64,000 bases of DNA from an uncultured Acetobacteraceae bacterium (lineage in GTDB: Bacteria; Pseudomonadota; Alphaproteobacteria; Acetobacterales; Acetobacteraceae), in the NCBI GenBank assembly GCA_937873095.1, contig CALMVI010000080.1, positions 20,857-84,856 on the forward strand. The letters run 5' to 3'. The notes beneath the pieces were generated by a model. The model was not told where the DNA came from, made no database searches, and saw nothing but the letters and a program-made list of their open reading frames with translations. Made by a program: the position numbers and the translations under genes. Shown in pieces: positions 1 through 64,000 of the stretch. Numbering within the stretch: the stretch's first letter is position 1; every line of letters starts with the position of its first letter.

Positions 1-261
1 CGCCCCGCCGCCGCATGAACCCACCAGAGCAGTCGCAGTACCCAGCAGCGCAGTCGCATGTAACCAGCAGGGCAGCTCATCAGCCGGGCAGCCAATTGAT
101 TGGCAGCCGGACAGCCTGCAGCCGATCAGCCGGGCAGCCGGTCGTGTAGCCGGCCAGCAAGCCAGCCCGGCGACTGTCGGCGCCGTCCCGCTACGCGACG
201 ACGGACTTGTCCAGCCCAGCCGTCGACGCTGCGCTGCCGTCCTGCGGCTCGCGGGTATCGA
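1..261. other. CAG/GCC-rich stretch without a credible gene
   Basis: This opening stretch is rich in CAG, GGCAGCC and AGCCGG words repeated in loose, irregular order, for example GGCAGCC at both sides of a short AT-rich patch near 90-107. The open frames on both strands translate to Arg/Ala/Pro/Ser-rich low-complexity protein with no recognisable domain or ribosome binding site, so I do not call a gene. It may be the 3' flank of the small protein that ends at 262. Confidence 0.4.
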
Positions 262-585
262 TCAGACCAGCAGGCTGAGCAGCTCTGCCGCACGCGGCGT
301 CTGTGACGCGGCCGTCCCGCCGGTCGCGTAGAGGCTGTTGCCGCCGACCGAGGCCTGCAGCCCCGCACCCGTGCCGCCGGTGGTCGAGATGGACACGATC
401 GCGCCGCTGGTGCTGCTGACCGTCGTCGTCACCGAGCCGTCCGCGTTCGTCACCGTGCTCGTCTTGTCGGCCGAGTTGCTGGGCTGCGCAGTCTTGGAAT
501 TGGAGGAGCCGTCGCTTTTGTGGTTCGCAGCGAGGCGATGCTGAACCGCCGCCGAAGCGGCGCCGAGAGTTGCAACACTGGTCAT
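262..585 (-). CDS. Small Ser/Thr/Gly-rich hypothetical protein
   Basis: This encodes a 107-residue protein that I do not recognise. The start at 585 is chosen because AAAGGA sits seven bases upstream of ATG; the longer frame back to 726 reads through sequence that looks non-coding. After a short Ala-rich N-terminus (MTSVATLGAASAAVQ) the protein is almost entirely Ser, Thr, Gly, Asn and Ala, with a TNADGSVTTTV stretch of alternating small and beta-branched residues. That composition suggests an unfolded or beta-repeat surface protein, but no clear signal peptide or anchor is visible. It is divergent from the HdeD-like gene at 786. Confidence 0.55.
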   Translation of the reverse strand: MTSVATLGAASAAVQHRLAANHKSDGSSNSKTAQPSNSADKTSTVTNADGSVTTTVSSTSGAIVSISTTGGTGAGLQASVGGNSLYATGGTAASQTPRAAELLSLLV

Positions 586-785
586 GAATCGTCCTTTCAC
601 CGGCACCCTACAGCCAACACGTTGACGAGACGTAAAGCGCCCGTGGATCGCGCGCGGCTGGATGCTGCTTTTTGCACGAACCCGCTCCGGGCGGCCGGCC
701 GGCGCAGGAACCGTTCGTCGCAACATCCGTAATAGGAGACGGCCCGGCGAGGCGGCCAGCGACGAGACCGATTACGGAGCCAGCA

Positions 786-1370
786 ATGTCACCAGACGTT
801 CGAATGACCGGCACGGACACGTCGTTCCCCATGCGGCGCGCGATCCACGATCACTGGCGCATGTTCGCGGCCGAAGGCGTGCTGCTGGTCCTGCTCGGGC
901 TGGCGGCCCTGGCACTTCCCCTGTTCGCCGGCCTGGCCGCGGCGATCTTCCTGGGTTGGCTGCTGCTGGCAGCCGGCATCATCGGCCTGCTGTCCACCTT
1001 CCGGACCAGGGGTGCGCCGGGGTTTGCCTGGTCGCTGCTCTCCGCCCTGGTCGCCATCGTCGCCGGGCTGGTGCTGCTGGCCAACCCGCTCGCCGGGCTG
1101 ATCACGCTGACCTACGTGCTGACCGCCTACTTCCTTGTCGACGGGGTGTTCATCATCGTGCTGGCCCTGTCGCACCGTCGCGAGCTGTCCGGGCGGTGGG
1201 AATGGATGCTGGTCAACGGGCTGGTGGACCTGGTACTTGCCGCCTTCATCCTGTCCGGGATGCCGGGAAGCTTCGCCTGGGTGCTCGGCGCGCTGGTCGG
1301 CATCGACCTGCTGTTCGGCGGCACGTCGCTGATCGGCATGGCGCTGCAGGCGCGCCGTCAGCTCGCCTGA
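786..1370 (+). CDS. HdeD family membrane protein (DUF308)
   Basis: This is a 194-residue integral membrane protein of the HdeD family, linked in enterobacteria to acid and stress resistance; its molecular activity is unknown. It has about six hydrophobic helices, beginning at GVLLVLLGLAALALPLFAG and arranged in pairs split by short polar loops, as in the duplicated DUF308 fold. ATG 786 is preferred because GGAG lies about six bases upstream; upstream in-frame starts add a Pro/Arg-rich tail unlike the family. Its last 13 bases overlap the convergent TetR gene. Nothing ties it functionally to the monooxygenase cluster. Confidence 0.82.
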   Translation: MSPDVRMTGTDTSFPMRRAIHDHWRMFAAEGVLLVLLGLAALALPLFAGLAAAIFLGWLLLAAGIIGLLSTFRTRGAPGFAWSLLSALVAIVAGLVLLANPLAGLITLTYVLTAYFLVDGVFIIVLALSHRRELSGRWEWMLVNGLVDLVLAAFILSGMPGSFAWVLGALVGIDLLFGGTSLIGMALQARRQLA

Positions 1371-1990
1371 GCCGGCTCGGTCGCGTCCATCAGCGCGTAG
1401 AGCCGCAGGGCTGCGCTGGCCACGTCCTCGATCCCCGCCGCGTAGCCCGAGGCGATCCAGGCCTGGGCGATGTGCAGCCCGCCGCCGATGACTCCCCTGA
1501 GCAGCAGGGCGGACTGCACGCCGACCGCGCCGTCCGGCTGCAGGACGTTCATCAGAAGCTGCCCGAACGCGTCCAGGCTGGCCGACACGAGCTCGTCCGT
1601 CGCCTGGCTCACGCCGCCCATCTCGAGCAGGAACACGCGCGCAGCGGCCGGGCTGCTCTGCAGGAAGTCGAGATAGATCAGCAGGGCGGCCCGCACCCGC
1701 TCCTGCGGGGTGCCCCCGCTGGTCCTTGCCGCGTCGCGCATCCTCGCCAGCAAGTCCCTGGTCACCGCGGCGAAGCACTCCTGCAGCAGCAACTCGCTGT
1801 TGGCGAAGGATTCGTAGAAATACCGCTCCGTCAGGCCGGCTTCGTCGCACACCGCCTTCACCGATGCGTTGCGGTAGCCGACATCGCCGTAGACCTTGAG
1901 CGCGGCCCGCATGATCTGCACGCGCCGCGCCGCGCGGCGTTCCTCCGCTGTCCTGGCCCCCCATCTGCGGTCTGTGCCCACGCGGCTCAT
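1358..1990 (-). CDS. TetR/AcrR family transcriptional regulator
   Basis: This is a 210-residue TetR-type repressor. An N-terminal helix-turn-helix (about residues 25-70: [20 protein letters not shown], then [20 protein letters not shown]) precedes an all-helical ligand-binding and dimerisation domain. It is transcribed divergently from the Baeyer-Villiger monooxygenase at 2098, the usual arrangement for a local TetR repressor, and a perfect palindrome at 2049-2078 lies between them. ATG 1990 gives the normal N-terminal arm; a longer frame to 2068 would run through the palindrome. The likely effector is the ketone or ester handled by the neighbouring enzymes, which is inferred from position only. 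Confidence 0.9.
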
Positions 1991-2048
1991 GCACACGTCA
2001 CTGGCGCGCGAGCGCCGCCGCGGCAAGCCACTTTCTGACAATGCAGCT

Positions 2049-2078
2049 TGAAACTGACATGAACCCATGTCAGTTTCA
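2049..2078. promoter_or_regulatory. Palindromic operator, probable TetR binding site
   Basis: A perfect inverted repeat has 13-base arms: TGAAACTGACATG at 2049-2061 and its complement CATGTCAGTTTCA at 2066-2078, separated by AACC. It lies in the 107-base gap between the divergent TetR gene (start 1990) and the monooxygenase (start 2098). Its right edge is about 20 bases from the monooxygenase ATG and just before the AAGAGGAGGG ribosome binding site. Length, symmetry and position fit an operator that a TetR dimer could use to repress both directions. Confidence 0.75.
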
Positions 2079-2097
2079 GACCAAGAGGAGGGCCCTC

Positions 2098-3909
2098 ATG
2101 TCCGACACCCAAGACACGCCAGTCGCCGATTTCGACCAGTTGCAGGAGCGCTACCGCATCGAACGGCAGCGCCGCCTGCCCGGGGAGAACGACCGGCGCT
2201 ACCGCGACATCAGCGACGGGTTCTCGCACCTGCTCGCCGACCCCTATACCGCGCGCGTGGAGCGCGACCCCGTCCACGATGCGGTCGACGTGCTCGTCCT
2301 GGGCGGCGGCTTCGGCGGCCTGCTGACGGCCGCCCGCCTACGCCAGGCGGGGGTGCAGCGCATCCGGATCGTGGAAGCCGGCGGCGATTTCGGCGGCACC
2401 TGGTACTGGAACCGCTACCCTGGCGCGGCCTGCGACGTCGAATCCTACATCTATTTCCCGCTGCTGGAGGAGACCGGCTACATGCCGGTCGAACGCTACT
2501 CCAAGGCGCCCGAGATCCGCGCGCATTGCCGCCGCATCGCCGAATGCTTCGGCCTCTACGAGCACGCGCTGTTCTCGACCCAGGTGACTAAGTTCGACTG
2601 GGACGAGGCGGCGTCGGGCTGGGCGGTGAGCACCGACCGTGGCGACCGTTTCGCCGCGCGGTTCGTGGTCCTGGCGACCGGACCGCTGAACCGTCCCAAG
2701 CTGGCCGACATACCAGGCATCGAGACCTTCGAGGGGCACAGCTTCCACACCAGCCGTTGGGACTACGCCTATACCGGCGGCAGCGCCACCGAGCCGCTCG
2801 ACGGGCTGCGCGACAAGCGGGTCGGCATCATCGGCACCGGCGCCACCGCGATCCAGTGCGTGCCCCCGCTCGCCTACTCGGCGCAGCACCTCTATGTCTT
2901 CCAGCGCACGCCCTCCGCGGTCGCTGCCCGCAACAACAGCCCGACCGATCCGGCCTGGGCGGCCAGCCTGCAGCCCGGCTGGCAGCAGGCGCGGATGGAG
3001 AATTTTACCGCGCAGATGGCGGGCCACCTGGCCGAGGAGGACATGGTGGGCGACGGATGGACCGTGCTGGTGCGCGCGATCCGGCAGAAGCTTGCGGCCG
3101 GCGCTGCCCCCGAATTCGGCGCGCTGCTCGCCCAGGCGGACATGGAACAGATGGTGCGGGTCCGCGAGCGGATCGACAGCATCGTTCAGGACCGCGACAC
3201 CGCCGAAGCCCTCAAACCCTGGTTCAGCCTGTTCTGCAAGCGGCCATGCTTCCACGACGACTACCTCGCCGTGTTCAACCGGCCCAACGTGACGCTGGTG
3301 GACACGCAGGGCCGCGGCGTCGAGCGGATCACGCCGGCCGGCGTGGTCGTGGACGGACGCGAGTACCCGCTCGACTGCCTGATCTTCGCCACCGGCTTCG
3401 AGACCAGCACCGATTTCTCGAAGCGTTCCGGGTTCGAGATGCACGGCAGGGCTAGCACCTCCCTGTCGCAGAAATGGTCCGGCGGCATGTCCACGCTGCA
3501 CGGCATGCACACGCGCGGGTTCCCCAACTGCTTCGTCCTCAGCCAGTCGCAATCGGGGATGTCGCCCAACTTCCCGCACATGCTCAGCGAGCAGGCCAAC
3601 CACGTGGCGCATATCGTGGGCTACAGCCTGCAGCACGGGATCAGGACCGTCGAGCCGACCGAGCAGGCCGAACGCGACTGGGTGGACACCATCGTCCGGC
3701 TCGGCGAGGCGCGGGTGAAGCAGCTCGCCACCTGCACGCCAGGCTACTACAACAACGAGGGCCGGCCCTCTGCCGCGGGCGCGCTGAGCCTGCCCTATGG
3801 CGCGGGCCCGGTCGCCTTCATCCAGCTGCTGCGGCAATGGCGCGAGGCCGGGGATTTCGCCGGGCTCGAGCTGGACGGCGCGCCGGCTCCCGCGAAACTG
3901 GAGGCTTGA
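2098..3909 (+). CDS. Baeyer-Villiger monooxygenase, FAD-dependent
   Basis: This is a 603-residue class B flavoprotein monooxygenase that uses NADPH and O2 to insert oxygen next to a ketone carbonyl, giving an ester or lactone. An FAD-binding Rossmann motif ([19 protein letters not shown]) lies near residues 64-82, followed by the Baeyer-Villiger fingerprint FxGxxxHxxxW ([14 protein letters not shown], about 211-224) and an NADPH Rossmann motif ([12 protein letters not shown], about 242-253). Length matches phenylacetone and cyclohexanone monooxygenases with a long N-terminal arm. ATG 2098 follows a strong AGGAGGG site. It heads a run with an SDR (3 bases downstream) and an aldehyde dehydrogenase, and is probably controlled by the divergent TetR protein. 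The substrate is unknown. Confidence 0.92.
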
Positions 3910-3912
3910 GCG

Positions 3913-4698
3913 ATGGCCGACGCACGCAAGTCGATCTTCATCACCGGCGCCGCATCGGGCATGGGCAGGGCGACGTCGCTGCTGTTCGCAAGCCGGGGGT
4001 GGTTCGTCGGCGCATACGACCTCAACGGTCCCGGCCTGGATTCGCTGAAGGCGGAGATCGGCGAGGCGAACGGCGTGTTCGCCCAGCTCGACGTGACCGA
4101 CGCCGCGGCCTTTTCGGAGGCGATGGCGGGGTTTGGCCGCGCGACCGGCGGCACGCTCGACCTCATGTTCAACAACGCCGGCATCGGCACCCCCGGCCTG
4201 TTCGACGAGCTGCCGTGGGAGTCGATCATGAGCGTCGTCCAGGTCAACTTCCTGGGCGTGATGATCGGCATACGCGCGGCCGTGCCGCTGCTGCGGGCGA
4301 CGCCTGGCGCGCTCTGCCTGACCAACTCGTCCTCCTCGGCCATCTTCGGCACCGCAGGCATCGCGGTGTATTCGGCGACCAAGCATGCGGTGCGCGGCCT
4401 GACGGAGGCGCTGTCGATCGAGTTCAAGCGCTTCGGCCTGCGGGCGTCCGACCTGCTGCCCGGGCTGATCGACACGCCCATCCTGTCGGACAAGCTCAAG
4501 CAGATGGCGCCGCCGGACGGCATGTGGCGCCTGGTGCAGCCCGGCGAGGTGGCCGAAACGGTCTGGTCGGCCTATCATGGCGACCGCCTGCACTGGTATG
4601 TGCCGGAGGACCTCAAGGCGTTCGACCAGGAAGTGGCGGCCGAACCCGAACGGGTCAGGGAGGAACGCGCCGCCCTGCTGGCCGCCTTCGCGGCGTGA
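3913..4698 (+). CDS. Short-chain dehydrogenase/reductase (SDR)
   Basis: This is a 261-residue classical SDR that interconverts an alcohol and a carbonyl with NAD(P). It shows the cofactor motif TGAASGMG (about residues 11-18), the NNAG structural motif, a catalytic serine in the TNSSSSAIFG segment and the YSATK active site (Tyr and Lys about residues 155 and 159). It begins 3 bases after the monooxygenase stop, so the two are almost certainly co-transcribed. In Baeyer-Villiger pathways an SDR commonly supplies the ketone from an alcohol or oxidises the alcohol released from the ester. Here either role is inferred from context. Confidence 0.9.
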   Translation: MADARKSIFITGAASGMGRATSLLFASRGWFVGAYDLNGPGLDSLKAEIGEANGVFAQLDVTDAAAFSEAMAGFGRATGGTLDLMFNNAGIGTPGLFDELPWESIMSVVQVNFLGVMIGIRAAVPLLRATPGALCLTNSSSSAIFGTAGIAVYSATKHAVRGLTEALSIEFKRFGLRASDLLPGLIDTPILSDKLKQMAPPDGMWRLVQPGEVAETVWSAYHGDRLHWYVPEDLKAFDQEVAAEPERVREERAALLAAFAA

Positions 4699-4753
4699 GC
4701 GCCTGCCGGGACCGGGCTGTCCCGGCGCCTGGGTGCCGTGTTAGGAGATCGCG

Positions 4754-6229
4754 ATGAGCAGCCCGCATGAGCCCGAAGACGCCGCCATCGCCGCGCTGCA
4801 GGACGCGTTCGCGGCCCAGCGTCACGCCTTTGCCGCAGACCGGCACCCGACCCTGGCCGAGCGCCGCCGCCGGATCGAGGCGCTGATGGGCATGATGGCG
4901 GCCAACCGCGAGCGGATCGGCGCGGCGCTCAGCAGCGATTTCGGCGTCCACCCGGTTCCCGCCACCGACCTGATCGAGGTGCTGGGCGTGCTCACCCGCG
5001 CCCGCTACGTGCTGGAACAGCTCGAGGGCTGGATGGCGCCCAGCGCGCGGCACACCGAGCCCTCGCTCGGCAGCGCGCGCGCCTACGTGGTCAGCCAGCC
5101 CAAGGGCGTGGTCGGCAACATCGTGCCGTGGAACTTCCCGTTCGACCTCTCGGTCGGGCCGATGATCGACATGCTGGCGGCGGGCAACCGGGTCATCGTC
5201 AAGCCGTCCGAGTACACGCCGGCCTGTGCGGCATTGCTGCAGGAGATGGTCGCCGCCACCTTCCCGGCCGACCTGGTGCACGTGGCCGTGGGCGGGCTCA
5301 ACCTCGCCCGCGCCTTCGCGGCGACGCCCTGGGACCACCTGCTCTACACCGGCAGCCCGGAAGTGGGACGGCAGGTGATGGCGGCGGCGGCGCGCAACCT
5401 GACCCCGGTCACGCTGGAACTCGGCGGCAAGTGCCCTGCCCTGCTCACGCCGGGGTCGGTCAACGCGGCGAACGTGGCCTCCGTCATCGGCACCAAGGCG
5501 GTGAAGAACGGCCAGATGTGCGTCTCGGTCGATTACTGCCTGGTGCCGCGCCCCGAGCTGGAGAGCTTCGTCGACCACGCCGCGGCGTTCATGCAGGAGG
5601 TCGCCCCCGACTATTCGCGCAGCGACGACTGCACGGGGATCATCTCGCTGCGCCACCTCGACCGGCTGTCCGACCTGCTGCAGGACGCGCGCGACCGACA
5701 GAGCCGCATCGTGACGCTGGAGCGCGACGGCGTGGTCGACCGCCAGACGCGGCGCATGCCCATTTCGCTGGTGGTCGATCCTGCGCCCGACCTGCGCGTC
5801 ATGCAGGAGGAGATCTTCGGCCCTATCCTTCCGGTGGTGCCCTATGACGACGTCGACGAGGCGGTGGCGTCGATCAATGCCGGCGAGCGACCGCTCGGCC
5901 TCTACGTCTTCGGCGAGGACCAGGCCGTGATCGACAGCGTGCTCGAGAACACGCTTTCGGGCGGTGCGGCCGTCAACACCTGCGCCATGCAGAGCGCCCT
6001 GCCCTCGATGGGGTTCGGCGGCGTCGGCATGAGCGGGATGGGACGGCACCACGGCATCGAGGGCTTCCGCGAGTTCTCCAACCAGCGCGGCACCTTCATC
6101 CGCGGCGCCGGCGACATGATCGACATCTTCTACCCGCCCTACACCAAGGCCGCAGCCGTGGTGCAGGCGGTATTGTCCCAGCCCGCCTCACCTCAGGCAT
6201 CGGCCGAAGCTGTGCCTGGCCTGCTGTGA
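4754..6229 (+). CDS. Aldehyde dehydrogenase, coniferyl-aldehyde-dehydrogenase-like
   Basis: This is a 491-residue NAD(P)-dependent aldehyde dehydrogenase. The central motifs are present: PWNFPF, the general-base glutamate in LELGGKCP and the catalytic cysteine in NGQMCVSVDY. The C-terminal region carries EIFGPILPVV and the FGGVGMSGMG segment. The arrangement (shorter N-terminus, GQMC active site, GMGRHHGIEGFREFSN near the end) is closest to coniferyl-aldehyde dehydrogenase (CalB) type enzymes. TAGGAG precedes ATG 4754. It follows the monooxygenase and SDR in the same direction with a 55-base gap and would oxidise the aldehyde produced from the ester-derived alcohol. Specificity is not determinable here. 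Confidence 0.9.
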   Translation: MSSPHEPEDAAIAALQDAFAAQRHAFAADRHPTLAERRRRIEALMGMMAANRERIGAALSSDFGVHPVPATDLIEVLGVLTRARYVLEQLEGWMAPSARHTEPSLGSARAYVVSQPKGVVGNIVPWNFPFDLSVGPMIDMLAAGNRVIVKPSEYTPACAALLQEMVAATFPADLVHVAVGGLNLARAFAATPWDHLLYTGSPEVGRQVMAAAARNLTPVTLELGGKCPALLTPGSVNAANVASVIGTKAVKNGQMCVSVDYCLVPRPELESFVDHAAAFMQEVAPDYSRSDDCTGIISLRHLDRLSDLLQDARDRQSRIVTLERDGVVDRQTRRMPISLVVDPAPDLRVMQEEIFGPILPVVPYDDVDEAVASINAGERPLGLYVFGEDQAVIDSVLENTLSGGAAVNTCAMQSALPSMGFGGVGMSGMGRHHGIEGFREFSNQRGTFIRGAGDMIDIFYPPYTKAAAVVQAVLSQPASPQASAEAVPGLL

Positions 6230-6314
6230 CGGGACGATGGAGGGCGCGCGAACTCTCCGCCAGGCCGGGCGCATGAGATGCGTGCGGGCCGCGCGGCACT
6301 GGCAGGCGTAGCGG

Positions 6315-7508
6315 TCAGTCCACCAGCGCCGCGTAGGTCAGCACGCGCAACTCGCGCCGGACCGGATAGGAGCTGGACGGGTAGAGCTGGGTGAGGAACA
6401 CCACGGCAAGATCCTCTGCCGGGTCCACCCAGAAGGCGGTGCTGGCGGCCCCTCCCCAGGCGCACTCCCCAGCGGTGCCGACGATCTGCGCGCGGGCCGG
6501 GTCAAGCATGACGGAAAAGCCCAGGCCGAAGCCGATCCCGGTATAGGTGCTCTCGCTGAACCGGGCCTGGCCCATGGCCGCCATGTCGCCGTCCAGGTGG
6601 TTGCCCATCATCAGCGCCAGCGTCTTGCGGCCTAGCAGGCGCACGCCGTCCAGCTCGCCCCGACCCAGAAGAAAGCGGCAGAACCGCATGTAATCGCTTG
6701 CCGTGCCGACCAGGCCGCCACCGCCCGAGGCCAGGCGCGGCTGCAGGAATATGCTGCTCTCGGGGTCGTCGGACAGTTTCGCCCGCCCGCCCTCGCCCGG
6801 CGTGTACAGTGCGGCAAATTGCGGGCGCTGCGCTTGCCTGACGTGGAAACCGGTCTGCTCCATGCCCAACGGGCGCAGCACGCGATCGGTCAGGAAATCG
6901 CCGAAATCCTGGCCCGAATGCAGCGCCACCAGATGCCCCAGCACGTCGGTGGCGATGCTGTAGTTCCAGCGTGTTCCGGGCTGCGCCAGAAGCGGCATGG
7001 ACGCTGCCGTCTCGACCAGCTCGCCCAAGCTCAGCGGCGAGGTCTGGAAATCCAGGCGCGCCTGCCGGTACAGCGCGTCCACCGGTGTCGCCTGCATGAA
7101 GCCGTAAGTCAGTCCGGAGGTGTGGGTCAGCAGGTCGCGATAGGTGATGTCCCGCTCGGCCGGCACGCACGGCCTGCCCTCGCCTGCCCAGACCTGCATG
7201 CCGGCAAGACAGGGAAGGATGCGGCACACGGGATCGTCGAGCTGGAAGCGCCCCTCCTCGTACAGCATCATCAGCGCCACAGAAGTCAGCGGCTTGGTCA
7301 TCGAATACAGCCGCACCACGGTGTCGGGCGTCATGGCCAGGCCACGCTCCCGGTCGGCCAGCCCGGCGCAGTGCTGGTAGGCGGTCTGCCCGTGCCGGTG
7401 CACCAGGACCGACAGGCCGGCGAGCCGCCCGCTTTCCACCCAGCGCTGCATCCAGTGCCCGATCCGGGCGAGGCGGGCCGGGTCGAAACCCGCCGATAGC
7501 GTGTCCAT
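6315..7508 (-). CDS. Serine hydrolase, family VIII esterase / class C beta-lactamase fold
   Basis: This is a 397-residue serine hydrolase of the beta-lactamase/EstB family. The nucleophile motif SxxK is SMTK (about residues 69-72) and the catalytic tyrosine is in the WNYS segment (about 179-182). Length is typical of family VIII carboxylesterases. There is no signal peptide, so it is probably cytoplasmic. GAGGA lies six bases before ATG 7508. It runs convergently towards the aldehyde dehydrogenase. Next to a Baeyer-Villiger monooxygenase the natural guess is hydrolysis of the ester or lactone product, which would complete the pathway, but it has its own promoter and could be unrelated. Confidence 0.88.
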   Translation of the reverse strand: MDTLSAGFDPARLARIGHWMQRWVESGRLAGLSVLVHRHGQTAYQHCAGLADRERGLAMTPDTVVRLYSMTKPLTSVALMMLYEEGRFQLDDPVCRILPCLAGMQVWAGEGRPCVPAERDITYRDLLTHTSGLTYGFMQATPVDALYRQARLDFQTSPLSLGELVETAASMPLLAQPGTRWNYSIATDVLGHLVALHSGQDFGDFLTDRVLRPLGMEQTGFHVRQAQRPQFAALYTPGEGGRAKLSDDPESSIFLQPRLASGGGGLVGTASDYMRFCRFLLGRGELDGVRLLGRKTLALMMGNHLDGDMAAMGQARFSESTYTGIGFGLGFSVMLDPARAQIVGTAGECAWGGAASTAFWVDPAEDLAVVFLTQLYPSSSYPVRRELRVLTYAALVD

Positions 7509-7609
7509 GCATCATCCTCGCGGCACTGGCCCGCCGCATTTACGCGCCGCATTTGCAAATTTGGCTGCAGACGGCAAGTCTGCCCGCAGAGAGGAGACCG
7601 AGCCACCCC

Positions 7610-7942
7610 ATGGCGGCAAGCCGCGCCAAACGCCCGGGCCATCCCCTGTCGGCGCTCCGCAATGTCGGGCCGGCGGCCCTTGCCGATTTTGCGGCCCTGG
7701 GGATCGCCGATATCGCCCAGCTCGCGGAATCCGACCCCGACACGCTCTACACGCGGCTATGCGCGGTAACCGGCAAGCGCCACGATCCGTGCGTCCACGA
7801 CGTATTCGCAGCCGCCATCCACCAGGCGCGCACGGGCGAGCCCGCCGATTGGTGGGCGTTCACGCCGGCGCGCAAGCTGCGGCAGGCGGCGGGCCGATTT
7901 CCCGCCGCCGCCATACCGGCTATCGGTCCCGCCGAGACATAG
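7610..7942 (+). CDS. Helix-hairpin-helix protein of the Cdd1 (pathogenicity locus) family
   Basis: This is a 110-residue protein matching the small Cdd1 family. An N-terminal helix-hairpin-helix-like segment (SALRNVGPAALADFAALGIA) is followed by the family signature CAVTGKRHDPCVHDVF and the WWAFTPARK motif near the end. Family members are single-domain proteins of about 90-110 residues with no established biochemical role. The helix-hairpin-helix suggests nucleic-acid binding. An ATG at 7610 is preferred to an upstream TTG at 7553. The next gene, a quinone-reductase-like enzyme, starts 10 bases after its stop, so the pair is probably one transcript. Confidence 0.85.
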   Translation: MAASRAKRPGHPLSALRNVGPAALADFAALGIADIAQLAESDPDTLYTRLCAVTGKRHDPCVHDVFAAAIHQARTGEPADWWAFTPARKLRQAAGRFPAAAIPAIGPAET

Positions 7943-7952
7943 AGGGGACGAC

Positions 7953-9086
7953 ATGGCGGATGCTGCACTGGCCGGGCTGGAACTGCGCTCCACGGTCACC
8001 GGGGACGGCGTGTTGCGGCTCGATCTCGAGCAGGTGACCGCGCCCGAGCCGGGGCCGGACGAGGTCATTGTCCGCGTCGAAGCCTCGCCCATCAACCCGT
8101 CCGACCTCGGGCTGCTGATCGGGCCCGCCGACCTGTCCACGATGCGCGCGACCGGCACGCCGGACCGCCCGGGGCTGGCCTTCACCGTGCCGCAGGCGAG
8201 CATGCCGGCGATGTCGGCGCGGCTCGGCCAGTCGATGCCGGTGGGCAACGAAGGCGCCGGCACCGTGGTCCGCGCCGGCGCCAACATGCAGCCGATGCTG
8301 GGCAAGCGCGTGGGCATGCTGGGGGGCGCCATGTACACCCAATTCCGCACCCTGCCCGCCCATGGCTGCATCGCCCTGCCCGATGGCGCCAGCGCCGCCG
8401 ACGGCGCATCGATGTTCGTCAACCCGCTCACCGCGCTGGCGATGGTCGAGACGATGCGGCGCGAAGGCCACCGCGCGCTGGTGCACACGGCGGCTGCGTC
8501 CAACCTGGGGCAGATGCTGAACCGCATCTGCCTGGCCGACGGCATCGGCCTGGTCAACGTGGTGCGCAGCCAGCAGCAGGCGGGGATACTGCGCGGCATC
8601 GGCGCCGCGCATGTCATAGACAGCAGCGCGCCCGATTTTGCGGCCCGGCTGACCGACGCAGTGGCGGAGACAGGGGCCACGATCGCCTTCGACGCGGTCG
8701 GCGCCGGGCAGCTGCCCAACACCATCCTGCACGCGATGGAAGCGGCGGCCAACCGCCAGGCCACCGAGTACAGCCGCTACGGATCGTCGACCTTCAAGCA
8801 GGTCTACATCTATGGCTGGCTCGGCGGCAACGAGCCGACCGTCATCGACCGCAATTACGGCTTCGCCTGGGCCGTCAGCGGGTTTCTGCTCACGCCGTTC
8901 CTCGCCAGGATCGGCCGCGAGGCGGTGCAGGCGCTGAGGAACCGGGTGAGAGACGAGCTGACGACGACGTTTGCGAGCCACTACACACGGACCATCTCGC
9001 TGCGGGACGCGCTGCAGCCGGACGTGGTCGCCGCCTACGTCCGAAAGGCGACCGGCGAGAAATACCTGATCGACCCTTCCTTGTAG
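7953..9086 (+). CDS. MDR-superfamily oxidoreductase, quinone-reductase-like
   Basis: This is a 377-residue medium-chain dehydrogenase/reductase. The N-terminal GroES-like fold is recognised by PGPDEVIVRVEASPINPSDL and the VGNEGAGTVVRAG segment. The central nucleotide-binding part has LVHTAAASNLGQM in place of the usual AAGGVG motif. Structural-zinc cysteines are absent, so it belongs with the zinc-free NADPH:quinone reductase group rather than the alcohol dehydrogenases. AGAGGGGA precedes ATG 7953. It sits directly behind the Cdd1-family gene and ahead of the thiamine-precursor ABC genes, with only 36 bases to the latter. A true quinone substrate is not shown. Confidence 0.85.
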   Translation: MADAALAGLELRSTVTGDGVLRLDLEQVTAPEPGPDEVIVRVEASPINPSDLGLLIGPADLSTMRATGTPDRPGLAFTVPQASMPAMSARLGQSMPVGNEGAGTVVRAGANMQPMLGKRVGMLGGAMYTQFRTLPAHGCIALPDGASAADGASMFVNPLTALAMVETMRREGHRALVHTAAASNLGQMLNRICLADGIGLVNVVRSQQQAGILRGIGAAHVIDSSAPDFAARLTDAVAETGATIAFDAVGAGQLPNTILHAMEAAANRQATEYSRYGSSTFKQVYIYGWLGGNEPTVIDRNYGFAWAVSGFLLTPFLARIGREAVQALRNRVRDELTTTFASHYTRTISLRDALQPDVVAAYVRKATGEKYLIDPSL

Positions 9087-9122
9087 GCGGCGGTCTCGGC
9101 GTTTCGCGGGGTGCGGTCCGGC

Positions 9123-9845
9123 ATGACCGGCCCCGGCATCGAGGTCGCTGGGCTGACCCTGCGCTTCGGCGGAAGGCTGCTGTTCGACAGGCTCGACCTG
9201 CGCCTGCCCGGCGGCGAGCTGACCGCGCTGCTGGGCGTCAGCGGTGTCGGCAAGACCAGCCTGCTGCGCGTGCTGGCGGGGTTTTCCGAGGCGGACGGCA
9301 GGATCACGACGCAGCACGGCGCGCCGCTCGACGGGCTCGTCGCCTATATGGGCCAGAACGACTTGCTGTTCCCCTGGCTGAGCGTGCTCGGCAACGTGGT
9401 GGCGGGGGACCGCCTGCGCGGGGCGAGGCCGGATCGCCAGCGCGCGGCGGGCTTGCTGGACCGCGTGGCGCTGGGGGGCGTGGCGGACGCGCTGCCGGCC
9501 ACCCTGTCCGGCGGCATGCGCCAGCGTGTGGCCCTGGCGCGCACCCTGTACGAGGACCGCCCGGTGGTGCTGATGGACGAGCCGTTTTCCAGCCTGGACC
9601 AGGTCAGCCGCGCGCGCATGCAGGATCTGGCCGCCGAGCTGCTGCGCGGCCGCACCGCCGTGCTGATCACCCACGATCCTCTGGAGGCGTGCAGGCTGGC
9701 CCAGAACATCCTGGTCATGTCCGGCTTCCCTGCCGTGCTGTCCCCGGTGCCGGCGCCGGCCGGCGCCACGCCCCGCAAGGTGGACGACCCCGACGTGCTG
9801 GCGACCCAGGGCGGCCTGCTGCGCATGCTGATGAGCCAGTGCTGA
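9123..9845 (+). CDS. thiZ: ABC transporter ATP-binding protein, thiamine-precursor type
   Basis: This is a 240-residue ABC ATPase. Walker A is GVSGVGKTS (about residues 38-46), the signature is LSGGMRQRVALAR and Walker B is VVLMDEPFSSLD, with the H-loop in LITHDPLEA. It belongs to the nitrate/sulfonate/taurine-like importer ATPases, of which ThiZ (pyrimidine-precursor uptake) is one branch. It is followed at 9859 by the permease and, past the phosphotransferase and the TPP riboswitch, by a ThiY-like binding protein. The ThiZ assignment therefore rests on context more than on the ATPase itself. No riboswitch is visible in the 36 bases before it. Confidence 0.75.
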   Translation: MTGPGIEVAGLTLRFGGRLLFDRLDLRLPGGELTALLGVSGVGKTSLLRVLAGFSEADGRITTQHGAPLDGLVAYMGQNDLLFPWLSVLGNVVAGDRLRGARPDRQRAAGLLDRVALGGVADALPATLSGGMRQRVALARTLYEDRPVVLMDEPFSSLDQVSRARMQDLAAELLRGRTAVLITHDPLEACRLAQNILVMSGFPAVLSPVPAPAGATPRKVDDPDVLATQGGLLRMLMSQC

Positions 9846-9858
9846 TGAGCCGGCCGCA

Positions 9859-10587
9859 GTGAGGGCGCTGGCGACCTGTGCCGGGCTGGTCGGCCTGTGG
9901 TGGGCGCTGCAGCACGGCTTCGGCGTGCCGCCCTACCTGCTGCCCTCCCCGCCCGCGGTGCTGCGCGCGCTTTGGACCCAGCGGGGCGTCCTGTCGGCAG
10001 GCGCGCTGGCGACGCTGGCCGAAACGCTGCTGGGCCTGGCGCTGGGAGCGGCGTTCGGCATGGCGGCAGCACTGCTGATGGCGCTTTCGGCCGAATTGCG
10101 GCGCTGGCTGCTGCCGGTGCTGCTGCTGAGCCAGGCTGTCCCTGTCTTCGCCCTGGCCCCCCTGCTGGTGCTGTGGCTCGGCTTCGGCATCGCCAGCAAG
10201 GCGGCGATGGCGGCGGCCGTCATCTTCTTCCCCGTGACCGCCGCGTTCCATGACGGGCTGCGGCGTGTGCCGCAGGGCATGCTGGACCTGGCGCACAGCA
10301 TGGGCGCGGCCCCCTGGCGCGTGCTGCTGCTGGTGCGCGTGCCGGCAGCCCTGCCGCTGCTCGGCGCCGGCCTGCGGGTGGCGGCGTGCTGGGCGCCGAT
10401 GGGGGCCGTGATCGGCGAGTGGATGGGCGCTTCCTCCGGCCTGGGCTACGTGATGCTGAACGCCAACGCGCGGGTGCGGACGGATCTGGTGTTCGCGGCC
10501 CTGCTGCTGCTGTCGCTGATGACGGTGGCGCTGTGGTGGGCGATGGACCGCGCGCTGCGCCGCCTGCTGTACTGGGATCCGGCGTGA
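9859..10587 (+). CDS. thiX: ABC transporter permease, thiamine-precursor type
   Basis: This is a 242-residue inner-membrane permease with about six transmembrane helices and the SsuC/TauC/ThiX-type cytoplasmic coupling loop (HSMGAAPWRVLLLVRVPAAL). The GTG at 9859 is the start: the ATG just before it at 9844 meets a stop within a few codons. The gene begins 13 bases after the ATPase and ends with the GTGA overlap that opens the phosphotransferase gene, so translation of the three is coupled. With the ThiY-like protein at 14274 it would form an importer for hydroxymethylpyrimidine, formylaminopyrimidine or thiamine. The exact ligand is not decided by sequence. Confidence 0.75.
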   Translation: MRALATCAGLVGLWWALQHGFGVPPYLLPSPPAVLRALWTQRGVLSAGALATLAETLLGLALGAAFGMAAALLMALSAELRRWLLPVLLLSQAVPVFALAPLLVLWLGFGIASKAAMAAAVIFFPVTAAFHDGLRRVPQGMLDLAHSMGAAPWRVLLLVRVPAALPLLGAGLRVAACWAPMGAVIGEWMGASSGLGYVMLNANARVRTDLVFAALLLLSLMTVALWWAMDRALRRLLYWDPA

Positions 10588-11726
10588 CCGGGCGCAGCCA
10601 CGGCCTGTCGCTGGACCTGGTCGAGCGCGCCCATCCGGCGCTGACCGAAGCCGAGCTGGCGCCGCTGCTTGCGGCCTATCCTGGCCTCGGCACGGCCTTC
10701 GCGCTGGCCTGGCACAGCCCGCGGCCGTTCGCCGCCAGCGCCATCCTGCGCACCAGCCGGGGAAGCCTGTTCGTCAAGCGGCACGATGCCCGCGTCAGGT
10801 CCACGGCCGAGCTGCAGGAGGAGCACGCCTTCATCGCCCATCTCCGAGCGCACGGCCTGGGCGCGCACGGCCTGTGCGTGCCGGCCGTGCTCGAGGCGCG
10901 TGGGGGCGCGACCGCGGTTGCCGGCCCGGCCGGCACCTACGAACTGCACGCGCTTGGCGAGGGTGAGGACCTCTACCGTGAGGCGCATTCCTGGACCCCG
11001 GCGGCGAACGAGGCGGATGCCGAGGCGATCGGCTTCGCCCTGGGCCGGCTGCACCGGGCGGCGGCGGGCTTTGCCGCGCCCGCGCGACGGACCCGACTGC
11101 TGGTGGCGGGCGACTCGCTGATCAGGGCGCCCGACCTGCAGAACAGCCTGGCGGACCGGGTCGCCTCCGACCCACGCCTGGCGGGCGCCCTGCGCGGCCG
11201 GCCCTGGCGGAGGGATGTCGGCCGTGCCCTGCTCGGCTGGCACGAGGCGGTCCGGCCGCATCTGCCTGCGATGGCGCCGCTCTGGGCGCATGGCGACCTC
11301 CACGCCTCCAACCTGCTGTGGCGCGACGGCGCGGTGTCGGCCGTCCTGGATTTCGGGCTGGCCAACCGCGCGAGCGCGGTGTTCGACCTCGCAACCGCGA
11401 TCGAGCGCAACGCGATCGCCTGGCTGCGCCTGTCGCCCGGCTGCACCGATATCGGCCGCGCCGCGCTGGCCTGTGCGCTGCTGCGCGGCTACGACGCGGC
11501 GCGCCCCAGGCCGCCGCAGGAGGCGCGCGCGCTGCGCCACGTGCTGCCGGTGGTGCACCTGGATTTCGCCTTGTCCGAGCTGGTCTATTTCCACGCCGTC
11601 ACCGCAAGCGGGCGTGACCAGGAGGCAGCCTACACCGATTTTCTGCTTGGACATGCAGAGTGGTTCGCCACCCCGGACGGCCGGCGATTCCTGGCGAGCC
11701 TGCCGGACCGGGCGCACGCCTGTTGA
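10584..11726 (+). CDS. APH/choline-kinase-type phosphotransferase
   Basis: This is a 380-residue kinase-like phosphotransferase. The catalytic loop is HGDLHASNLLW (about residues 236-246) followed by the metal-binding DFGLA, the standard pair of the aminoglycoside phosphotransferase/choline kinase fold; an N-terminal lysine in SLFVKRHDAR could bind ATP phosphate. The GTG start overlaps the permease stop (GTGA). Position inside a thiamine-precursor transport set suggests it phosphorylates the imported compound, as ThiK does with thiamine or a kinase would with hydroxymethylpyrimidine. The family is very broad, so the substrate is a guess. The 235 bases after it hold the TPP riboswitch. Confidence 0.8.
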   Translation: MTGRSHGLSLDLVERAHPALTEAELAPLLAAYPGLGTAFALAWHSPRPFAASAILRTSRGSLFVKRHDARVRSTAELQEEHAFIAHLRAHGLGAHGLCVPAVLEARGGATAVAGPAGTYELHALGEGEDLYREAHSWTPAANEADAEAIGFALGRLHRAAAGFAAPARRTRLLVAGDSLIRAPDLQNSLADRVASDPRLAGALRGRPWRRDVGRALLGWHEAVRPHLPAMAPLWAHGDLHASNLLWRDGAVSAVLDFGLANRASAVFDLATAIERNAIAWLRLSPGCTDIGRAALACALLRGYDAARPRPPQEARALRHVLPVVHLDFALSELVYFHAVTASGRDQEAAYTDFLLGHAEWFATPDGRRFLASLPDRAHAC

Positions 11727-11757
11727 CAGCGCCACCCACGACCCGGATGTTGGCCGC

Positions 11758-11899
11758 ACCAAGGGGTGCCCCGACAAGGGGCTGAGACACCGTTGGCGCC
11801 GCTTTCGGGCGGCGCAGCACGGATACCCTGCCGGGTCGGCCCTCCAAGTTCAGGGCCGTCCCGGGGAACCTGATCCGGATCATGCCGGCGTAGGGAATG
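11758..11899 (+). ncRNA. TPP (thiamine pyrophosphate) riboswitch, THI element
   Basis: All conserved blocks of the THI box appear in order: GGGGTGCC (11763-11770), CTGAGA (11782-11787), ACCCT (11825-11829), GAACCTGATCCGGAT (11866-11880) and ATGCCGGCGTAGGGA (11882-11896). A GC hairpin fills the variable P3a region around 11795-11815. It precedes the TonB receptor at 11962 and indicates repression of receptor and binding protein by TPP. The sequence between the aptamer and the start codon can form a hairpin over the ribosome binding site (listed separately), pointing to control of translation. Confidence 0.96.
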
Positions 11900-11934
11900 G
11901 TGTGGGGGTCCGCGTTCCGTCATCCCCGTGTCAT

Positions 11935-11954
11935 CTCCCGCCGCCAGGCGGGGG
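11935..11954 (+). promoter_or_regulatory. Hairpin sequestering the receptor ribosome binding site
   Basis: CTCCCGCC (11935-11942) can pair with GGCGGGGG (11947-11954) over a GCCA loop, with one G-U pair. The right arm is the purine-rich ribosome binding site of the receptor whose ATG is at 11962. A site hidden in a stem between a TPP aptamer and a start codon is the usual expression platform for translational control in Gram-negative bacteria. The alternative pairing with the aptamer was not worked out. Confidence 0.6.
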
Positions 11955-11961
11955 GCCTGCG

Positions 11962-14274
11962 ATGCGCACGATGTTCGGCCGGGCTCTGACCCTGGCATTG
12001 CCGGCCGCTTTGTGCGGCGCGCAGGCGGGCGGGCAGGAAGCACCGGCGCCGGGCGTGGAGCAGCTCGTGGTGCGCGCGCAGGCACGGTCGGCGACCGGCG
12101 TCACCGGCGCCGCATTCGGCGGCGGGCTGATCGGCCCGCAGGACGCGCCGGTGTCCCGCAGCACGGTCGATACCGACTTCATCGCCAAGCAGGCGCCGAC
12201 CTCGAACGCGTTCGAGCTGCTGCGCCTCGCACCCGGCGCCAACACCTCCACCTCGGACCCTTACGGGCTCTCGCCAAGCGTCAACATCGCGGTGCGCGGG
12301 CTGAACAGCGACGAGGTGGCCTACATCGTCGAAGGCGCGCCGGTGAACGATATCGGCTACTACGCCGGCTACCCGTCGCAATGGGTCGACAGCGAGAACA
12401 TCAGCAGCGTCAGCCTGCAGCAGGGATCGGCCGACCTGGACACGCCGACGGTCAACGCGGGCGGCGGGCTGATCTCGATCAACCTGCGCGACCCGCTGGA
12501 CGCGCCGGGCGGGTTCGCTGACGCATCCTACGGCTCCTACCACGAGAACCACGAGTTCGTCAGGCTCGATAGCGGGCTCGTCGCCGGCACCGGGGCGCGC
12601 GGCTTCGTGTCGTTCTCCAACACCGACGCCGACAATTACCGCGGCGCGGGGCGCGACCACCGGCAGCACGTCGATTTCAAGTTCGCCGACGACTGGGGCG
12701 ACGCAAACCGCATCGCACTCGCCGGCTCGTACCACGACTCCATCCTCAGCTCGTATCCGATGCCGACTTTGTCGCAGTGGAGCAGCTATGGCCGCTCGTA
12801 CAACTACGACGCGGTGTTCTCGCCCGGCGACACCAACTACTGGAAACTTCACGCGCAGACCTGGCACGACGAGCAGGCCAGCCTGCCCACGCATCTGACG
12901 CTGACCGACACGCTGGCGTTCGAGACCACGCCGTATCTGGAGCATGGCTACGGCAACTCGCCTTACGGCACCACGCTGCCGACGACCGGGCTGTACCTCG
13001 GGACGCAGCCGGTCTCCGGCACGGTGAACATCCCTGGGCCCGCCGACAGCCAGGGCCAGAAGCTGGTGCTGGCCGACTATATCGGCAATCAGTACCGCGC
13101 CGGCGTGACGAGCGAGTTCGTGGCGACGCTCGGGCCGAACCGGCTGGTGGCCGGCTGGTGGTACGACTACGCCGACGACTACGACCCGCAGCCCTTCACG
13201 CCGGTGAGCGCGACCGGCGAACCCGAATCCATCCAGGGCGCCGACACGATCAAGCTGCCCGACGGACGCACCCTCTCGGCGCAGGAGGCGCATACGCGCG
13301 AACAGGCCAACGTGCTGTTCCTGGGCGACACGCTGAGCCTGCTCGGCGGCCGGCTGAGGATCGATGTCGGGCTGAAATACGCGATGGTGAACCGCGACGG
13401 CACCAACAGCCTGCCGGGACCGCAGTACCGCGTCGGGCTGAACAGCGCGCAGCCTCTGCCGCGCGCCGCCCTGCGCTACCAGCTCACGCCGCGATCGCAG
13501 ATCTTTGCGAGCGTGTCGACGAACTTCCGGTCGCCCACGGAATACGTGCTGTACGACACCTACGACGTCTTCGGCGACCTGGTGAGCAAGGGCACCTCGC
13601 AGCGCGACGAGTACTCGATCTCAGAAGAACTCGGCTATCGCACCCAGGGGCGCCTGATCGACGGCTCAATCAGCCTGTTCAACTACAACTTCACCAACCG
13701 ACAGGTCGCCACCCTGGTCGACGGCGTGATCGGCAGCAGCATCAACGCCGGCGGCCAGACCTCGCGCGGGGTGGACGCCGAACTCGGGCTGCGGCCGGTC
13801 GCGCATCTGCGCCCCTACGTGTCGGCGGAGTACCTGCACGCGACGATCGACAACGATTTCGCCGTGGACGGCGATTATCTGCCCACCGCCGGCAAGACCG
13901 CCGTGCGCAGCCCGAAGGTGCAGGCGGCGTTCGGTCTGGATTTCGACAATGGCGGCATTTTCGCCAATCTGGACATCAAATATGTCGGCTCGCAATACGC
14001 CACGTTCGACGACGACGAGAAGATACCGTCCCACACGCAGGCCGACGCGACGCTGGGCGTGCGCCTGCCGGATCTCGGCTTCATCAGGAAACCTGAGGCG
14101 CGGCTGAACCTGATCAACCTGACGGACGCGAAGTTCCTCTCCGGCGTGGCCGCGGTCGAGTCCAACGCGCGCGATGCGGTGGGCGTGCACGGCGCCCCGA
14201 TCGCCGGTACCGCGCCCACCTACTTCGTCGGGCCAGGCTTCGCCGCCGTCCTGACGATCGCCTCGGCATTTTGA
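11962..14274 (+). CDS. TonB-dependent receptor under TPP riboswitch (thiamine or precursor uptake)
   Basis: This is a 770-residue outer-membrane TonB-dependent receptor. A signal peptide (MRTMFGRALTLALPAALCGA) is followed by an N-terminal plug with the IAVRGLNSDEVAYIVEGAPV and NAGGGLISINLRD segments, then a 22-strand barrel. The C-terminus ends in the terminal aromatic (AVLTIASAF) needed for outer-membrane insertion. ATG 11962 follows a G-rich ribosome binding site. The TPP riboswitch upstream and the ThiY-like protein fused by overlapping stop/start downstream make thiamine or its pyrimidine moiety the likely ligand; such riboswitch-controlled receptors are known in other Gram-negatives. No distinct TonB box was pinned down. 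Confidence 0.9.
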   Translation: MRTMFGRALTLALPAALCGAQAGGQEAPAPGVEQLVVRAQARSATGVTGAAFGGGLIGPQDAPVSRSTVDTDFIAKQAPTSNAFELLRLAPGANTSTSDPYGLSPSVNIAVRGLNSDEVAYIVEGAPVNDIGYYAGYPSQWVDSENISSVSLQQGSADLDTPTVNAGGGLISINLRDPLDAPGGFADASYGSYHENHEFVRLDSGLVAGTGARGFVSFSNTDADNYRGAGRDHRQHVDFKFADDWGDANRIALAGSYHDSILSSYPMPTLSQWSSYGRSYNYDAVFSPGDTNYWKLHAQTWHDEQASLPTHLTLTDTLAFETTPYLEHGYGNSPYGTTLPTTGLYLGTQPVSGTVNIPGPADSQGQKLVLADYIGNQYRAGVTSEFVATLGPNRLVAGWWYDYADDYDPQPFTPVSATGEPESIQGADTIKLPDGRTLSAQEAHTREQANVLFLGDTLSLLGGRLRIDVGLKYAMVNRDGTNSLPGPQYRVGLNSAQPLPRAALRYQLTPRSQIFASVSTNFRSPTEYVLYDTYDVFGDLVSKGTSQRDEYSISEELGYRTQGRLIDGSISLFNYNFTNRQVATLVDGVIGSSINAGGQTSRGVDAELGLRPVAHLRPYVSAEYLHATIDNDFAVDGDYLPTAGKTAVRSPKVQAAFGLDFDNGGIFANLDIKYVGSQYATFDDDEKIPSHTQADATLGVRLPDLGFIRKPEARLNLINLTDAKFLSGVAAVESNARDAVGVHGAPIAGTAPTYFVGPGFAAVLTIASAF

Positions 14275-15164
14275 TGCGTGCGGTTTTCGTGGCGCTGGCC
14301 ATCCTGCTCGCAGCCTCGCCGGCGCACTCGGCCGAGCATTTCCGCGTGATCCTGGACTGGTTCGTCAACCCGAACCATGCGCCGATCCTGGTGGCGCTCC
14401 AGACCGGCGCCTATGCGGCCGAAAACCTCGACGTGGAGCTGGTCTCCCCTGCCGACCCCAACATGGGACCCAAGCTCGTGGCCGCCGGACAGGGCGACGC
14501 CGCGCTGACCGCCGAGCCGCAATTTCTAGAACAGGCGCAGGCCGGGCTGGCGCTGGTCCGGATCGGCGCGTTGATCGACCGGCCGCTCTCCACCCTGGTG
14601 GCGCTGAGGAACAGCGGCATCGCGCATCTGAGCGACCTGCGCGGCAAGCGGATCGGCTACGGTGCGAGCGAGGTGGAACGCCTCATGGTCGGCGCGATGC
14701 TCCACGGCGCCGGCCTGTCGCTGAACGACGTGCAGATGGTGCAGATCGGCGAGCAGTTGAGCGTGGCGCTGCTGTCGCACCAGGTGGACGCCGTCAGCGT
14801 GTACCGCAATTTCGAGCCGCTCGAACTGCGCCAGCACGGCGCCGACATCGTGTCGTTCGATTACGAAACGAACGGCGTGCCGCCTTTCGCCGACCTCATC
14901 GTCATCGCCCGGCCGCCTGCTGCGGGCGACACGCGGCAGGCGCGTTTCCTGCGCGCCACGACCCGGGGGCTGGCCCTGCTGCGCGCCGACCCCGCCCGAT
15001 GCTGGGACCTGGTCAGGCTGGCCTATCCCGATCTGGACGACGCCCTGAACCACGACGCATGGACCGCCACACTGCCCTATTTCGCCCGGTCCGCGCTGGG
15101 TGCCGATCCTGAGGGAGAGGAGCGTTTCAGGCAGTTCATGCAGCGGCAGGGCCGGCCGGGGTAG
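14274..15164 (+). CDS. thiY: ThiY/NMT1-like periplasmic substrate-binding protein
   Basis: This is a 296-residue periplasmic binding protein of the NMT1/THI5 family, the part that would recognise thiamine pyrimidine precursors for the ABC permease. A signal peptide (MRAVFVALAILLAASPAHSA) precedes the family signature LDWFVNPNHAPILVALQTGAY. The centre carries LRGKRIGYGASEVERLMVGA. The ATG overlaps the receptor stop (TGATG), so translation is coupled and both genes fall under the TPP riboswitch. Its partners, the ATPase and permease, are about 4 kb upstream on the other side of the riboswitch, a split arrangement. Confidence 0.85.
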   Translation: MRAVFVALAILLAASPAHSAEHFRVILDWFVNPNHAPILVALQTGAYAAENLDVELVSPADPNMGPKLVAAGQGDAALTAEPQFLEQAQAGLALVRIGALIDRPLSTLVALRNSGIAHLSDLRGKRIGYGASEVERLMVGAMLHGAGLSLNDVQMVQIGEQLSVALLSHQVDAVSVYRNFEPLELRQHGADIVSFDYETNGVPPFADLIVIARPPAAGDTRQARFLRATTRGLALLRADPARCWDLVRLAYPDLDDALNHDAWTATLPYFARSALGADPEGEERFRQFMQRQGRPG

Positions 15165-15171
15165 TAAATGC

Positions 15172-16293
15172 TCAGGAAGGCCAGGGGCGCTGCCCCTGGA
15201 CCCCGCTGGGGTTTGAAACCCCAGACCCCCAATTCATCGACTCCATCGTCACGGCCCTGCGGTCGGCGGCACTTTTCTCGGCGGCGACGCCCATCGCCAC
15301 TGCGGCGACGCCGTCCTCGGCCGTGACGCCGACCGGTCCTCGGCCCTTGGCTGCAGCCAGAAAGGCGAGCAGCTGGTAGTACGTCGCGCCGTGATGGTGG
15401 CCCGCGGCCAGTACCGCGGCATCGACCTCCACCGTCTCGCGCGACACGCTGCCCTGCCTCGGGCTGCAGGTGATCGCGCCGCCGGGTATGCCAACCTCCA
15501 GCTTGGCCGTGTCGCCTATGGCCGCAAGCATCTCCTGTTCTTCGGAGCCTTCGGCGAACATGCACAAATCCAGCATCGCGCGCGTGCCGCCGGCGAAATC
15601 GACGACGGTAAAACTGTTGTCGATGATGTCTGGCACTGCGCCGCCGTAGCGTTCGTCGCGGTGGTTCACGTCGGCCGCACCCGAACAGAAGATCCGCGTC
15701 GGCTCGTCGCGCATGATCAGGCGCATCAGGTCGAAGAAGTGGCAGCATTTCTCGACCATGGTGCCGCCGGTGTTGGCGTTGAACCTGTTCCAGTCGGCGA
15801 CCTTGGGCAGGAAGGGAAAGCGGTGCTCGGCGATGGACAGCCGGACCAGCCGCCCGATGCGGCCGGCATGCACCTGTTCGATGAAACGCGCCACCGGCGG
15901 CATGTAGCGGTATTCCATGCCCACCCAGAACACGCCGTCATGGCCCGCCGCGCGGGCGGCCAGGCTGCGCGCGTCGGCGATCGTCGTGGCCAGCGGCTTT
16001 TCGCACAGGATGTGGATGCCGGTGCCGAACAGCGGCTGCAGCACCGCATGGTGCGTGTGGTTGGGCGACGACACGATCACCGCATCCGGCCGCGCCTGCG
16101 CCAGCATCGACGGCACGTCGGCAAAACCGGCCGTCGCCGACGCCCGCCCGCCGAGCGTCGCGCGCGCCCAGTCCAGCGACTCCTGCCGAGGGTCGACGAG
16201 GGCCGTGACCTCGCATCCGTCCACCAGGCACAGGTTGCGTATGTGCTCCTGCGCCATCAGCCCCGTCCCCACCAATCCGAAACGCATCCGCAC
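15172..16293 (-). CDS. Gfo/Idh/MocA family protein (sugar oxidoreductase or NAD-dependent glycosidase)
   Basis: This is a 373-residue protein with an N-terminal Rossmann NAD(P) fold (GLVGTGLMAQEHIRNL) and the family motif CEKPLAT (about residue 95), then a C-terminal alpha/beta domain with EYRYMPPVARF and the MVEKCCHFFDLMRL segment. Family members oxidise sugars or, by an NAD-dependent redox cycle, hydrolyse glycosides (families GH4, GH109 and GH188 work this way). It is divergent from an aldo-keto reductase and SsuD-type monooxygenase, which is why a sulfoquinovosidase-like role is considered. The last 20 or so codons and the stop lie within a dispersed hairpin repeat (15177-15240), so the native C-terminus is replaced by repeat-encoded residues. 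Confidence 0.85.
   Translation of the reverse strand: MRMRFGLVGTGLMAQEHIRNLCLVDGCEVTALVDPRQESLDWARATLGGRASATAGFADVPSMLAQARPDAVIVSSPNHTHHAVLQPLFGTGIHILCEKPLATTIADARSLAARAAGHDGVFWVGMEYRYMPPVARFIEQVHAGRIGRLVRLSIAEHRFPFLPKVADWNRFNANTGGTMVEKCCHFFDLMRLIMRDEPTRIFCSGAADVNHRDERYGGAVPDIIDNSFTVVDFAGGTRAMLDLCMFAEGSEEQEMLAAIGDTAKLEVGIPGGAITCSPRQGSVSRETVEVDAAVLAAGHHHGATYYQLLAFLAAAKGRGPVGVTAEDGVAAVAMGVAAEKSAADRRAVTMESMNWGSGVSNPSGVQGQRPWPS
15177..15240. repeat. Dispersed multi-hairpin repeat R1, copy 1
   Basis: Two stems are present: CCAGGGGC (15181-15188) with GCCCCTGG (15192-15199) around GCT, and CTGGGGTTT (15206-15214) with AAACCCCAG (15216-15224). The spacer GACCCC is shared with the copy at 36911. The element covers the 3' end of the Gfo/Idh gene and 12 bases beyond the ThiY stop, so it may also act as a two-way terminator between the convergent transcripts. 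Confidence 0.8.
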
Positions 16294-16372
16294 ACTCCGC
16301 GCCCGCCGGGTGATTCCATCCGGTCGGAAATTCCTCTAGCAGACGCGCGCCACAGCCGCAGCACGGAGCGCC

Positions 16373-17281
16373 ATGACCCTGCCCCCGCCGCCTCGCACCC
16401 GTCCGCTCGGGCGTTCCGGCATCGACGTCTCGCCGCTGGCCTGGGGCATGTGGCGCTTCAGGGGGACCGACACGCGGCATGCGGCGTCCCTGGTCCATGC
16501 GGCGCTGGACGCAGGCATCACCCTGTTCGACACCGCCGACGTGTACGGGCCGGATAACGGCGAGCCGTTCGGCGCTGCCGAGGCGCTGCTCGGCCAGGTG
16601 CTTAAGGCCGAGCCGGACCTGCGCCGCCGCATCGTGCTGGCGGGCAAGGGCGGCATCTCCATCGGCGTGCCCTACGACTCCAGCGCCGACTACCTGGTCG
16701 CCGCCTGCGAGGCCTCGCTGCGCCGGCTCGGCACCGACCGGTTCGAGCTCTACATGATCCACCGCCCGGACCTGCTGGCCCACCCGGACGAGGTGGCGGG
16801 CGCGTTCGACCGCCTGCGCCAGTCCGGCAAGATCGCCGCCGCCGGCGTGTCGAACCATACGCCGTGGCAGGTCGCGGCCTTGCAGGAGGCGATGCCGTTT
16901 CCGCTTGCCGCGATCCAGCCGGAGTTCTCGCCGCTCGCCATCGCCGCGGTCGAGGACGGCACGTTCGACCAAGCGATGCAGCAGCGCCTGGCCGTGCTCG
17001 CCTGGTCGCCGCTGGGCGGCGGCCGGCTGGGCGGCGAGCCGGCCGATGCCCGCGGGCGCGACGTGGCAGCGGCGCTGGATGCGGTGGCCGAACGCAACGG
17101 CGTGCCGCGCACCGCCGCCGCCTATGCCTGGGTGATGGCGCACCCTTGCGGAGCGATCCCCATCGTCGGCTCGCAGACGGAGGGCCGGATCCGCGAGGCG
17201 GCACAGGCGATGCAGGTGCGCATGACGCGGGCCGAATGGTACGCGGTGTACGCCGCCTCCCGCCAGGCGCCCCTGCCGTGA
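16373..17281 (+). CDS. Aldo/keto reductase (YdhF-like)
   Basis: This is a 302-residue NAD(P)H-dependent aldo-keto reductase. The catalytic tetrad is visible: Asp and Tyr in FDTADVYG (about residues 47-54), Lys in VLAGKGGI and His in YMIHRPD. The C-terminal cofactor-binding region reads IPIVGSQTEGRIREA. GGAG lies six bases before ATG 16373. It overlaps the SsuD-type monooxygenase by GTGA, so the two are translated together. In the sulfoquinovose monooxygenase pathway an AKR (SmoB) of this general kind reduces the 6-oxo-glucose left by the monooxygenase; that role would fit here but is inferred. Confidence 0.9.
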   Translation: MTLPPPPRTRPLGRSGIDVSPLAWGMWRFRGTDTRHAASLVHAALDAGITLFDTADVYGPDNGEPFGAAEALLGQVLKAEPDLRRRIVLAGKGGISIGVPYDSSADYLVAACEASLRRLGTDRFELYMIHRPDLLAHPDEVAGAFDRLRQSGKIAAAGVSNHTPWQVAALQEAMPFPLAAIQPEFSPLAIAAVEDGTFDQAMQQRLAVLAWSPLGGGRLGGEPADARGRDVAAALDAVAERNGVPRTAAAYAWVMAHPCGAIPIVGSQTEGRIREAAQAMQVRMTRAEWYAVYAASRQAPLP

Positions 17282-18348
17282 CCGCACCCTGCGAAGTCGC
17301 CTGGTTCTCCGCCCTGTGCGACGACGATTACGAGTTCCTGGGCCAGCCCGACCCGCGCCTGCTCTCCAGCTTCGAGCATTGCCGCGACATCGTGCTGGGC
17401 GCCGAGACGGCGGGCATGGACACCATCCTGCTGCCCTCCGGCTACGCGCTCGGCATCGACACGATGGCGTTTGCCGCGGCCGTGGCTCCTCTGACCAGGC
17501 GCATCAACCTGCTGGCCGCCTTGAGGGTGGGCGAGATGTGGCTGCCGCAACAGGCGCGGCAGCTCGCCACCATCGACCAGATGCTGGGCGGGCGGCTGCG
17601 CGTGAACATCATCTCCAGCGACCTGCCGGGCGAGGTGCTGGACAGCGCGCCGCGCTACCGCCGCACGCTGGAGGCGATAACCATCCTGCGGCAGCTGCTC
17701 GACGGCCGCGAGGTCGACGCCGATGGCGAGTTCTACCGGCTGAAGATCGCGCCGCCGCGCGTGCGGACCGTGAGCGGCCGCGCGCCGCTGTTCTATTTCG
17801 GCGGCCTGTCTGACGCCGCGCGCGACGTCGCCGCCCAGCAGGCGGACGTGTACCTGATGTGGCCGGACCGGCTCGCCGCGGTGCGGGAGGTGGTGGCCGA
17901 CCTGACCGCGCGCGCGGCGGCGCATGGCAGGCGCCTGCGCTTCGGCTACCGCGTGCACGTGGTGGTGCGCGAGACCGAAGCCGAGGCCCGCGCGGCCGCG
18001 CGCCGGCTGCTGTCGCGCCTGGATGACGCCGAAGGCGCGCGCATCCGCGCCCGCTCGCTCGACAGCACCTCGCTCGGCGTCGGACGGCAGGCCGAGCTGC
18101 GCGACACCGCCGACGACGAGGGCTATGCCGAAGACAACCTTTGGACCGGCATCGGCCGCGCACGGTCGGGCTGCGGCGCGGCAATCGTCGGGGACCCGGA
18201 CCAGGTGCTGGCCAAGCTCCTGGCCTATCGCGAAGCGGGGATCGACGGGTTCATCCTGTCGGGCTACCCGCACGCCGCCGAATGCGACCTGTTCGCCCGG
18301 CACGTCCTTGCGCGCCTGCACCATGCGCCGCTTGACATGTCCTACTGA
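17278..18348 (+). CDS. FMNH2-dependent monooxygenase of the SsuD (alkanesulfonate) type
   Basis: This is a 356-residue luciferase-like monooxygenase. It needs reduced flavin from a partner reductase, not found in this window. The SsuD-type C-terminus is clear (LWTGIGRARSGCGAAIVGDP, then DGFILSGYPHAAE), as are the conserved segments INLLAALRVGEMWLPQQARQ, NIISSDLPGE and RVHVVVRETEAEA. Such enzymes cleave C-S bonds of sulfonates, releasing sulfite and an aldehyde. The GTG start overlaps the aldo-keto reductase stop. Close relatives include SmoC, the sulfoquinovose monooxygenase; the neighbouring reductase, receptor and hexuronate-like transporter favour a sugar sulfonate over a simple alkanesulfonate. 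Confidence 0.85.
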   Translation: MTAPCEVAWFSALCDDDYEFLGQPDPRLLSSFEHCRDIVLGAETAGMDTILLPSGYALGIDTMAFAAAVAPLTRRINLLAALRVGEMWLPQQARQLATIDQMLGGRLRVNIISSDLPGEVLDSAPRYRRTLEAITILRQLLDGREVDADGEFYRLKIAPPRVRTVSGRAPLFYFGGLSDAARDVAAQQADVYLMWPDRLAAVREVVADLTARAAAHGRRLRFGYRVHVVVRETEAEARAAARRLLSRLDDAEGARIRARSLDSTSLGVGRQAELRDTADDEGYAEDNLWTGIGRARSGCGAAIVGDPDQVLAKLLAYREAGIDGFILSGYPHAAECDLFARHVLARLHHAPLDMSY

Positions 18349-18411
18349 ACAACTAGGACTTCTGCCGCGTCAGAACATCGTGCCTCGTGAAGAGTGCCGG
18401 GGGAGTGCCAC

Positions 18412-20730
18412 GTGACACGCCAGATATCGATCTCGGTGGCGCCCGCCCTGCGCGCATGCCTGCTGGCGTCCGCGGCAGGCTTGGCGTGCGCACCGGCGGC
18501 GGCGCAAGCCCCCTCCGCCCAGAGCGCGGCCCCGACCAGCCCGTCCGCTGCGGCACCGCCCGGCGGCGCGCTGGAGAACGTCGTCGTCACCGCGCGCCGG
18601 CGGTCCGAGCCGCTGCAGAAGGTGCCGGTCGCCGTCACCGTGCTCAGCGCCGCCACGCTCAAGCGCGACAACCTCAACAACGTGCAGGACATCCTCTCGC
18701 AGGTGCCGAGTGCGGATTTCCGCACCAGCTCCTCCAACAAGGACCGCACGATCTTCATCCGCGGCATCGGCACCATCTCCACCTCGCCCGGCGTGGAACC
18801 CTCGGTCTCCACCGTGCTGGACGACGTGGTGCTGCTGCGCGCGGGGCAATCCACGCTCGACCTGTCCGGCCTCGACCAGCTGGAGGTGCTGCGTGGCCCG
18901 CAGGGCACCTTGTTCGGCAAGAACGCGTCGGCCGGCGTGGTCAACATAACGACGCGCGAGCCGACGCCCGATTTTCACGCCTATGCCGACGCGGCGGGGT
19001 TCTCCGGCGGCGGGGAGTACAGGCTGGAAGGCGGGGTGTCGGGCACGCTGGCGCCGAATCTTACGGTCGCCACCTCCGTGCTCGCCGGCGGCTACGGCGG
19101 CAACGTGTACAACGACTACACCCGCAAGGAGGTGAACGGCTACATCCATGACGGTTTCAGGACGAAGCTGGAGTACCAGCCTTCCGACGACCTGAAGCTG
19201 CGGCTGGAAGTCGACTACCTCAAATCGCACGACACCGTGCCGAACGGCGTGTTCACCAGCACGGCGCAGACCGCCTATCCGTCCGGCGCGGTCACGCAAA
19301 GCCCGTTGCTGGCCAGCGATCTTGCGGCGTCGGGCGTGGTCGCGGGCACCGGCAACACCACGATCAGCAACAACACGACCAGCAGCGCCAACGACGACAA
19401 CGGCGGCATATCGCTGCGAGTCGACAAGCAGTTCGGCGGCTACACGCTGACCTCGATCACCGCGTACCGGCTGTGGCACAACACCCAGCACCAGGATTAC
19501 GACCAGACATCGATCCTGACGCCGAAATACCCGCAGCTCGCCGATACCGGATACCTGCTGTTCAACCAGTTCACCGAAGAAGCGCGGCTCGCCTCGCCGA
19601 AGGGCGGGTTCGTCGATTACCAGCTGGGCTTCTTCTACGCCCTGGCCGTCGACAGCGAGCAGTACGACCGCCAGATCACGCGCCTGGTCGGCCCGGCGCA
19701 GGTGCCCAACATCGGCGTCGCGCAGTACAGCACCGACGGCAACGACGCGGCACTGTTCGGGGAAGCCAACTTCCACTTCACCGACAGCTTCCGCGCGGTG
19801 GCCGGCGTGCGCGTGGTGGGCGACACGCTCGACTACCAGATGGGGCGCATCTCCAACTCGCCGGTGTCGCTGACCGGCATCGCGCCCTCGTTCCACAGCC
19901 AGGGCGGCACCCATATCGTGTCGTATTCCGACCGGTTCGGGCTGCAATACGACATCGACCCGCAGAGCATGGCGTATTTCACCTACTCGCGCGGCTACAA
20001 GGGTCCCGCCTACAACGTGTTCTTCAACGAGACCGCGCTGCAGACCAACGTGCTGAAGCCCGAAACCTCCAACGCCTACGAGATCGGCCTGAAGTCGCGC
20101 CTGCTGCACGACCGCGTGCAGGCCAATTTCGCCGGCTTCATCCAGGATTTTACTGACTACCAGGCCAATTTCGCGTCCGATGTGGCCGGCGCGCTGGTCA
20201 CGCGGCTGATCAATGCCGGGACCGTCTCCACCAAGGGCGTGGAGGGCGACCTGACCGCGCGCCCGCTCGAAAATCTCGATCTGACCGGCCTGTTCGCCTA
20301 TACCGAGGCGACGGTCGATCAGTTCGCCTGCCCGCCCAACGCCGCCACCAGCTGCAACATCGACGGCGAGACGCTGCCCTTCGCCCCGAAATGGAAGCTG
20401 GACGCGCGCGCCCGCTACACCATCCCGCTCGGCAGCCGCTACAGCCTGGGCCTGAACACCGACTTCAACTGGCAGTCGGCCACGCAGTACCAGCTGACGG
20501 AAACGCCCAACACCATCCAGAAGGCCTACGGCATCTGGAACGCCAGCATCGGCCTCGCCGATCTCGACCATGACTGGCGGGTGACGGGCCTGGTGCGCAA
20601 CCTGCTCGATACGCATTACGCATCCTACCTCGTGGACGGCAACCTGAACGGGGCGCTCGGCGGCACCGTGCGCTACGTGCCGCGCGACGATGGCCGCTAT
20701 TTCGGCGTGGAGCTGCACAAGGATTTCTGA
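18412..20730 (+). CDS. TonB-dependent receptor in the SsuD/AKR cluster
   Basis: This is a 772-residue TonB-dependent receptor. The GTG at 18412 is chosen because GGGGGAG lies seven bases upstream and it opens directly into a signal peptide (RQISISVAPALRACLLASAA to AAAQ). The plug begins with ENVVVTARRRSEPLQKVPVA and includes the RGPQGTLFGKNASAGVVNIT segment; the barrel ends in the canonical terminal Phe (FGVELHKDF). It starts 63 bases after the monooxygenase and 13 bases before the MFS gene, so it probably carries the same substrate across the outer membrane. No TonB receptor specificity can be read directly; sulfonated glycosides are an inference from neighbours. Confidence 0.9.
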   Translation: MTRQISISVAPALRACLLASAAGLACAPAAAQAPSAQSAAPTSPSAAAPPGGALENVVVTARRRSEPLQKVPVAVTVLSAATLKRDNLNNVQDILSQVPSADFRTSSSNKDRTIFIRGIGTISTSPGVEPSVSTVLDDVVLLRAGQSTLDLSGLDQLEVLRGPQGTLFGKNASAGVVNITTREPTPDFHAYADAAGFSGGGEYRLEGGVSGTLAPNLTVATSVLAGGYGGNVYNDYTRKEVNGYIHDGFRTKLEYQPSDDLKLRLEVDYLKSHDTVPNGVFTSTAQTAYPSGAVTQSPLLASDLAASGVVAGTGNTTISNNTTSSANDDNGGISLRVDKQFGGYTLTSITAYRLWHNTQHQDYDQTSILTPKYPQLADTGYLLFNQFTEEARLASPKGGFVDYQLGFFYALAVDSEQYDRQITRLVGPAQVPNIGVAQYSTDGNDAALFGEANFHFTDSFRAVAGVRVVGDTLDYQMGRISNSPVSLTGIAPSFHSQGGTHIVSYSDRFGLQYDIDPQSMAYFTYSRGYKGPAYNVFFNETALQTNVLKPETSNAYEIGLKSRLLHDRVQANFAGFIQDFTDYQANFASDVAGALVTRLINAGTVSTKGVEGDLTARPLENLDLTGLFAYTEATVDQFACPPNAATSCNIDGETLPFAPKWKLDARARYTIPLGSRYSLGLNTDFNWQSATQYQLTETPNTIQKAYGIWNASIGLADLDHDWRVTGLVRNLLDTHYASYLVDGNLNGALGGTVRYVPRDDGRYFGVELHKDF

Positions 20731-20743
20731 CACGGCCGCAGAA

Positions 20744-21958
20744 ATGACCGGCGCGGCTTCGCGGATCGCCTGGCTGCGCTGGGTGTTCCTGGTGCTGACG
20801 TTCGCCGTGACGATGGTGGGCTATGCCGACCGGCAGGTTCTCGGCCTGCTCAAGCCCGTGCTCGACCAGCGTTTCGGCTGGACCGGCGCCGATTACGGCG
20901 CGATGACGACGGCGTTCCAGGTCGCCATCGCCACGGCCCTACTCGGCGCCGGCTGGTTCATGGACCGCGCGGGCCTGCGCTGGGGGTTTGCGGCCGGGCT
21001 GGGCGGCTGGAGCGTCGCCTCCATCCTGCACGCGGCGGCCCGCACCGTGCCGCAGTTCATCGCCGCGCGCGCCGCGCTCGGCGTGTTCGAGGCGGTGGGG
21101 ACGCCGGCCGGGATGAAGGCGGTGGCCACGTTCTTCCGCCCGCGCGAGCGCACGCTGGTGATCGGCATCGGCAACATGGCGCCCAACATCGCGGCGATGC
21201 TGACGCCGCTGGCCGTCTCGGCCCTCTACGTCCGCATCGGCTGGCAGGGCACCATCGTCGCCCTTGGCGCAGCCGGGCTGGTGTGCCTGGGGTGCTGGCT
21301 GGCGCTGCCGCTGGCGCGGATGACCGATGTCAGCGCCGAGCCGTCACCTGGCCGACCCCGCGCGGCGCCGGCCGCGTCGGTCCTGCGTGACCGCGCGGCC
21401 TGGGCGATCGCCGGCGCCAAGCTGCTGACGGACCAGGCCTGGTGGTTCATGCTGTTCTGGCTGCCGGACTTCTTCGCCCGCCGCTACCACCTCGACATGC
21501 GTGCGATCGGGCTGCCCGTCGCGACCGTCTACGCGATGGCGGCGCTGGGGTCTCTGGCAGGCGGCGGGCTGCCTGCGCTGCTGGCATGGCGGGGCATGCC
21601 GGCGGCCTCGGCACGCTGGGCCGCGATGGCGGTGTTTGCCGCCTGCGTCCTGCCGGTCGTCCTGGCGCCGGGGATGGGCGGGCTGTGGCCGAGCGTGCTC
21701 GTCGTGGGGCTGGCCCTGGCCGGCCACCAGGGTTTTGCCACCAACATCTTCGGCATCGCGGCGTCGGTGTTCCCGGCCTCTCGCGTCGGGTCGGCCGTGG
21801 GCTTTGGCGCCTTTGCCGGCAATTGCGGCGGCGCGCTCAGCCTATACGCGGCGGGACGGCTGCTGCCGGGCCACGGGCTGCAGCCCAGTTTCTACGCGGC
21901 GGCAGCCGGCTACCCGCTGGCCTGGCTGCTGCTGCGCTCCACCCGCGCGCTGCGGTAG
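20744..21958 (+). CDS. MFS transporter, ACS/hexuronate-like
   Basis: This is a 404-residue major facilitator protein with twelve hydrophobic segments. The N-terminal YADRQVLGLLKPVLDQRFGW, the GWFMDRAGLRWGF loop between helices 2 and 3 and the mid-protein WWFMLFWLPDFFARRY are hallmarks of the anion:cation symporter group that includes hexuronate transporters (ExuT). ATG 20744 begins 13 bases after the receptor stop. An uptake system for an acidic sugar in one run with a TonB receptor, SsuD-type monooxygenase and aldo-keto reductase suggests import of an anionic sugar such as a sulfo-sugar or uronate. It ends 4 bases from the convergent molybdenum hydroxylase gene. Confidence 0.88.
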   Translation: MTGAASRIAWLRWVFLVLTFAVTMVGYADRQVLGLLKPVLDQRFGWTGADYGAMTTAFQVAIATALLGAGWFMDRAGLRWGFAAGLGGWSVASILHAAARTVPQFIAARAALGVFEAVGTPAGMKAVATFFRPRERTLVIGIGNMAPNIAAMLTPLAVSALYVRIGWQGTIVALGAAGLVCLGCWLALPLARMTDVSAEPSPGRPRAAPAASVLRDRAAWAIAGAKLLTDQAWWFMLFWLPDFFARRYHLDMRAIGLPVATVYAMAALGSLAGGGLPALLAWRGMPAASARWAAMAVFAACVLPVVLAPGMGGLWPSVLVVGLALAGHQGFATNIFGIAASVFPASRVGSAVGFGAFAGNCGGALSLYAAGRLLPGHGLQPSFYAAAAGYPLAWLLLRSTRALR

Positions 21959-21962
21959 CGGC

Positions 21963-24158
21963 TCACGCCAGCACGTCTTCCACCCGTATCGGCAGCTTGC
22001 GCACCCTGCGGCCGGTGGCGTGGAACACGGCGTTGGCGATCGCGGGGGCCACGCCCACCATCGGCAGCTCGCCCGCGCCCTTGGCGCCCAGCGCGCCGGT
22101 GGCCAGATCCGGCGCGTCCACCGTCATCACCTCGATGTCGGGCACGTCGGCGTTCACCGGCACGTGGTAGTCGGCGATGTTGCTGTTGACGATCCGCCCG
22201 GTGGCGCGGTCCACCAGCGTCTCCTCCTGCAGCGCCATGCCGATGCCGAAGACGATGCCGCCGAGCAACTGGCTGCGCCCGGTGCGGGCGTTCAGCAGCC
22301 GGCCGACCTCGAAGCAGCTGACGATCCTGCTGACGCGTATGGTGCCGAAATCCGGGTCGATGCGGATTTCGGCGAACTGCGCCCCGAAGGAGTGGCAGGA
22401 ATGCGCCTTGTAGGCGTCGCCAGGGGCGGAACTGCCTTCGGCGTCCACGGTGTGCAGGCCGGCGCGCGCCATGACCTGCAGCACCGGCACCCGCCTGCCC
22501 GGCGCGGTCAGGTCGAAACCGTCGAGCCGTATGTCGGCGGGCGGCACCTGGGCGAAGTGCGGGTCGAGTGCGGCCAGCGCCGCGAGCCGTGCCAGCAGCG
22601 CGTCGGCCGCCGCCTCGATCGCCGGAAGCACGCTGGCCGCGGTGGCCGAGCCGCCGGAGACCGGACCCTGCGGAAACCGGCTGTCGCCGAGCTGCGCGCT
22701 GACGCGGGCGATGTCCACCCCCAGCCGGTCGGCGGCGCATTGCGCCATGATGGTGTAGGTGCCGGTGCCCAGGTCCTGCACGCCGCTCTGCACCAGCACG
22801 GTGCCGTCGGAGCGGACCACGATGCGCGCATGGCAGGGCCGCCGGTTGGTGGGATAGGTGGACGTCGCCATGCCCCAGCCGACCAGGATGCGGCCGTCGC
22901 GCATCGAGCCCGGCGTGGGGTTGCGCTGCCGCCAGCCGAACCGGTCCGCGGCCCGGCTGTAGCACTCGCGCAGACCCTTGCTGGCGAACGGCTTGTCCTT
23001 CTGCTCATCGCGCTCGGCGTAGTTCGCCAGGCGGAAGGCGAGCGGGTCCATGCGCAGCGCGTGCGCCATCTCGTCCATCGCCGATTCCAGCGCGAACATG
23101 CCGGACGATTCGCCCGGCGCGCGCATGTAGGTCGGCAGTCCCTGGTTCACCGGCACCACCCGGTGCGTGACCGCCACGTTGCGGCAGGAATAGGCCATCT
23201 GGGTGACGACGCCGACCGGCTCGGAAAACTCGCCCAGCATGGGGTCCGACATCTGCGAGAACCCGTCATGCCTGATCGACAGCAGCCTGCCGTCGCGGCC
23301 GGCGCCGAGCCTGATCTTCTGGATCGTCTTCGGCCGGTAGCCGTTGGAGGTGAACATCTGCGGCCGGGTCACCACCAGCTTGACCGGGCGCCCGACATGG
23401 CGCGCGGCCAGTGCGGCGATGGTGGCGGGCGGCCAGGTGTTGCCCTTGCAGCCGAACCCGCCGCCGACATAGGGGCACACCACCGTCACGCTTTCCTTCG
23501 GCAGGCCGAACGCCGAGGCCAGCGTCTCCTGCACCCCGGAAATCCCTTGCGTCGATGTCCACACCGCGACCGTGTCGCCGCGCCACATGGCGATGGTGGC
23601 GTGCGGCTCCATCGGGTTGTGGTGCTCGACCGGCGTCTCGTACGTCGCCTCGACCCTGACCGGCGCGCCGGCGAAGGCGGCATCCTCATCGCCGCGGCTG
23701 ACGTCTGGCGACTTCTCGCCGTTCTGGAACTGCTTGGGCTTGTAGGCGCGCGACAGCGCGCTCTCGTCCATGACGGTCACCGCCTCGGACGGCGCGTAGC
23801 GTACCCGCACGGCGGAGGCTGCAGCCTCGGCGCGCTCGAACGTGTCGGCCACCGCGACAGCCACGTGCTGGCCGTTATAGACGATCCGGCCGTCCTGCAG
23901 GAACGGATGCGTCACCGTCTGCTGCGCCGCCTTGTGCTGGTTCAGCGCGCCCGCGTTCTGGTGGGTGATGATCGCCACGACGCCGGGCATGCGCTCGGCC
24001 TGCGCGGTGTCGTAACCGGTGATGGCGCCTGCCGGAATGGTGCTCTGCACCAGCACGGCGTGCAGGCAGCCTGGCACGTCGAACTCGGCGGCGTAGCGCG
24101 CCCCGCCCGTGACCTTCAGGCGCCCGTCCTGCCGTACGATGCCCTGCCCGATATACAT
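21963..24158 (-). CDS. Molybdenum hydroxylase, molybdopterin-binding large subunit (PaoC/YagR type)
   Basis: This is the 731-residue catalytic subunit of a xanthine-oxidase-family enzyme that binds molybdopterin cytosine dinucleotide and oxidises an aldehyde or N-heterocycle. Characteristic segments are YVGGGFGCKGNTWPPATIAA, the APGESSGMFALESAMDEMA region and the C-terminal GAKGAGELPMVGVAPA, whose glutamate is the catalytic base. GAGGA precedes ATG 24158. It is the third gene of an iron-sulfur/FAD/Mo run on this strand, the order of E. coli paoABC. The PaoD-type maturation chaperone is not in the window. Having no signal peptide, it would be carried to the periplasm with the Tat-tagged iron-sulfur subunit. 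Confidence 0.93.
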   Translation of the reverse strand: MYIGQGIVRQDGRLKVTGGARYAAEFDVPGCLHAVLVQSTIPAGAITGYDTAQAERMPGVVAIITHQNAGALNQHKAAQQTVTHPFLQDGRIVYNGQHVAVAVADTFERAEAAASAVRVRYAPSEAVTVMDESALSRAYKPKQFQNGEKSPDVSRGDEDAAFAGAPVRVEATYETPVEHHNPMEPHATIAMWRGDTVAVWTSTQGISGVQETLASAFGLPKESVTVVCPYVGGGFGCKGNTWPPATIAALAARHVGRPVKLVVTRPQMFTSNGYRPKTIQKIRLGAGRDGRLLSIRHDGFSQMSDPMLGEFSEPVGVVTQMAYSCRNVAVTHRVVPVNQGLPTYMRAPGESSGMFALESAMDEMAHALRMDPLAFRLANYAERDEQKDKPFASKGLRECYSRAADRFGWRQRNPTPGSMRDGRILVGWGMATSTYPTNRRPCHARIVVRSDGTVLVQSGVQDLGTGTYTIMAQCAADRLGVDIARVSAQLGDSRFPQGPVSGGSATAASVLPAIEAAADALLARLAALAALDPHFAQVPPADIRLDGFDLTAPGRRVPVLQVMARAGLHTVDAEGSSAPGDAYKAHSCHSFGAQFAEIRIDPDFGTIRVSRIVSCFEVGRLLNARTGRSQLLGGIVFGIGMALQEETLVDRATGRIVNSNIADYHVPVNADVPDIEVMTVDAPDLATGALGAKGAGELPMVGVAPAIANAVFHATGRRVRKLPIRVEDVLA

Positions 24159-24170
24159 GGCTTGCGATCC

Positions 24171-25148
24171 TCAGGCGGTGACGGCCTGCAGCGCACGGCG
24201 CACCGTGTTCCGCAGCAGCGTCACCTTGAATGCGTTCTTCGCGTGCGGCTGGGCGCCGTCCGTCGCGCGCGCGGCCGCCTGCTCGATCAGGGCGGGGCTC
24301 AGTCGCTGCCCGCGCAGCGTCGCCTCCGACGCGTCCAGGCGCCAGGGCCGCGTGCCGACGCCCCCTGCCGCGAGCCGCACGTCACGCACGACGCCGCCCT
24401 GCAGCTCGATCCCGGCGGCGACCGACGCCAGCGCGTAGGCGTAGCTCTGGCGGTCGCGAACCTTGACGTAGGTGGCGCGCCGGTTGGCCGGCGCGTCGGG
24501 CACCAGGATCGCCGTGATCACCTCGCCAGGGCGCAGCACGGTCTCGATATGCGGCGTGTCGCCGGGCAGCCGGTAGAGCTGCTCCAGCTCCACCGTGCGG
24601 GTCTGGCCGTCCGCGCCGTGCAGCTCCACACGGGCGTCAGCCGCCACCAGCGGCACCGGGAAGTCGGAGGGCTGGGTGGCGATGCAGCTGCCGGAACCGC
24701 CGAGGATCGCCAGCTCGCGGTTCTCGCCGGCGATGGCGGGGCAGCCCGATCCCGGCTCGCGCTTGTTGCAGGCAAAGCCTGGGTCGCGGAAATAGCCGCA
24801 GCGGGTCCTCTGCAGCAGGTTGCCGCCGGCGGTTCCCATGTTGCGTATCTGCGGCGAGGCTGCGGCCAGCAGCGCCTCGGACGCGGCCGGCACGCGCCGC
24901 TTGACGTCTGGGTGCTCGGCTACCTCCGCCATCGTCGCCAGCGCGCCGATGCGCAGGGTCGGACCGTCCAGCGAGATGCGGCGCAGGTCCAGGCGGTCGA
25001 GATCGACCACCAGGCTTGCCGCCTGCACGTTGTTCTTCCACAGCTGCATCAGGTCGGTGCCGCCGGCGATGAAACTCGCCTGCGGCACGGCGCCCGCACG
25101 CGCCGCGGCCTGTGTCGTGGTCGGCACCAGTCGCGAAAACTCCTGCAT
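24171..25148 (-). CDS. Molybdenum hydroxylase, FAD-binding subunit (PaoB/YagS type)
   Basis: This is the 325-residue FAD subunit that passes electrons from the iron-sulfur subunit to an acceptor. The FAD-binding motif FIAGGTDLMQLWKN lies near residues 28-41, followed by MGTAGGNLLQRTRCGYFRD and CNKREPGSGC. The cysteine insert (RCGYFRD then CNKREPGSGC) marks the branch, including E. coli PaoB, that holds an extra 4Fe-4S cluster in this subunit. GAGGG precedes ATG 25148, which lies 3 bases after the iron-sulfur subunit stop; 12 bases separate it from the large subunit. The three are one operon. Confidence 0.93.
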   Translation of the reverse strand: MQEFSRLVPTTTQAAARAGAVPQASFIAGGTDLMQLWKNNVQAASLVVDLDRLDLRRISLDGPTLRIGALATMAEVAEHPDVKRRVPAASEALLAAASPQIRNMGTAGGNLLQRTRCGYFRDPGFACNKREPGSGCPAIAGENRELAILGGSGSCIATQPSDFPVPLVAADARVELHGADGQTRTVELEQLYRLPGDTPHIETVLRPGEVITAILVPDAPANRRATYVKVRDRQSYAYALASVAAGIELQGGVVRDVRLAAGGVGTRPWRLDASEATLRGQRLSPALIEQAAARATDGAQPHAKNAFKVTLLRNTVRRALQAVTA

Positions 25149-25151
25149 CTA

Positions 25152-25727
<576 letters not shown>

Positions 25728-25758
25728 GAATGATCCGTGGATTGAGGCTTGATCGTGC

Positions 25759-26946
25759 TCAGCCGGTGACCGGCGCCTTGGATTTCCTGAGCGCCGACAT
25801 CGCGTTCTGCGGCAGGCGCAGATGCGCCTCGACCAGCTCGGGCGGCGTCAGCGCCAGCCACTGGTCGGCGGACACGTCGACGTACCTGGTGGACGCAAAC
25901 AGCTCGAGGTAGCGCGCGGTCGTGGTGCCGCGGTTCTCGATCCAGTGGCCGTTGCTCTTGGGCACGACGCCCACGTCGCCGGCGCGCAGGTCGAAGGTGC
26001 GCGCCTTGGCACCGGACTGGAACACGCCCATGCGCGCCTCGCCGGCCAGCCAGTATTGCCATTCGTCGGCGTCCGGATGCCAGTGCAGCTCGCGCATGCC
26101 GCCCGGCTCGATCTCCACCAGTGCCGCGGCGACCTGGTCCGAGACGGGGAAGTTGCCGCTGTCGGTGATGCGCACGCTCCCCCACCGGGTCCGCTGCGGC
26201 GCCTGCGCCAGCATGGCGTGCTTGAACGTCTGGGGCACGGCACCCGCCGGGCCCGCGATCCTGTCCTGCGCGAGCGGCGGCGGGACGTGGGATTGGAAGA
26301 TGTAGAGTTCCTTGTCGGGGATGTTCGCGAACGCGCTCTCCGGCAGGCCAAAATTGCGCGCCAGCACGTCGCGCGGCACGTGCGCGAACCAGTCGGTGAG
26401 CAGGAACGTGCTGTTCTCGCTGAACTCGCCGTCCGGAAAGGCGAGCAGGAACTCGCAGCCATCCGGGCCCAGGCCCTGGATGGAATGCGGCAGCCCACCG
26501 GGAAAATACCACAGGTCGCCTTCGGCCACGTCGTCCTGGAAGCTGCGCCCGTCCTGGTCCACCGCGGTGATGCGTGCGGTACCATACAGCATGTAGGACC
26601 ATTCGGCCTGCTTGTGCCAGTGCATCTCCCGAATTGCGCCCGCCTGCAGGCGCATGTTCACGCCTGCCATGGCGGTTGCGGCCGGCAGCTCTCGCACCGT
26701 CACCTCGCGCGACCAGCCGCCCTGTTCGAGACGGTTATGCGCGTCGGAGAACGAGAAGCGCAGGTTGGGCACCGTGCCGTGGTCGGTTGGCGGTGCCGCC
26801 AGCAAATCTGGCCCTTCGGCGTCACGCGCCACGTCCCGAGGGCCGCGGTCGGTGGCGCCCTGCCCACCGCGCTGCGGCTCGGGAGCCGCACCGATGACGG
26901 CGAGGCCGGCTGCGGTCAGAACCGTGCGGCGCGACGTGTCCGGCAT
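25759..26946 (-). CDS. Bicupin oxalate decarboxylase with Tat signal
   Basis: This is a 395-residue secreted bicupin that converts oxalate to formate and CO2 using manganese and O2. A twin-arginine signal ([16 protein letters not shown]) directs export. Cupin 1 has the metal ligands His109, His111, Glu115 (HWHKQAEW) and His154; cupin 2 has His288, His290, Glu295 (HWHPDADEW) and His334. The active-site lid reads SENST (176-180) with the proton-donor glutamate, the residue set that separates oxalate decarboxylase from oxalate oxidase. AAAGGA precedes ATG 26946. It lies immediately upstream of the molybdenum hydroxylase operon, so oxalate or glyoxylate chemistry in the periplasm may link them. 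Confidence 0.92.
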
Positions 26947-27035
26947 GGCGAGATCCTTTTGGGTTCAAGCGGCCCGAACGGGCGACCCTGGCGGCAGTTC
27001 TTTTCGTCTTCCGCGGGAGCACCGGCGGACCGGCC

Positions 27036-27938
27036 TCATGCCGGAAAGCGCGGGAACGGCAGGCTGGCGTTCATGTGCGTGGCCGCGATGGCGGCATGCC
27101 CGGTGGCCACGCTGACCTGGGACAGTCCGCTCACCACGTCGCCTGCGGCGTAGAGGCCTGCGACGCTCGTCTGCTGGTGGGCGTCCACGAACAGCGCGCC
27201 GTCCTCGTCGGCCTCGGCGCCGAGCGTGGTCGCAAGCCCCGACCGGACCCGCGTGCCGAGCGCCGAGTAGATCGTGTCGAACCGGTGCTCGCCGCCATCC
27301 TGCATGTGCCAGGTGGCGATGCGGTCGCCCTGCACGGAGAGCGCCGTCACCGGCGTCTCGAGCACGGCGATGGACGCGTCGCTCAGCAACCGCCGGTCGT
27401 CGTCCGACATGTCCATCGGCTGACCCAGAGTCATCACCGTCAGGTCCGAGGTGTAGCAGCGCAGCAGCAGCGCCTCCTTCACCCGGCACTTGCCGAAGGC
27501 GATCAGCGCGATCTTCTGGCCGCTGGCCTCGTAGGCGTCGCAGATCGGGCAGTAGCGCACCAGGCCGCGGCGGACCGCATCGCGCACGCCAGGCAGGTCC
27601 GGCTCCACGTCCAGCCCGCCTGTCGCCAGCAGCACACGCTCGCAGGGAATGGTGCGGCCGGCGGCCCTCGCCTCGAACCCGCCCTCCTGCCGGCGCACCA
27701 GGCTCTCGACCTCGCCCGCCACGATTTCTGCGCCGTATTGCAGCGCCTGTTCGGTGAGCCGCGCCAGCAGCGCGTCGCCGGGAAGGCCGCTCGGAAAACC
27801 GACCAGGTTGTGCGAGACGGGAATCCAGGATGCCCGGCTGGCCCCGCCATCGACGACGGTCACCGGCCTGCGGAACCGGCCCAGATAGGTGGCGGCAGTC
27901 AGGCCCGCCGGGCCGCCGCCGATGACGAGACAGTTCAT
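27036..27938 (-). CDS. NAD(P)/FAD-dependent oxidoreductase, thioredoxin-reductase-like
   Basis: This is a 300-residue two-domain flavoprotein. FAD binding is marked by CLVIGGGPAGLTAATYLGRF at the N-terminus and the AGLYAAGDV segment near the C-terminus. The middle holds CPICDAYE (about residue 130), a CxxC pair in the place where thioredoxin reductases keep their redox-active disulfide. The pyridine-nucleotide domain lacks a standard GxGxxA motif (IALIAFGKCRVKEA), so the second cofactor use is uncertain. AGAGG precedes ATG 27938. It is upstream of the oxalate decarboxylase with an 89-base gap and divergent from the efflux genes; a thioredoxin partner is not evident. Confidence 0.82.
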   Translation of the reverse strand: MNCLVIGGGPAGLTAATYLGRFRRPVTVVDGGASRASWIPVSHNLVGFPSGLPGDALLARLTEQALQYGAEIVAGEVESLVRRQEGGFEARAAGRTIPCERVLLATGGLDVEPDLPGVRDAVRRGLVRYCPICDAYEASGQKIALIAFGKCRVKEALLLRCYTSDLTVMTLGQPMDMSDDDRRLLSDASIAVLETPVTALSVQGDRIATWHMQDGGEHRFDTIYSALGTRVRSGLATTLGAEADEDGALFVDAHQQTSVAGLYAAGDVVSGLSQVSVATGHAAIAATHMNASLPFPRFPA

Positions 27939-28100
27939 GAGACCTCTGCCGAGACGTGTCCGCAGCTATCACGCCGCGTCCGCGCGCACGAGGCAACCGT
28001 GCTGCGCGGGCGCCGCGCGAGGTTGACCTGCGCCGGCTGGCCGGGCCACCCTGGCCGCAAGCCCGATCGGGCGCTTTGGCATGATAGCTGAGGACTGGGC

Positions 28101-29348
28101 GTGAGCGAGATGCTTGACAGGATGGAGGCGGACGTTCGCCGGAGCATTCCGGCGCGGCCCCGCCCCGACCCAGGCCGCGCAGCCATCACGGCCGAGGACG
28201 CAGGCAGGCCGAAGCGCGGCGACGACAAGCACGACGACGAGGACAAGGACGGCAAGGAAAAGGACGATAGCAAGTCCGAAGACGGGGACAAGGACGGCGG
28301 CAAGGAGGACAAGCCGAAAAGCCGCTGGCCGCTGATCATCCTCGGCCTCCTGACCGTCCTGGCCATCGCGGGAGGCGTTTTCTACTGGTACAGCACGCGC
28401 GACCTTGAAAGCACCGACGACGCCTACACCGAAGGCAACGCGGTCTCGATCACGCCGAAAGTGTCGGGCTACGTGGTGGAGCGCCGCGTCGACGATAACA
28501 GTTTTGTGCATGCCGGCGAACTGATGCTGAGGATCGATCCGCGCGACTACGTCACCGCGCGCGACCAGGCCAAGGCGAACCTCGACCTGGCGCGCGCAGA
28601 ACTCGCCAGCGCACAGGTGCAGCTGCAGATCACGCGCGTGCAGGCGCCCGCCAACCTGCAGCAGGCCCAGGCGCAGCTTGCGCAATCGCGCGCAAACCAG
28701 ATCAACGCCGAACGCGAGTACCGCCGGCAGCACACGGTGGATCCGAGGGCGATCACGCAGAGCAGCGTCGACCAGGCCAGCGCGCAGTTCCGATCGAGCA
28801 ACGCGGCCGTCAGCTCCGCCGACGCGCAGGTGCAGGTGGCCGCCCTGGTGCCGCAGAACATCAAGTCGGCCGAGGATACCGTCAGGCAGCGCGCCGCCCA
28901 GGTCGAGCAGGCCGAGGCCAACCTGGCGCAGGCGGAGCTGAACCTGTCCTACACCTTCGTCCGTGCGCCGCAGGACGGTCACGTCACCCAGCGCAACGTC
29001 GATGTCGGCACTTACGCGCAGGCCGGGCAGCAGGTGTTCTACATCGTGACGCCCGACGTGTGGGTGGTCGCCAACTTCAAGGAAACCCAGCTCGCCCGCA
29101 TGCAGCCGGGCCAGGCGGTGACGATCCGGGTCGACTCCTATCCGAAGCTGAAGCTGCACGCGCATGTGGAAAGCATCCAGCAGGGCAGCGGCGCGCGCTT
29201 CACCGCGTTCCCCGCCGAGAACGCCACCGGCAACTTCGTCAAGATCGTCAGGCGCGTTCCGGTGAAGCTGACGATCGACAGCGGCCTCGATCCGAACGCG
29301 GGCCTGCCGCTCGGCATATCGGTCGAACCGACGGTCCACCTGAAGTGA
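28101..29348 (+). CDS. emrA: HlyD/EmrA-type membrane fusion protein
   Basis: This is a 415-residue periplasmic adaptor of a tripartite efflux pump. A single transmembrane helix (WPLIILGLLTVLAIAGGVFY, about residues 75-95) anchors it; the lipoyl-like domain (STDDAYTEGNAVSITPKVSG) and long coiled-coil hairpin (Ala/Gln-rich, about 150-275) follow, then the beta-barrel part with VVANFKETQL. The cytoplasmic N-terminus is unusual: roughly residues 35-73 are almost all Lys, Asp and Glu. GTG 28101 has GAGG seven bases upstream. It overlaps the transporter gene by GTGA. EmrA-like adaptors join a DHA2-family pump to a TolC-type channel. Confidence 0.9.
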   Translation: MSEMLDRMEADVRRSIPARPRPDPGRAAITAEDAGRPKRGDDKHDDEDKDGKEKDDSKSEDGDKDGGKEDKPKSRWPLIILGLLTVLAIAGGVFYWYSTRDLESTDDAYTEGNAVSITPKVSGYVVERRVDDNSFVHAGELMLRIDPRDYVTARDQAKANLDLARAELASAQVQLQITRVQAPANLQQAQAQLAQSRANQINAEREYRRQHTVDPRAITQSSVDQASAQFRSSNAAVSSADAQVQVAALVPQNIKSAEDTVRQRAAQVEQAEANLAQAELNLSYTFVRAPQDGHVTQRNVDVGTYAQAGQQVFYIVTPDVWVVANFKETQLARMQPGQAVTIRVDSYPKLKLHAHVESIQQGSGARFTAFPAENATGNFVKIVRRVPVKLTIDSGLDPNAGLPLGISVEPTVHLK

Positions 29349-30907
29349 GCGGCGCGAAAGGCGGCGGCGCCAATCCCTGGCTGGTGGCGATCGTGGTGAC
29401 GATCGCCGCGTTCATGGAGGTGCTCGACACCACCATCGTCAACGTGGCGCTGCCGCATATCGCCGGCGGCCTGGCCGTCAGCAGCGACAACGCGACCTGG
29501 TCGATCACCACGTACCTCGTGTCGAACGGAATCGTGCTGACGATCTCCGGGTCGCTCGGGCGGCGGATCGGACGCAAGCGATACTTCCTCATCTCCATCG
29601 CTGGCTTCACGGCGACGTCGCTCGCCTGCGGGCTGTCCACGTCGTTTCCGGAGCTGCTGCTGTTCCGCGCGCTGCAGGGCCTGTTCGGCGGCGGGCTGCA
29701 GCCGACGCAGCAGGCGATCATGCTCGACGTGTTCCCGCCCGAGAAGCGGCAGCAGGCGTTCTCGCTGTCGGCCGTCGCCATCATCATCGCACCGGTTCTG
29801 GGCCCGCTGATCGGCGGCTACCTGACCGACCAGTATTCCTGGCACTGGATATTCCTGATCAACGTGCCCGTCGGCGCGCTGACGTTCTTCGGCGTCACCA
29901 GCCTGGTGGCCAAGACCAGCGACGAGGACGAGCAGAGGCGCAACGCCCCGCCCTTCGACTACCTGGGAACCCTGTTCATCGCGCTGGCGCTCGGCTGCAT
30001 GGAACTGGGTGCTGACCGCGGCGAGGATTACGACTGGCTCGCTTCGGGCTTCATCCGCTGGATGGCGGGGCTTTCGGTGTTCGGCTACGTGTTCGGCGTC
30101 GCCTACCTGCTCTACGTGCGCAACCCGGTCGTCGATCTTCGCGTGTTCCTGGACCGCAACTTCGCACTCAGCTGGGTGGCGATCGCGGTGATGGGTTTCG
30201 TGCTGTACGCGAGCGCCGTGCTGATCCCGCAATTCGGCCAGCAGCAGCTCGGCTACAACGCGACTGTGGCCGGCTGGGTGCTGACGCCCGGCGCGGTCGT
30301 GCTGACCCTGCTGATCCCGTTCGTCAGCAAGATACTCGGCGTGGTGCCTGTGAAGTGGGTCATCATGCTGGGCGGAGTGGCGTTGGCGTCGGCGGCGATC
30401 TATTCGATGAACCTCGTCGCCGGCATCGATTTCTACCACCTGGCGCTGTTCCGGGCGGCGCAGACCGCGGCGCTGTCGCTGCTGTTCGTGCCGATCAGCA
30501 CGGCCGCCTACATGACGCTGGACAAGAAACTGAACACCGACGGCGCGGCGCTGTTCAGCATGGCGCGCAACGTCTTTGGCGGCGTCGGGATATCGATCTC
30601 GACTGCGCTGGTCACCGACCACCAGCAGATCAGGCAATCCTACGCCTCCGAGCACCTGACGGTGACGAACCAGCCCTACAACGTGCTGCTGCAGCAGGTG
30701 CAGCACGCGGCCCTCAGCGCGGGCTCCTCGCCGGCGCACGCGGCCGCCTCCGCACCCGGCCAGGTGTTCCAGATGCTGCAGGCGCAGGCGGCCGTCCTGG
30801 CCTATAACGACGTCTTCCAGATCACCGCCGTGATTGCGCTGGGAATGACGGTCGCCGGCCTGTTCATGTCCAACATCAAGCCTGCCGCCGGCAGCGGCGG
30901 AGGATGA
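29345..30907 (+). CDS. emrB: DHA2 family MFS drug efflux transporter (EmrB type)
   Basis: This is a 520-residue inner-membrane multidrug exporter with 14 predicted helices. The early motif EVLDTTIVNVALPHIAG, the GSLGRRIGRKRYFL loop and the antiporter motif APVLGPLIGGYLTD are diagnostic of the EmrB/QacA group. The GTG start overlaps the adaptor stop and its own stop overlaps the ATG of the outer-membrane factor, so the three pump parts are translationally coupled. Expected substrates are hydrophobic toxic compounds driven out by proton antiport; nothing shows the actual drug. No regulator gene adjoins the operon. Confidence 0.93.
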   Translation: MSGAKGGGANPWLVAIVVTIAAFMEVLDTTIVNVALPHIAGGLAVSSDNATWSITTYLVSNGIVLTISGSLGRRIGRKRYFLISIAGFTATSLACGLSTSFPELLLFRALQGLFGGGLQPTQQAIMLDVFPPEKRQQAFSLSAVAIIIAPVLGPLIGGYLTDQYSWHWIFLINVPVGALTFFGVTSLVAKTSDEDEQRRNAPPFDYLGTLFIALALGCMELGADRGEDYDWLASGFIRWMAGLSVFGYVFGVAYLLYVRNPVVDLRVFLDRNFALSWVAIAVMGFVLYASAVLIPQFGQQQLGYNATVAGWVLTPGAVVLTLLIPFVSKILGVVPVKWVIMLGGVALASAAIYSMNLVAGIDFYHLALFRAAQTAALSLLFVPISTAAYMTLDKKLNTDGAALFSMARNVFGGVGISISTALVTDHQQIRQSYASEHLTVTNQPYNVLLQQVQHAALSAGSSPAHAAASAPGQVFQMLQAQAAVLAYNDVFQITAVIALGMTVAGLFMSNIKPAAGSGGG

Positions 30908-32505
30908 TCGCGCAACGCGCCGCCGCACCGCTCGCCTGCCTGGCGCTCTCGGCGTGCACGCTCGGCCCGAACTTCGCTCCGCCCGCCCCGCCCAGGATCG
31001 CGGCGTGGCACGACCGGGAGGCGCAGGGAACGCGGGTCAGCCCGTCGACCAACCCCGACCCGCGCTGGTGGAACAGTTTCGGCGACCCGTTGCTGACCAC
31101 GCTGATGGACCGCTCCATCGCCGGCAACCCCGACGTTCAGCAGGCGGTGCTGCGCGTCTCCGAGGCGCAGCAGAACGTGGCGACCGCGCGCGCCGCCGGC
31201 CTGCCGACGCTGAACGGCACGGCGAGCTACACGCGCGAGCAGCTTGGCGCGCGCGGCATCCTGGAGTCGGACGGCGTCTACAGCCAGATCAACCGCCTGT
31301 CCCAGCCCTCCAACCCGGTCAACCAGAACAACCCCGGGCTGGGCCGGCAGCTGGACCAGACGCTGAACAGCGCGCTCGACCAGGTGGTGCAGCCGATCAA
31401 CCTGTTTTCCTACGGCCTCAGCGCTTCCTGGGAGCTGGACCTGTTCGGCCGCGTCCGCCGCTCGGTCGAGCAGGCGCGCGCCGACGCGCAGGCACAGGCC
31501 GAGGCGGCCAACGACGCGCTGGTCATGCTGGAGGGCCAGGTGGCGCAGGCCTACGTGGCGCTGCGCGCCGCACAGGCGCTGGCGGCGACCCAGAAGCAGA
31601 ACGTGGACACCGCGCAGGAGACGCTGCAGCTGACCGAGCGCCGCCAGCGCCAGGGACTGGCGACGGTGCTGGACGTGGAGCAGGCGCGCACGCCCCTGAT
31701 CGACAACCAGCGGCAGGTGCCGAGCTCGGAAAAACAGGTGCTTCAGGCGATCGACCGGATCAACACGCTTGCGGGCCAGGCGCCCGGCACGCTGGACGGC
31801 ATGCTCTCGCCGCCCAAGCCGCTGCCGCGCATCCCGGACGTGGTCGGCATCGGCGTGCCCTCCACGCTGGCGCGCCGGCGGCCCGACATACGGGAGGCGG
31901 AGGCGCAGCTGCACGCCGCCACGGCCGGGATCGGCGTTGCGGTGGCGAACTTCTATCCGGACGTGTCGCTGACCGGGAACCTGGGCATCAGGGCGACCGA
32001 CGCCAGTTACCTGACGCGCTGGGTCAGTCACTTCTATTCCGCCGGGCCAAGCCTATCGCTGCCGATCTTCCAGGGCGGCAGGCTGACGGCGCAGCTTCGG
32101 CTGTCGCGCGCGCAGGCCGCCGAGGCGGCGCTGAAATATCGCAGCACAGTGCTGGGCGCGCTGCAGGGGGTGGAGGACGCGCTGGTCGCCTACAGGACCG
32201 ACCGCGGGTCGAGGGAGCGGGCGGTCGAGACGGTGAAGTCGGCGGAGCTGACGCTGTTCCTGTCGCGCGAACGCTATGACGCGGGACTGTCGGACTTCAT
32301 CCAGGTGCTCGATGCGCAGCGCACGCTGATCTCCGCGCGACAGCAGCTGGTGCAGTCGGACATGACGGTGACCGACGACGTGGTTTCGCTCTACGAAAAC
32401 CTCGGCGGCGGCTGGGAGGAGAGCCACCCTCCCCCGCCGCCGCGCGGCTCCGGTCCGCCGCCCGCGCCGGCTGCCCTGGACAGCCTGGGCGATTCCGCGC
32501 GGTGA
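30904..32505 (+). CDS. Outer-membrane efflux lipoprotein, NodT/TolC-like
   Basis: This is a 533-residue outer-membrane channel of the NodT group. The N-terminus is a lipoprotein signal with lipobox LSAC (Cys19), followed by the family start TLGPNFAPP. Two repeated helix/strand halves show the TolC-type alanine-glutamine-rich helices, with SWELDLFGRVRRSVEQARAD near the middle and ARRRPDIREAEAQLHAATA in the second half. The C-terminal 40 residues are Pro/Gly-rich and probably disordered. The ATG overlaps the EmrB stop. It completes a three-part pump from inner membrane to outside. The stop is followed within 15 bases by a dispersed hairpin repeat. Confidence 0.93.
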   Translation: MIAQRAAAPLACLALSACTLGPNFAPPAPPRIAAWHDREAQGTRVSPSTNPDPRWWNSFGDPLLTTLMDRSIAGNPDVQQAVLRVSEAQQNVATARAAGLPTLNGTASYTREQLGARGILESDGVYSQINRLSQPSNPVNQNNPGLGRQLDQTLNSALDQVVQPINLFSYGLSASWELDLFGRVRRSVEQARADAQAQAEAANDALVMLEGQVAQAYVALRAAQALAATQKQNVDTAQETLQLTERRQRQGLATVLDVEQARTPLIDNQRQVPSSEKQVLQAIDRINTLAGQAPGTLDGMLSPPKPLPRIPDVVGIGVPSTLARRRPDIREAEAQLHAATAGIGVAVANFYPDVSLTGNLGIRATDASYLTRWVSHFYSAGPSLSLPIFQGGRLTAQLRLSRAQAAEAALKYRSTVLGALQGVEDALVAYRTDRGSRERAVETVKSAELTLFLSRERYDAGLSDFIQVLDAQRTLISARQQLVQSDMTVTDDVVSLYENLGGGWEESHPPPPPRGSGPPPAPAALDSLGDSAR

Positions 32506-32514
32506 CAGCGGTAG

Positions 32515-32625
32515 ATGAAGCTTGGGGCTCTGCCCCAAACCCCGCCGGGGGCGGGCGCCCCCGGACCCGCAAACAAAGAGAATAACCGGGATCCAAACGC
32601 CCGGCGTTTGGCCTTTGCTCGTCAG
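32515..32625. repeat. Dispersed multi-hairpin repeat R1, copy 2
   Basis: Three stems occur in the same order as copy 3: TTGGGGC (32522-32528) with GCCCCAA (32532-32538); CCGGGGGC (32545-32552) with GCCCCCGG (32557-32564); CCAAACGC (32593-32600) with GCGTTTGG (32604-32611). The linkers ACCCCGCC and GACCCGCAAAC are shared with copy 3. The first stem differs from the other copies on both arms so that pairing is kept. It lies between the pump operon and a TonB receptor. Confidence 0.88.
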
Positions 32626-32677
32626 GGTTCTTCAACTGCTCTATCAGCGTCGCGACACGATTTTGGGAAGGCGGAGT

Positions 32678-35077
32678 TTGACCAGGACCGGCCTCATTCT
32701 CGCGGTGGCGCTGTGCGCCCTCGGGCCTGCCTGGTCCTACGCGCAGACGCGTCCCGGATCGTCGGACCTGCAATCGCCGGCCGGGCAGGACGCCGCCGCT
32801 TCCAGCCCTGCGGAGGAGATCACCGTCATCGGCTCCACGCCGCTGCTCGGCTCCGGCGTGGACCGCGACAAGGTGCCGGCCAACACGGTGGTGCTGCGCA
32901 GCAGTGACCTGGAGCGCACAGGCACCGCCAGCCTGACCCGCGGGCTGAACGAGAACGCCGGCAGCGTCGACCTCGACCAGGCGGTCGGCAACGAGTTCCA
33001 GCCGAACCTGCTGTTCCGCGGGTTCGAGGCGTCCCCTCTGGCCGGCGACGCGCAGGGCCTGGCCGTCTACGTGAACGGCAGCCGGTTCAACGCGTCGTTT
33101 GCCGACACCACGAACTGGGACCTGATCCCCGACATCGCCATACGCGAGATCGACGTGGAGGGGTCGAACCCCGCCTTCGGCCTGAACTCGCTCGGCGGCG
33201 GGGTGGCGGTGAAGATGAAGGACGGCTTCAGCAGCCCTGGCGGCCGCGTCGAGGCGTCGGGCGGGTCCTTCGGACGAGTCCAGCTCACCGGCGAGTATGG
33301 CGCGCAGGCCGGCGATTTCGCGGCCTACGTCGCCGCGACAGGCGCCAACAGCGACGGGTGGCGCGAAAACTCGCCCTCCCAGGTCAGGCAGCTCTACGCC
33401 GATCTTGGCTGGCGCCACGGCGACGACGAGGTGCACTGGGGCCTGATCTACGCCAACACCAACCTGGTCGGCAACGGAACGACGCCGGTCGAACTGCTCG
33501 ACGTGGACCGCGCCGCGGTGTTCACCTACCCGGACGAAACCCGCAACCGCTACGTCCGCACCACGCTGAACGGCAATTTCGCCCTGACCGACACGCTTTC
33601 GGTGCAGGCGAACGCCTATTACAGCTACCTCGACCAGCGCACCTATAACGGCGACGCGGGCGACGAGGCGGTCTGCCTTGACCCGAGCACCGTCTGCGAG
33701 GGCGACGGCGAGACGGTGCTGACCGACCGTTTCGGACACCCTATCCGCAACGTCATCCATGGCAGCCCCTACGTCACGCAGTACGGATTTGCGGAGTTCG
33801 CCGCCGGCGGCCCGTACTCCGTGCTCAACGTCACCTCGACGCTGACCGACTCGTACGGTGCGTCGGCCCAGCTCACCTCGACGCGCGACGTGCTCGGGCA
33901 CCACAACCACCTCGTGGCCGGCGCGGGCTATGACGGCGGCACCTCGGATTTTTCCGCAGAGACCTATCTGGGCGGCCTGACGACCGGCCGCGACTACGTC
34001 CCCTATCCCGACATCGAGATCGTGCAGGCCGACCTCAGCATCGCTCCGGTTTCGGTCCACACGACCAACGACTACGCCGGCGTCTTCGCAGTCGACACGT
34101 TCGACATCACCGACACGCTGTTCGCCACCGGCTCGTTCCGCTGGAACCACGCACAGGTGGACCTGACCGACCGGCTCGGCACATCGCTGAACGGCAATCA
34201 CGCCTTCCAGCGCCTCAACCCAGGCGGCGGGCTGAGCTACAAGATCACGCCGAGCCTGACCGCCTATGCCGGCTACTCGGAGTCCGACCGGGCGCCGACA
34301 CCGTCCGAGCTCTCCTGCGCCAGCCCGCAGGCGCCGTGCTCGCTGACCAACTTCTTCGTGGGCGACCCTGACCTAAAGCAGGTCGTCTCGCACAGCGTGG
34401 AAGCGGGCGTGAACGCGCATTACAGCGTCGGCGGCGGGCGGCTGGTCGGCCATGCCGGCTACTTTCGCACGCAGAACGACGACGACATCCAGTTCGTGAC
34501 CTCGCTGACGGTGGGCCGCGCCTATTTCCGCAACGTGGGCCAGACGCTTCGCCAGGGTGCGGAGGGGTCGCTGAGCTACAAGACGCGGCGCGTGCTCGCC
34601 TATGCCAGCTACACCTACACGGCCGCGACCTTCCGCACGCCGCTGGTCCTGTCCAACCCGGACAACCCCGGCGCGGACGCCAACGGCAACTATGTCGTCA
34701 AGCCGGGCGACACGCTGCCAGGCGTGCCGATGCACGCGGTGAAATTCGGCAGCCAGGTCGACGTCACCCGCGCCTGGTCCGCCGGCATCACCGGCATCGC
34801 CGCGAGCGGGCAGTACCTGTTCGGCGACGAGGGCAACCAGAGCCAGAAGACCAGCGGCTACGTGGTGTTCAACTTCAACACGCAATACCAGCTGACCGCG
34901 CACCTGCAGGTCTTCGGCACGATCGAGAACATGTTCGGCGCCCGCTACGAGACCTACGGCACCTTCGGCCCGACAGCCGCGGTGCCGATCGTGCAGGTGC
35001 CCAACGCCAGCAACCCGCGTTCCCTGACGCCGGGCGCGCCGGTCGCCGGTTTCTGCGGCGTCAGGTACACGTTCTGA
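32678..35077 (+). CDS. TonB-dependent receptor, paralogue A
   Basis: This is a 799-residue TonB-dependent receptor. TTG 32678 is chosen: GGGAAGG lies six to seven bases upstream and it opens directly into a signal peptide (RTGLILAVALCALGPAWSYAQ). A longer frame to 32522 would translate the dispersed repeat. The plug has EEITVIGSTPLLGSGVDRDK and NLLFRGFEASPLAGDAQGLA; the barrel ends in VRYTF. It is clearly paralogous to the receptor at 37097, sharing the TPLLGSGV start, the AQGLAVYVNG and NWDLIP segments and the PGAPVAG C-terminus. Together they bracket a two-component system. The ligand is unknown. Confidence 0.88.
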   Translation: MTRTGLILAVALCALGPAWSYAQTRPGSSDLQSPAGQDAAASSPAEEITVIGSTPLLGSGVDRDKVPANTVVLRSSDLERTGTASLTRGLNENAGSVDLDQAVGNEFQPNLLFRGFEASPLAGDAQGLAVYVNGSRFNASFADTTNWDLIPDIAIREIDVEGSNPAFGLNSLGGGVAVKMKDGFSSPGGRVEASGGSFGRVQLTGEYGAQAGDFAAYVAATGANSDGWRENSPSQVRQLYADLGWRHGDDEVHWGLIYANTNLVGNGTTPVELLDVDRAAVFTYPDETRNRYVRTTLNGNFALTDTLSVQANAYYSYLDQRTYNGDAGDEAVCLDPSTVCEGDGETVLTDRFGHPIRNVIHGSPYVTQYGFAEFAAGGPYSVLNVTSTLTDSYGASAQLTSTRDVLGHHNHLVAGAGYDGGTSDFSAETYLGGLTTGRDYVPYPDIEIVQADLSIAPVSVHTTNDYAGVFAVDTFDITDTLFATGSFRWNHAQVDLTDRLGTSLNGNHAFQRLNPGGGLSYKITPSLTAYAGYSESDRAPTPSELSCASPQAPCSLTNFFVGDPDLKQVVSHSVEAGVNAHYSVGGGRLVGHAGYFRTQNDDDIQFVTSLTVGRAYFRNVGQTLRQGAEGSLSYKTRRVLAYASYTYTAATFRTPLVLSNPDNPGADANGNYVVKPGDTLPGVPMHAVKFGSQVDVTRAWSAGITGIAASGQYLFGDEGNQSQKTSGYVVFNFNTQYQLTAHLQVFGTIENMFGARYETYGTFGPTAAVPIVQVPNASNPRSLTPGAPVAGFCGVRYTF

Positions 35078-35085
35078 CACGGCCC

Positions 35086-35123
35086 GCCTGCCCCATCGCG
35101 CCTGCCCCATCGCGCCTGCCCGC
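35086..35123. repeat. 14-bp tandem repeat, 2.7 copies
   Basis: GCCTGCCCCATCGC occurs at 35086-35099 and 35100-35113, and a partial GCCTGCCC follows at 35114. It fills the gap between the receptor stop at 35077 and the response-regulator gene at 35198. No function is evident; it could reflect slippage. Confidence 0.8.
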
Positions 35124-35197
35124 AACGGCCGCGTGCGGTTGACACGCCGGGGCGCCATGGCACAAGGCCGCAGTGCCGCCTGCACGGAGCGCCGCCG

Positions 35198-35881
35198 GTG
35201 AAGCTGCTGGTCGTCGAGGACCACGAGGCGCTGCGGGGAATGGTTGCCGCCCACCTGCGCGAGCACGGCTTCACCACCGACGCGGTCGGGACGGGCGCCG
35301 AAGCGATCGAGGCGGCCGCGGTGACGGGCTACGACGCCGCGATCCTGGACCTCGGCCTGCCGGACATGGACGGGCTGGCCGTGCTGCGCCGCCTGCGGGC
35401 CCAGCGCGCGGCGATGCCCGTGCTGATCCTGACCGCACGCGACCACGTGCAGCACCGCATCGCCGGGCTGGACGCCGGGGCGGACGACTACATCCTCAAA
35501 CCGTTCGAGCTTGGCGAGCTGGAGGCGCGGTTGCGGGCGGTGCTGCGGCGTCCGGGCCTCAGGCAGGCCCATTGCTACAGTTTCGGCGACCTCAGCTTCG
35601 ACGCGTCGTGCCGTGCGGCGAGCGTGGGTCCAAGGCTGATGGAACTGACGCGCCGGGAGGCGGCACTGTTCGAGGCGCTGATCAGGAGCGGCGAAAGGAT
35701 CGTGGTGCGCGACAGTCTTTCCGACAAGCTCTACGGCTTTGACGACGACGTGTCGGGCAACGCGCTCGAAGCGACCGTCTCGCGTCTGCGGCGCAAGCTC
35801 GGCGCGCTGCAATCCAGCGTGAGGGTGGAGGCGGTGCGCGGGATCGGCTACCGGCTGCGTCAGGGGGGCGAGGCCGCGTGA
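35198..35881 (+). CDS. Response regulator, OmpR/PhoB family
   Basis: This is a 227-residue two-component response regulator. The receiver domain has the acidic pair Glu7-Asp8, phosphorylation site Asp51 (AILDLGLPDMDG), Thr79 and Lys101. The C-terminal winged helix (about 130-222) includes LTRREAALFEAL and NALEATVSRLRRKLG and ends in GIGYRLR, the OmpR/PhoB DNA-binding fold. Such proteins bind direct repeats with 11-bp spacing; two such repeats are found upstream of the neighbouring receptor (39433-39450) and phosphoesterase (42371-42389). GTG 35198 is the start, and the gene overlaps the kinase by GTGA. Confidence 0.93.
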   Translation: MKLLVVEDHEALRGMVAAHLREHGFTTDAVGTGAEAIEAAAVTGYDAAILDLGLPDMDGLAVLRRLRAQRAAMPVLILTARDHVQHRIAGLDAGADDYILKPFELGELEARLRAVLRRPGLRQAHCYSFGDLSFDASCRAASVGPRLMELTRREAALFEALIRSGERIVVRDSLSDKLYGFDDDVSGNALEATVSRLRRKLGALQSSVRVEAVRGIGYRLRQGGEAA

Positions 35882-36906
35882 GGCCGTGGCGGACCCTGCG
35901 CGGCCGCCTCACCTTGTCGATGTCGCTGGTCTTCCTCCTGGCGCTCGCGGCCTCCACCCTGCTCGACCGGCTCGACGTCGAAGCGCCGGCCATGCTGCCG
36001 GGCGCGCTGCATCGCGAGCCCTACCAGGACGGGCTGGTTCTGGCGCTGTTCAGCCTGCCGGCGCTGGTGCTGATCTGGCTGGTCAGTTCCTGGAGCCTCA
36101 GGCCGCTGCTCCGCGCGTCCACCGAGGCGCAGCGTGCCGGCCCGGCCGACCCGGCGGCGCGCCTGTCGCGTGAGGGCATGCCGGCGGAAGTGGCGCCGCT
36201 GGTGGACGCGGTGAACGGCGCGCTGGACAGGATGACGCGCGCGTTCGAGGCGGAGCGGCGCTTCACCGAGAACGCGGCCCACGAGCTGCGCACGCCGCTC
36301 GCTGTGCTCGGTCTGCGCCTGCAACGCGCGCGTGGTGCCGCGCGCGCCGACCCGATGCTCGACTGGCCCGCCATCGAAGGCGATCTGGCGCAGATGAACC
36401 GCCTGGTCGGGCAGCTGCTCGACCTTGCACGGAAAGAGAACGCCGGGCGGCTGGCGCCCGCGTCTGGCGCGCCGCCGGTGAACCTGTCGCGGGTGGCGCG
36501 AGAAGCGGCGGCATCCGTGCTGCCTCTGGTGGACGCGGCCGGCAGGGCGTTGCACGTGGACCTTCCTGACGCGCTATGGGTGACGGGCCGCGCGCACGAC
36601 CTGGCCGACGCGCTGCGCAACCTGCTGGAGAACGCGCTGCTGCACGGCGAGGGCGACATCACCCTGCGCGCGGAGCCGGCGGCGGGTGGCTACGCGGTGA
36701 TCGAGGTCGGCGACGAGGGACCGGGCATCGACGAGCAGGCGCGCGAGACCATGTTCCAGCGCTTCGCCAAGGGCGCCGGTTCGAGCGGCAGCGGCCTGGG
36801 GCTGGCCATCGTGCGCGAGGTCGCGCGCGGACATGGCGGCGACGTCACGCTGGCCCCTTCCCCGGGCTGTCGTCTGCGGCTCACTCTTCCCGCGACGCAA
36901 CCTTGA
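35878..36906 (+). CDS. Sensor histidine kinase
   Basis: This is a 342-residue membrane histidine kinase, partner of the response regulator it overlaps. Two transmembrane helices (about residues 11-29 and 52-72) enclose a periplasmic loop of only about 22 residues, too small for a ligand-binding domain, so it may sense the membrane itself or another protein. A HAMP-like linker leads to the phosphoacceptor His135 in AAHELRTPLAVLG. The ATPase domain has the N box (LADALRNLLENALLHG), G1 (VGDEGPGID) and G2 (SGSGLGLAIV). The short stop-to-repeat distance puts a multi-hairpin repeat right after it. Confidence 0.93.
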   Translation: MRPWRTLRGRLTLSMSLVFLLALAASTLLDRLDVEAPAMLPGALHREPYQDGLVLALFSLPALVLIWLVSSWSLRPLLRASTEAQRAGPADPAARLSREGMPAEVAPLVDAVNGALDRMTRAFEAERRFTENAAHELRTPLAVLGLRLQRARGAARADPMLDWPAIEGDLAQMNRLVGQLLDLARKENAGRLAPASGAPPVNLSRVAREAAASVLPLVDAAGRALHVDLPDALWVTGRAHDLADALRNLLENALLHGEGDITLRAEPAAGGYAVIEVGDEGPGIDEQARETMFQRFAKGAGSSGSGLGLAIVREVARGHGGDVTLAPSPGCRLRLTLPATQP

Positions 36907-36907
36907 A

Positions 36908-37090
36908 GCTGAAGGCCAGGGGCGCTGCCCCTGGACCCCGCCGGGGGCGGGCGCCCCCGGACCCGCAAACATTTGAGGGATTACTGGGATCCAAACGCCC
37001 TGCGTTTGGCGGGGTGCGGGGCAGAGCCCCGCTCTGCCTGTTGCGCCTTCGGCGCCGATAAATTCAAAGCGCTCAAAGCCCCTGGCCTTT
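36908..37090. repeat. Dispersed multi-hairpin repeat R1, copy 3 (longest)
   Basis: Four stems occur in a row: CCAGGGGC (36916-36923) with GCCCCTGG (36927-36934); CCGGGGGC (36941-36948) with GCCCCCGG (36953-36960); CCAAACGC (36991-36998) with GCGTTTGG (37002-37009); GGCAGAGC (37020-37027) with GCTCTGCC (37031-37038). It fills the whole gap between the kinase and the convergent receptor and could terminate both transcripts. Confidence 0.9.
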
Positions 37091-37096
37091 ACTTGA

Positions 37097-39418
37097 TCAG
37101 AAACGCACCCTGACACCGCCATAGCCCGCCACCGGCGCGCCTGGGCTGGCGGTCCTTGGGTCGCTGACGCCGCCCGCCACGTTGGGGAACGGCACCGCGT
37201 CGACCGGGCCGTAGCTGCCGTAGGTGTCGTAGCGCCGGTCGGTCAGATTCTGCACCAGGCCGAACAGCGTGATCCTGTCGGTCAGCCGGTAGCTGGTGTC
37301 GAAGTTCAGCACGACGTAGCCGCCGACCGGCTTGCCCAGGTTGGCTTCGTCGCCGAACCGTTCCTGGTCGCTCGCCAGGATGGCGTTGCCGCCGACGGTC
37401 CAGCGGTCCGTCACCTTGTACTCCACGATCGCGGTTCCGCGGTGTTCCGGTATGCCGGGAATGCGGTCCCCAGGCACGACGTGCTCGTTGCCGTTGGCGT
37501 CCGTGAACGGGTTGCTGGCGCTGCCCAGCAGCAATGGGGACTGGAACGTGGCGTCGGTGAAGGCGTAGCCGAGCACGGCGTGCAGGCGCTGCGTATCGTA
37601 GCGCAGATTGGCTTCCACGCCCTGGCGCAGGGTGCTGCCGGAATTGGTGTAGAAAGCGAGGTTCGGGTTGTCCAACGCGCTCTGGAAGATCAGGTCGTCA
37701 TGGTCCTTGGTGTGATAGTAATCGGCACTCCAGGACAGCCGCCCGCCGCCCGGCTCGGCGAGGCGGCCGCGCGCGCCGAACTCGACGGTGCGCGCCACCA
37801 CCTGCTTGAGGTTCGGGTCGCCGATGAAGAAGTTCAGCAGGGAACAGGGATTGTTGGCGTTGCTGCAGGACAGTTCGGTGGGCGTGGGCGCGCGGTTGGC
37901 TTCGGTGTAGCTGGCGTAGATGCTGACCTGCGGCGCAACCCTGTAGGTCAGGCCGGCACTCGGGTTGAAGCGGTTGTAGCTGTGCTGCCCGTTCAGCACG
38001 GTGCCGAGCTTGTCGTGCAGGTCGATCTCGGCGTTGTTGAAACGACCGTTGAGCGAAAGGTCCAGGCCCGGCCGCAACGTCAGCACGTCGGCCACGAACA
38101 GCCCGTAATAGCGCGTCACCGTCGCCACCTTGACCGGCTGTATGCCTTCGTCCGGCTGCACCTGGGTCACCTCGGGCGGGCCTACGAAGAGCTGCGAGCC
38201 GTCGGTGGAGAAGCCGCCGAGCAGCGTCTCTGCGTTGAAGACCGAATCCGATCCGTCGAAGCTGCCGCCGACCACGATGTGGTTCTTCATGCCGGCAACA
38301 GCCCGCTCGTCGGTCAGCTGCGCCGAGGCGCCGTAGCTGTGCGCCTGCAGGCCTTCCAGCACCAGCCCGGAATACGTGCCGCCGTTGAGGAAGTCCGGCA
38401 CGACCGCGTTGTTGTAGGTCGTGACAGGCGTGCCGTCATCGTTGCACAGCACGCCGGCAGCAGTGTCGCAGGCACCGACGTCGACGGTGGCGCCGTTGGT
38501 CACGCGCTGCGTCAGCGTCTGATAGTAGGCGAGCGCCTGTACGGTGGTGGCGTCGCTGAGCGCATAGGAGCCGTTCAGGTTGACGCCGACATATTTGTTG
38601 AAGACCGTGTTGGGGCCGGTGAAGATGCCGGACGGGTCGGCGTCGAGCTCCTGCACCGGGGACGCGCCTGGATTGCCGATCGAGTTGTCGGCCGCGTCGA
38701 TGCTGAGATGCACTTCGGCTGCTTCGTGCCGCCATCCGAGATCGGTGTAGAGGCGGTAGATGTCGGCCGCCTGGGTTTGCCGGTAGCCGCTGTCATGCGT
38801 GATTTCGCCCGCGCCGTACACCGCGAAGTCGCCGAACTGCCGGCCGTATTCGACTATGCCCGCGCCGCGTCCGAACGATCCGCCATAGGCGGTCAGGTCG
38901 CCGCCCTGCGCGGTGAAGCCGTTCTTCATCTGCACATTGACCGAGCCGCCGAGCGCGTTGAGGCCGAACACCGGGTTTGGCGCTTCGACGTTGACCGTGT
39001 CGATGGCGATGGGCGGGATCAGGTCCCAGTTGACGGTGTCGCCGAACGGGTCGTTGAAGCGCGCGCCGTTCACGTACACCGCCAGGCCCTGGGCGGTGCC
39101 CGCGACGGGCGATGCCGTGAAACCGCGGAACAGGATGTCGGGCTGGAACGGGCTGCCCGAGGTGTCGTTGACGGTGGCGCTGGGAATGTTTTCGAGCAAC
39201 GCACCGGTCAGGCTCGGCACGTTGGTGCGGTCGATGTCGGCAGGGCTGAGGACCTGGGTCGCCTGCGGCACGCGGTCCCGGGCCACGCCCGAGCCGAGCA
39301 GCGGCGTCGTGCTGACGACGTCCACGTCCGACAGGGTGGCGGGCCCCACAGGAGCGAGCTGGGCGGCCGCCACCGAAGGCGCCGACGCGATGACCAACCC
39401 GAGCAGCCGCATGCGCAT
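37097..39418 (-). CDS. TonB-dependent receptor, paralogue B
   Basis: This is a 773-residue TonB-dependent receptor with signal peptide MRMRLLGLVIASAPSVAAAQ. The plug has VVSTTPLLGSGVARDRVPQ and DILFRGFTASPVAGTAQGLA, and the barrel ends in GVRVRF. It is the paralogue of the receptor at 32678 and lies tail to tail with the kinase gene, followed upstream by a phosphoesterase on the same strand. GGGG sits about seven bases before ATG 39418; ATG 39412 is also possible. A direct repeat of CCGTCAG with 11-bp period (39433-39450) lies right upstream, likely the binding site of the nearby OmpR/PhoB-type regulator. The ligand is unknown; the neighbours hint at a phosphorylated compound. Confidence 0.9.
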   Translation of the reverse strand: MRMRLLGLVIASAPSVAAAQLAPVGPATLSDVDVVSTTPLLGSGVARDRVPQATQVLSPADIDRTNVPSLTGALLENIPSATVNDTSGSPFQPDILFRGFTASPVAGTAQGLAVYVNGARFNDPFGDTVNWDLIPPIAIDTVNVEAPNPVFGLNALGGSVNVQMKNGFTAQGGDLTAYGGSFGRGAGIVEYGRQFGDFAVYGAGEITHDSGYRQTQAADIYRLYTDLGWRHEAAEVHLSIDAADNSIGNPGASPVQELDADPSGIFTGPNTVFNKYVGVNLNGSYALSDATTVQALAYYQTLTQRVTNGATVDVGACDTAAGVLCNDDGTPVTTYNNAVVPDFLNGGTYSGLVLEGLQAHSYGASAQLTDERAVAGMKNHIVVGGSFDGSDSVFNAETLLGGFSTDGSQLFVGPPEVTQVQPDEGIQPVKVATVTRYYGLFVADVLTLRPGLDLSLNGRFNNAEIDLHDKLGTVLNGQHSYNRFNPSAGLTYRVAPQVSIYASYTEANRAPTPTELSCSNANNPCSLLNFFIGDPNLKQVVARTVEFGARGRLAEPGGGRLSWSADYYHTKDHDDLIFQSALDNPNLAFYTNSGSTLRQGVEANLRYDTQRLHAVLGYAFTDATFQSPLLLGSASNPFTDANGNEHVVPGDRIPGIPEHRGTAIVEYKVTDRWTVGGNAILASDQERFGDEANLGKPVGGYVVLNFDTSYRLTDRITLFGLVQNLTDRRYDTYGSYGPVDAVPFPNVAGGVSDPRTASPGAPVAGYGGVRVRF

Positions 39419-39432
39419 GTCGTCACCCCGAA

Positions 39433-39450
39433 CCGTCAGTTTCCCGTCAG
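39433..39450 (+). promoter_or_regulatory. Direct-repeat box, probable OmpR/PhoB-type regulator site
   Basis: CCGTCAG (39433-39439), spacer TTTC, CCGTCAG (39444-39450): two identical heptamers with an 11-bp period, the layout of a PHO-box-like site. It lies 15-32 bases upstream of the receptor start at 39418. A further CGTCA at 39421 and two TGACG words at 39471 and 39479 crowd the same gap. A matching box lies before the phosphoesterase. Confidence 0.6.
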
Positions 39451-39559
39451 GCTTTAGACGGCTGCCGGTTTGACGGTGTGACGTTCGGGTGAAGATTGAT
39501 CGGCGGGCCGGGCGCCGGGGCGGAGGGCGGCCGCCCTCCGCCTGGCGACGGGCCTGCGG

Positions 39560-42325
39560 TCAGTCGTCGTGGTCGCCGGCGGGCTGCGCCGTCAGGTTGG
39601 GGAAGTCCGAGGGCGCGCGCACCGTCGCCTCGCCCGGGTAGGGGCGCTTGAAGCCGGTCGCCTCGTACCAGGTCAGGTGGTTCAGCGTGTAGGGATCTTC
39701 CGCGTCGGCCTTGTTGCTTTTTCCGGCGAACATGGCGGCCTTGGCCTTCATCCAGGACTTGCCGAGCTCGTTCAGCTTCGCGTTGCTGGAGGGGACGCCC
39801 AGGTTCAGCGGCACCTGGTTGGGCACGTGGTCCCAAGGCGCGAAGTTCGGCGTGTCGGTGAAGTCGGTCAGCATGGGCGAGGCTGTCAGGTCGAACTGGT
39901 TCAGCGGCGGCAGGCCCAGTATCTGCTCGATCGTCCGGGTCATGTTGACCTGCGTGTAATAGGTATGGTCGGTCGGGCCGCCCTGCGTTGCGTAAGGGCT
40001 GACGATGTAGCCGGGGCTGCGGTGGCCATCGACGTGGTCGACGCCGTTCTGCGCGTCGTCCTCCTCGATGAAGATCGCCGAGCTGTTCCAGATCGCGCTG
40101 TGGCTGATGATGTCGATCATCCGGCCGATGGCGAGGTCGTTGTCGGCCTGTTCGGCGTCCACGGTGGGCGGCCCGCCGGTATGGTCGTCCATCACCCACA
40201 GGATGCTCAGCGAGGGCACCGTGCCGTTCGCCAGGTCGGCCTGGAAATCCTCCAGCCACAGATCGACGCGCCACTGGTCAGGGATGTTCAGATCGAACAT
40301 GGGGAAGTTCTTGACGAGGTGATTCTCGACGATCGGCACGGACGATTCCGCCAACTGGGCATACTGGTATTGCAAGCTGGGCTCGGTGCCCGCCTCGTAA
40401 GCCTGCGAGTCGGCGTAGAGCTGCGACCAGCTCGGGTGGCCCTGCGGCGTCGGCCAGAATTCGTTTTCGGCATATTCGCCGTAGATCTTCGTGGGCAGGC
40501 CGGCTGCCACCGATTCCTGGAACAGGAACCCTTTCTGCGTGTAGGCGAGCGAGTCGCCGGCCTCGCCGCCAGGGTAGCTGCGCACCCAGTCGGGCGCCTC
40601 GATGTCGTCAGAGTACGGCGCCATCGCCTCCACGATCCATTGGTGGCCGTCGGCCGATTGCCGGCTCGGGTCGTAGAAATTGTCTAGCAGGGGAAAGCGC
40701 TTGATCAGTTGGTGCACGTTCGGCGTGTCCTTGCCGCCGAACACGGCAAGCTGCGCGTCGCCGTCGCCGGCTGCCACGTCGCCGAGTATCTGGTCGTAGG
40801 TGCGGTTCTCCCGGATGATGAGGAACACGTGCTTGATCAGCGACGGGTCGCCGATATGGGCGGGGATGGCCACCGGCGGCGTTGCGTAGCTGCCGCCGCT
40901 GGCGGATTCGATGTTCGCCTTCAGATCCCAGTGGTTGTTGCGGAACACCTGCCTGGACATCGCCGCCAGCTCGGTGGCGGTGGGCAGCTTGACGATGCTG
41001 ACCGTGCCGTTGTCCTGGTGCGTGTTGTAGCCGGTGACCCCGTAATCGGTCTCGAACGACAGGCGCGTGCCGATGCCCTTGTCGTCGGCCACGATCAGCT
41101 GCCCGTTGGCGCTGTCGAGCGCGACCGAGGCCGGTGCGTAGGCGACCGGGATCATGCCGAGCAGCGGCTTCTTGGCCCCGCTGGTCAGGTCGACCACCGC
41201 GATGGCGTTGGCGTTGTACAGCGCCACGTAGGCGACCGACGCCGCCTGGTCGATCGCGATGCCGGTCGGCGCCGCGCCGTAGGCCGATTTCTGCCCGGGC
41301 ACTGCGACCGGCAGACCGAGCTTGATCGTTCCGACCACGTGGTCCACCGACGTATCGATGACGGAGATGGTGTCGCTGTAGGTGTTGCAGACGTAGAGGT
41401 AGGACCCGAGCATGGCCATCCCTGTCGGGTGCAGGCCCACGGGAATGCTGTCCCGTACCGTCTGCGACGCGACGTCGACCGCAGTCACGGTTCCGGTGAC
41501 CGCAGACCCGTTGATCGTATCGGCCACGATCGGCGTTCCGCCCGACAGCACGGTGAAGTCGGCCCGCCTGGCAGGACGCCCGCCCTCGTTGCTGACATAG
41601 GCGATGTTGCCGTGCATGACGATGCTGTGCGGCGCGTTGCCCACGCGGAGCTGGCTGCCGAGCACTGGCGGGTTCTGCGTCAGGTCGATGGTGGCGAACG
41701 TGTCGTTCTGGTTGAGCAGCGCGTAGGCGCTGCGCCCGTCGCTGGAGAATGCCACCCCGCCAGGATAGGACGTGCTGGGCGTGTAGAGTGCGCCGCAAGG
41801 CTCCGAATACGGGCCGATCGGGCTGTTGGGAAAGCAGGTGATCTGCGACGTGTCGGGCGGCACCGAAATGTGCGCGCGGTCGGTCAGCTTGCCGTTGCCG
41901 CCGACATCGGCGACGGTGACGTAGCTGCTGTCCTGGCTGAACATCAGGTGCTTGCCGTCGGCGGAGTAGGTGATGCCGCCATAGCTGCCATGGGTGTCCT
42001 GGAACGGCAGGTAGCTCTGCAGCACCTCGCCGGTCTGGGTGTTGAACACCAGCACCGGCTCGGTGGCGCCCAGCGTCAGCACGGCGGCGGTGTGGCTGGC
42101 CGTGTTGGGGTTCACCGCGACCGCCTTGGCGCGGACCCGTATGCCGAGGTTGACCAGGATGCCTGCCGGCGTGATCACCTGCCCGTTGGAGACGACATAG
42201 GAGCCGTTGCGCTGCAATCCGGTGCGGTAGGTCGGGAACTGCTCGGACGCGCCGGCCAGGGCGGGAGCGCCGATCCCCATGGCGATCAGTCCGGCCAGCG
42301 GCCGTAAACGGGTGGTGCGCGACAT
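39560..42325 (-). CDS. Secreted phosphoesterase with YncE-like beta-propeller
   Basis: This is a 921-residue exported two-domain protein. After a signal peptide (LRPLAGLIAMGIGAPALAGA) the first ~450 residues are a YVTN/YncE-type beta-propeller with repeated blades such as GTVTAVDVASQTVRDSIPVG and TGIAIDQAASVAYVALYNAN. The second half is a phosphoesterase domain of the phospholipase C/acid phosphatase family: HVFLIIRENRTYDQILGD, the SADGHQWIVEA segment and the metal-binding EEDDAQNGVDHVDGHRSPG. GGAGG precedes ATG 42325. It would release phosphate or an alcohol from phosphate esters in the periplasm, and sits directly upstream of receptor B with a shared regulatory box. The substrate is unknown. 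Confidence 0.88.
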   Translation of the reverse strand: MSRTTRLRPLAGLIAMGIGAPALAGASEQFPTYRTGLQRNGSYVVSNGQVITPAGILVNLGIRVRAKAVAVNPNTASHTAAVLTLGATEPVLVFNTQTGEVLQSYLPFQDTHGSYGGITYSADGKHLMFSQDSSYVTVADVGGNGKLTDRAHISVPPDTSQITCFPNSPIGPYSEPCGALYTPSTSYPGGVAFSSDGRSAYALLNQNDTFATIDLTQNPPVLGSQLRVGNAPHSIVMHGNIAYVSNEGGRPARRADFTVLSGGTPIVADTINGSAVTGTVTAVDVASQTVRDSIPVGLHPTGMAMLGSYLYVCNTYSDTISVIDTSVDHVVGTIKLGLPVAVPGQKSAYGAAPTGIAIDQAASVAYVALYNANAIAVVDLTSGAKKPLLGMIPVAYAPASVALDSANGQLIVADDKGIGTRLSFETDYGVTGYNTHQDNGTVSIVKLPTATELAAMSRQVFRNNHWDLKANIESASGGSYATPPVAIPAHIGDPSLIKHVFLIIRENRTYDQILGDVAAGDGDAQLAVFGGKDTPNVHQLIKRFPLLDNFYDPSRQSADGHQWIVEAMAPYSDDIEAPDWVRSYPGGEAGDSLAYTQKGFLFQESVAAGLPTKIYGEYAENEFWPTPQGHPSWSQLYADSQAYEAGTEPSLQYQYAQLAESSVPIVENHLVKNFPMFDLNIPDQWRVDLWLEDFQADLANGTVPSLSILWVMDDHTGGPPTVDAEQADNDLAIGRMIDIISHSAIWNSSAIFIEEDDAQNGVDHVDGHRSPGYIVSPYATQGGPTDHTYYTQVNMTRTIEQILGLPPLNQFDLTASPMLTDFTDTPNFAPWDHVPNQVPLNLGVPSSNAKLNELGKSWMKAKAAMFAGKSNKADAEDPYTLNHLTWYEATGFKRPYPGEATVRAPSDFPNLTAQPAGDHDD

Positions 42326-42370
42326 GGGGCCTCCGATACGTCTATCGTGCCCACCGGGTGCTCCCTGGAG

Positions 42371-42389
42371 CTGACGGCAAGCTGACACC
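42371..42389 (-). promoter_or_regulatory. Direct-repeat box upstream of the phosphoesterase
   Basis: Read on the gene strand this is GTGTCAG, CTTG, CCGTCAG (from 42388 to 42371), again two heptamers with an 11-bp period and nearly the same letters as the box at 39433. It lies about 45-65 bases upstream of the ATG at 42325, a normal promoter position. A weaker PHO-like pair, CTGTCAC then CTGCAGA, lies further up at 42463-42480. Confidence 0.55.
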
Positions 42390-42485
42390 AGCGCCGGCGG
42401 GCTGCGGCCGATCCCGGCCGGCCTGCCTTCTGCGCTGGTTAACTGCTTAGTAATCCAGGTTTTCTGCAGGCGTGTGACAGTCCCG

Positions 42486-44174
42486 TTAAGAGTTTGGCGG
42501 GGCTGTCTCGCCCTCGCCCGTCGCCTCGTCGTCGAGCAGGGCTGCGAGCGGGCCGAGCCATGGACGATACCGCCGCCAGCGCTCGACCGCGTCGCGGTAG
42601 ATCGGCTGACGCGCCTGCCACCGGCTCGGCGTCCTGACCGCGCGCGCGTTCAGCTCGGGCCGCAGGCAGGCCGCATCCCAGGCCAGGCCGCAGGCGGCGA
42701 CGATGCGGCGTATCTCCGTTTCCGGCGCCCGGGTCAGCGCCTCGTAGCCGATCTCGACGAAGCGGCCTTCCGGCAGCACGCGGCGCCAATGCTCGGCCAG
42801 GCGGCGCATGCTGCGTATGGTGGCGACCAGCTCCGCCCCGCCGGTGGGAAAGGCGAGACGAGGGTTGAAGTGGGTCTGGTGGATGGACAGGGCGGTGTCG
42901 ACCGGCGCGCGGCGGCAATGGATGATGGTGGCGCCCGGACAGGCGAGGTGGACCAGCCCGGCCCAGAGCAGGTTGAACGGCATCTTGTCGGTCACCCGCG
43001 CCGCCCCCGGGCCGATCGCGCGCAGCAGCGCCAGGTACTCCGTCCCAGACCGGGCGAGGAAGGCCGGGTCGGACGCCGCATCGTCGTCCCGGTCCCAGGC
43101 GACCCCCCGCTCGTTCCAGAAACTCAGCTCGCCGCCTGCCCTCACCCCGGGGTGGCTGGAGAGTATCTGCTCGACCAGCGTGGTGCCGGACCGCGGCAGC
43201 CCCACGATCAGCACCGGCGCCGGGTCGTCCGCCCCCGGCCGCGCCGCGCCGGCCAGACGCTGCGCGGTGCAGCGGGCGATCATGCGCCCGACCTGGGCGT
43301 CGAAGGCGGCAGGGTCGAACGGCACGGCGAGGCGGCGCAGCGCGTCGGCGGCATCGAAGTGGCGCATCGCCGTTTCGGGGTCGCCCAGATCGTGGGCGGC
43401 CTTGCCCAGCGCCAGGTGGACACGCTGGCGTTGCCCGGAGTCCAGCCCGGGCACGGCCAGCGCACGCTCCATGCGCGCCGGCAGCCCCTCGTCCGCCGCG
43501 GTGATCCGCCGGCACCGGACCAGGTCGTAGTAGCTGCCGGCCATCAGCGGCGCCCGGGCGATGGCGCGCGCGAAGCACTCCTCCGCCTCGGCGAACCGGC
43601 CCGCTTCGGCAAGCAGGTTGCCGAGCAGGTCGAGCGCCATCGCATGGTCCGGCTCGAGCGCCAGCATGCGGCGCAGCGCGCGCTCGGCTTCGGCGTCCCT
43701 GTCCTCGGCGAGCAGCGCGCGCGCAGCGCCCAGCCTGCCGTAGCTGGTCTTCGGACCCGAGGAGGCGGCGCGCCGGAAACAGCCGGCCGCCTCCTCGCGG
43801 TGGCCCAGGGTGAAGACCAGTGCCCCTGCGCGGAACCATGCCTCGGTATGGGATGGCAGCAGGCCGGTGGCACGGTCATAGGCGAGGACGGCCGCACCGG
43901 CGTCGCCGGATTTTTCGAGGGCGACGCCCAGGCGGAACCAGGCATCGGTGAAGCGAGGGTTGACGCCGACCGCGCGGCGGAACGCGGCAACCGCTTCGGG
44001 CAGGCGGCCGACTTCCAGGCAGGCCAGGCCCAGGTCGTGATGGATGGCCGGATCCGCCGGCCGAACGAGTGCGGCCGCCTGCAAGGGGCCGATCGCCTCG
44101 CCAGGCCGTCCGGCCCGCAAGGCGGCGACGGCCTGCGCGAGCGTGCTTGCTGACGCGTGTCGGGGTGCGGGCAT
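42486..44174 (-). CDS. TPR-repeat protein with C-terminal sulfotransferase domain
   Basis: This is a 562-residue protein. Residues about 1-270 are tetratricopeptide repeats (for example HHDLGLACLEVGRLPEAVAA and AWFRLGVALEKSGDAGAAVL). The C-terminal half is a sulfotransferase: VLIVGLPRSGTTLVEQILSS is the PAPS 5'-phosphosulfate loop and ATIIHCRRAPVDTALSIHQT the 3'-phosphate-binding segment. Such TPR-sulfotransferases are common in alphaproteobacteria and are thought to sulfate proteins or glycans; few have been characterised. ATG 44174 has GGGGG about six bases upstream and starts only 13 bases after the XRE-cupin regulator stop, so it may be read from the regulator's promoter. Confidence 0.9.
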   Translation of the reverse strand: MPAPRHASASTLAQAVAALRAGRPGEAIGPLQAAALVRPADPAIHHDLGLACLEVGRLPEAVAAFRRAVGVNPRFTDAWFRLGVALEKSGDAGAAVLAYDRATGLLPSHTEAWFRAGALVFTLGHREEAAGCFRRAASSGPKTSYGRLGAARALLAEDRDAEAERALRRMLALEPDHAMALDLLGNLLAEAGRFAEAEECFARAIARAPLMAGSYYDLVRCRRITAADEGLPARMERALAVPGLDSGQRQRVHLALGKAAHDLGDPETAMRHFDAADALRRLAVPFDPAAFDAQVGRMIARCTAQRLAGAARPGADDPAPVLIVGLPRSGTTLVEQILSSHPGVRAGGELSFWNERGVAWDRDDDAASDPAFLARSGTEYLALLRAIGPGAARVTDKMPFNLLWAGLVHLACPGATIIHCRRAPVDTALSIHQTHFNPRLAFPTGGAELVATIRSMRRLAEHWRRVLPEGRFVEIGYEALTRAPETEIRRIVAACGLAWDAACLRPELNARAVRTPSRWQARQPIYRDAVERWRRYRPWLGPLAALLDDEATGEGETAPPNS

Positions 44175-44187
44175 CCGAACCCCCAGT

Positions 44188-44859
44188 TCACGAGGAACGC
44201 GGTCTTCGCCTGGCAAGTGCGGGAGCAGGTCTGGCGCGCGCCGCCTCGGCCTGCAGCGCCGCGTTGTCCAGCAGTTCCTCCTGCGTGGTGGAGCACACGC
44301 ACAGCGCGGTTGCCGCATCGCAGCCGTCCGCGAGGACGTAGGCGTGGCCCATCCGGCTGTCGATGTAGACCGCCTCGCCCTTGCCGAGGGTCACCGGGTC
44401 GTAGAATTCCGTGTGCACCACGACCGCGCCGTCCACGACGTAGATGAACTCCTGCCCGTCATGCCTGATCATGTCACCGAACTCCTCCAGCGAGTGGGCC
44501 TTCACCCGCGAGACGATGGGGATCATCTCCTTCCTGCGCAGTTCCGGCGAGAAGTAGTAGTAATCGTAGTTCGGCGTGGTGACGCAAAGCGCATTGACCA
44601 GGGTTGCCACGCTGCGCCGGCTGTTCGCCACGGCCTGCGCGGTCCCCTCCTGTTCGGCAAACAGCTCCGACATGCGGACCCCCAGGCGCTCGCTGATCGT
44701 CTGCAGCTTGTCGTAGGTGAGCGTGAGCCGGTCGTGTTCGACCTTCGACAGGGTGGAAAACGCGATGCCGGTCCGTTCGCTCATCTGTTTCAACGTCAGA
44801 CCGTGCCGGCCGCGCAAGGCGCGCATCAGCGATCCGAGGGTGGGTTTGCTCGCCTGCAC
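44188..44859 (-). CDS. XRE family regulator with C-terminal cupin
   Basis: This is a 223-residue regulator. An N-terminal XRE helix-turn-helix (LMRALRGRHGLTLKQMSERT, then GIAFSTLSKVEHDRLTLTYD) is followed by a cupin sensor domain (about 110-190: MIRHDGQEFIYVVDGAVVVH and the GKGEAVYIDSRMGHAYV segment). This class controls catabolism of amino acids, polyamines and related compounds. It is divergent from a TonB receptor that opens the D-glutamate/peptide locus, so it is the likely regulator of that locus. The start is GTG 44859 with AGGA eight bases upstream; the same bases contain a 13-base motif repeated near the receptor promoter, suggesting autoregulation. Confidence 0.92.
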   Translation of the reverse strand: MQASKPTLGSLMRALRGRHGLTLKQMSERTGIAFSTLSKVEHDRLTLTYDKLQTISERLGVRMSELFAEQEGTAQAVANSRRSVATLVNALCVTTPNYDYYYFSPELRRKEMIPIVSRVKAHSLEEFGDMIRHDGQEFIYVVDGAVVVHTEFYDPVTLGKGEAVYIDSRMGHAYVLADGCDAATALCVCSTTQEELLDNAALQAEAARARPAPALARRRPRSS

Positions 44860-44975
44860 TATCGCGTCCTGACTTTGTGACCGGCTGGGCGCGCGAACGG
44901 GGCGGGACGCGCCTGTCGCAGTGAACAGCGTCGCCGCGGTCTTTACAATCGACTGGCCCGGCCGGACCAGCGCTG

Positions 44976-45022
44976 CAGCAGACCGCGTTCAGGTGGAATC
45001 GCCTGAACGCGTGACCCTGCTC
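44976..45022. repeat. Palindromic repeat R3, copy 1
   Basis: Arms CGCGTTCAGG and CCTGAACGCG flank the centre TGGAATCG, with outer words GCAGCAG on the left and CTGCTC on the right. It is the first of three copies in 5 kb and lies in the gap between the XRE-cupin regulator and the TonB receptor. Confidence 0.8.
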
Positions 45023-45109
45023 GCCGAAGAAAGGGAACCTCCAGCCGCCGCTGCACGGACGCACAACGCATTAACCAGATTTGCCGAAACGCGTTGACTT
45101 TATCCTCAA

Positions 45110-45127
45110 CAGGACGATAGCGTCCTG
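45110..45127. promoter_or_regulatory. Palindrome over the receptor promoter, probable XRE operator
   Basis: CAGGACG (45110-45116), ATAG, CGTCCTG (45121-45127) is a perfect 7+7 inverted repeat overlapping the predicted -10 of the receptor promoter. The right half with flanks recurs at 44861-44873 over the regulator's own ribosome binding site. Confidence 0.55.
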
Positions 45128-45192
45128 ACCGGACTACCAAGCGCCGCCGATGCATCCTCGGGCGGAGGATCTCTGGCTGGAGGGGGGCTGGC

Positions 45193-47529
45193 ATGCAGCG
45201 CGTATCTGTACGTTCGTACGCCGCGGCCGCGATGGCCTCGCTTGCCGCGTCCGCCGCAGCGCAGACGCCGGCCGCATCGCCCTCGACGGCGCGCTCGACG
45301 AACTCGCCGAGCGGGCCGCTCGCAGATGCGCCCAACTCGAAGACCGTCGAGCAGATCGTCGTCACCGCCAACAAGCGGCGGGAGCTGCAGCGCCTGGTGG
45401 CCAACAGCGTCACCGCCATTTCGGGCCGCGACCTGGCGCGGCGGCAGGAGATCAGCCTCCAGGATCTCGCAGCACAGGTGCCCGGCCTGTCGCTCGAAGC
45501 CGACGACAAGACAGCGGTGCGCATCATCCTGCGCGGCCTCAACACCGGCAGCCCTGGCGCGACGGTGGCCACCGTGATCGACGACGTGCCGACCAACGCC
45601 ACCGGCGGGCAGACCGATGCGGCCGTCAACTCGCCGAACTACGACACCTATGACCTGCAAAGGATCGAGGTGCTGCGCGGGCCGCAGAGTTCGCTGTACG
45701 GCGCCACTGCGGAGGGTGGGCTGGTCAAATACGTGACCAACGCCCCCGATCCCACCGCCTATTCCGGGTCGCTGGAAGCCGGCATCAACGGCAGCACCGA
45801 CGGCGGCATCGGCGGTGCGTTGCGCGGCTTTGCCAACTTCCCGCTGCTGGACGGCAAGGCGGCGCTGCGCGTCAGCGCGTGGAACGACTGGTTCCCCGGC
45901 TACGTCGACGACCCCGAGCGCGGCAAGAGCAACGCCAACAGCGCCCAGCAATATGGCTGGCGCGCGTCCCTGCTGGTGACGCCGACCGCCGATCTCTCGA
46001 TCCGGCTGACGGCGGAACGACAGACGCTGATCAGCAACGACGCCGACGACATCCAGGTCGCCGGCGCGGCGCTGACGCCGACGGCCCCGCCCGCCAACCA
46101 GCTCGACATCCTGCACGGCCTGGTCAACACCACCGCGCTGCCGCAGCCGAGCCAGAACGAGTCAGGTGTCTACTACGGCAACCTCAACTACGATCTCGGC
46201 TGGGCCAGCCTCACCTCGCTGACCAGCTTCGCGTTCAACAACTTCCGCAGCCTGTTCGACTTCTCGAACCTCAACCTGGCGCCGGGCGTGACATACGCCA
46301 CCTACCTGCAACAGGCGGCGTATGGCGTGCCGCTCTATCTCGGCGAACGGCAGAACTCGAACGGCGACAAGTTCAACCAGGAGGTGCGCCTGGCCTCCGA
46401 CCCCGGCCTGCAGCTGCTGGGTCGCGACCTGAACTGGCTCGGCGGCTTCTACTACACGCATGAAAACACGTCGTTCCTGCAAGGCTACGACGCGCATAGC
46501 GCGGCCGACATCAACGACATCCTCACCCAGCCCTTGCCCGGCGGCCAGATCGCCCAATACAGCTCGCTGTCGGAATGGGCGGTCTTCGGCCAGGTCGACT
46601 ACACCATCCTGCCGCGGTTCGACGTGGCCCTTGGCGGCCGCTTCAGCGGCACCGCGCAGCGTGCGCAGACGATCAGCTTCAACGGCGCGCTCAGCGGCGC
46701 TGCCAAGGTCAACCCGGAACTTGGTTCCAACGATCACGACGCACTCTACTCCGTCGCTCCGCGCTGGCGGCCGACCGACGACACCGTGCTCTACGCGCGC
46801 ATCGCCACCGGCTATCGGCCCGGCGGCCCGAACATCCTGATCCCTGGCGTGACCACCGAGCCGCCGGCCTTCCAGCCGGACCACACCGTCAACTACGAGC
46901 TCGGCTGGCGGCAGGATTTCTTTGCCAAGTCGGTGACGGTGGACATCACCGGCTTCTACATCAACTGGCGCAACGTCCAGATACTCTCCGAATTCACCAC
47001 GCCCGAAGGCGTTTTCAGCGTGGACGGCAATGCCGGTGCCGCCGTCAGCAAGGGCGTGGAATGGAGCTTCAACTGGGTGCCGCTGTCCGGCCTGAAGCTG
47101 AGCGCGGTTGGCGACTACACCGACGCGCGGCTGACCGTGAACGCCCCGGGGCTGGGTGGTGCCGCAGGCGACTACCTGCCCTACGTGCCCGATGTCAGCA
47201 GCAGCGTGAACGTGGAGTACAGCTGGCCCGCTTTCGCCGATTTCGAAGCCTTCGTTTCCGGAACATGGAGCTACACCGGCAAGCGCTACAGCGGTTTCTC
47301 GGCCACGCCGAGTGTCGTCGTGTCGCACGCGCTGCTGCCGGGCTACAACACCGGCGCGCTGCGGGCAGGATTGGAAAACCGTCGCTACAGTCTCGAAGCG
47401 TTCGTCAACAACATCAGCGACGAACGCGGCATCACCTTCTACCAGAGCTATGGCGGCGCCAACCAGACCGGCCAGGCGACGATCATCCAGCCGCGCATCA
47501 TCGGTTTGACCGCGCGGGTGAAGTTCTAG
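45193..47529 (+). CDS. TonB-dependent receptor of the peptide/D-glutamate locus
   Basis: This is a 778-residue TonB-dependent receptor. The signal peptide (MQRVSVRSYAAAAMASLAAS to AAAQ) is followed by a Ser/Ala-rich linker and the plug start EQIVVTANKRRELQRLVANS, which may include the TonB box, then RGPQSSLYGATAEGGLVKYV. The barrel ends in GLTARVKF. A strong GGAGGGGGG site precedes ATG 45193. It is divergent from the XRE-cupin regulator and followed by a periplasmic serine hydrolase, DgcN, a permease, a peptidase and an epimerase, so its cargo is probably a peptide or glycopeptide containing D-amino acids. Its stop codon is the first base group of an R3 palindrome. Confidence 0.9.
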   Translation: MQRVSVRSYAAAAMASLAASAAAQTPAASPSTARSTNSPSGPLADAPNSKTVEQIVVTANKRRELQRLVANSVTAISGRDLARRQEISLQDLAAQVPGLSLEADDKTAVRIILRGLNTGSPGATVATVIDDVPTNATGGQTDAAVNSPNYDTYDLQRIEVLRGPQSSLYGATAEGGLVKYVTNAPDPTAYSGSLEAGINGSTDGGIGGALRGFANFPLLDGKAALRVSAWNDWFPGYVDDPERGKSNANSAQQYGWRASLLVTPTADLSIRLTAERQTLISNDADDIQVAGAALTPTAPPANQLDILHGLVNTTALPQPSQNESGVYYGNLNYDLGWASLTSLTSFAFNNFRSLFDFSNLNLAPGVTYATYLQQAAYGVPLYLGERQNSNGDKFNQEVRLASDPGLQLLGRDLNWLGGFYYTHENTSFLQGYDAHSAADINDILTQPLPGGQIAQYSSLSEWAVFGQVDYTILPRFDVALGGRFSGTAQRAQTISFNGALSGAAKVNPELGSNDHDALYSVAPRWRPTDDTVLYARIATGYRPGGPNILIPGVTTEPPAFQPDHTVNYELGWRQDFFAKSVTVDITGFYINWRNVQILSEFTTPEGVFSVDGNAGAAVSKGVEWSFNWVPLSGLKLSAVGDYTDARLTVNAPGLGGAAGDYLPYVPDVSSSVNVEYSWPAFADFEAFVSGTWSYTGKRYSGFSATPSVVVSHALLPGYNTGALRAGLENRRYSLEAFVNNISDERGITFYQSYGGANQTGQATIIQPRIIGLTARVKF

Positions 47530-47576
47530 AGCAGATCCCGGTCAGACGGAATCGTCTGATCGGGTAAAGGATGCTC
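47529..47576. repeat. Palindromic repeat R3, copy 2
   Basis: Arms CCCGGTCAGAC and GTCTGATCGGG flank GGAATC, with outer words GAGCAGAT and GGATGCTC. The arms differ from copies 1 and 3 on both sides yet still pair with one wobble. The element begins in the receptor stop codon. Confidence 0.85.
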
Positions 47577-47602
47577 GCAGCAGCTCGAAGGTGCGATCCG
47601 GT

Positions 47603-49669
47603 ATGGACAAGGCAAACGGCTCTCTCTTGAAAAGAATCAAGACGCTATCGTTCGTCACCCATGTTTGGCTGACAATTGCGGCAAGCGGCCTCACGCTGCT
47701 GAGCCCCTGCCTTGCACAGCAGACTCCCAGTCTGACGCCGCAAAGCCCCGCTTCGCCCACCTCCGTGTCTCCCGCCGTGCCGTCGGTGCAGCCGTCGCCC
47801 GCACAGCCCGCCCCGCTGCTGAGCAAGCAGGACCTGGACGCCTGGCTCGACGGCTACATGCCCTATGCGCTGGCGCGCGGCGACGTGGCCGGCGCCGTCG
47901 TGGTGGTGGTCAAGGACGGTCAGGTGCTGACCGAGAAAGGCTACGGATACGCCGACATGGCCGGCCAACGGCCGGTCGATCCGGAGACCACGCTGTTCCG
48001 GCCTGGCTCGGTGTCGAAACTGTTCACCTGGACAGCGGCGATGCAGATGGTCGAGGCGGGCAAGGTGAGCCTCGACCAGGACGTCAACACGTACCTCGAT
48101 TTCAGGATACCACCGTACCAGAGCCAGCCCGTCACCTTGCGGAACCTGATGACGCACACGGCGGGATTCGAGGAAACCAACAAGGAGCTGATCTTCGCCG
48201 AACCGGCGCCCGAGCCCAAGCTGGACGCCTATCTCAAAAGCCACCTGCCGGCGCGGATCTTTCCGCCCGGCCAGGTGCCCGCCTATTCGAACTATGGCGC
48301 GACGCTCGCCGGCTACATCGTGCAGCGCGTGTCGGGCGAGACGTTCGACGATTACATCGAGAGGCACATCTTCGCGCCGCTCGGCATGCAGCACGCAACC
48401 TTTCGCCAGCCGTTGCCGGCCGCGCTGAAGCCGCTGATGAGCAAGGGTTACGAAAAGGCGGACGGACCGGCCAAGACGCAGGAGGTGGTGGGGCCTGCGC
48501 CCGCCGGCAGCTCGGCCATCTCGGGCGGCGACATGGCGCGCTTCATGATCGCGCATCTGCAGGACGGCGAGTACAACGGCCAGCGCATCCTGCAGGCCGC
48601 GACCGCGCAGCTGATGCACAGCACGGCGCTGAACAACATCCCGCCGCTGAACAGCATGCTGCTCGGCTTCTACCAGATGAACCGCAACGGCCATCGCATC
48701 ATCGGCCATGGCGGCGACTCGCAGTGGTTCCACAGCGAACTGTCACTGTTCCTCGACGACCATGTCGGCATGTTCGTGTCGATGAACAGCGTCGGCGTCG
48801 ACGGGGCGGCCGGCCCGATCCGCCAGGCGCTGCGCGAAGCCATCACCGACCGCTACTTCCCCGGGCCGGAGCCACAGAAACCGCTGGACGCGGCAGCGGC
48901 GCGTTCGAACGGTGCAAAGCTTGCCGGCACCTTCGTCACGTCGCGGCGTGAGGAAACCAGCTTCTTCTCCCTGCTGTATTACCTGCTGGAGGCGGCGCCG
49001 GTCAGCGTCGGGGATGACGGGCGCCTGACGATCGGCGGCGAGAAGGGCCTGTCCGGCCAGCCACAGCATTTCGCGGCGGTGGCGCCGATGATGTGGCAGG
49101 GTCAGGGCGAGAAGACGCGATTGGCCGCCAGGCTCGCCAATGGCAGCGTGGCCGTCTGGGGCGACGACAACACGCCGTTCGAGGTGTTCATGCCGGTGCC
49201 GCTGGCCAAGGACGCCACCTGGCTGAAACCGGCGCTTTTCGCGTCCGTCGCGGCGTTGCTGCTGACCGCGCTGTTCTGGCCGGTGAACGCGCTGTATCGC
49301 CGGCGCTACGGCGCACAACTGACGTTGCGGGGCGCGCAGGCGGTCAGCTACCGCGTGACGCGGGTGGCCGCATTGCTGGACGCGGTGCTGATGATCGCCT
49401 GGCCGATCACCATGGTGGTGATGTTCCAGACCTTCGCGCTGAACGGCACATTCGATCCGCTGTTGACGGTGCTGCACTGGGCCACGATCGTGGTGTTTCC
49501 CTTGGCCCTGCTGGTGTTCCTCTGGAACGCCGTCGTGGTGTGGACCTCGCGGCCCGGTCTGCGCGGCCTGTTTGCGCGACTGTGGAGCCTGGTGCTGGTG
49601 CTGTCGGGAGTGGTGCTGGTGTGGACCGGAGCGGTCTTCCACCTCATCGGCACCGGGCTGACCTACTAG
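47603..49669 (+). CDS. Exported serine hydrolase (beta-lactamase fold) with C-terminal membrane helices
   Basis: This is a 688-residue protein. An N-terminal hydrophobic segment (VWLTIAASGLTLLSPCLAQQ) acts as a signal peptide, and a Pro/Ser/Gln-rich linker leads to a serine beta-lactamase-type domain with SVSK as the nucleophile motif and YSNYG as the tyrosine motif. The last ~160 residues hold about four membrane helices (KPALFASVAALLLTALFWPV and following), so the catalytic domain is anchored on the periplasmic face. Related enzymes include D-aminopeptidases and DD-peptidases, which suits a locus for D-amino-acid peptides. ATG 47603 is preferred over GTG 47591. The stop codon opens an R3 palindrome. 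Confidence 0.88.
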   Translation: MDKANGSLLKRIKTLSFVTHVWLTIAASGLTLLSPCLAQQTPSLTPQSPASPTSVSPAVPSVQPSPAQPAPLLSKQDLDAWLDGYMPYALARGDVAGAVVVVVKDGQVLTEKGYGYADMAGQRPVDPETTLFRPGSVSKLFTWTAAMQMVEAGKVSLDQDVNTYLDFRIPPYQSQPVTLRNLMTHTAGFEETNKELIFAEPAPEPKLDAYLKSHLPARIFPPGQVPAYSNYGATLAGYIVQRVSGETFDDYIERHIFAPLGMQHATFRQPLPAALKPLMSKGYEKADGPAKTQEVVGPAPAGSSAISGGDMARFMIAHLQDGEYNGQRILQAATAQLMHSTALNNIPPLNSMLLGFYQMNRNGHRIIGHGGDSQWFHSELSLFLDDHVGMFVSMNSVGVDGAAGPIRQALREAITDRYFPGPEPQKPLDAAAARSNGAKLAGTFVTSRREETSFFSLLYYLLEAAPVSVGDDGRLTIGGEKGLSGQPQHFAAVAPMMWQGQGEKTRLAARLANGSVAVWGDDNTPFEVFMPVPLAKDATWLKPALFASVAALLLTALFWPVNALYRRRYGAQLTLRGAQAVSYRVTRVAALLDAVLMIAWPITMVVMFQTFALNGTFDPLLTVLHWATIVVFPLALLVFLWNAVVVWTSRPGLRGLFARLWSLVLVLSGVVLVWTGAVFHLIGTGLTY

Positions 49670-49715
49670 AGCAGATCGCGTTCAGCTGGAATCACCTGAA
49701 CGCGTGAATCTGCTC
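49669..49715. repeat. Palindromic repeat R3, copy 3
   Basis: GAGCAGAT (49669-49676) and CGCGTTCAG (49677-49685) pair with CTGAACGCG (49696-49704) and ATCTGCTC (49708-49715), around the centre with GGAATCA. It begins in the stop codon of the serine hydrolase and ends 22 bases before the DgcN-type gene. Confidence 0.88.
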
Positions 49716-49736
49716 GCCGAAACAACGAGGTGGACC

Positions 49737-50861
49737 ATGACCGGTGAGCCGTTTCGAGCCGGTCATGGTCTGGGCGCCGGCGATGCAGCCGATCGCGACG
49801 GAGGCCCGCCGGCCCGCATGACAGACAAGCCGACCACCCGCGCCACCCTCCTGCCGCAGCCATACCTGCTGTTTCTCGGCGACAGCACGGAGGCCAGCTT
49901 CGCCAAGACGGCATTCGGCCTGTCGCACTGGGCGCCTGAGCGGTGCGTGGCGGAGTTCGCGCTGCCGGAGGCTACCGTCACCACCGGCTTGCCGTCGCTA
50001 TCGCCGGCGCAGGCCTATGCGGCGGGCGCGCGTGCTCTGGTGATCGGGGTGGCCAATGCCGGCGGCTACGTGCCGGATTGCTGGATACCGGCGCTGGTCG
50101 CCGCGTTGGAAGCGGGGCTCGACATCGTCAGCGGGATGCACACGAGGATCGGCAGCATCGACGTCGTGCTGGAAGCGGCGAACCGGCTCGGCCGGCGATT
50201 GTACGAACTGCGTGTGCCGCCGGACAACATCCCCGTGGCGACCGGCCGCAAACGCTCCGGCCGACGGCTGCTGACCGTCGGCACCGATTGCGCGCTGGGC
50301 AAGAAATACACGGCGCTGGCGCTGGCGCGCGCCTTCGCCGCGCGCGGCGTGCCGGCCGATTTTCGCGCGACCGGGCAGACCGGCATCCTGATTGCCGGTG
50401 GCGGCATTCCGATGGATGCGGTGGTGTCCGATTTCGAGGCGGGGGCGGCGGAGATGCTCAGCCCGGACGCGCCGCCCGACCATTGGGACGTGATCGAAGG
50501 GCAGGGCTCGATCTTTCATCCATCCTTCGCCGCCGTCTCGCTGGGGTTGCTGCACGGGAGCCAGCCGGACGTGATCGTGGTGTGCCACCAGCCCGGCCGG
50601 ACGACGATGGCGGGGATGCAGGGCTACGACGTGCCGAGCCTGGAGGAGACGGTGGAGCTGACGTTGCGCCTGGGCGGCCGGACGAACCCGGCGATACGCT
50701 GCGGCGGCATCAGCCTCAATACCGCGCATCTCGACCCCGACGCGAGCGCGCGCGTGCTGCGGGAGGCGACCGAGACGACCGGCCTGCCTGCGGCCGACCC
50801 GATCCGCCAGGGCCCGGCCTTCGAACGCCTGGTGGCGAGCTGCCTCGGCCTGCCGGCGTGA
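49737..50861 (+). CDS. dgcN: DgcN-type D-glutamate N-acetyltransferase (DUF1611)
   Basis: This is a 374-residue DUF1611 protein. The family start PYLLFLGDSTEASFAKTAFG appears at about residue 40, followed by GMHTRIGSI, the P-loop-like LLTVGTDCALGKKYTALALA, DFRATGQTGILIAGGGIPMD and DVIEGQGSIFHPSFA. DgcN acetylates D-glutamate, and the product is racemised by DgcA to N-acetyl-L-glutamate; a DgcA-type enzyme is present at 54122. ATG 49737 has GAGG six bases upstream. ATG 49818 would give the usual family N-terminus and may be the true start. It is coupled to the permease by a GTGA overlap. The family is secure; the D-Glu substrate is inferred from the pair. Confidence 0.85.
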   Translation: MTGEPFRAGHGLGAGDAADRDGGPPARMTDKPTTRATLLPQPYLLFLGDSTEASFAKTAFGLSHWAPERCVAEFALPEATVTTGLPSLSPAQAYAAGARALVIGVANAGGYVPDCWIPALVAALEAGLDIVSGMHTRIGSIDVVLEAANRLGRRLYELRVPPDNIPVATGRKRSGRRLLTVGTDCALGKKYTALALARAFAARGVPADFRATGQTGILIAGGGIPMDAVVSDFEAGAAEMLSPDAPPDHWDVIEGQGSIFHPSFAAVSLGLLHGSQPDVIVVCHQPGRTTMAGMQGYDVPSLEETVELTLRLGGRTNPAIRCGGISLNTAHLDPDASARVLREATETTGLPAADPIRQGPAFERLVASCLGLPA

Positions 50862-51973
50862 GCCAGCAGAGCACCTGGTTCCAGCGTTTCGTGCTGCCGG
50901 CGCTGGCGTTCAAGGCGGTGGTGATCGGCGGCGGCTACGCGACCGGCCGCGAGCTGGCCGAGTACTTCCTCCCGAGCGGACCGCGCGGCGGGCTACTTGG
51001 CATGGCGGTGGCCACCTGCGTCTGGAGCCTCGTCTGCGTTCTCACGTTCCTGTTCGCGCGCGCCACGGGAAGTGCTGACTACGACAGTTTCTTCCGCCAC
51101 CTGCTCGGCCGTTTCGGTGTCGGTTTCGAGGCGACCTATCTGCTGTTCCTGATCGTCCTGCTGGCGGTGTTTGGCGCTGCGGCGGGTGCGATCGGCTCGG
51201 CCGGTGTCGGCGCGCCGCCGCTTGCCGGCACGGTGCTGCTGATGGCGTCGATCGCCCTCGTGGCCGCCTATGGCAACAGCGCCGTGGAACGCCTGTTCGC
51301 ATACGTCTCCATCCTGCTCTACGCCACCTACGCGGTTTTCCTGTTGCTGTGCCTGGGCAGTTTCGGTGGCGCCATTGCCGGCGCCTATGCCAGCCATCCC
51401 GAGATCGGAGCCGGCTGGGCGGCGGGCGGCGTCACCTATGCCGGCTACAACGTGATCGGCGCGGTGATCATCCTGCCAGCGACACGGCACATGACCAGCG
51501 ACCGCGACGCGGTGGTCGCCGGGCTGCTGTGCGGGCCGCTGGCGATGCTTCCTGCCGCATTGTTCTTCGTGTGCATGGCGGCGTTCTACCCGGACATCGC
51601 GAACGCCACGCTGCCGTCCGACGTCCTTCTCCGCCATCTGCACGCGCCTGTGTTTCGTCTGGCCTTCCAGGCGATGATCTTTGCCGCATTGCTGGAATGC
51701 GGCACCGGCATGGTGCATGCGGTCAACGAACGCGTGTCGAAACGCTGGCGCGACGGCAGGACCGTGCGGCTGGCAACCACGCTGGCGCTGCTGGTGGTCT
51801 CGATCTTTCTGGCGGGGCAGTTCGGGCTGGTGACGCTGATCGCCCGGTTCTATCGCGTGTTGGCCTGGGTTTTCCTGGCGATTTACGTGCTGCCGGTGCT
51901 GACGCTTGGCGTGTGGCGGCTGCTTGTGTGGAGGAGGCAGAGTGATGCGAGGAAGCAAGCGGTTCTTTTTTGA
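50858..51973 (+). CDS. YkvI-type membrane permease
   Basis: This is a 371-residue integral membrane protein with about ten helices, of the YkvI group distantly related to amino-acid/sodium symporters of the LeuT fold. The N-terminal KAVVIGGGYATGRELAEYFL carries the unwound-helix glycine motif, and VTYAGYNVIGAVIILPATRH lies in the middle. The GTG start overlaps the dgcN stop. Placed between a D-glutamate acetyltransferase and a peptidase, it is a good candidate for D-glutamate or small-peptide uptake across the inner membrane. No YkvI protein has a firmly known substrate to my knowledge. Its final 29 bases overlap the peptidase gene start. Confidence 0.85.
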   Translation: MSQQSTWFQRFVLPALAFKAVVIGGGYATGRELAEYFLPSGPRGGLLGMAVATCVWSLVCVLTFLFARATGSADYDSFFRHLLGRFGVGFEATYLLFLIVLLAVFGAAAGAIGSAGVGAPPLAGTVLLMASIALVAAYGNSAVERLFAYVSILLYATYAVFLLLCLGSFGGAIAGAYASHPEIGAGWAAGGVTYAGYNVIGAVIILPATRHMTSDRDAVVAGLLCGPLAMLPAALFFVCMAAFYPDIANATLPSDVLLRHLHAPVFRLAFQAMIFAALLECGTGMVHAVNERVSKRWRDGRTVRLATTLALLVVSIFLAGQFGLVTLIARFYRVLAWVFLAIYVLPVLTLGVWRLLVWRRQSDARKQAVLF

Positions 51974-54125
51974 AAAAAAGAACCAAAAAACTTTGGCTGG
52001 CGCTGTCGCGGACTGGCCTGCCGACGCGCCTCGAGGAAAGAAGTCTTTCTTTGCGTTGCTTCTCTTGCCTGCGGTCGCGTTCGCCGAACCTCCGCACGAC
52101 TTCACCCTGCGGCAGGTGCTCAGCGCTCCCTTCCCCGCTGACCTGACCCCCGCCCCGCGCGGCGGCCGTGTCGCCTGGGTGTTCAACGACCAGGGCGCGC
52201 GCAACATCTGGGTGGCCGGAAACGGCCCCACCCACGCGGTCACCGCCTATACCGGCGACGACGGCGAGGATGCCGGCGACATCGCCTGGGCCGCGTCCGG
52301 CGACCAGCTGTTCTACACCCGCGGCGGCAATCTGGAGGGAGGTCCGCCGACCAACCCGATGAGCCTGGTGGGCGGCGCACCGCCCCAGGCGGTGTGGACG
52401 GTGAACCTGTCCGGGGGCGCGCCGCGCGAGGTGGGCCCGGGCCACGCGCCTGCGGCCTCGCCGAAGGGGGGCCACGTCGCCTACCTGTCCGGCGGGCAGG
52501 TCTGGATGGCGGCCGTGAACGGCGGCGCGCCCAGCCAGGCGGTGCACGACCGCGGCGAGGACAGCGCGCTCACCTGGTCGCCCGACGGAACGAAGCTTGC
52601 CTTTGTCAGCACGCGCACCGACCACAGCCTGGTCGGCGTCTACGATCTCGCCTCGCAGCGCCTCGTCTGGATGCAGCCGGGGCTGGACCAGGACCAGGCG
52701 CCGGAATGGTCGCCGGACGGGAAGCACCTGGCGTTCGTGCGGGTGCCGGCGGGGGTGCAGGTGGACTTCCTGGCCGACCGGCAGAACACGCCGTGGTCGA
52801 TCTGGGTGGCGGACCCGGCGAGCGGCCAGGGTCGGCGCGTCTGGGTGGCCGATCCTGGGCCGGGAAGCGTCTTCCACAACGTGTTGAACGGCCGCGCCCT
52901 GGTGTGGGCGCCCGGCGACCGGCTGGTGTTCCCGTGGGAGCGGACGGGGTGGGTGCACCTCTACGCCGTGCCGTTGGCGGGCGGCGCGCCGCAGGAGCTG
53001 ACCGGCGGCGGCGATTACGAGGTGTTCGACATCGCGCCCTCGGCCGACGGCGCACGCATCGCCTACTCGGCCAATGCCGGCGATGTGGACCACTGGCACC
53101 TGTGGGACGTCGCCACGTCCGGCGGGGCGCCGCGGCAGCTCACCGGCGGCGCCGGCAACGAAGACTATCCGGTGATCGCCAGCGACGGCGCGGTGATGGC
53201 CCTGCACGGCGACGCCCGCAACCCGCTGCGCCCGGTTTTGGTCAAGCAGGGCGCCATGGCGGACCTGGCACCCGGCACCATCCTTGCCGACTTCCCGGCG
53301 GCCAGGCTGGTGCAGCCGCAGCCGGTGGTGTTCAGCGCGCCGGACGGGTTGCGGGTGCACGGCCAGCTGTTCCTGCCACCGGCGGAACGATCCAGGCCGG
53401 GCCCGGCCGTGCTGTTCTTCCATGGCGGGCCGTATCGCCAGATGCTGCTCGGCTGGCACCCGATGGGTGCCTACAGCTTCATGTACGGGCTGAACCAGTA
53501 CCTCGCCAACGAGGGCTACGTGGTGCTGTCGGTGAACTACCGCGGCGGCATCGGTTACGGGCTGGACTTCCGCGAGCCGCCTGAGTTCGGCGCCGGCGGT
53601 GCGAGCGAGTTCAAGGATATCCTAGGCGGCGCCAACTACCTTCGCGGGCGGGCGGACGTGGACCCCAAGCGCATCGGCATCTGGGGTGGCAGCTATGGCG
53701 GGCTGATGACGGCGCTCGGCCTGTCACGCGCCTCCGACCTGCTGGCGGCCGGCGTCGACTATGCCGGCGTGCACGACTGGCGCGCGATGATGCCGGAGCT
53801 TGCCGGTCCCAACATGCCGCCGGGCGCGCCGCAGAGGGCCTTCGACTCCTCGGCGATGGCGACGATCGACCGCTGGCGCTCGCCGGTGCTGATCGTGCAC
53901 GCCGACGACGACCGCGATGTGGCGTTCGACCAGTCCGTCGAGCTGGCGCAGGCGCTGCGCCGCCGCGGCGTGGAGGTGGAGCAGCTGGTCCTGCCGGACG
54001 AGATCCACGTGATGCTGCGCGAGCGGTCCTGGCTCGCGTTCTTCGCCGCGGCGGACGACTTCTTTGCCCGCCACCTGATGCCGGCGACGCCGTCCGCCGG
54101 CGGGCTGCCCGCGACGCAGCGATGA
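51945..54125 (+). CDS. S9 family (prolyl oligopeptidase-type) peptidase, exported
   Basis: This is a 726-residue exported peptidase. An N-terminal beta-propeller (about 60-430, with repeated SPDGTKLAFVS and SPDGKHLAFV blades) is followed by an alpha/beta hydrolase domain with the nucleophile in GIWGGSYGGLMTA, the acid in HADDDRD and the histidine in PDEIHVML. A signal-like segment FFALLLLPAVAFA lies at about residues 35-47, after an N-terminal region encoded by the R2 repeat (RFFFEKKNQKTLA). ATG 51945 has GGAGG about ten bases upstream; TTG 52056 would remove the repeat-encoded part but has a poor ribosome site. It probably trims peptides in the periplasm before uptake. Confidence 0.88.
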   Translation: MRGSKRFFFEKKNQKTLAGAVADWPADAPRGKKSFFALLLLPAVAFAEPPHDFTLRQVLSAPFPADLTPAPRGGRVAWVFNDQGARNIWVAGNGPTHAVTAYTGDDGEDAGDIAWAASGDQLFYTRGGNLEGGPPTNPMSLVGGAPPQAVWTVNLSGGAPREVGPGHAPAASPKGGHVAYLSGGQVWMAAVNGGAPSQAVHDRGEDSALTWSPDGTKLAFVSTRTDHSLVGVYDLASQRLVWMQPGLDQDQAPEWSPDGKHLAFVRVPAGVQVDFLADRQNTPWSIWVADPASGQGRRVWVADPGPGSVFHNVLNGRALVWAPGDRLVFPWERTGWVHLYAVPLAGGAPQELTGGGDYEVFDIAPSADGARIAYSANAGDVDHWHLWDVATSGGAPRQLTGGAGNEDYPVIASDGAVMALHGDARNPLRPVLVKQGAMADLAPGTILADFPAARLVQPQPVVFSAPDGLRVHGQLFLPPAERSRPGPAVLFFHGGPYRQMLLGWHPMGAYSFMYGLNQYLANEGYVVLSVNYRGGIGYGLDFREPPEFGAGGASEFKDILGGANYLRGRADVDPKRIGIWGGSYGGLMTALGLSRASDLLAAGVDYAGVHDWRAMMPELAGPNMPPGAPQRAFDSSAMATIDRWRSPVLIVHADDDRDVAFDQSVELAQALRRRGVEVEQLVLPDEIHVMLRERSWLAFFAAADDFFARHLMPATPSAGGLPATQR
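51961..52013 (+). repeat. A/T-hairpin repeat R2, copy 1
   Basis: GGTTCTTTTTT (51961-51971) pairs with AAAAAAGAACC (51974-51984), followed by AAAAAACTTTGG and CGCTGTCGCGGAC. The same order is found at 55231-55282 on the other strand. It lies inside the 5' end of the S9 peptidase gene and overlaps the end of the permease gene. Its A/T content contrasts strongly with its surroundings. Confidence 0.88.
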
Positions 54126-55117
54126 GGCTGACGCTGGACGTGGGCGTGGAAGCGTGGCCGCTGGCGCAGCCGTTCCACATCACCGGCCACGTCTTCACCG
54201 CGTCAAGGGTGGTGGTGGTGCGTCTGGCGGACGGCATGCATGCGGGGCGAGGCGAGGCGTCGGGCGTCTATTACCAGGGAGATACGCCGGAGCGCATGCG
54301 GGCCGAGATCGAGGCAGTGCGGCCGCATGTGGAGGCCGGGCTGGACGGCGCGGCGCTGGCGGCACTGCTGCCGCCCGGCGGGGCGCGCAACGCGCTGGAT
54401 TGCGCGCTGTGGGACCTGCGCGCCCAGCAGGCCGGGCGTGCGGCGTGGGCGCTGGCCGGGCTCGACGCCGTGCACCCCTTGCTGACGACCTGCACCGTCA
54501 GCGCAGGGTCGCCGGACGAGATGGCCCGCGGGGCGCTGGCCTTTCACGGCGCGCGCGCGATCAAGCTGAAGCTGATCGGCGACGGCGATGACCGGGCGCG
54601 GGTGATGGCGGTGCGGCATGTGTGCCCGGATGTGTTCCTGGCCGTGGATGCCAACCAGGGCTTCACCCGGGACACGCTGGACGCGCTGTGGCCGGCGCTG
54701 CTGGCGTGCCGGGTGGCGCTGGTGGAGCAGCCGTTCCGCGTGGGCGAGGAACACCTGCTGGACGGCTACGAGCGGCCGATCCCGATCGCTGCGGACGAAA
54801 CCGCACAGGCCCTGGCGGACCTGCCCGCGCTGGCCGGCCGTTTCGACGTGGTGAACATCAAGCTGGACAAGAGCGGCGGCCTGACCGAGGGGCTGCAGAT
54901 GGCGCACCGGGCGAAGGAACTCGGCCTGCGCGTGATGGTCGGCAACATGGTGGGCACTTCGCTGGCGATGGCGCCGGCCTTTGTGCTCGGCCAGCTCTGC
55001 GACGTCGTGGATCTGGACGGTCCACTGTTCCTGTCGGAGGATCGACGGCCGGGCGTGCGCTACGCGGACGGGATGATGTCTCTGCCTGAGGCTTTCTGGG
55101 GTGGTGTTGCGGTCTAG
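54122..55117 (+). CDS. dgcA: Enolase-superfamily epimerase, DgcA / dipeptide epimerase type
   Basis: This is a 331-residue muconate-lactonising-type enolase-superfamily enzyme. The catalytic lysine pair is IKLKLIGDGDD (about residue 145), metal ligands follow in VDANQGFT, VEQPF and ADET, and the second catalytic lysine is in NIKLDKSGGLTEGL. These are the hallmarks of L-Ala-D/L-Glu dipeptide epimerases and of DgcA, the N-acetyl-D-glutamate racemase. Presence of a DgcN homologue 4 kb upstream in the same operon favours DgcA; dipeptide epimerase is the alternative and would serve the same peptidoglycan-recycling purpose. The ATG overlaps the peptidase stop. Confidence 0.85.
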   Translation: MRLTLDVGVEAWPLAQPFHITGHVFTASRVVVVRLADGMHAGRGEASGVYYQGDTPERMRAEIEAVRPHVEAGLDGAALAALLPPGGARNALDCALWDLRAQQAGRAAWALAGLDAVHPLLTTCTVSAGSPDEMARGALAFHGARAIKLKLIGDGDDRARVMAVRHVCPDVFLAVDANQGFTRDTLDALWPALLACRVALVEQPFRVGEEHLLDGYERPIPIAADETAQALADLPALAGRFDVVNIKLDKSGGLTEGLQMAHRAKELGLRVMVGNMVGTSLAMAPAFVLGQLCDVVDLDGPLFLSEDRRPGVRYADGMMSLPEAFWGGVAV

Positions 55118-55172
55118 AAGTAAACGCCTGCTTATATCAACCCGGGTTGAGAGTGACACATAGAAAGCAACA

Positions 55173-55220
55173 GTCCTTTTTGCAAAAAGGACCAAAAAAC
55201 GTTTGCTCCCTGTCGGCGAC
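55173..55220 (+). repeat. A/T-hairpin repeat R2, copy 2
   Basis: GTCCTTTTT (55173-55181) pairs with AAAAAGGAC (55184-55192), followed by CAAAAAACGTTTG and CCTGTCGGCGAC. The order matches copy 1, with both stem arms changed together. It faces copy 3 head to head ten bases away. Confidence 0.85.
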
Positions 55221-55230
55221 TCAACAACAA

Positions 55231-55282
55231 GTCCGCGACAGCGTTGTCCAAAGTTTTTTGCTTCTTTTTTTCAAAAAAGAAG
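55231..55282 (-). repeat. A/T-hairpin repeat R2, copy 3
   Basis: On the minus strand: CTTCTTTTTT and AAAAAAGAAG form the stem, then CAAAAAACTTTGG and CGCTGTCGCGGAC, nearly identical to copy 1. With copy 2 it forms an inverted pair filling the gap between the convergent epimerase and serine hydrolase genes, and may terminate both. No gene is seen in the remainder of this 243-base gap. Confidence 0.87.
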
Positions 55283-55360
55283 GCCTTTCGTGCTTGCTAA
55301 GAGTCAAGCTCAAGGCGGGCTGGTATTAAACCGTCGCGGGCGTCGGGCGAAATGCCTGCC

Positions 55361-56956
55361 CTATCCACCATCTTTCTGGAACGCCAGATCCTGATAGTCC
55401 CAGCTGAAATCGGCCAGCGGTGAGACAGCCTTCATCGTCGCGCCATACACCCTGCCGTTCCTGACGCTGAACGCCACGGTGGCGTTCTCGATCGTCGGAT
55501 CGGTCCAGTTCGTGCGGAACGCGTTGCCCGAGACGGCGGAGAGTTCGCCTTCCATGCCCGGCGAACGGTCGAAACGGATGCGCAGCCTGCCGTTCTGCGG
55601 CAGCGAGATCGTCATCGCGCCGTACCAGGGATCCCGGTAGGTGCCCGCGTAGTCCGCCGGTGCCAGCGATGGCCCGGCGCCGTTTTCGATGCGTGGGTTC
55701 GGCAACGCCTTGAGCAGGGCTTCGGCTTTCGCGATGGAGGCGTCCTGCGCGCGGCGGATGATGGCGATCCAGTCGGTGGGCGGCAGGCCCAGATAATGGT
55801 CCAGCAGGTGGAACATCACGGCGCGGCGTGCGCCCGCATCCTCGGAATTGATGTCCACCGCCAGGCCGACATGCGCGTCCGGGATGAGGTAGAGCATGGA
55901 GACGCCGCCCAGCACGCCGCCCGCATGTTCCACCAGCAGGTGGCCGTGGTACGATTCGACGAACCAGCCGAGGGCGTAATCCTGCAGGTCCGGCCGCATC
56001 GCCTCCATGCCCGCGGGCAACGCCAGCTCGGTCCCGGGCACCACGACGACGGGGCTCCACATCTCGGCCGCCTGTTGCGCGCTGAAGATGCGCGTGCCGT
56101 CCGCCGCCCGCCCGCCGTCGAGCTGCAGCCGCATCCATTGCGCAAGGTCGGCAGCGCTGGCGTTGATGCCGCCGGCCGGCGCGGTCGCAACAGCATCGAG
56201 CCCCCTGGCAAGCACGCCTTGCGCACCCGTGCCGCGGATCGGGCCCGCGGTTCGGGCGTGCAGTGCCACGGCGTTGGCTGCGGCTGCGTCGTAGGTGGGA
56301 TGGGCATCCCGCATGCCGGCGGGAGCCAGGACGTGCTCGGTGACGAAGGACTCCCAGCTTTGGCCCGACACCGTCTCGACCAGCAGACCGGCGACGACGT
56401 AGAGGATGTTGTCGTAGGCGAAGGACTCGCGGAAACCGGTGGCGGGCTTCAGGTAGCGCAGCGCGTGCAGCATGTCGGCGCGGCTGCGGTTGGTGCTGGG
56501 CAGGAACATCAGGTCGCCCTCGCCGAGGCCCAGGCCGCTGCGGTGGGTGAGCAGGTCGCGCACCGTCATCTGCGCCGTGGCGTAGGGATCGTACATCCGG
56601 AAGCCCGGCAGCCTGTCGACGACGCGGTCGTCCCACGAGAGCTTGTGCTGATCGACCAGGATGGCCAGGCAGGCGGCGGTAAACGCTTTCGTCTCCGAGC
56701 CGATCGGGAACGCGGTGTGCTCGTCCACCGGCTTGCCGGACCGGATGTCGCGCACGCCGAACCCGCGGGCGAGCGTGGTCTTGCCGTCCTCGACGATGGC
56801 GACCGACATGCCCGGTGCACCGAAGGTCTGCATCGCCTGCGCCACGTAGCGATCGATGTCACCCGGCGGCGCCGCTTCAGCATGTGGCGCGAACCCGCAG
56901 GCGGCGGCGGATGCCAGCAGGACCAGGACGCGAGCGACGGACGGATCATGTTGCAT
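55361..56956 (-). CDS. Exported serine hydrolase, beta-lactamase class C fold
   Basis: This is a 531-residue secreted hydrolase. A signal peptide (ARVLVLLASAAACGFAPHAE) is followed by the beta-lactamase-type domain with SETK as the nucleophile motif (about residue 85) and a YDN tyrosine motif (FAYDNILYVVAG). The last ~120 residues form a separate C-terminal domain with PADYAGTYRDPWYGAMTI, the DUF3471-type lipocalin-like module found behind many such hydrolases. The start at 56956 is chosen because it opens the signal peptide; the frame continues upstream only as an antisense shadow of carA. It is convergent with the peptide locus and could belong to it as a D-amino-acid peptidase or esterase. 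Confidence 0.87.
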   Translation of the reverse strand: MQHDPSVARVLVLLASAAACGFAPHAEAAPPGDIDRYVAQAMQTFGAPGMSVAIVEDGKTTLARGFGVRDIRSGKPVDEHTAFPIGSETKAFTAACLAILVDQHKLSWDDRVVDRLPGFRMYDPYATAQMTVRDLLTHRSGLGLGEGDLMFLPSTNRSRADMLHALRYLKPATGFRESFAYDNILYVVAGLLVETVSGQSWESFVTEHVLAPAGMRDAHPTYDAAAANAVALHARTAGPIRGTGAQGVLARGLDAVATAPAGGINASAADLAQWMRLQLDGGRAADGTRIFSAQQAAEMWSPVVVVPGTELALPAGMEAMRPDLQDYALGWFVESYHGHLLVEHAGGVLGGVSMLYLIPDAHVGLAVDINSEDAGARRAVMFHLLDHYLGLPPTDWIAIIRRAQDASIAKAEALLKALPNPRIENGAGPSLAPADYAGTYRDPWYGAMTISLPQNGRLRIRFDRSPGMEGELSAVSGNAFRTNWTDPTIENATVAFSVRNGRVYGATMKAVSPLADFSWDYQDLAFQKDGG

Positions 56957-57061
56957 GAGGCAGTATTCTGCCCAGGGAGAAAACGTCAAGCCGATCCGGC
57001 GCGTAAAGTCCCGCACCGGCGCATTTGGGCCGAACCAGGCAATTTGCTTTGCCGCACCGCC

Positions 57062-57089
57062 TTGGGAACTCCGTTCGGGGTCGCAGAAT
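57062..57089 (+). promoter_or_regulatory. Candidate sigma-70 promoter for carA
   Basis: TTGGGA (57062-57067), a 16-base spacer, then CAGAAT (57084-57089) matches four of six bases at each consensus box. It is the best match in the gap between the divergent serine hydrolase and carA. No recognisable pyrimidine or arginine control site was seen. Confidence 0.3.
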
Positions 57090-57130
57090 TGAGTATTGCT
57101 CCGGGAAATTCGTTCCCATATGGCTGGCCC

Positions 57131-58483
57131 ATGGCGATGCTTGTGGACGAGGTCATCGACCGGCTCGGCGGGCAGGATGCGGCGGCCCGGCTGACCGGCG
57201 TCGGCGTGGAGGCGGTGCGCAAGTGGCGCCAGGCCCGCGCGGTGCCGCCCAGGCACTGGGCGGCTGTCATCGCGGCAACCGGGCTGACCATGGCCGACCT
57301 GCAGGGGGACGCGCCGGCGGCCGATGTGCCGCCTGGCGCCACCGCCTGCCTGGTGCTGGCCGACGGCACGGTCCTGTGGGGACGCGGCTTTGGCGCCCGC
57401 ACCGATGCGGCCGCGCCGGCGGTGGGGGAGCTGTGCTTCAACACCGGCATGACCGGCTACCAGGAGACGCTGACCGACCCGTCTTACGCCGGCCAGATCA
57501 TCGCCTTCACCTTCCCGCATATCGGCAACGTCGGCGCCAACCCGGCCGACAGTGAGGCCGCGACGGTTGCCGCACGCGGCCTGGTCACGCGCGAGGACGT
57601 GACCGAGCCGTCCAACTGGCGCGCCGCCCAAAGCCTGGACGGCTGGATGCGCGCCCGGTCCATACCGGGCCTGGCGGGCGTGGACACGCGTGCCCTGACG
57701 ATACGCATACGCGACGGCGGCCCGCCGCATGGGGTGCTGAGCTTTCCAGCAGACGGACGGTTCGACCTGGCCGCGCTGCAGGCGCACGCGGCGGCCTGGC
57801 CGGGGCTGGACGGCATGGATCTGGCGCGCGAGGTGAGCTGCACGCAGAGCTTCGCGTGGGACGAAGGCGTGTGGGCCTGGCCGGACGGTTTTGCCCGGCA
57901 GACGGCGCCCGCCCACCACGTGGTCGCCGTCGATTACGGCGCCAAGCGCAACATCTTCCGCAGTCTGGCCTCCGCCGGCTGCCGCCTGACCGTCGTTCCT
58001 GCCGCCAGCACGTCCGAGGACATCCTGCGCCACCGCCCGGACGGCGTGTTCCTCAGCAACGGCCCAGGCGACCCGGCGGCGACAGGACGCTACGCCGTGC
58101 CGGCCATACAGGGCGTGCTGGCCGCAGGGGTTCCGGTGTTCGGCATCTGCCTCGGCCACCAGCTGCTAGCCCTGGCGCTGGGTGCCAGAACCTACAAGCT
58201 CGAGCGCGGGCATCACGGCGCCAACCAGCCGGTGCGCGACCTCGCCACCGGCCGGGTGGAGATCACCTCGCAGAACCACGGCTTCGCCGTCGACGACGCC
58301 TCCCTGCCGGACGGCGTGCGCGTCACCCATGTGAGCCTGTTCGACGGCAGCAACGAGGGGATCGCGTGCGAGGCCAGGCGCGCGTTTTCGGTGCAGTACC
58401 ATCCCGAAGCCAGCCCGGGCCCGAGCGACAGCGCGCATCTGTTCGGTCGCTTCACCGCGCTGATGGCGTCGTCGCGCGGGTAG
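57131..58483 (+). CDS. carA: Carbamoyl-phosphate synthase small subunit with N-terminal HTH extension
   Basis: This is the 450-residue glutaminase subunit that supplies ammonia to CarB for arginine and pyrimidine synthesis. The standard CarA body starts near residue 65 (ACLVLADGTVLWGRGFGA) and includes GELCFNTGMTGYQETLTDP. The class I amidotransferase domain has its nucleophile in FGICLGHQLLALALG and its His-Glu pair in VQYHPEASPGP. The extra N-terminal ~60 residues (RLGGQDAAARLTGVGVEAVR, then KWRQARAVPPRHW) look like a Cro/YdaS-type helix-turn-helix, not part of the usual ~380-residue protein. carB is not in the window, so the subunits are not adjacent downstream. Confidence 0.93.
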   Translation: MAMLVDEVIDRLGGQDAAARLTGVGVEAVRKWRQARAVPPRHWAAVIAATGLTMADLQGDAPAADVPPGATACLVLADGTVLWGRGFGARTDAAAPAVGELCFNTGMTGYQETLTDPSYAGQIIAFTFPHIGNVGANPADSEAATVAARGLVTREDVTEPSNWRAAQSLDGWMRARSIPGLAGVDTRALTIRIRDGGPPHGVLSFPADGRFDLAALQAHAAAWPGLDGMDLAREVSCTQSFAWDEGVWAWPDGFARQTAPAHHVVAVDYGAKRNIFRSLASAGCRLTVVPAASTSEDILRHRPDGVFLSNGPGDPAATGRYAVPAIQGVLAAGVPVFGICLGHQLLALALGARTYKLERGHHGANQPVRDLATGRVEITSQNHGFAVDDASLPDGVRVTHVSLFDGSNEGIACEARRAFSVQYHPEASPGPSDSAHLFGRFTALMASSRG

Positions 58484-58551
58484 GTGCTGCGCCAGCCGGC
58501 GTGACACATCGCCCTGGCGCGGTTTGTCAACTTGGGCTTACAGTCGCGTCG

Positions 58552-60069
58552 ATGACCCATCTCGGCGCCCTTACCCCGGCCGACCGCCGTCCCCACGCCG
58601 TGGTGATCGGCAGCGGCTTCGGGGGGCTGGCGGCCGCGATCCGGCTGGGCGCGCGCGGGTATCGGGTGACGGTGCTGGAGCGTCTGGGCGAGCCGGGCGG
58701 GCGCGCCGCGGTGTTCAGGCAGGACGGGTTCACCTTCGATGCCGGGCCGACCATCGTGACCGCGCCCTTCCTGCTGGAGGAGCTGTGGTCGCTGTGCGGC
58801 CGCCGCCTGGCCGACGACGTCGAGCTGCGGGCGATCGATCCGTTCTACCGCATACGCTTCGACGACGGTGCGGTGTTCAACTACACCGGCGATCCCGACG
58901 CCATGCGGGCGGAGGTGGCACGGTTCTGCCCCGGCGACGTGGCGGGCTACGACGCCTTCATGCGCACCAGCGAGCGTATCTATCGCGTCGGGTTCGAGCA
59001 GTTGGGCGACGTGCCGTTCTCGTCCTGGACCGACATGGCGCGGCTGGTGCCGCAGCTGCTCCGGCTGGGCAGCCTGCGCAGCGTGCACGGCCTGGTGGGC
59101 AAACACATCGCCGACGAACGGCTGCGCACCGTGCTCAGCTTCCATCCGCTTCTGGTCGGCGGCAATCCGTTCGCCGCCAGCTCGATCTACAGCCTGATCT
59201 GCTTTCTGGAGCGGCGGTGGGGGGTGCATTTCGCCATGGGCGGCACCGGCGCGCTGGTGCGCGGCATGGCGGGCCTGATCGAGGGCCAGGGCGGCCGCCT
59301 GCGCTGCCATGCGGGGGTCGCCGAAATCCTCGTCGAGAACAGGGCCGCCTGCGGGGTGCGGCTGGAGAACGGGGAGACGGTGCTGGCCGACGCGGTGGTG
59401 TCCAACGCCTGTTCGGCCTTCACCTATGGCCGCCTGCTGCCGGCCAGGCACCGCCGGCGCTGGACCGACAAGCGGATCGCGCGCGGGCGCTACTCGATGA
59501 GCCTGTTCGTCTGGTATTTCGGCACGCGCCGCCGCTACGAGGATGTGGCGCACCACACCATCCTGCTCGGGCCGCGGTATCGCGGTCTGCTGCACGACAT
59601 CTTCGCGCGCCACCATCTGGCGGACGATTTCAGCCTCTACCTGCACCGGCCGACGGCGACCGACCCGTCTCTGGCACCGCCAGGATGCGACGCGTTCTAC
59701 GTGCTGTCCCCTGTGCCGCACCTGGACAGCGGCACGGATTGGCGCGCGGCCGCCGAACCGTACCGCCGCAGGATCGCGCGCGCCCTGTCCGACAGCCTGT
59801 TGCCTGGGCTCGAGGATACGGTCGTCTCGTCGCTGATGCTGACGCCGCAGGACTTCCAGGACCGGCTGCTGTCCTACAGGGGCGCCGCGTTCGGGCTGGA
59901 GCCGCTGCTGACGCAGAGCGCCTGGTTCCGGCCGCATAACGAGAGCGAGGAGGTCGAACGCCTCTATCTGGTCGGCGCGGGCACGCATCCCGGCGCGGGG
60001 CTGCCAGGCGTCCTGTCTTCCGCGCGTGTTCTGGACAAGGTCGTGCCCGATGCCCGTGTCTTCGCCTGA
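58552..60069 (+). CDS. crtI: Phytoene desaturase
   Basis: This is a 505-residue FAD-dependent carotenoid desaturase. The dinucleotide-binding motif VVIGSGFGGLAAAIRLGARG lies at residues 17-36, followed by GRAAVFRQDGFTFDAGPTIV; the C-terminus has the bacterial-type phytoene dehydrogenase signature LYLVGAGTHPGAGLPGVLSS. It overlaps crtB by 20 bases, so phytoene formation and desaturation are made together. The product (number of double bonds, C30 versus C40) cannot be told from sequence. No cyclase or hydroxylase is nearby. A squalene-pathway HpnE role is less likely given the CrtI-type motifs. Confidence 0.92.
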   Translation: MTHLGALTPADRRPHAVVIGSGFGGLAAAIRLGARGYRVTVLERLGEPGGRAAVFRQDGFTFDAGPTIVTAPFLLEELWSLCGRRLADDVELRAIDPFYRIRFDDGAVFNYTGDPDAMRAEVARFCPGDVAGYDAFMRTSERIYRVGFEQLGDVPFSSWTDMARLVPQLLRLGSLRSVHGLVGKHIADERLRTVLSFHPLLVGGNPFAASSIYSLICFLERRWGVHFAMGGTGALVRGMAGLIEGQGGRLRCHAGVAEILVENRAACGVRLENGETVLADAVVSNACSAFTYGRLLPARHRRRWTDKRIARGRYSMSLFVWYFGTRRRYEDVAHHTILLGPRYRGLLHDIFARHHLADDFSLYLHRPTATDPSLAPPGCDAFYVLSPVPHLDSGTDWRAAAEPYRRRIARALSDSLLPGLEDTVVSSLMLTPQDFQDRLLSYRGAAFGLEPLLTQSAWFRPHNESEEVERLYLVGAGTHPGAGLPGVLSSARVLDKVVPDARVFA

Positions 60070-61054
60070 CGCCGACCTGGCCGCGTGCCGCGCGCTGATG
60101 CGCGGCGGATCGAAGACGTTCTTCGCCGCGTCCCGCCTGCTGCCCAGGCGGATCGTCGAACCGGCCGCGGCACTCTACGCCTTCTGCAGGCTGGCCGACG
60201 ACGCGATCGACCACGGCACCGCCAAGCAGGACGCGCTGGCGGGGCTGCGCTCCAGACTGGACCGCGCCTATGCCGGCCTGCCCTGCGCCCATCCGGCCGA
60301 CCGTGCCTTCGCGGCCGCGGTCGCGCGGCACGGCGTGCCGCAGACCCTGCCGCTGGCGCTGCTGGACGGCTTCGCCTGGGACGCAGAGGGAAGGCAATAC
60401 GAGACGCTGGACGAGCTGCTGGACTACGCAGCACGGGTGGCCGGCAGCGTCGGCGCGATGATGGCGGTGCTGATGGGCGCGCGCACGCCGGACGCGCTGG
60501 CACGCGCCTGCGACCTCGGGGTCGCGATGCAGCTCACCAACATTGCGCGCGATGTGGGCGAGGACGCGCGCGCCGGGCGATTGTACCTGCCGCTGGCCTG
60601 GCTGCGGGAGGCTGGGGTGGACGCGCGCGCGTTCCTGGCCAGGCCGCGATGCGACGCAGCCCTGGCCGGCGCCGTCGCCCGGCTGCTGCGGGAGGCGGAC
60701 GCGCTGTACAGGCGGGCGGCGGGCGGCGTGCCGCTGCTGCCGGCCGGCTGCCGGCCGGGCATCCGTGCGGCGGGGCTGATCTACGCCGAAATCGGCCAGA
60801 CGATCGCCCGTGGCGGGTTCGATTCCGTCGGCGCTCGGGCGCGGGTCGGCGGCGGACGCAAGGCGGCGCTGCTGCTGCGCAGCCTCGCCGCGGCCCTGCC
60901 GAGGACCGGGACGACGCCGGCGCCGGCGCTGCCCGCCTGCCGCTATCTGGTGGACGCGGCGAGCGCGCCACGCCGGGCCGTCACGACCGGGCGGGTGGAC
61001 TGGGTGTTCGACCTGTTCGAACGCCTGCACCGCGAGCAGTGGGAGATTTCATGA
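60050..61054 (+). CDS. crtB: Phytoene synthase
   Basis: This is a 334-residue squalene/phytoene synthase family enzyme that condenses two prenyl diphosphates. Both Asp-rich motifs are present: FCRLADDAID (about residues 51-60) and the second, LTNIARDVGED (about 160-170), which bind the Mg-diphosphate groups. ATG 60050 overlaps the end of crtI. The signature YCYYVAGxVG is replaced by DYAARVAGSVGAMM, a normal variant. Together with crtI it would make a coloured or colourless acyclic carotenoid in the membrane. A short open frame of 43 codons follows by ATGA overlap but looks like a remnant or chance. Confidence 0.92.
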   Translation: MPVSSPDADLAACRALMRGGSKTFFAASRLLPRRIVEPAAALYAFCRLADDAIDHGTAKQDALAGLRSRLDRAYAGLPCAHPADRAFAAAVARHGVPQTLPLALLDGFAWDAEGRQYETLDELLDYAARVAGSVGAMMAVLMGARTPDALARACDLGVAMQLTNIARDVGEDARAGRLYLPLAWLREAGVDARAFLARPRCDAALAGAVARLLREADALYRRAAGGVPLLPAGCRPGIRAAGLIYAEIGQTIARGGFDSVGARARVGGGRKAALLLRSLAAALPRTGTTPAPALPACRYLVDAASAPRRAVTTGRVDWVFDLFERLHREQWEIS

Positions 61055-61141
61055 CGGTGGCGCGACGGGAATGGATGGTCGTCGAGCTGGTGGTGCTCAA
61101 CCCGGCGGGGCCGCGCTGCGGACCCGGCGGGGCGCAGCGGT

Positions 61142-62848
61142 TCAGCGGCGGCCGAACAGGCGTTCGATCTCGGCCTGGCTGAGGCGGATGAAGGTGGGGC
61201 GGCCGTGGCTGCAGGTGGCGGCGCGCGGCGTCGCTTCCATGCGGCGCAGCAGGGCGTCCATCTGCTCCGTCGTCAGGCGCCGGCCGGCGCGTATGCTGCC
61301 GTGGCAGGCCATGCGGGCCACCACCGCGTCGAGACGCTGCTCCAGCGCGCCGCTCTCGCCGCACTCGGCCAGCTCGTCGGCCACGTCGCGCACCAGCCCG
61401 TAAGGGTCGGCCGCACCGAGTGCCGCGGGCAGCGCGCGCACCAGCACCGCGCCGGGGCCGAACGCCTCCACCTCCAGCCCCAGCCGGGCGAGGCTGGGCG
61501 CCGCCTCGGCCAGGGCCGCGGCCTGGGCGGCCGGCAAATCCACCACCGCGGGCACCAGCAGGGGCTGTCCGGCGACCCCGCCCGCCATACGATCGCGCAA
61601 CGCCTCGTGGGTCAGCCGCTCATGGGCGGCGTGCTGGTCCACCAGCACCATGGCGCGGTCGGCGGTGGCGGCGACGATGTAGGTGTCGAACAGCTGGGCG
61701 ACGGCCGCGCCGAGCGGGTGCGCCGGATCCGGCGCGGCCGAGGCGGACCCGCGCGCCGAGGGGGCCGCGCCGAAGCCGAGCTGGGCCTCGGCCAGGCCTG
61801 GCGGTGCTGGCTGGGACGAGACGGGGGCCACCAGGTGCAGCGAGGGCCGCAGGGCGGTGCGCGGCGCCGCACCGGCGCCGGCCGACAGGGCGCGGCGCAG
61901 GCTGGAAATGACGAAGCCGCGCACCGCCTCTGGGTCGCGGAAGCGCAGCTCGGTCTTGCCAGGGTGCACGTTCACGTCCAGCTCGTCCGGCGGCAGGGTG
62001 AGCCAGAGCGCCACCACAGGGTGCCGCCCCGCGGCGATCACGTCACGATAGGCGACCCTGACCGCCAGGCGCAGCACCGGGTCGGTCACCGGCCGGCCGT
62101 TGACCACGAGCGACTGGCCGGAATTGGTGGCCCTGCCGACCATCGGCGCGCAGGCGAACCCGGACAGCGCCATGCCGGCGCGCTCGGCCTCCAGCGGCAG
62201 CATCGCGGCCGCCGCGTCCTGGCCCAGCAGGGCGGCGCAGCGGGCGGCGCGGTCCTGGCCAGGCAGGTCGTAGAGCGCGCGCCCGTCCATGGTCAGGCGG
62301 AACGCGACCCCCGGCGCGGCCAGCCCAAGCCTGGCCAGCGCGGCCGCGGCGTGGTCCGCCTCCCGGCCCGGGCTGCGCAGGAACTTGCGGCGCGCAGGGG
62401 TGGCATAGAACAGATCCTCCACCGTCACCCGCGTGCCGGGCGACCCCGGTGCGGGGGCGACGGGGGAGACCACGCCGCCGGCGACCGCGATCCTGTGGGC
62501 GTGCGGGCTGCCTGGCGGGCGGGAGACGATGGTCAGCCGGCCGGCGGCGCCGATGCTGGGCAGCGCCTCGCCGCGGAAGCCCAGCGTCGCGATGCGCACC
62601 AGGTCGCAATCGGCGAGTTTCGAGGTGCAGTGGCGCTGCACCGCCAGCGCCAGGCAGGCGGCCGACATGCCGTGGCCGTCATCGGCCACCTCGATGCGCT
62701 CGATGCCGCCGCCGGCCAGGGCGACCGCGATCCTTGTGGCGCCGGCGTCGAGCGCGTTCTCCACCAGCTCCTTGACCGCTGCGGCCGGCCGCTCGATCAC
62801 CTCGCCGGCGGCGATGCGGTTGACCAGCAGCTCTGGCAGCTGCCGCAC
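61142..62848 (-). CDS. mutL: DNA mismatch repair protein MutL
   Basis: This is a 568-residue MutL. The GHKL ATPase is standard: RIAAGEVIERPAAAVKELVE, ENALDAGA (Asn and Asp for Mg-ATP), DDGHGM and TLGFRGEALPSI. The C-terminal dimerisation domain has the endonuclease motif DQHAxxExxxxE (DQHAAHERLTHE, about residue 410) with ACHGSIRAG and CSHGRPT completing the metal site, so this MutL nicks DNA, as in bacteria lacking MutH. Start is GTG at 62848; no ATG in frame fits. Length is slightly below the usual 600-650, with a short Pro/Ala-rich linker. It is convergent with crtB. Confidence 0.96.
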   Translation of the reverse strand: MRQLPELLVNRIAAGEVIERPAAAVKELVENALDAGATRIAVALAGGGIERIEVADDGHGMSAACLALAVQRHCTSKLADCDLVRIATLGFRGEALPSIGAAGRLTIVSRPPGSPHAHRIAVAGGVVSPVAPAPGSPGTRVTVEDLFYATPARRKFLRSPGREADHAAAALARLGLAAPGVAFRLTMDGRALYDLPGQDRAARCAALLGQDAAAAMLPLEAERAGMALSGFACAPMVGRATNSGQSLVVNGRPVTDPVLRLAVRVAYRDVIAAGRHPVVALWLTLPPDELDVNVHPGKTELRFRDPEAVRGFVISSLRRALSAGAGAAPRTALRPSLHLVAPVSSQPAPPGLAEAQLGFGAAPSARGSASAAPDPAHPLGAAVAQLFDTYIVAATADRAMVLVDQHAAHERLTHEALRDRMAGGVAGQPLLVPAVVDLPAAQAAALAEAAPSLARLGLEVEAFGPGAVLVRALPAALGAADPYGLVRDVADELAECGESGALEQRLDAVVARMACHGSIRAGRRLTTEQMDALLRRMEATPRAATCSHGRPTFIRLSQAEIERLFGRR

Positions 62849-62936
62849 GGGGGCGCCTGCCTGGGCGATTCGGGGCCCGGGGTCATGGTGGACGAAAGTG
62901 TAGGGGCGGGCCGGGCGCGGTGTCGACGGTTATGCA

Positions 62937-63965
62937 TCAGGGCCGCAGATCCTCGCGCAGCGTCTTGTCGGCGCGGCGGCGGAGGTGGACGGTGAACTCG
63001 TCCTGCAGCGGGGTCGACCCCAGCCGAAGCAGCTCGAAGCCGAGCAGCCCGCAATGGTCGAGGTCGGCCAGCAGCCCGGCCATCGAATCGGGCGTGAAGG
63101 TGTTGCAGTGCTGGTCCACGTACAGCCCGGTCTTGCGCGAGTGGTTGGCCTTGTGAAAGGCGTGGAACGTCTGGTCCCGCACATCGGCGCCGTGATGCAG
63201 CGCGCTGCCGATCATGGCGTCGATGATCTGGCGCGGGCTGGGGCGGACCAGGCGGCTGAAATACGCGTCGACCAGCTCGGCCATCGAGCTGAGCCGGCGC
63301 CGGCTGTCGAAGATGCGTTCGGCATGCGGCACCGCCAGGGCGAGCACGGCGCCGTCCTCGAGCACGGACCACAGCTGCCACAGCCAGCCGACCATGTCGG
63401 GCACGTGCTCGACGACGTGGGAGGCGACCGCGTAGCCGAAGCGCCGCCCGCCTGTGGCCGCCGCGTAGCTGCCCTCGCCCACCACGAAGTCGGGCTCGAC
63501 CAGGGCCGCCTCGATCACGCCGTGGCCCCTGTAGCGGGGGACGAGGTCGGCGCGGCTGGCCTGGTCGAGATAGGCGACGGGGAAGCGCGCCTTCGGGATC
63601 AGCGGCCGGTCTAGCGCGCCCACCTCCAGCCCGCGGCTCGTGGCGGGGTCGATGAAACGCGTCAGCTCGGCGATGCGGCCGGCCACCGCCTGGTCCAGCC
63701 GAGCGGCCTGCGTGCTGCCGTCAGGGCCGCGCACAGCGACCACGTCGTCGAGCCAGAGCGGCCGCGGCAGATGGGCGGTGAAGCCGTGCCCGCCGACGAT
63801 GCCGGCTTCGGCCAGGTCGCCGCGCGGCACGTCCGGCACGACGGTGGCGACCGGGCCGTCATTGACCAGCACCGTCAGCGCAGGCGCGGTGGACCATCCG
63901 CTCAGCTGGTGCTGCGTGCAGGCATCGATGCAGTGGCGGGTGGCGGCACCCCCTGGCATCGCCAT
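62937..63965 (-). CDS. SAM-dependent methyltransferase with N-terminal beta-sandwich
   Basis: This is a 342-residue protein. Residues about 20-85 (LSGWSTAPALTVLVNDGPVA to GFTAHLPRPLW) resemble the small beta-sandwich that Acetobacteraceae and relatives attach to glycosyltransferases and methyltransferases. The rest is a class I methyltransferase of the type 11 group: GLEVGALDRPLI as the cofactor motif, YAVASHVVEHVPDMVGWLWQ as the post-motif II segment and EDGAVLALAVPH. A role in polysaccharide or O-antigen modification is typical for such proteins but is inferred. The window ends shortly upstream, so any operon partners are not visible. Confidence 0.82.
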   Translation of the reverse strand: MAMPGGAATRHCIDACTQHQLSGWSTAPALTVLVNDGPVATVVPDVPRGDLAEAGIVGGHGFTAHLPRPLWLDDVVAVRGPDGSTQAARLDQAVAGRIAELTRFIDPATSRGLEVGALDRPLIPKARFPVAYLDQASRADLVPRYRGHGVIEAALVEPDFVVGEGSYAAATGGRRFGYAVASHVVEHVPDMVGWLWQLWSVLEDGAVLALAVPHAERIFDSRRRLSSMAELVDAYFSRLVRPSPRQIIDAMIGSALHHGADVRDQTFHAFHKANHSRKTGLYVDQHCNTFTPDSMAGLLADLDHCGLLGFELLRLGSTPLQDEFTVHLRRRADKTLREDLRP

Positions 63966-64000
63966 GGACCGCCGCGCGACGGGCTAAAACAGGCCGAGGA

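Follow-up and report, generated by a model that had tools for sequence, protein, structure and literature searches.

A set of genes encoding an XRE-cupin regulator, a TonB-dependent receptor, two exported class-C-fold serine hydrolases (SerHyd1 and SerHyd2), a DgcN-like N-acetyltransferase, a LeuT-fold permease and a DgcA-like racemase/epimerase recurs beyond chance in the genomes of scores of soil and water bacteria and is present in that of an uncultured Acetobacteraceae bacterium, from which a stretch of 64,000 nucleotides (hereafter the window) was analysed. Judged from its sequence, the locus is probably a regulated operon through which the cell draws carbon and nitrogen from small extracellular peptides that contain D-glutamate or a related D-amino acid, for example D-glutamine. 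This reading draws on gene content and conserved linkage, on a DNA motif that the loci share, on the intact state of the catalytic motifs and on a predicted transporter fold.

The host genome (3.69 Mb, 99.8% complete, 162 contigs) carries single copies of DgcN and DgcA, and the window has a G+C content of 69.7%. Open frames were found for all genes named in the original prediction, at the places where it had put them, with profile matches for all but the permease (Table 1). The head-to-tail run that it described holds for the six middle genes, which form the plus-strand operon proper (45193-55117) and encode the TonB receptor, SerHyd1, DgcN, the permease, an S9 peptidase and DgcA, while the regulator, on the minus strand, points away from the operon, and the second exported hydrolase, present after the operon as described, is convergent on the minus strand.

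Table 1. Features of the locus, with coordinates on the window and principal supporting matches.
Feature	Coordinates	Strand	Evidence and remarks
XRE-cupin transcriptional regulator	44188..44859	-	HTH_3 8.2e-10, Cupin_2 4.4e-9; divergent to operon
Conserved promoter/operator motif TTGACTTTATCCTCAACAGGACGATAGCGTCCTG	45094..45127	+	matrix match 15.3 bits; single match genome-wide
TonB-dependent receptor	45193..47529	+	PF00593 1.6e-30, PF07715 1.4e-18
SerHyd1, exported class-C-fold serine hydrolase, C-terminal membrane segments	47591..49669	+	PF00144 8.4e-64
DgcN-like D-amino-acid N-acetyltransferase (DUF1611)	49818..50861	+	NF041892 439.5 bits; 7xrj 1.3e-99; ATG taken as start
LeuT-fold permease	50858..51973	+	AlphaFold2 pLDDT 93.7; y+LAT1 Z 29.1 over 348 residues
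S9-family serine peptidase, exported	51945..54125	+	PF00326 5.2e-38, DPPIV_N 2.5e-15; start ~51945, inside dispersed repeat
Dispersed hairpin repeat, permease/S9 junction	51962..51993	+	25 genome copies, up to 3 mismatches
DgcA-like enolase-superfamily racemase/epimerase	54122..55117	+	NF042940 379.3 bits
SerHyd2, second exported class-C-fold serine hydrolase	55361..56956	-	PF00144 1.1e-65, DUF3471; convergent

Overlapping codons had been proposed between 50858 and 54125, and the overlaps of DgcN with the permease and of S9 with DgcA were confirmed at 4 bp each. The overlap of the permease with S9 is also present and spans 29 bp, but it lies within a dispersed hairpin repeat from which the permease takes its stop codon and S9 its first codons, so that the overlap is incidental and no evidence of designed coupling; S9 relatives lack this repeat-derived N-terminal extension. 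Two hairpin repeat families have invaded the locus, and a dispersed repeat also sits between the DgcA end of the operon and the convergent SerHyd2. Rfam gave no match anywhere in the window. PADLOC likewise gave none, and thus no sign of a defence role, and no relative was found in the viral contigs searched.

One genome per species was searched across 84,980 species. DgcN relatives turned up at 80 loci, of which about 67 belong to the window type. The carriers of the window type belong to Sphingomonadales, Xanthomonadales, Steroidobacter-type genomes and a few others. The window proteins were mapped onto 51 window-type loci with full flanks and onto 10 canonical DgcN loci as a control. The original prediction had proposed, as a check, a search for the same gene order in related genomes. 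The gene set does recur there: SerHyd1 was found in 44 of the 51 loci, DgcA in 42, the permease in 39, the XRE-cupin regulator in 38, the TonB receptor in 31 and SerHyd2 in 27, with all six of these core genes in 18 loci and at least five in 32, counts that overstate independence, given that the loci are mutually related, though they cover two proteobacterial classes. In contrast, the canonical loci, with DgcA at 40-46% identity, contained none of the other core genes in any of the 10 cases (Fisher p ≤ 0.0015 for each gene).

The commonest order in relatives, from which that of the window differs, is a divergent XRE-cupin gene followed by SerHyd1, DgcA, a POT symporter or M19 dipeptidase, the TonB receptor, DgcN, the permease, SerHyd2 and M19. 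The same order occurs in two plasmid copies, annotated by NCBI as serine hydrolase, dipeptide epimerase, peptide MFS transporter, TonB receptor, DUF1611, hypothetical protein and dipeptidase, indicating that the cluster occurs on plasmids too. Within the family of the host, any DgcN was found in just 8 of 200 other genomes and the window type, by score and identity, in one alone (G132), a sparse distribution that suggests horizontal acquisition. When an empty site was sought for comparison, the contigs of same-genus genomes broke off at carA. Since the S9 peptidase is a minority variant, present in 5 of the 51 relative loci, and the TonB receptors diverge strongly between loci (28-63%), the peptide used by the window operon may differ from that of its relatives.

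XRE-cupin homologues of at least 50% identity account for the 38 occurrences given above, and 33 of them are divergent with SerHyd1. Gapped words were counted over the 43 intergenic regions adjoining the XRE-cupin gene, revealing TTGA-N13-AGGA in 31 of them; in shuffled sequence the top word reached 9. The consensus, TTGACAATTTTCTAATCAGGATCATTATGTCC, consists of a -35-like hexamer followed by the dyad AGGA-N8-TCC(T/C). With the window left out of its construction, a matrix placed its top window match 66 bases upstream of the TonB receptor start, at 15.3 bits against 3.9 for the best of 50 shuffles, and the motif pattern occurs once in the whole host genome. In relatives, additional copies lie ahead of M19, TonB or DgcN genes. 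The shared motif thus places the window operon in the same regulon as its relatives, despite the different gene order, and the XRE-cupin protein presumably binds it.

In DgcN, both DUF1611 domains are present over the full length (PF07755, 2.3e-70; PF17396, 5e-17), and the protein aligns with 7xrj over 323 residues. Its score against the NF041892 equivalog lies under the cut-off of 480 bits, as do those of seven other window-type DgcNs (439-462); two of the three canonical-set DgcNs tested also miss the cut-off (462-468), so the score alone is no proof of a new function. Subfamily-specific residues occupy four columns only, none of them tied to a known substrate site. DgcA falls under the 400-bit cut-off of NF042940, together with six other window-type members (342-384), while three of four canonical proteins reach 437-487 and the fourth 376.5. 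Its catalytic residues are kept, including KxK, the D-E-D metal ligands, the second Lys and DxD.

The capping loop of DgcA tells a different story from its catalytic residues. In a quick tree, 54 window-type DgcAs lie on one side of a branch (SH-aLRT 79), and all 54 have Gly where B. subtilis YkfB has R24, an Arg found in characterised dipeptide epimerases and most DgcAs; canonical DgcA partners have Arg at position 22 in 14 of 17 cases. Phe at 25 and Tyr at 50 each occur in 52 of the 54. In the complex of YkfB, R24 presumably touches the side chain of glutamate. In that case substrate recognition in the window clade is different, and the exact substrate may differ, its side chain perhaps not being that of glutamate. 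The original prediction had equated DgcN and DgcA with the published conversion of D-glutamate to N-acetyl-L-glutamate. That equation holds only at the family level: both proteins fall under their equivalog cut-offs, and the loss of the capping-loop Arg in 54 of 54 is the chief reason not simply to assume the published reaction.

These replacements, along with the fact that every window-type DgcA tested scores below the DgcA cut-off, raise an alternative in which another D-residue is the substrate: the racemase would act on N-acetyl-D-glutamine, D-isoglutamine, D-aspartate/D-asparagine or some other N-acyl-D-amino acid, with the corresponding free D-amino acid as the substrate of DgcN. This appears unlikely, as the cluster DgcNs show so few subfamily-specific changes and the role of R24 in side-chain binding is presumed. 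More doubtful still is a route in which an X-D-Glu dipeptide enters whole and is converted by the DgcA-like enzyme to X-L-Glu, leaving DgcN only for stray free D-glutamate. It would fit the POT di/tripeptide symporters found in 16 of the 51 clusters, beside DgcA in several, the DxD motif of dipeptide epimerases kept in DgcA, and the automatic NCBI label of dipeptide epimerase. However, the window locus has no POT gene, DxD is present in canonical DgcAs as well, and DgcA scores 239.2 bits against the L-Ala-D/L-Glu epimerase model PRK15129, where the cut-off is 343, far below its score to the DgcA model.

SerHyd1 carries the motifs S140xxK143, Y232xN and H373xG and four predicted C-terminal transmembrane segments, and the class-C motifs are intact in SerHyd1, SerHyd2 and every homologue examined. 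Remote similarity links these hydrolases to alkaline D-peptidase (4.1e-21) and ClbP (3.7e-13). The class-C fold also includes esterases and beta-lactamases. The S9 peptidase has a GGSYG motif and lacks the Glu-Glu pair; on NF033523, the model of the Atxe2 lasso-peptide isopeptidase, it scores 81.8 bits, under the cut-off of 400.

Partner genes in the relatives extend this picture. M19 membrane dipeptidases occur in 30 of the 51 window-type loci and, like the POT symporters and the amidohydrolases, Xaa-Pro dipeptidase-like enzymes and amino-acid dehydrogenase described below, are absent from the window locus. PRK09061-type amidohydrolases, whose model we take to represent D-glutamate deacylase, occur in 23 of the 51 and also near 4 of the 10 canonical DgcN loci, so they are not cluster-specific. 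By family, the M19, POT and PRK09061-type partners would act on dipeptides or D-amino-acid amides. Optional partners include D-aminoacylase-like enzymes, and Xaa-Pro dipeptidase-like enzymes and an ELFV amino-acid dehydrogenase are further recurrent genes; nearly all cluster genes are accounted for, with 13 ORFs left over. Linkage, the M19, POT and D-aminoacylase-like partners and the shared motif strengthen the proposal that the locus scavenges D-glutamate peptides, though not at the level of the exact substrate. Muropeptide, which had been named as one source, gains no specific support: no gamma-D-Glu-DAP endopeptidase, LD-carboxypeptidase, amidase or glycosidase/NagZ was recognised among the window genes or the recurrent and leftover cluster genes of relatives, which favours small peptides over whole muropeptides.

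The same absence of recognised peptidoglycan-specific enzymes in the clusters, the high variability of TonB receptors between loci and the presence of Sphingosinicella microcystinivorans among the carriers (locus L020) would suit a specific D-glutamate natural product, such as microcystin or nodularin fragments, poly-gamma-glutamate, or lasso or other secondary peptides, in place of general cell-wall peptides. This is highly improbable, given that the carriers come from two proteobacterial classes and many habitats, and that, of the flanking genes that were recognised, including those beside L020 and L087, none is mlr-like. Moreover, the microcystin genome paper on Sphingopyxis USTB-05 does not name this cluster and connects D-glutamate only with mur and gdh genes, and against the lasso isopeptidase model the S9 protein reaches 82 bits where 400 are required.

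The permease, called YkvI-type in the original prediction, is matched by no Pfam or NCBIfam model. Its AlphaFold2 model shows a LeuT fold along the whole chain and superposes on y+LAT1 over 348 of 371 residues (rmsd 3.3), with further matches to LAT1, MhsT, ApcT, AdiC and AgcS. Amino acids are the cargo of most of these transporters. The predicted fold suggests that the protein carries an amino acid and says nothing on chirality; since CodB, CHT1 and Nramp match nearly as well, an amino-acid substrate is suggested rather than proven.

Taken together, family membership and gene linkage suggest the following route at each of its steps. The TonB receptor would bring the peptide across the outer membrane, and in the periplasm the membrane-tethered, exported class-C-type serine hydrolases and the S9 peptidase would trim it to D-glutamate or an X-D-Glu dipeptide, a role that M19 dipeptidases may take in relatives. 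The LeuT-fold permease would import either product; in some relatives a POT dipeptide symporter accompanies it or stands in its place. Free D-glutamate would then be N-acetylated by DgcN with acetyl-CoA, and the DgcA-like enzyme would invert the alpha-carbon of the N-acyl-D-amino acid. The resulting N-acetyl-L-glutamate may enter arginine metabolism or be deacetylated; the host genome encodes ArgJ, which uses N-acetylglutamate-pathway intermediates, and no N-acyl-D-glutamate deacylase scored above cut-off in it. The XRE-cupin regulator may sense a pathway metabolite and bind the dyad conserved in the promoter that precedes the receptor gene.

Put more broadly and more tentatively, the cluster could be an undescribed, widely distributed nutrient-acquisition system, in which an XRE-cupin regulon with a conserved operator combines outer-membrane uptake and periplasmic D-peptidases with a divergent DgcN-DgcA pair of new N-acyl-D-amino-acid racemase specificity and an uncharacterised LeuT-fold importer family; this is possible, though somewhat short of probable. 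In the open-access papers searched, no description was found of the full arrangement, for which the original prediction also knew of none, nor of the regulon motif, the divergent racemase clade or the permease. The reactions are known in outline. Dead cell walls leave behind much organic nitrogen in the form of D-amino-acid peptides, a large pool that is degraded slowly. If the proposal is correct, DgcN, the permease and SerHyd1 behind one operator would mark organisms able to use D-amino-acid peptides, a first role would be proposed for a permease family lacking a Pfam model, and G22, F25 and Y50 would be the residues with which to probe racemase substrate choice.

Several known systems share parts of this arrangement. 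ClbP, an S12/class-C D-peptidase, has a C-terminal membrane anchor, as SerHyd1 does. The window hydrolases share the class-C fold and the SxxK/YxN/HxG motifs with alkaline D-peptidase, D-aminopeptidase and ClbP, but their sequence similarity to these enzymes is remote. The D-glutamate catabolic pathway formed by DgcN and DgcA (EC 2.3.1.312 and 5.1.1.25; PMC11747546; PMC12363236) likewise co-encodes a homologous N-acetyltransferase and enolase-superfamily racemase, with catalytic residues kept. However, the canonical loci examined lack the receptor, hydrolases, LeuT-fold permease and XRE-cupin gene, and the window-type proteins score below the two equivalog cut-offs and differ in their DgcA capping loops. 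The L-Ala-D/L-Glu epimerase loci of E. coli (ycjG) and B. subtilis (ykfB; PMC5808125) also link an enolase-superfamily epimerase to peptidases for cell-wall D-glutamate peptides, whereas the window type has no recognised D-Glu-DAP endopeptidase, has lost the R24 equivalent, and adds DgcN, a TonB receptor, class-C hydrolases and a LeuT-fold permease. Finally, the permease stands apart in sequence from the LeuT/APC transporters MhsT, ApcT, AdiC, LAT1 and y+LAT1, at 8-15% identity and in a family of its own without a Pfam model, while its whole model superposes on them with Z scores of 27-29.

Two dispersed repeats punctuate the candidate D-Glu-peptide scavenging cluster. The hairpin repeat GTTCTTTTTTGAAAAAAAGAACCAAAAAACTT, present in 25 genome copies when up to three mismatches are allowed, exhibits compensating pair changes in its arm bases (GGTTC/GAACC, GGTCC/GGACC and GCTTC/GAAGC), and one copy now makes up the start of the S9 peptidase gene. 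The second, palindromic repeat, TTCAGNNGGAATCNNCTGAA, occurs in 19 exact copies genome-wide; within the locus, it lies ahead of the TonB receptor gene and flanks the exported serine hydrolase gene SerHyd1 on both sides.

Features in and around the locus (window positions unless a locus is named)
Feature	Position	Strand	Remark
PF04185 phosphoesterase gene adjoining TPR-sulfotransferase gene	39560-42388 and 42486-44318	- and -	
TTCAGNNGGAATCNNCTGAA	44977-45028, 47516-47568, 49656-49721		
GTTCTTTTTTGAAAAAAAGAACCAAAAAACTT	51962-51993 and 55251-55282	+ and -	
carA	57098-58480	+	about 80 extra N-terminal residues ahead of CPSase domain
Class-A beta-lactamase-like gene	L065:10999-12003		243.6 bits (cut-off 200)

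The N-terminal part of the PF04185 phosphoesterase is long. In the carA product, the CPSase domain begins at residue 85 according to Pfam, and the alignment with the homologue in G132, another Acetobacteraceae genome, begins at residue 11. By eye, the extra residues resemble a small Cro/YdaS-type helix-turn-helix.

Among relatives, DgcN of the window type is present twice within a short distance in some Sphingobium and Sphingomonas-type genomes (loci L012, L017, L042 and L057), accompanied in L012 and L017 by two copies of DgcA, a doubling that may reflect substrate diversification. In the Stenotrophomonas clusters L065, L068, L070 and L077, a class-A beta-lactamase-like gene sits between DgcN and the permease, and it may encode a D-peptidase of the proposed D-Glu-peptide pathway rather than a resistance determinant.
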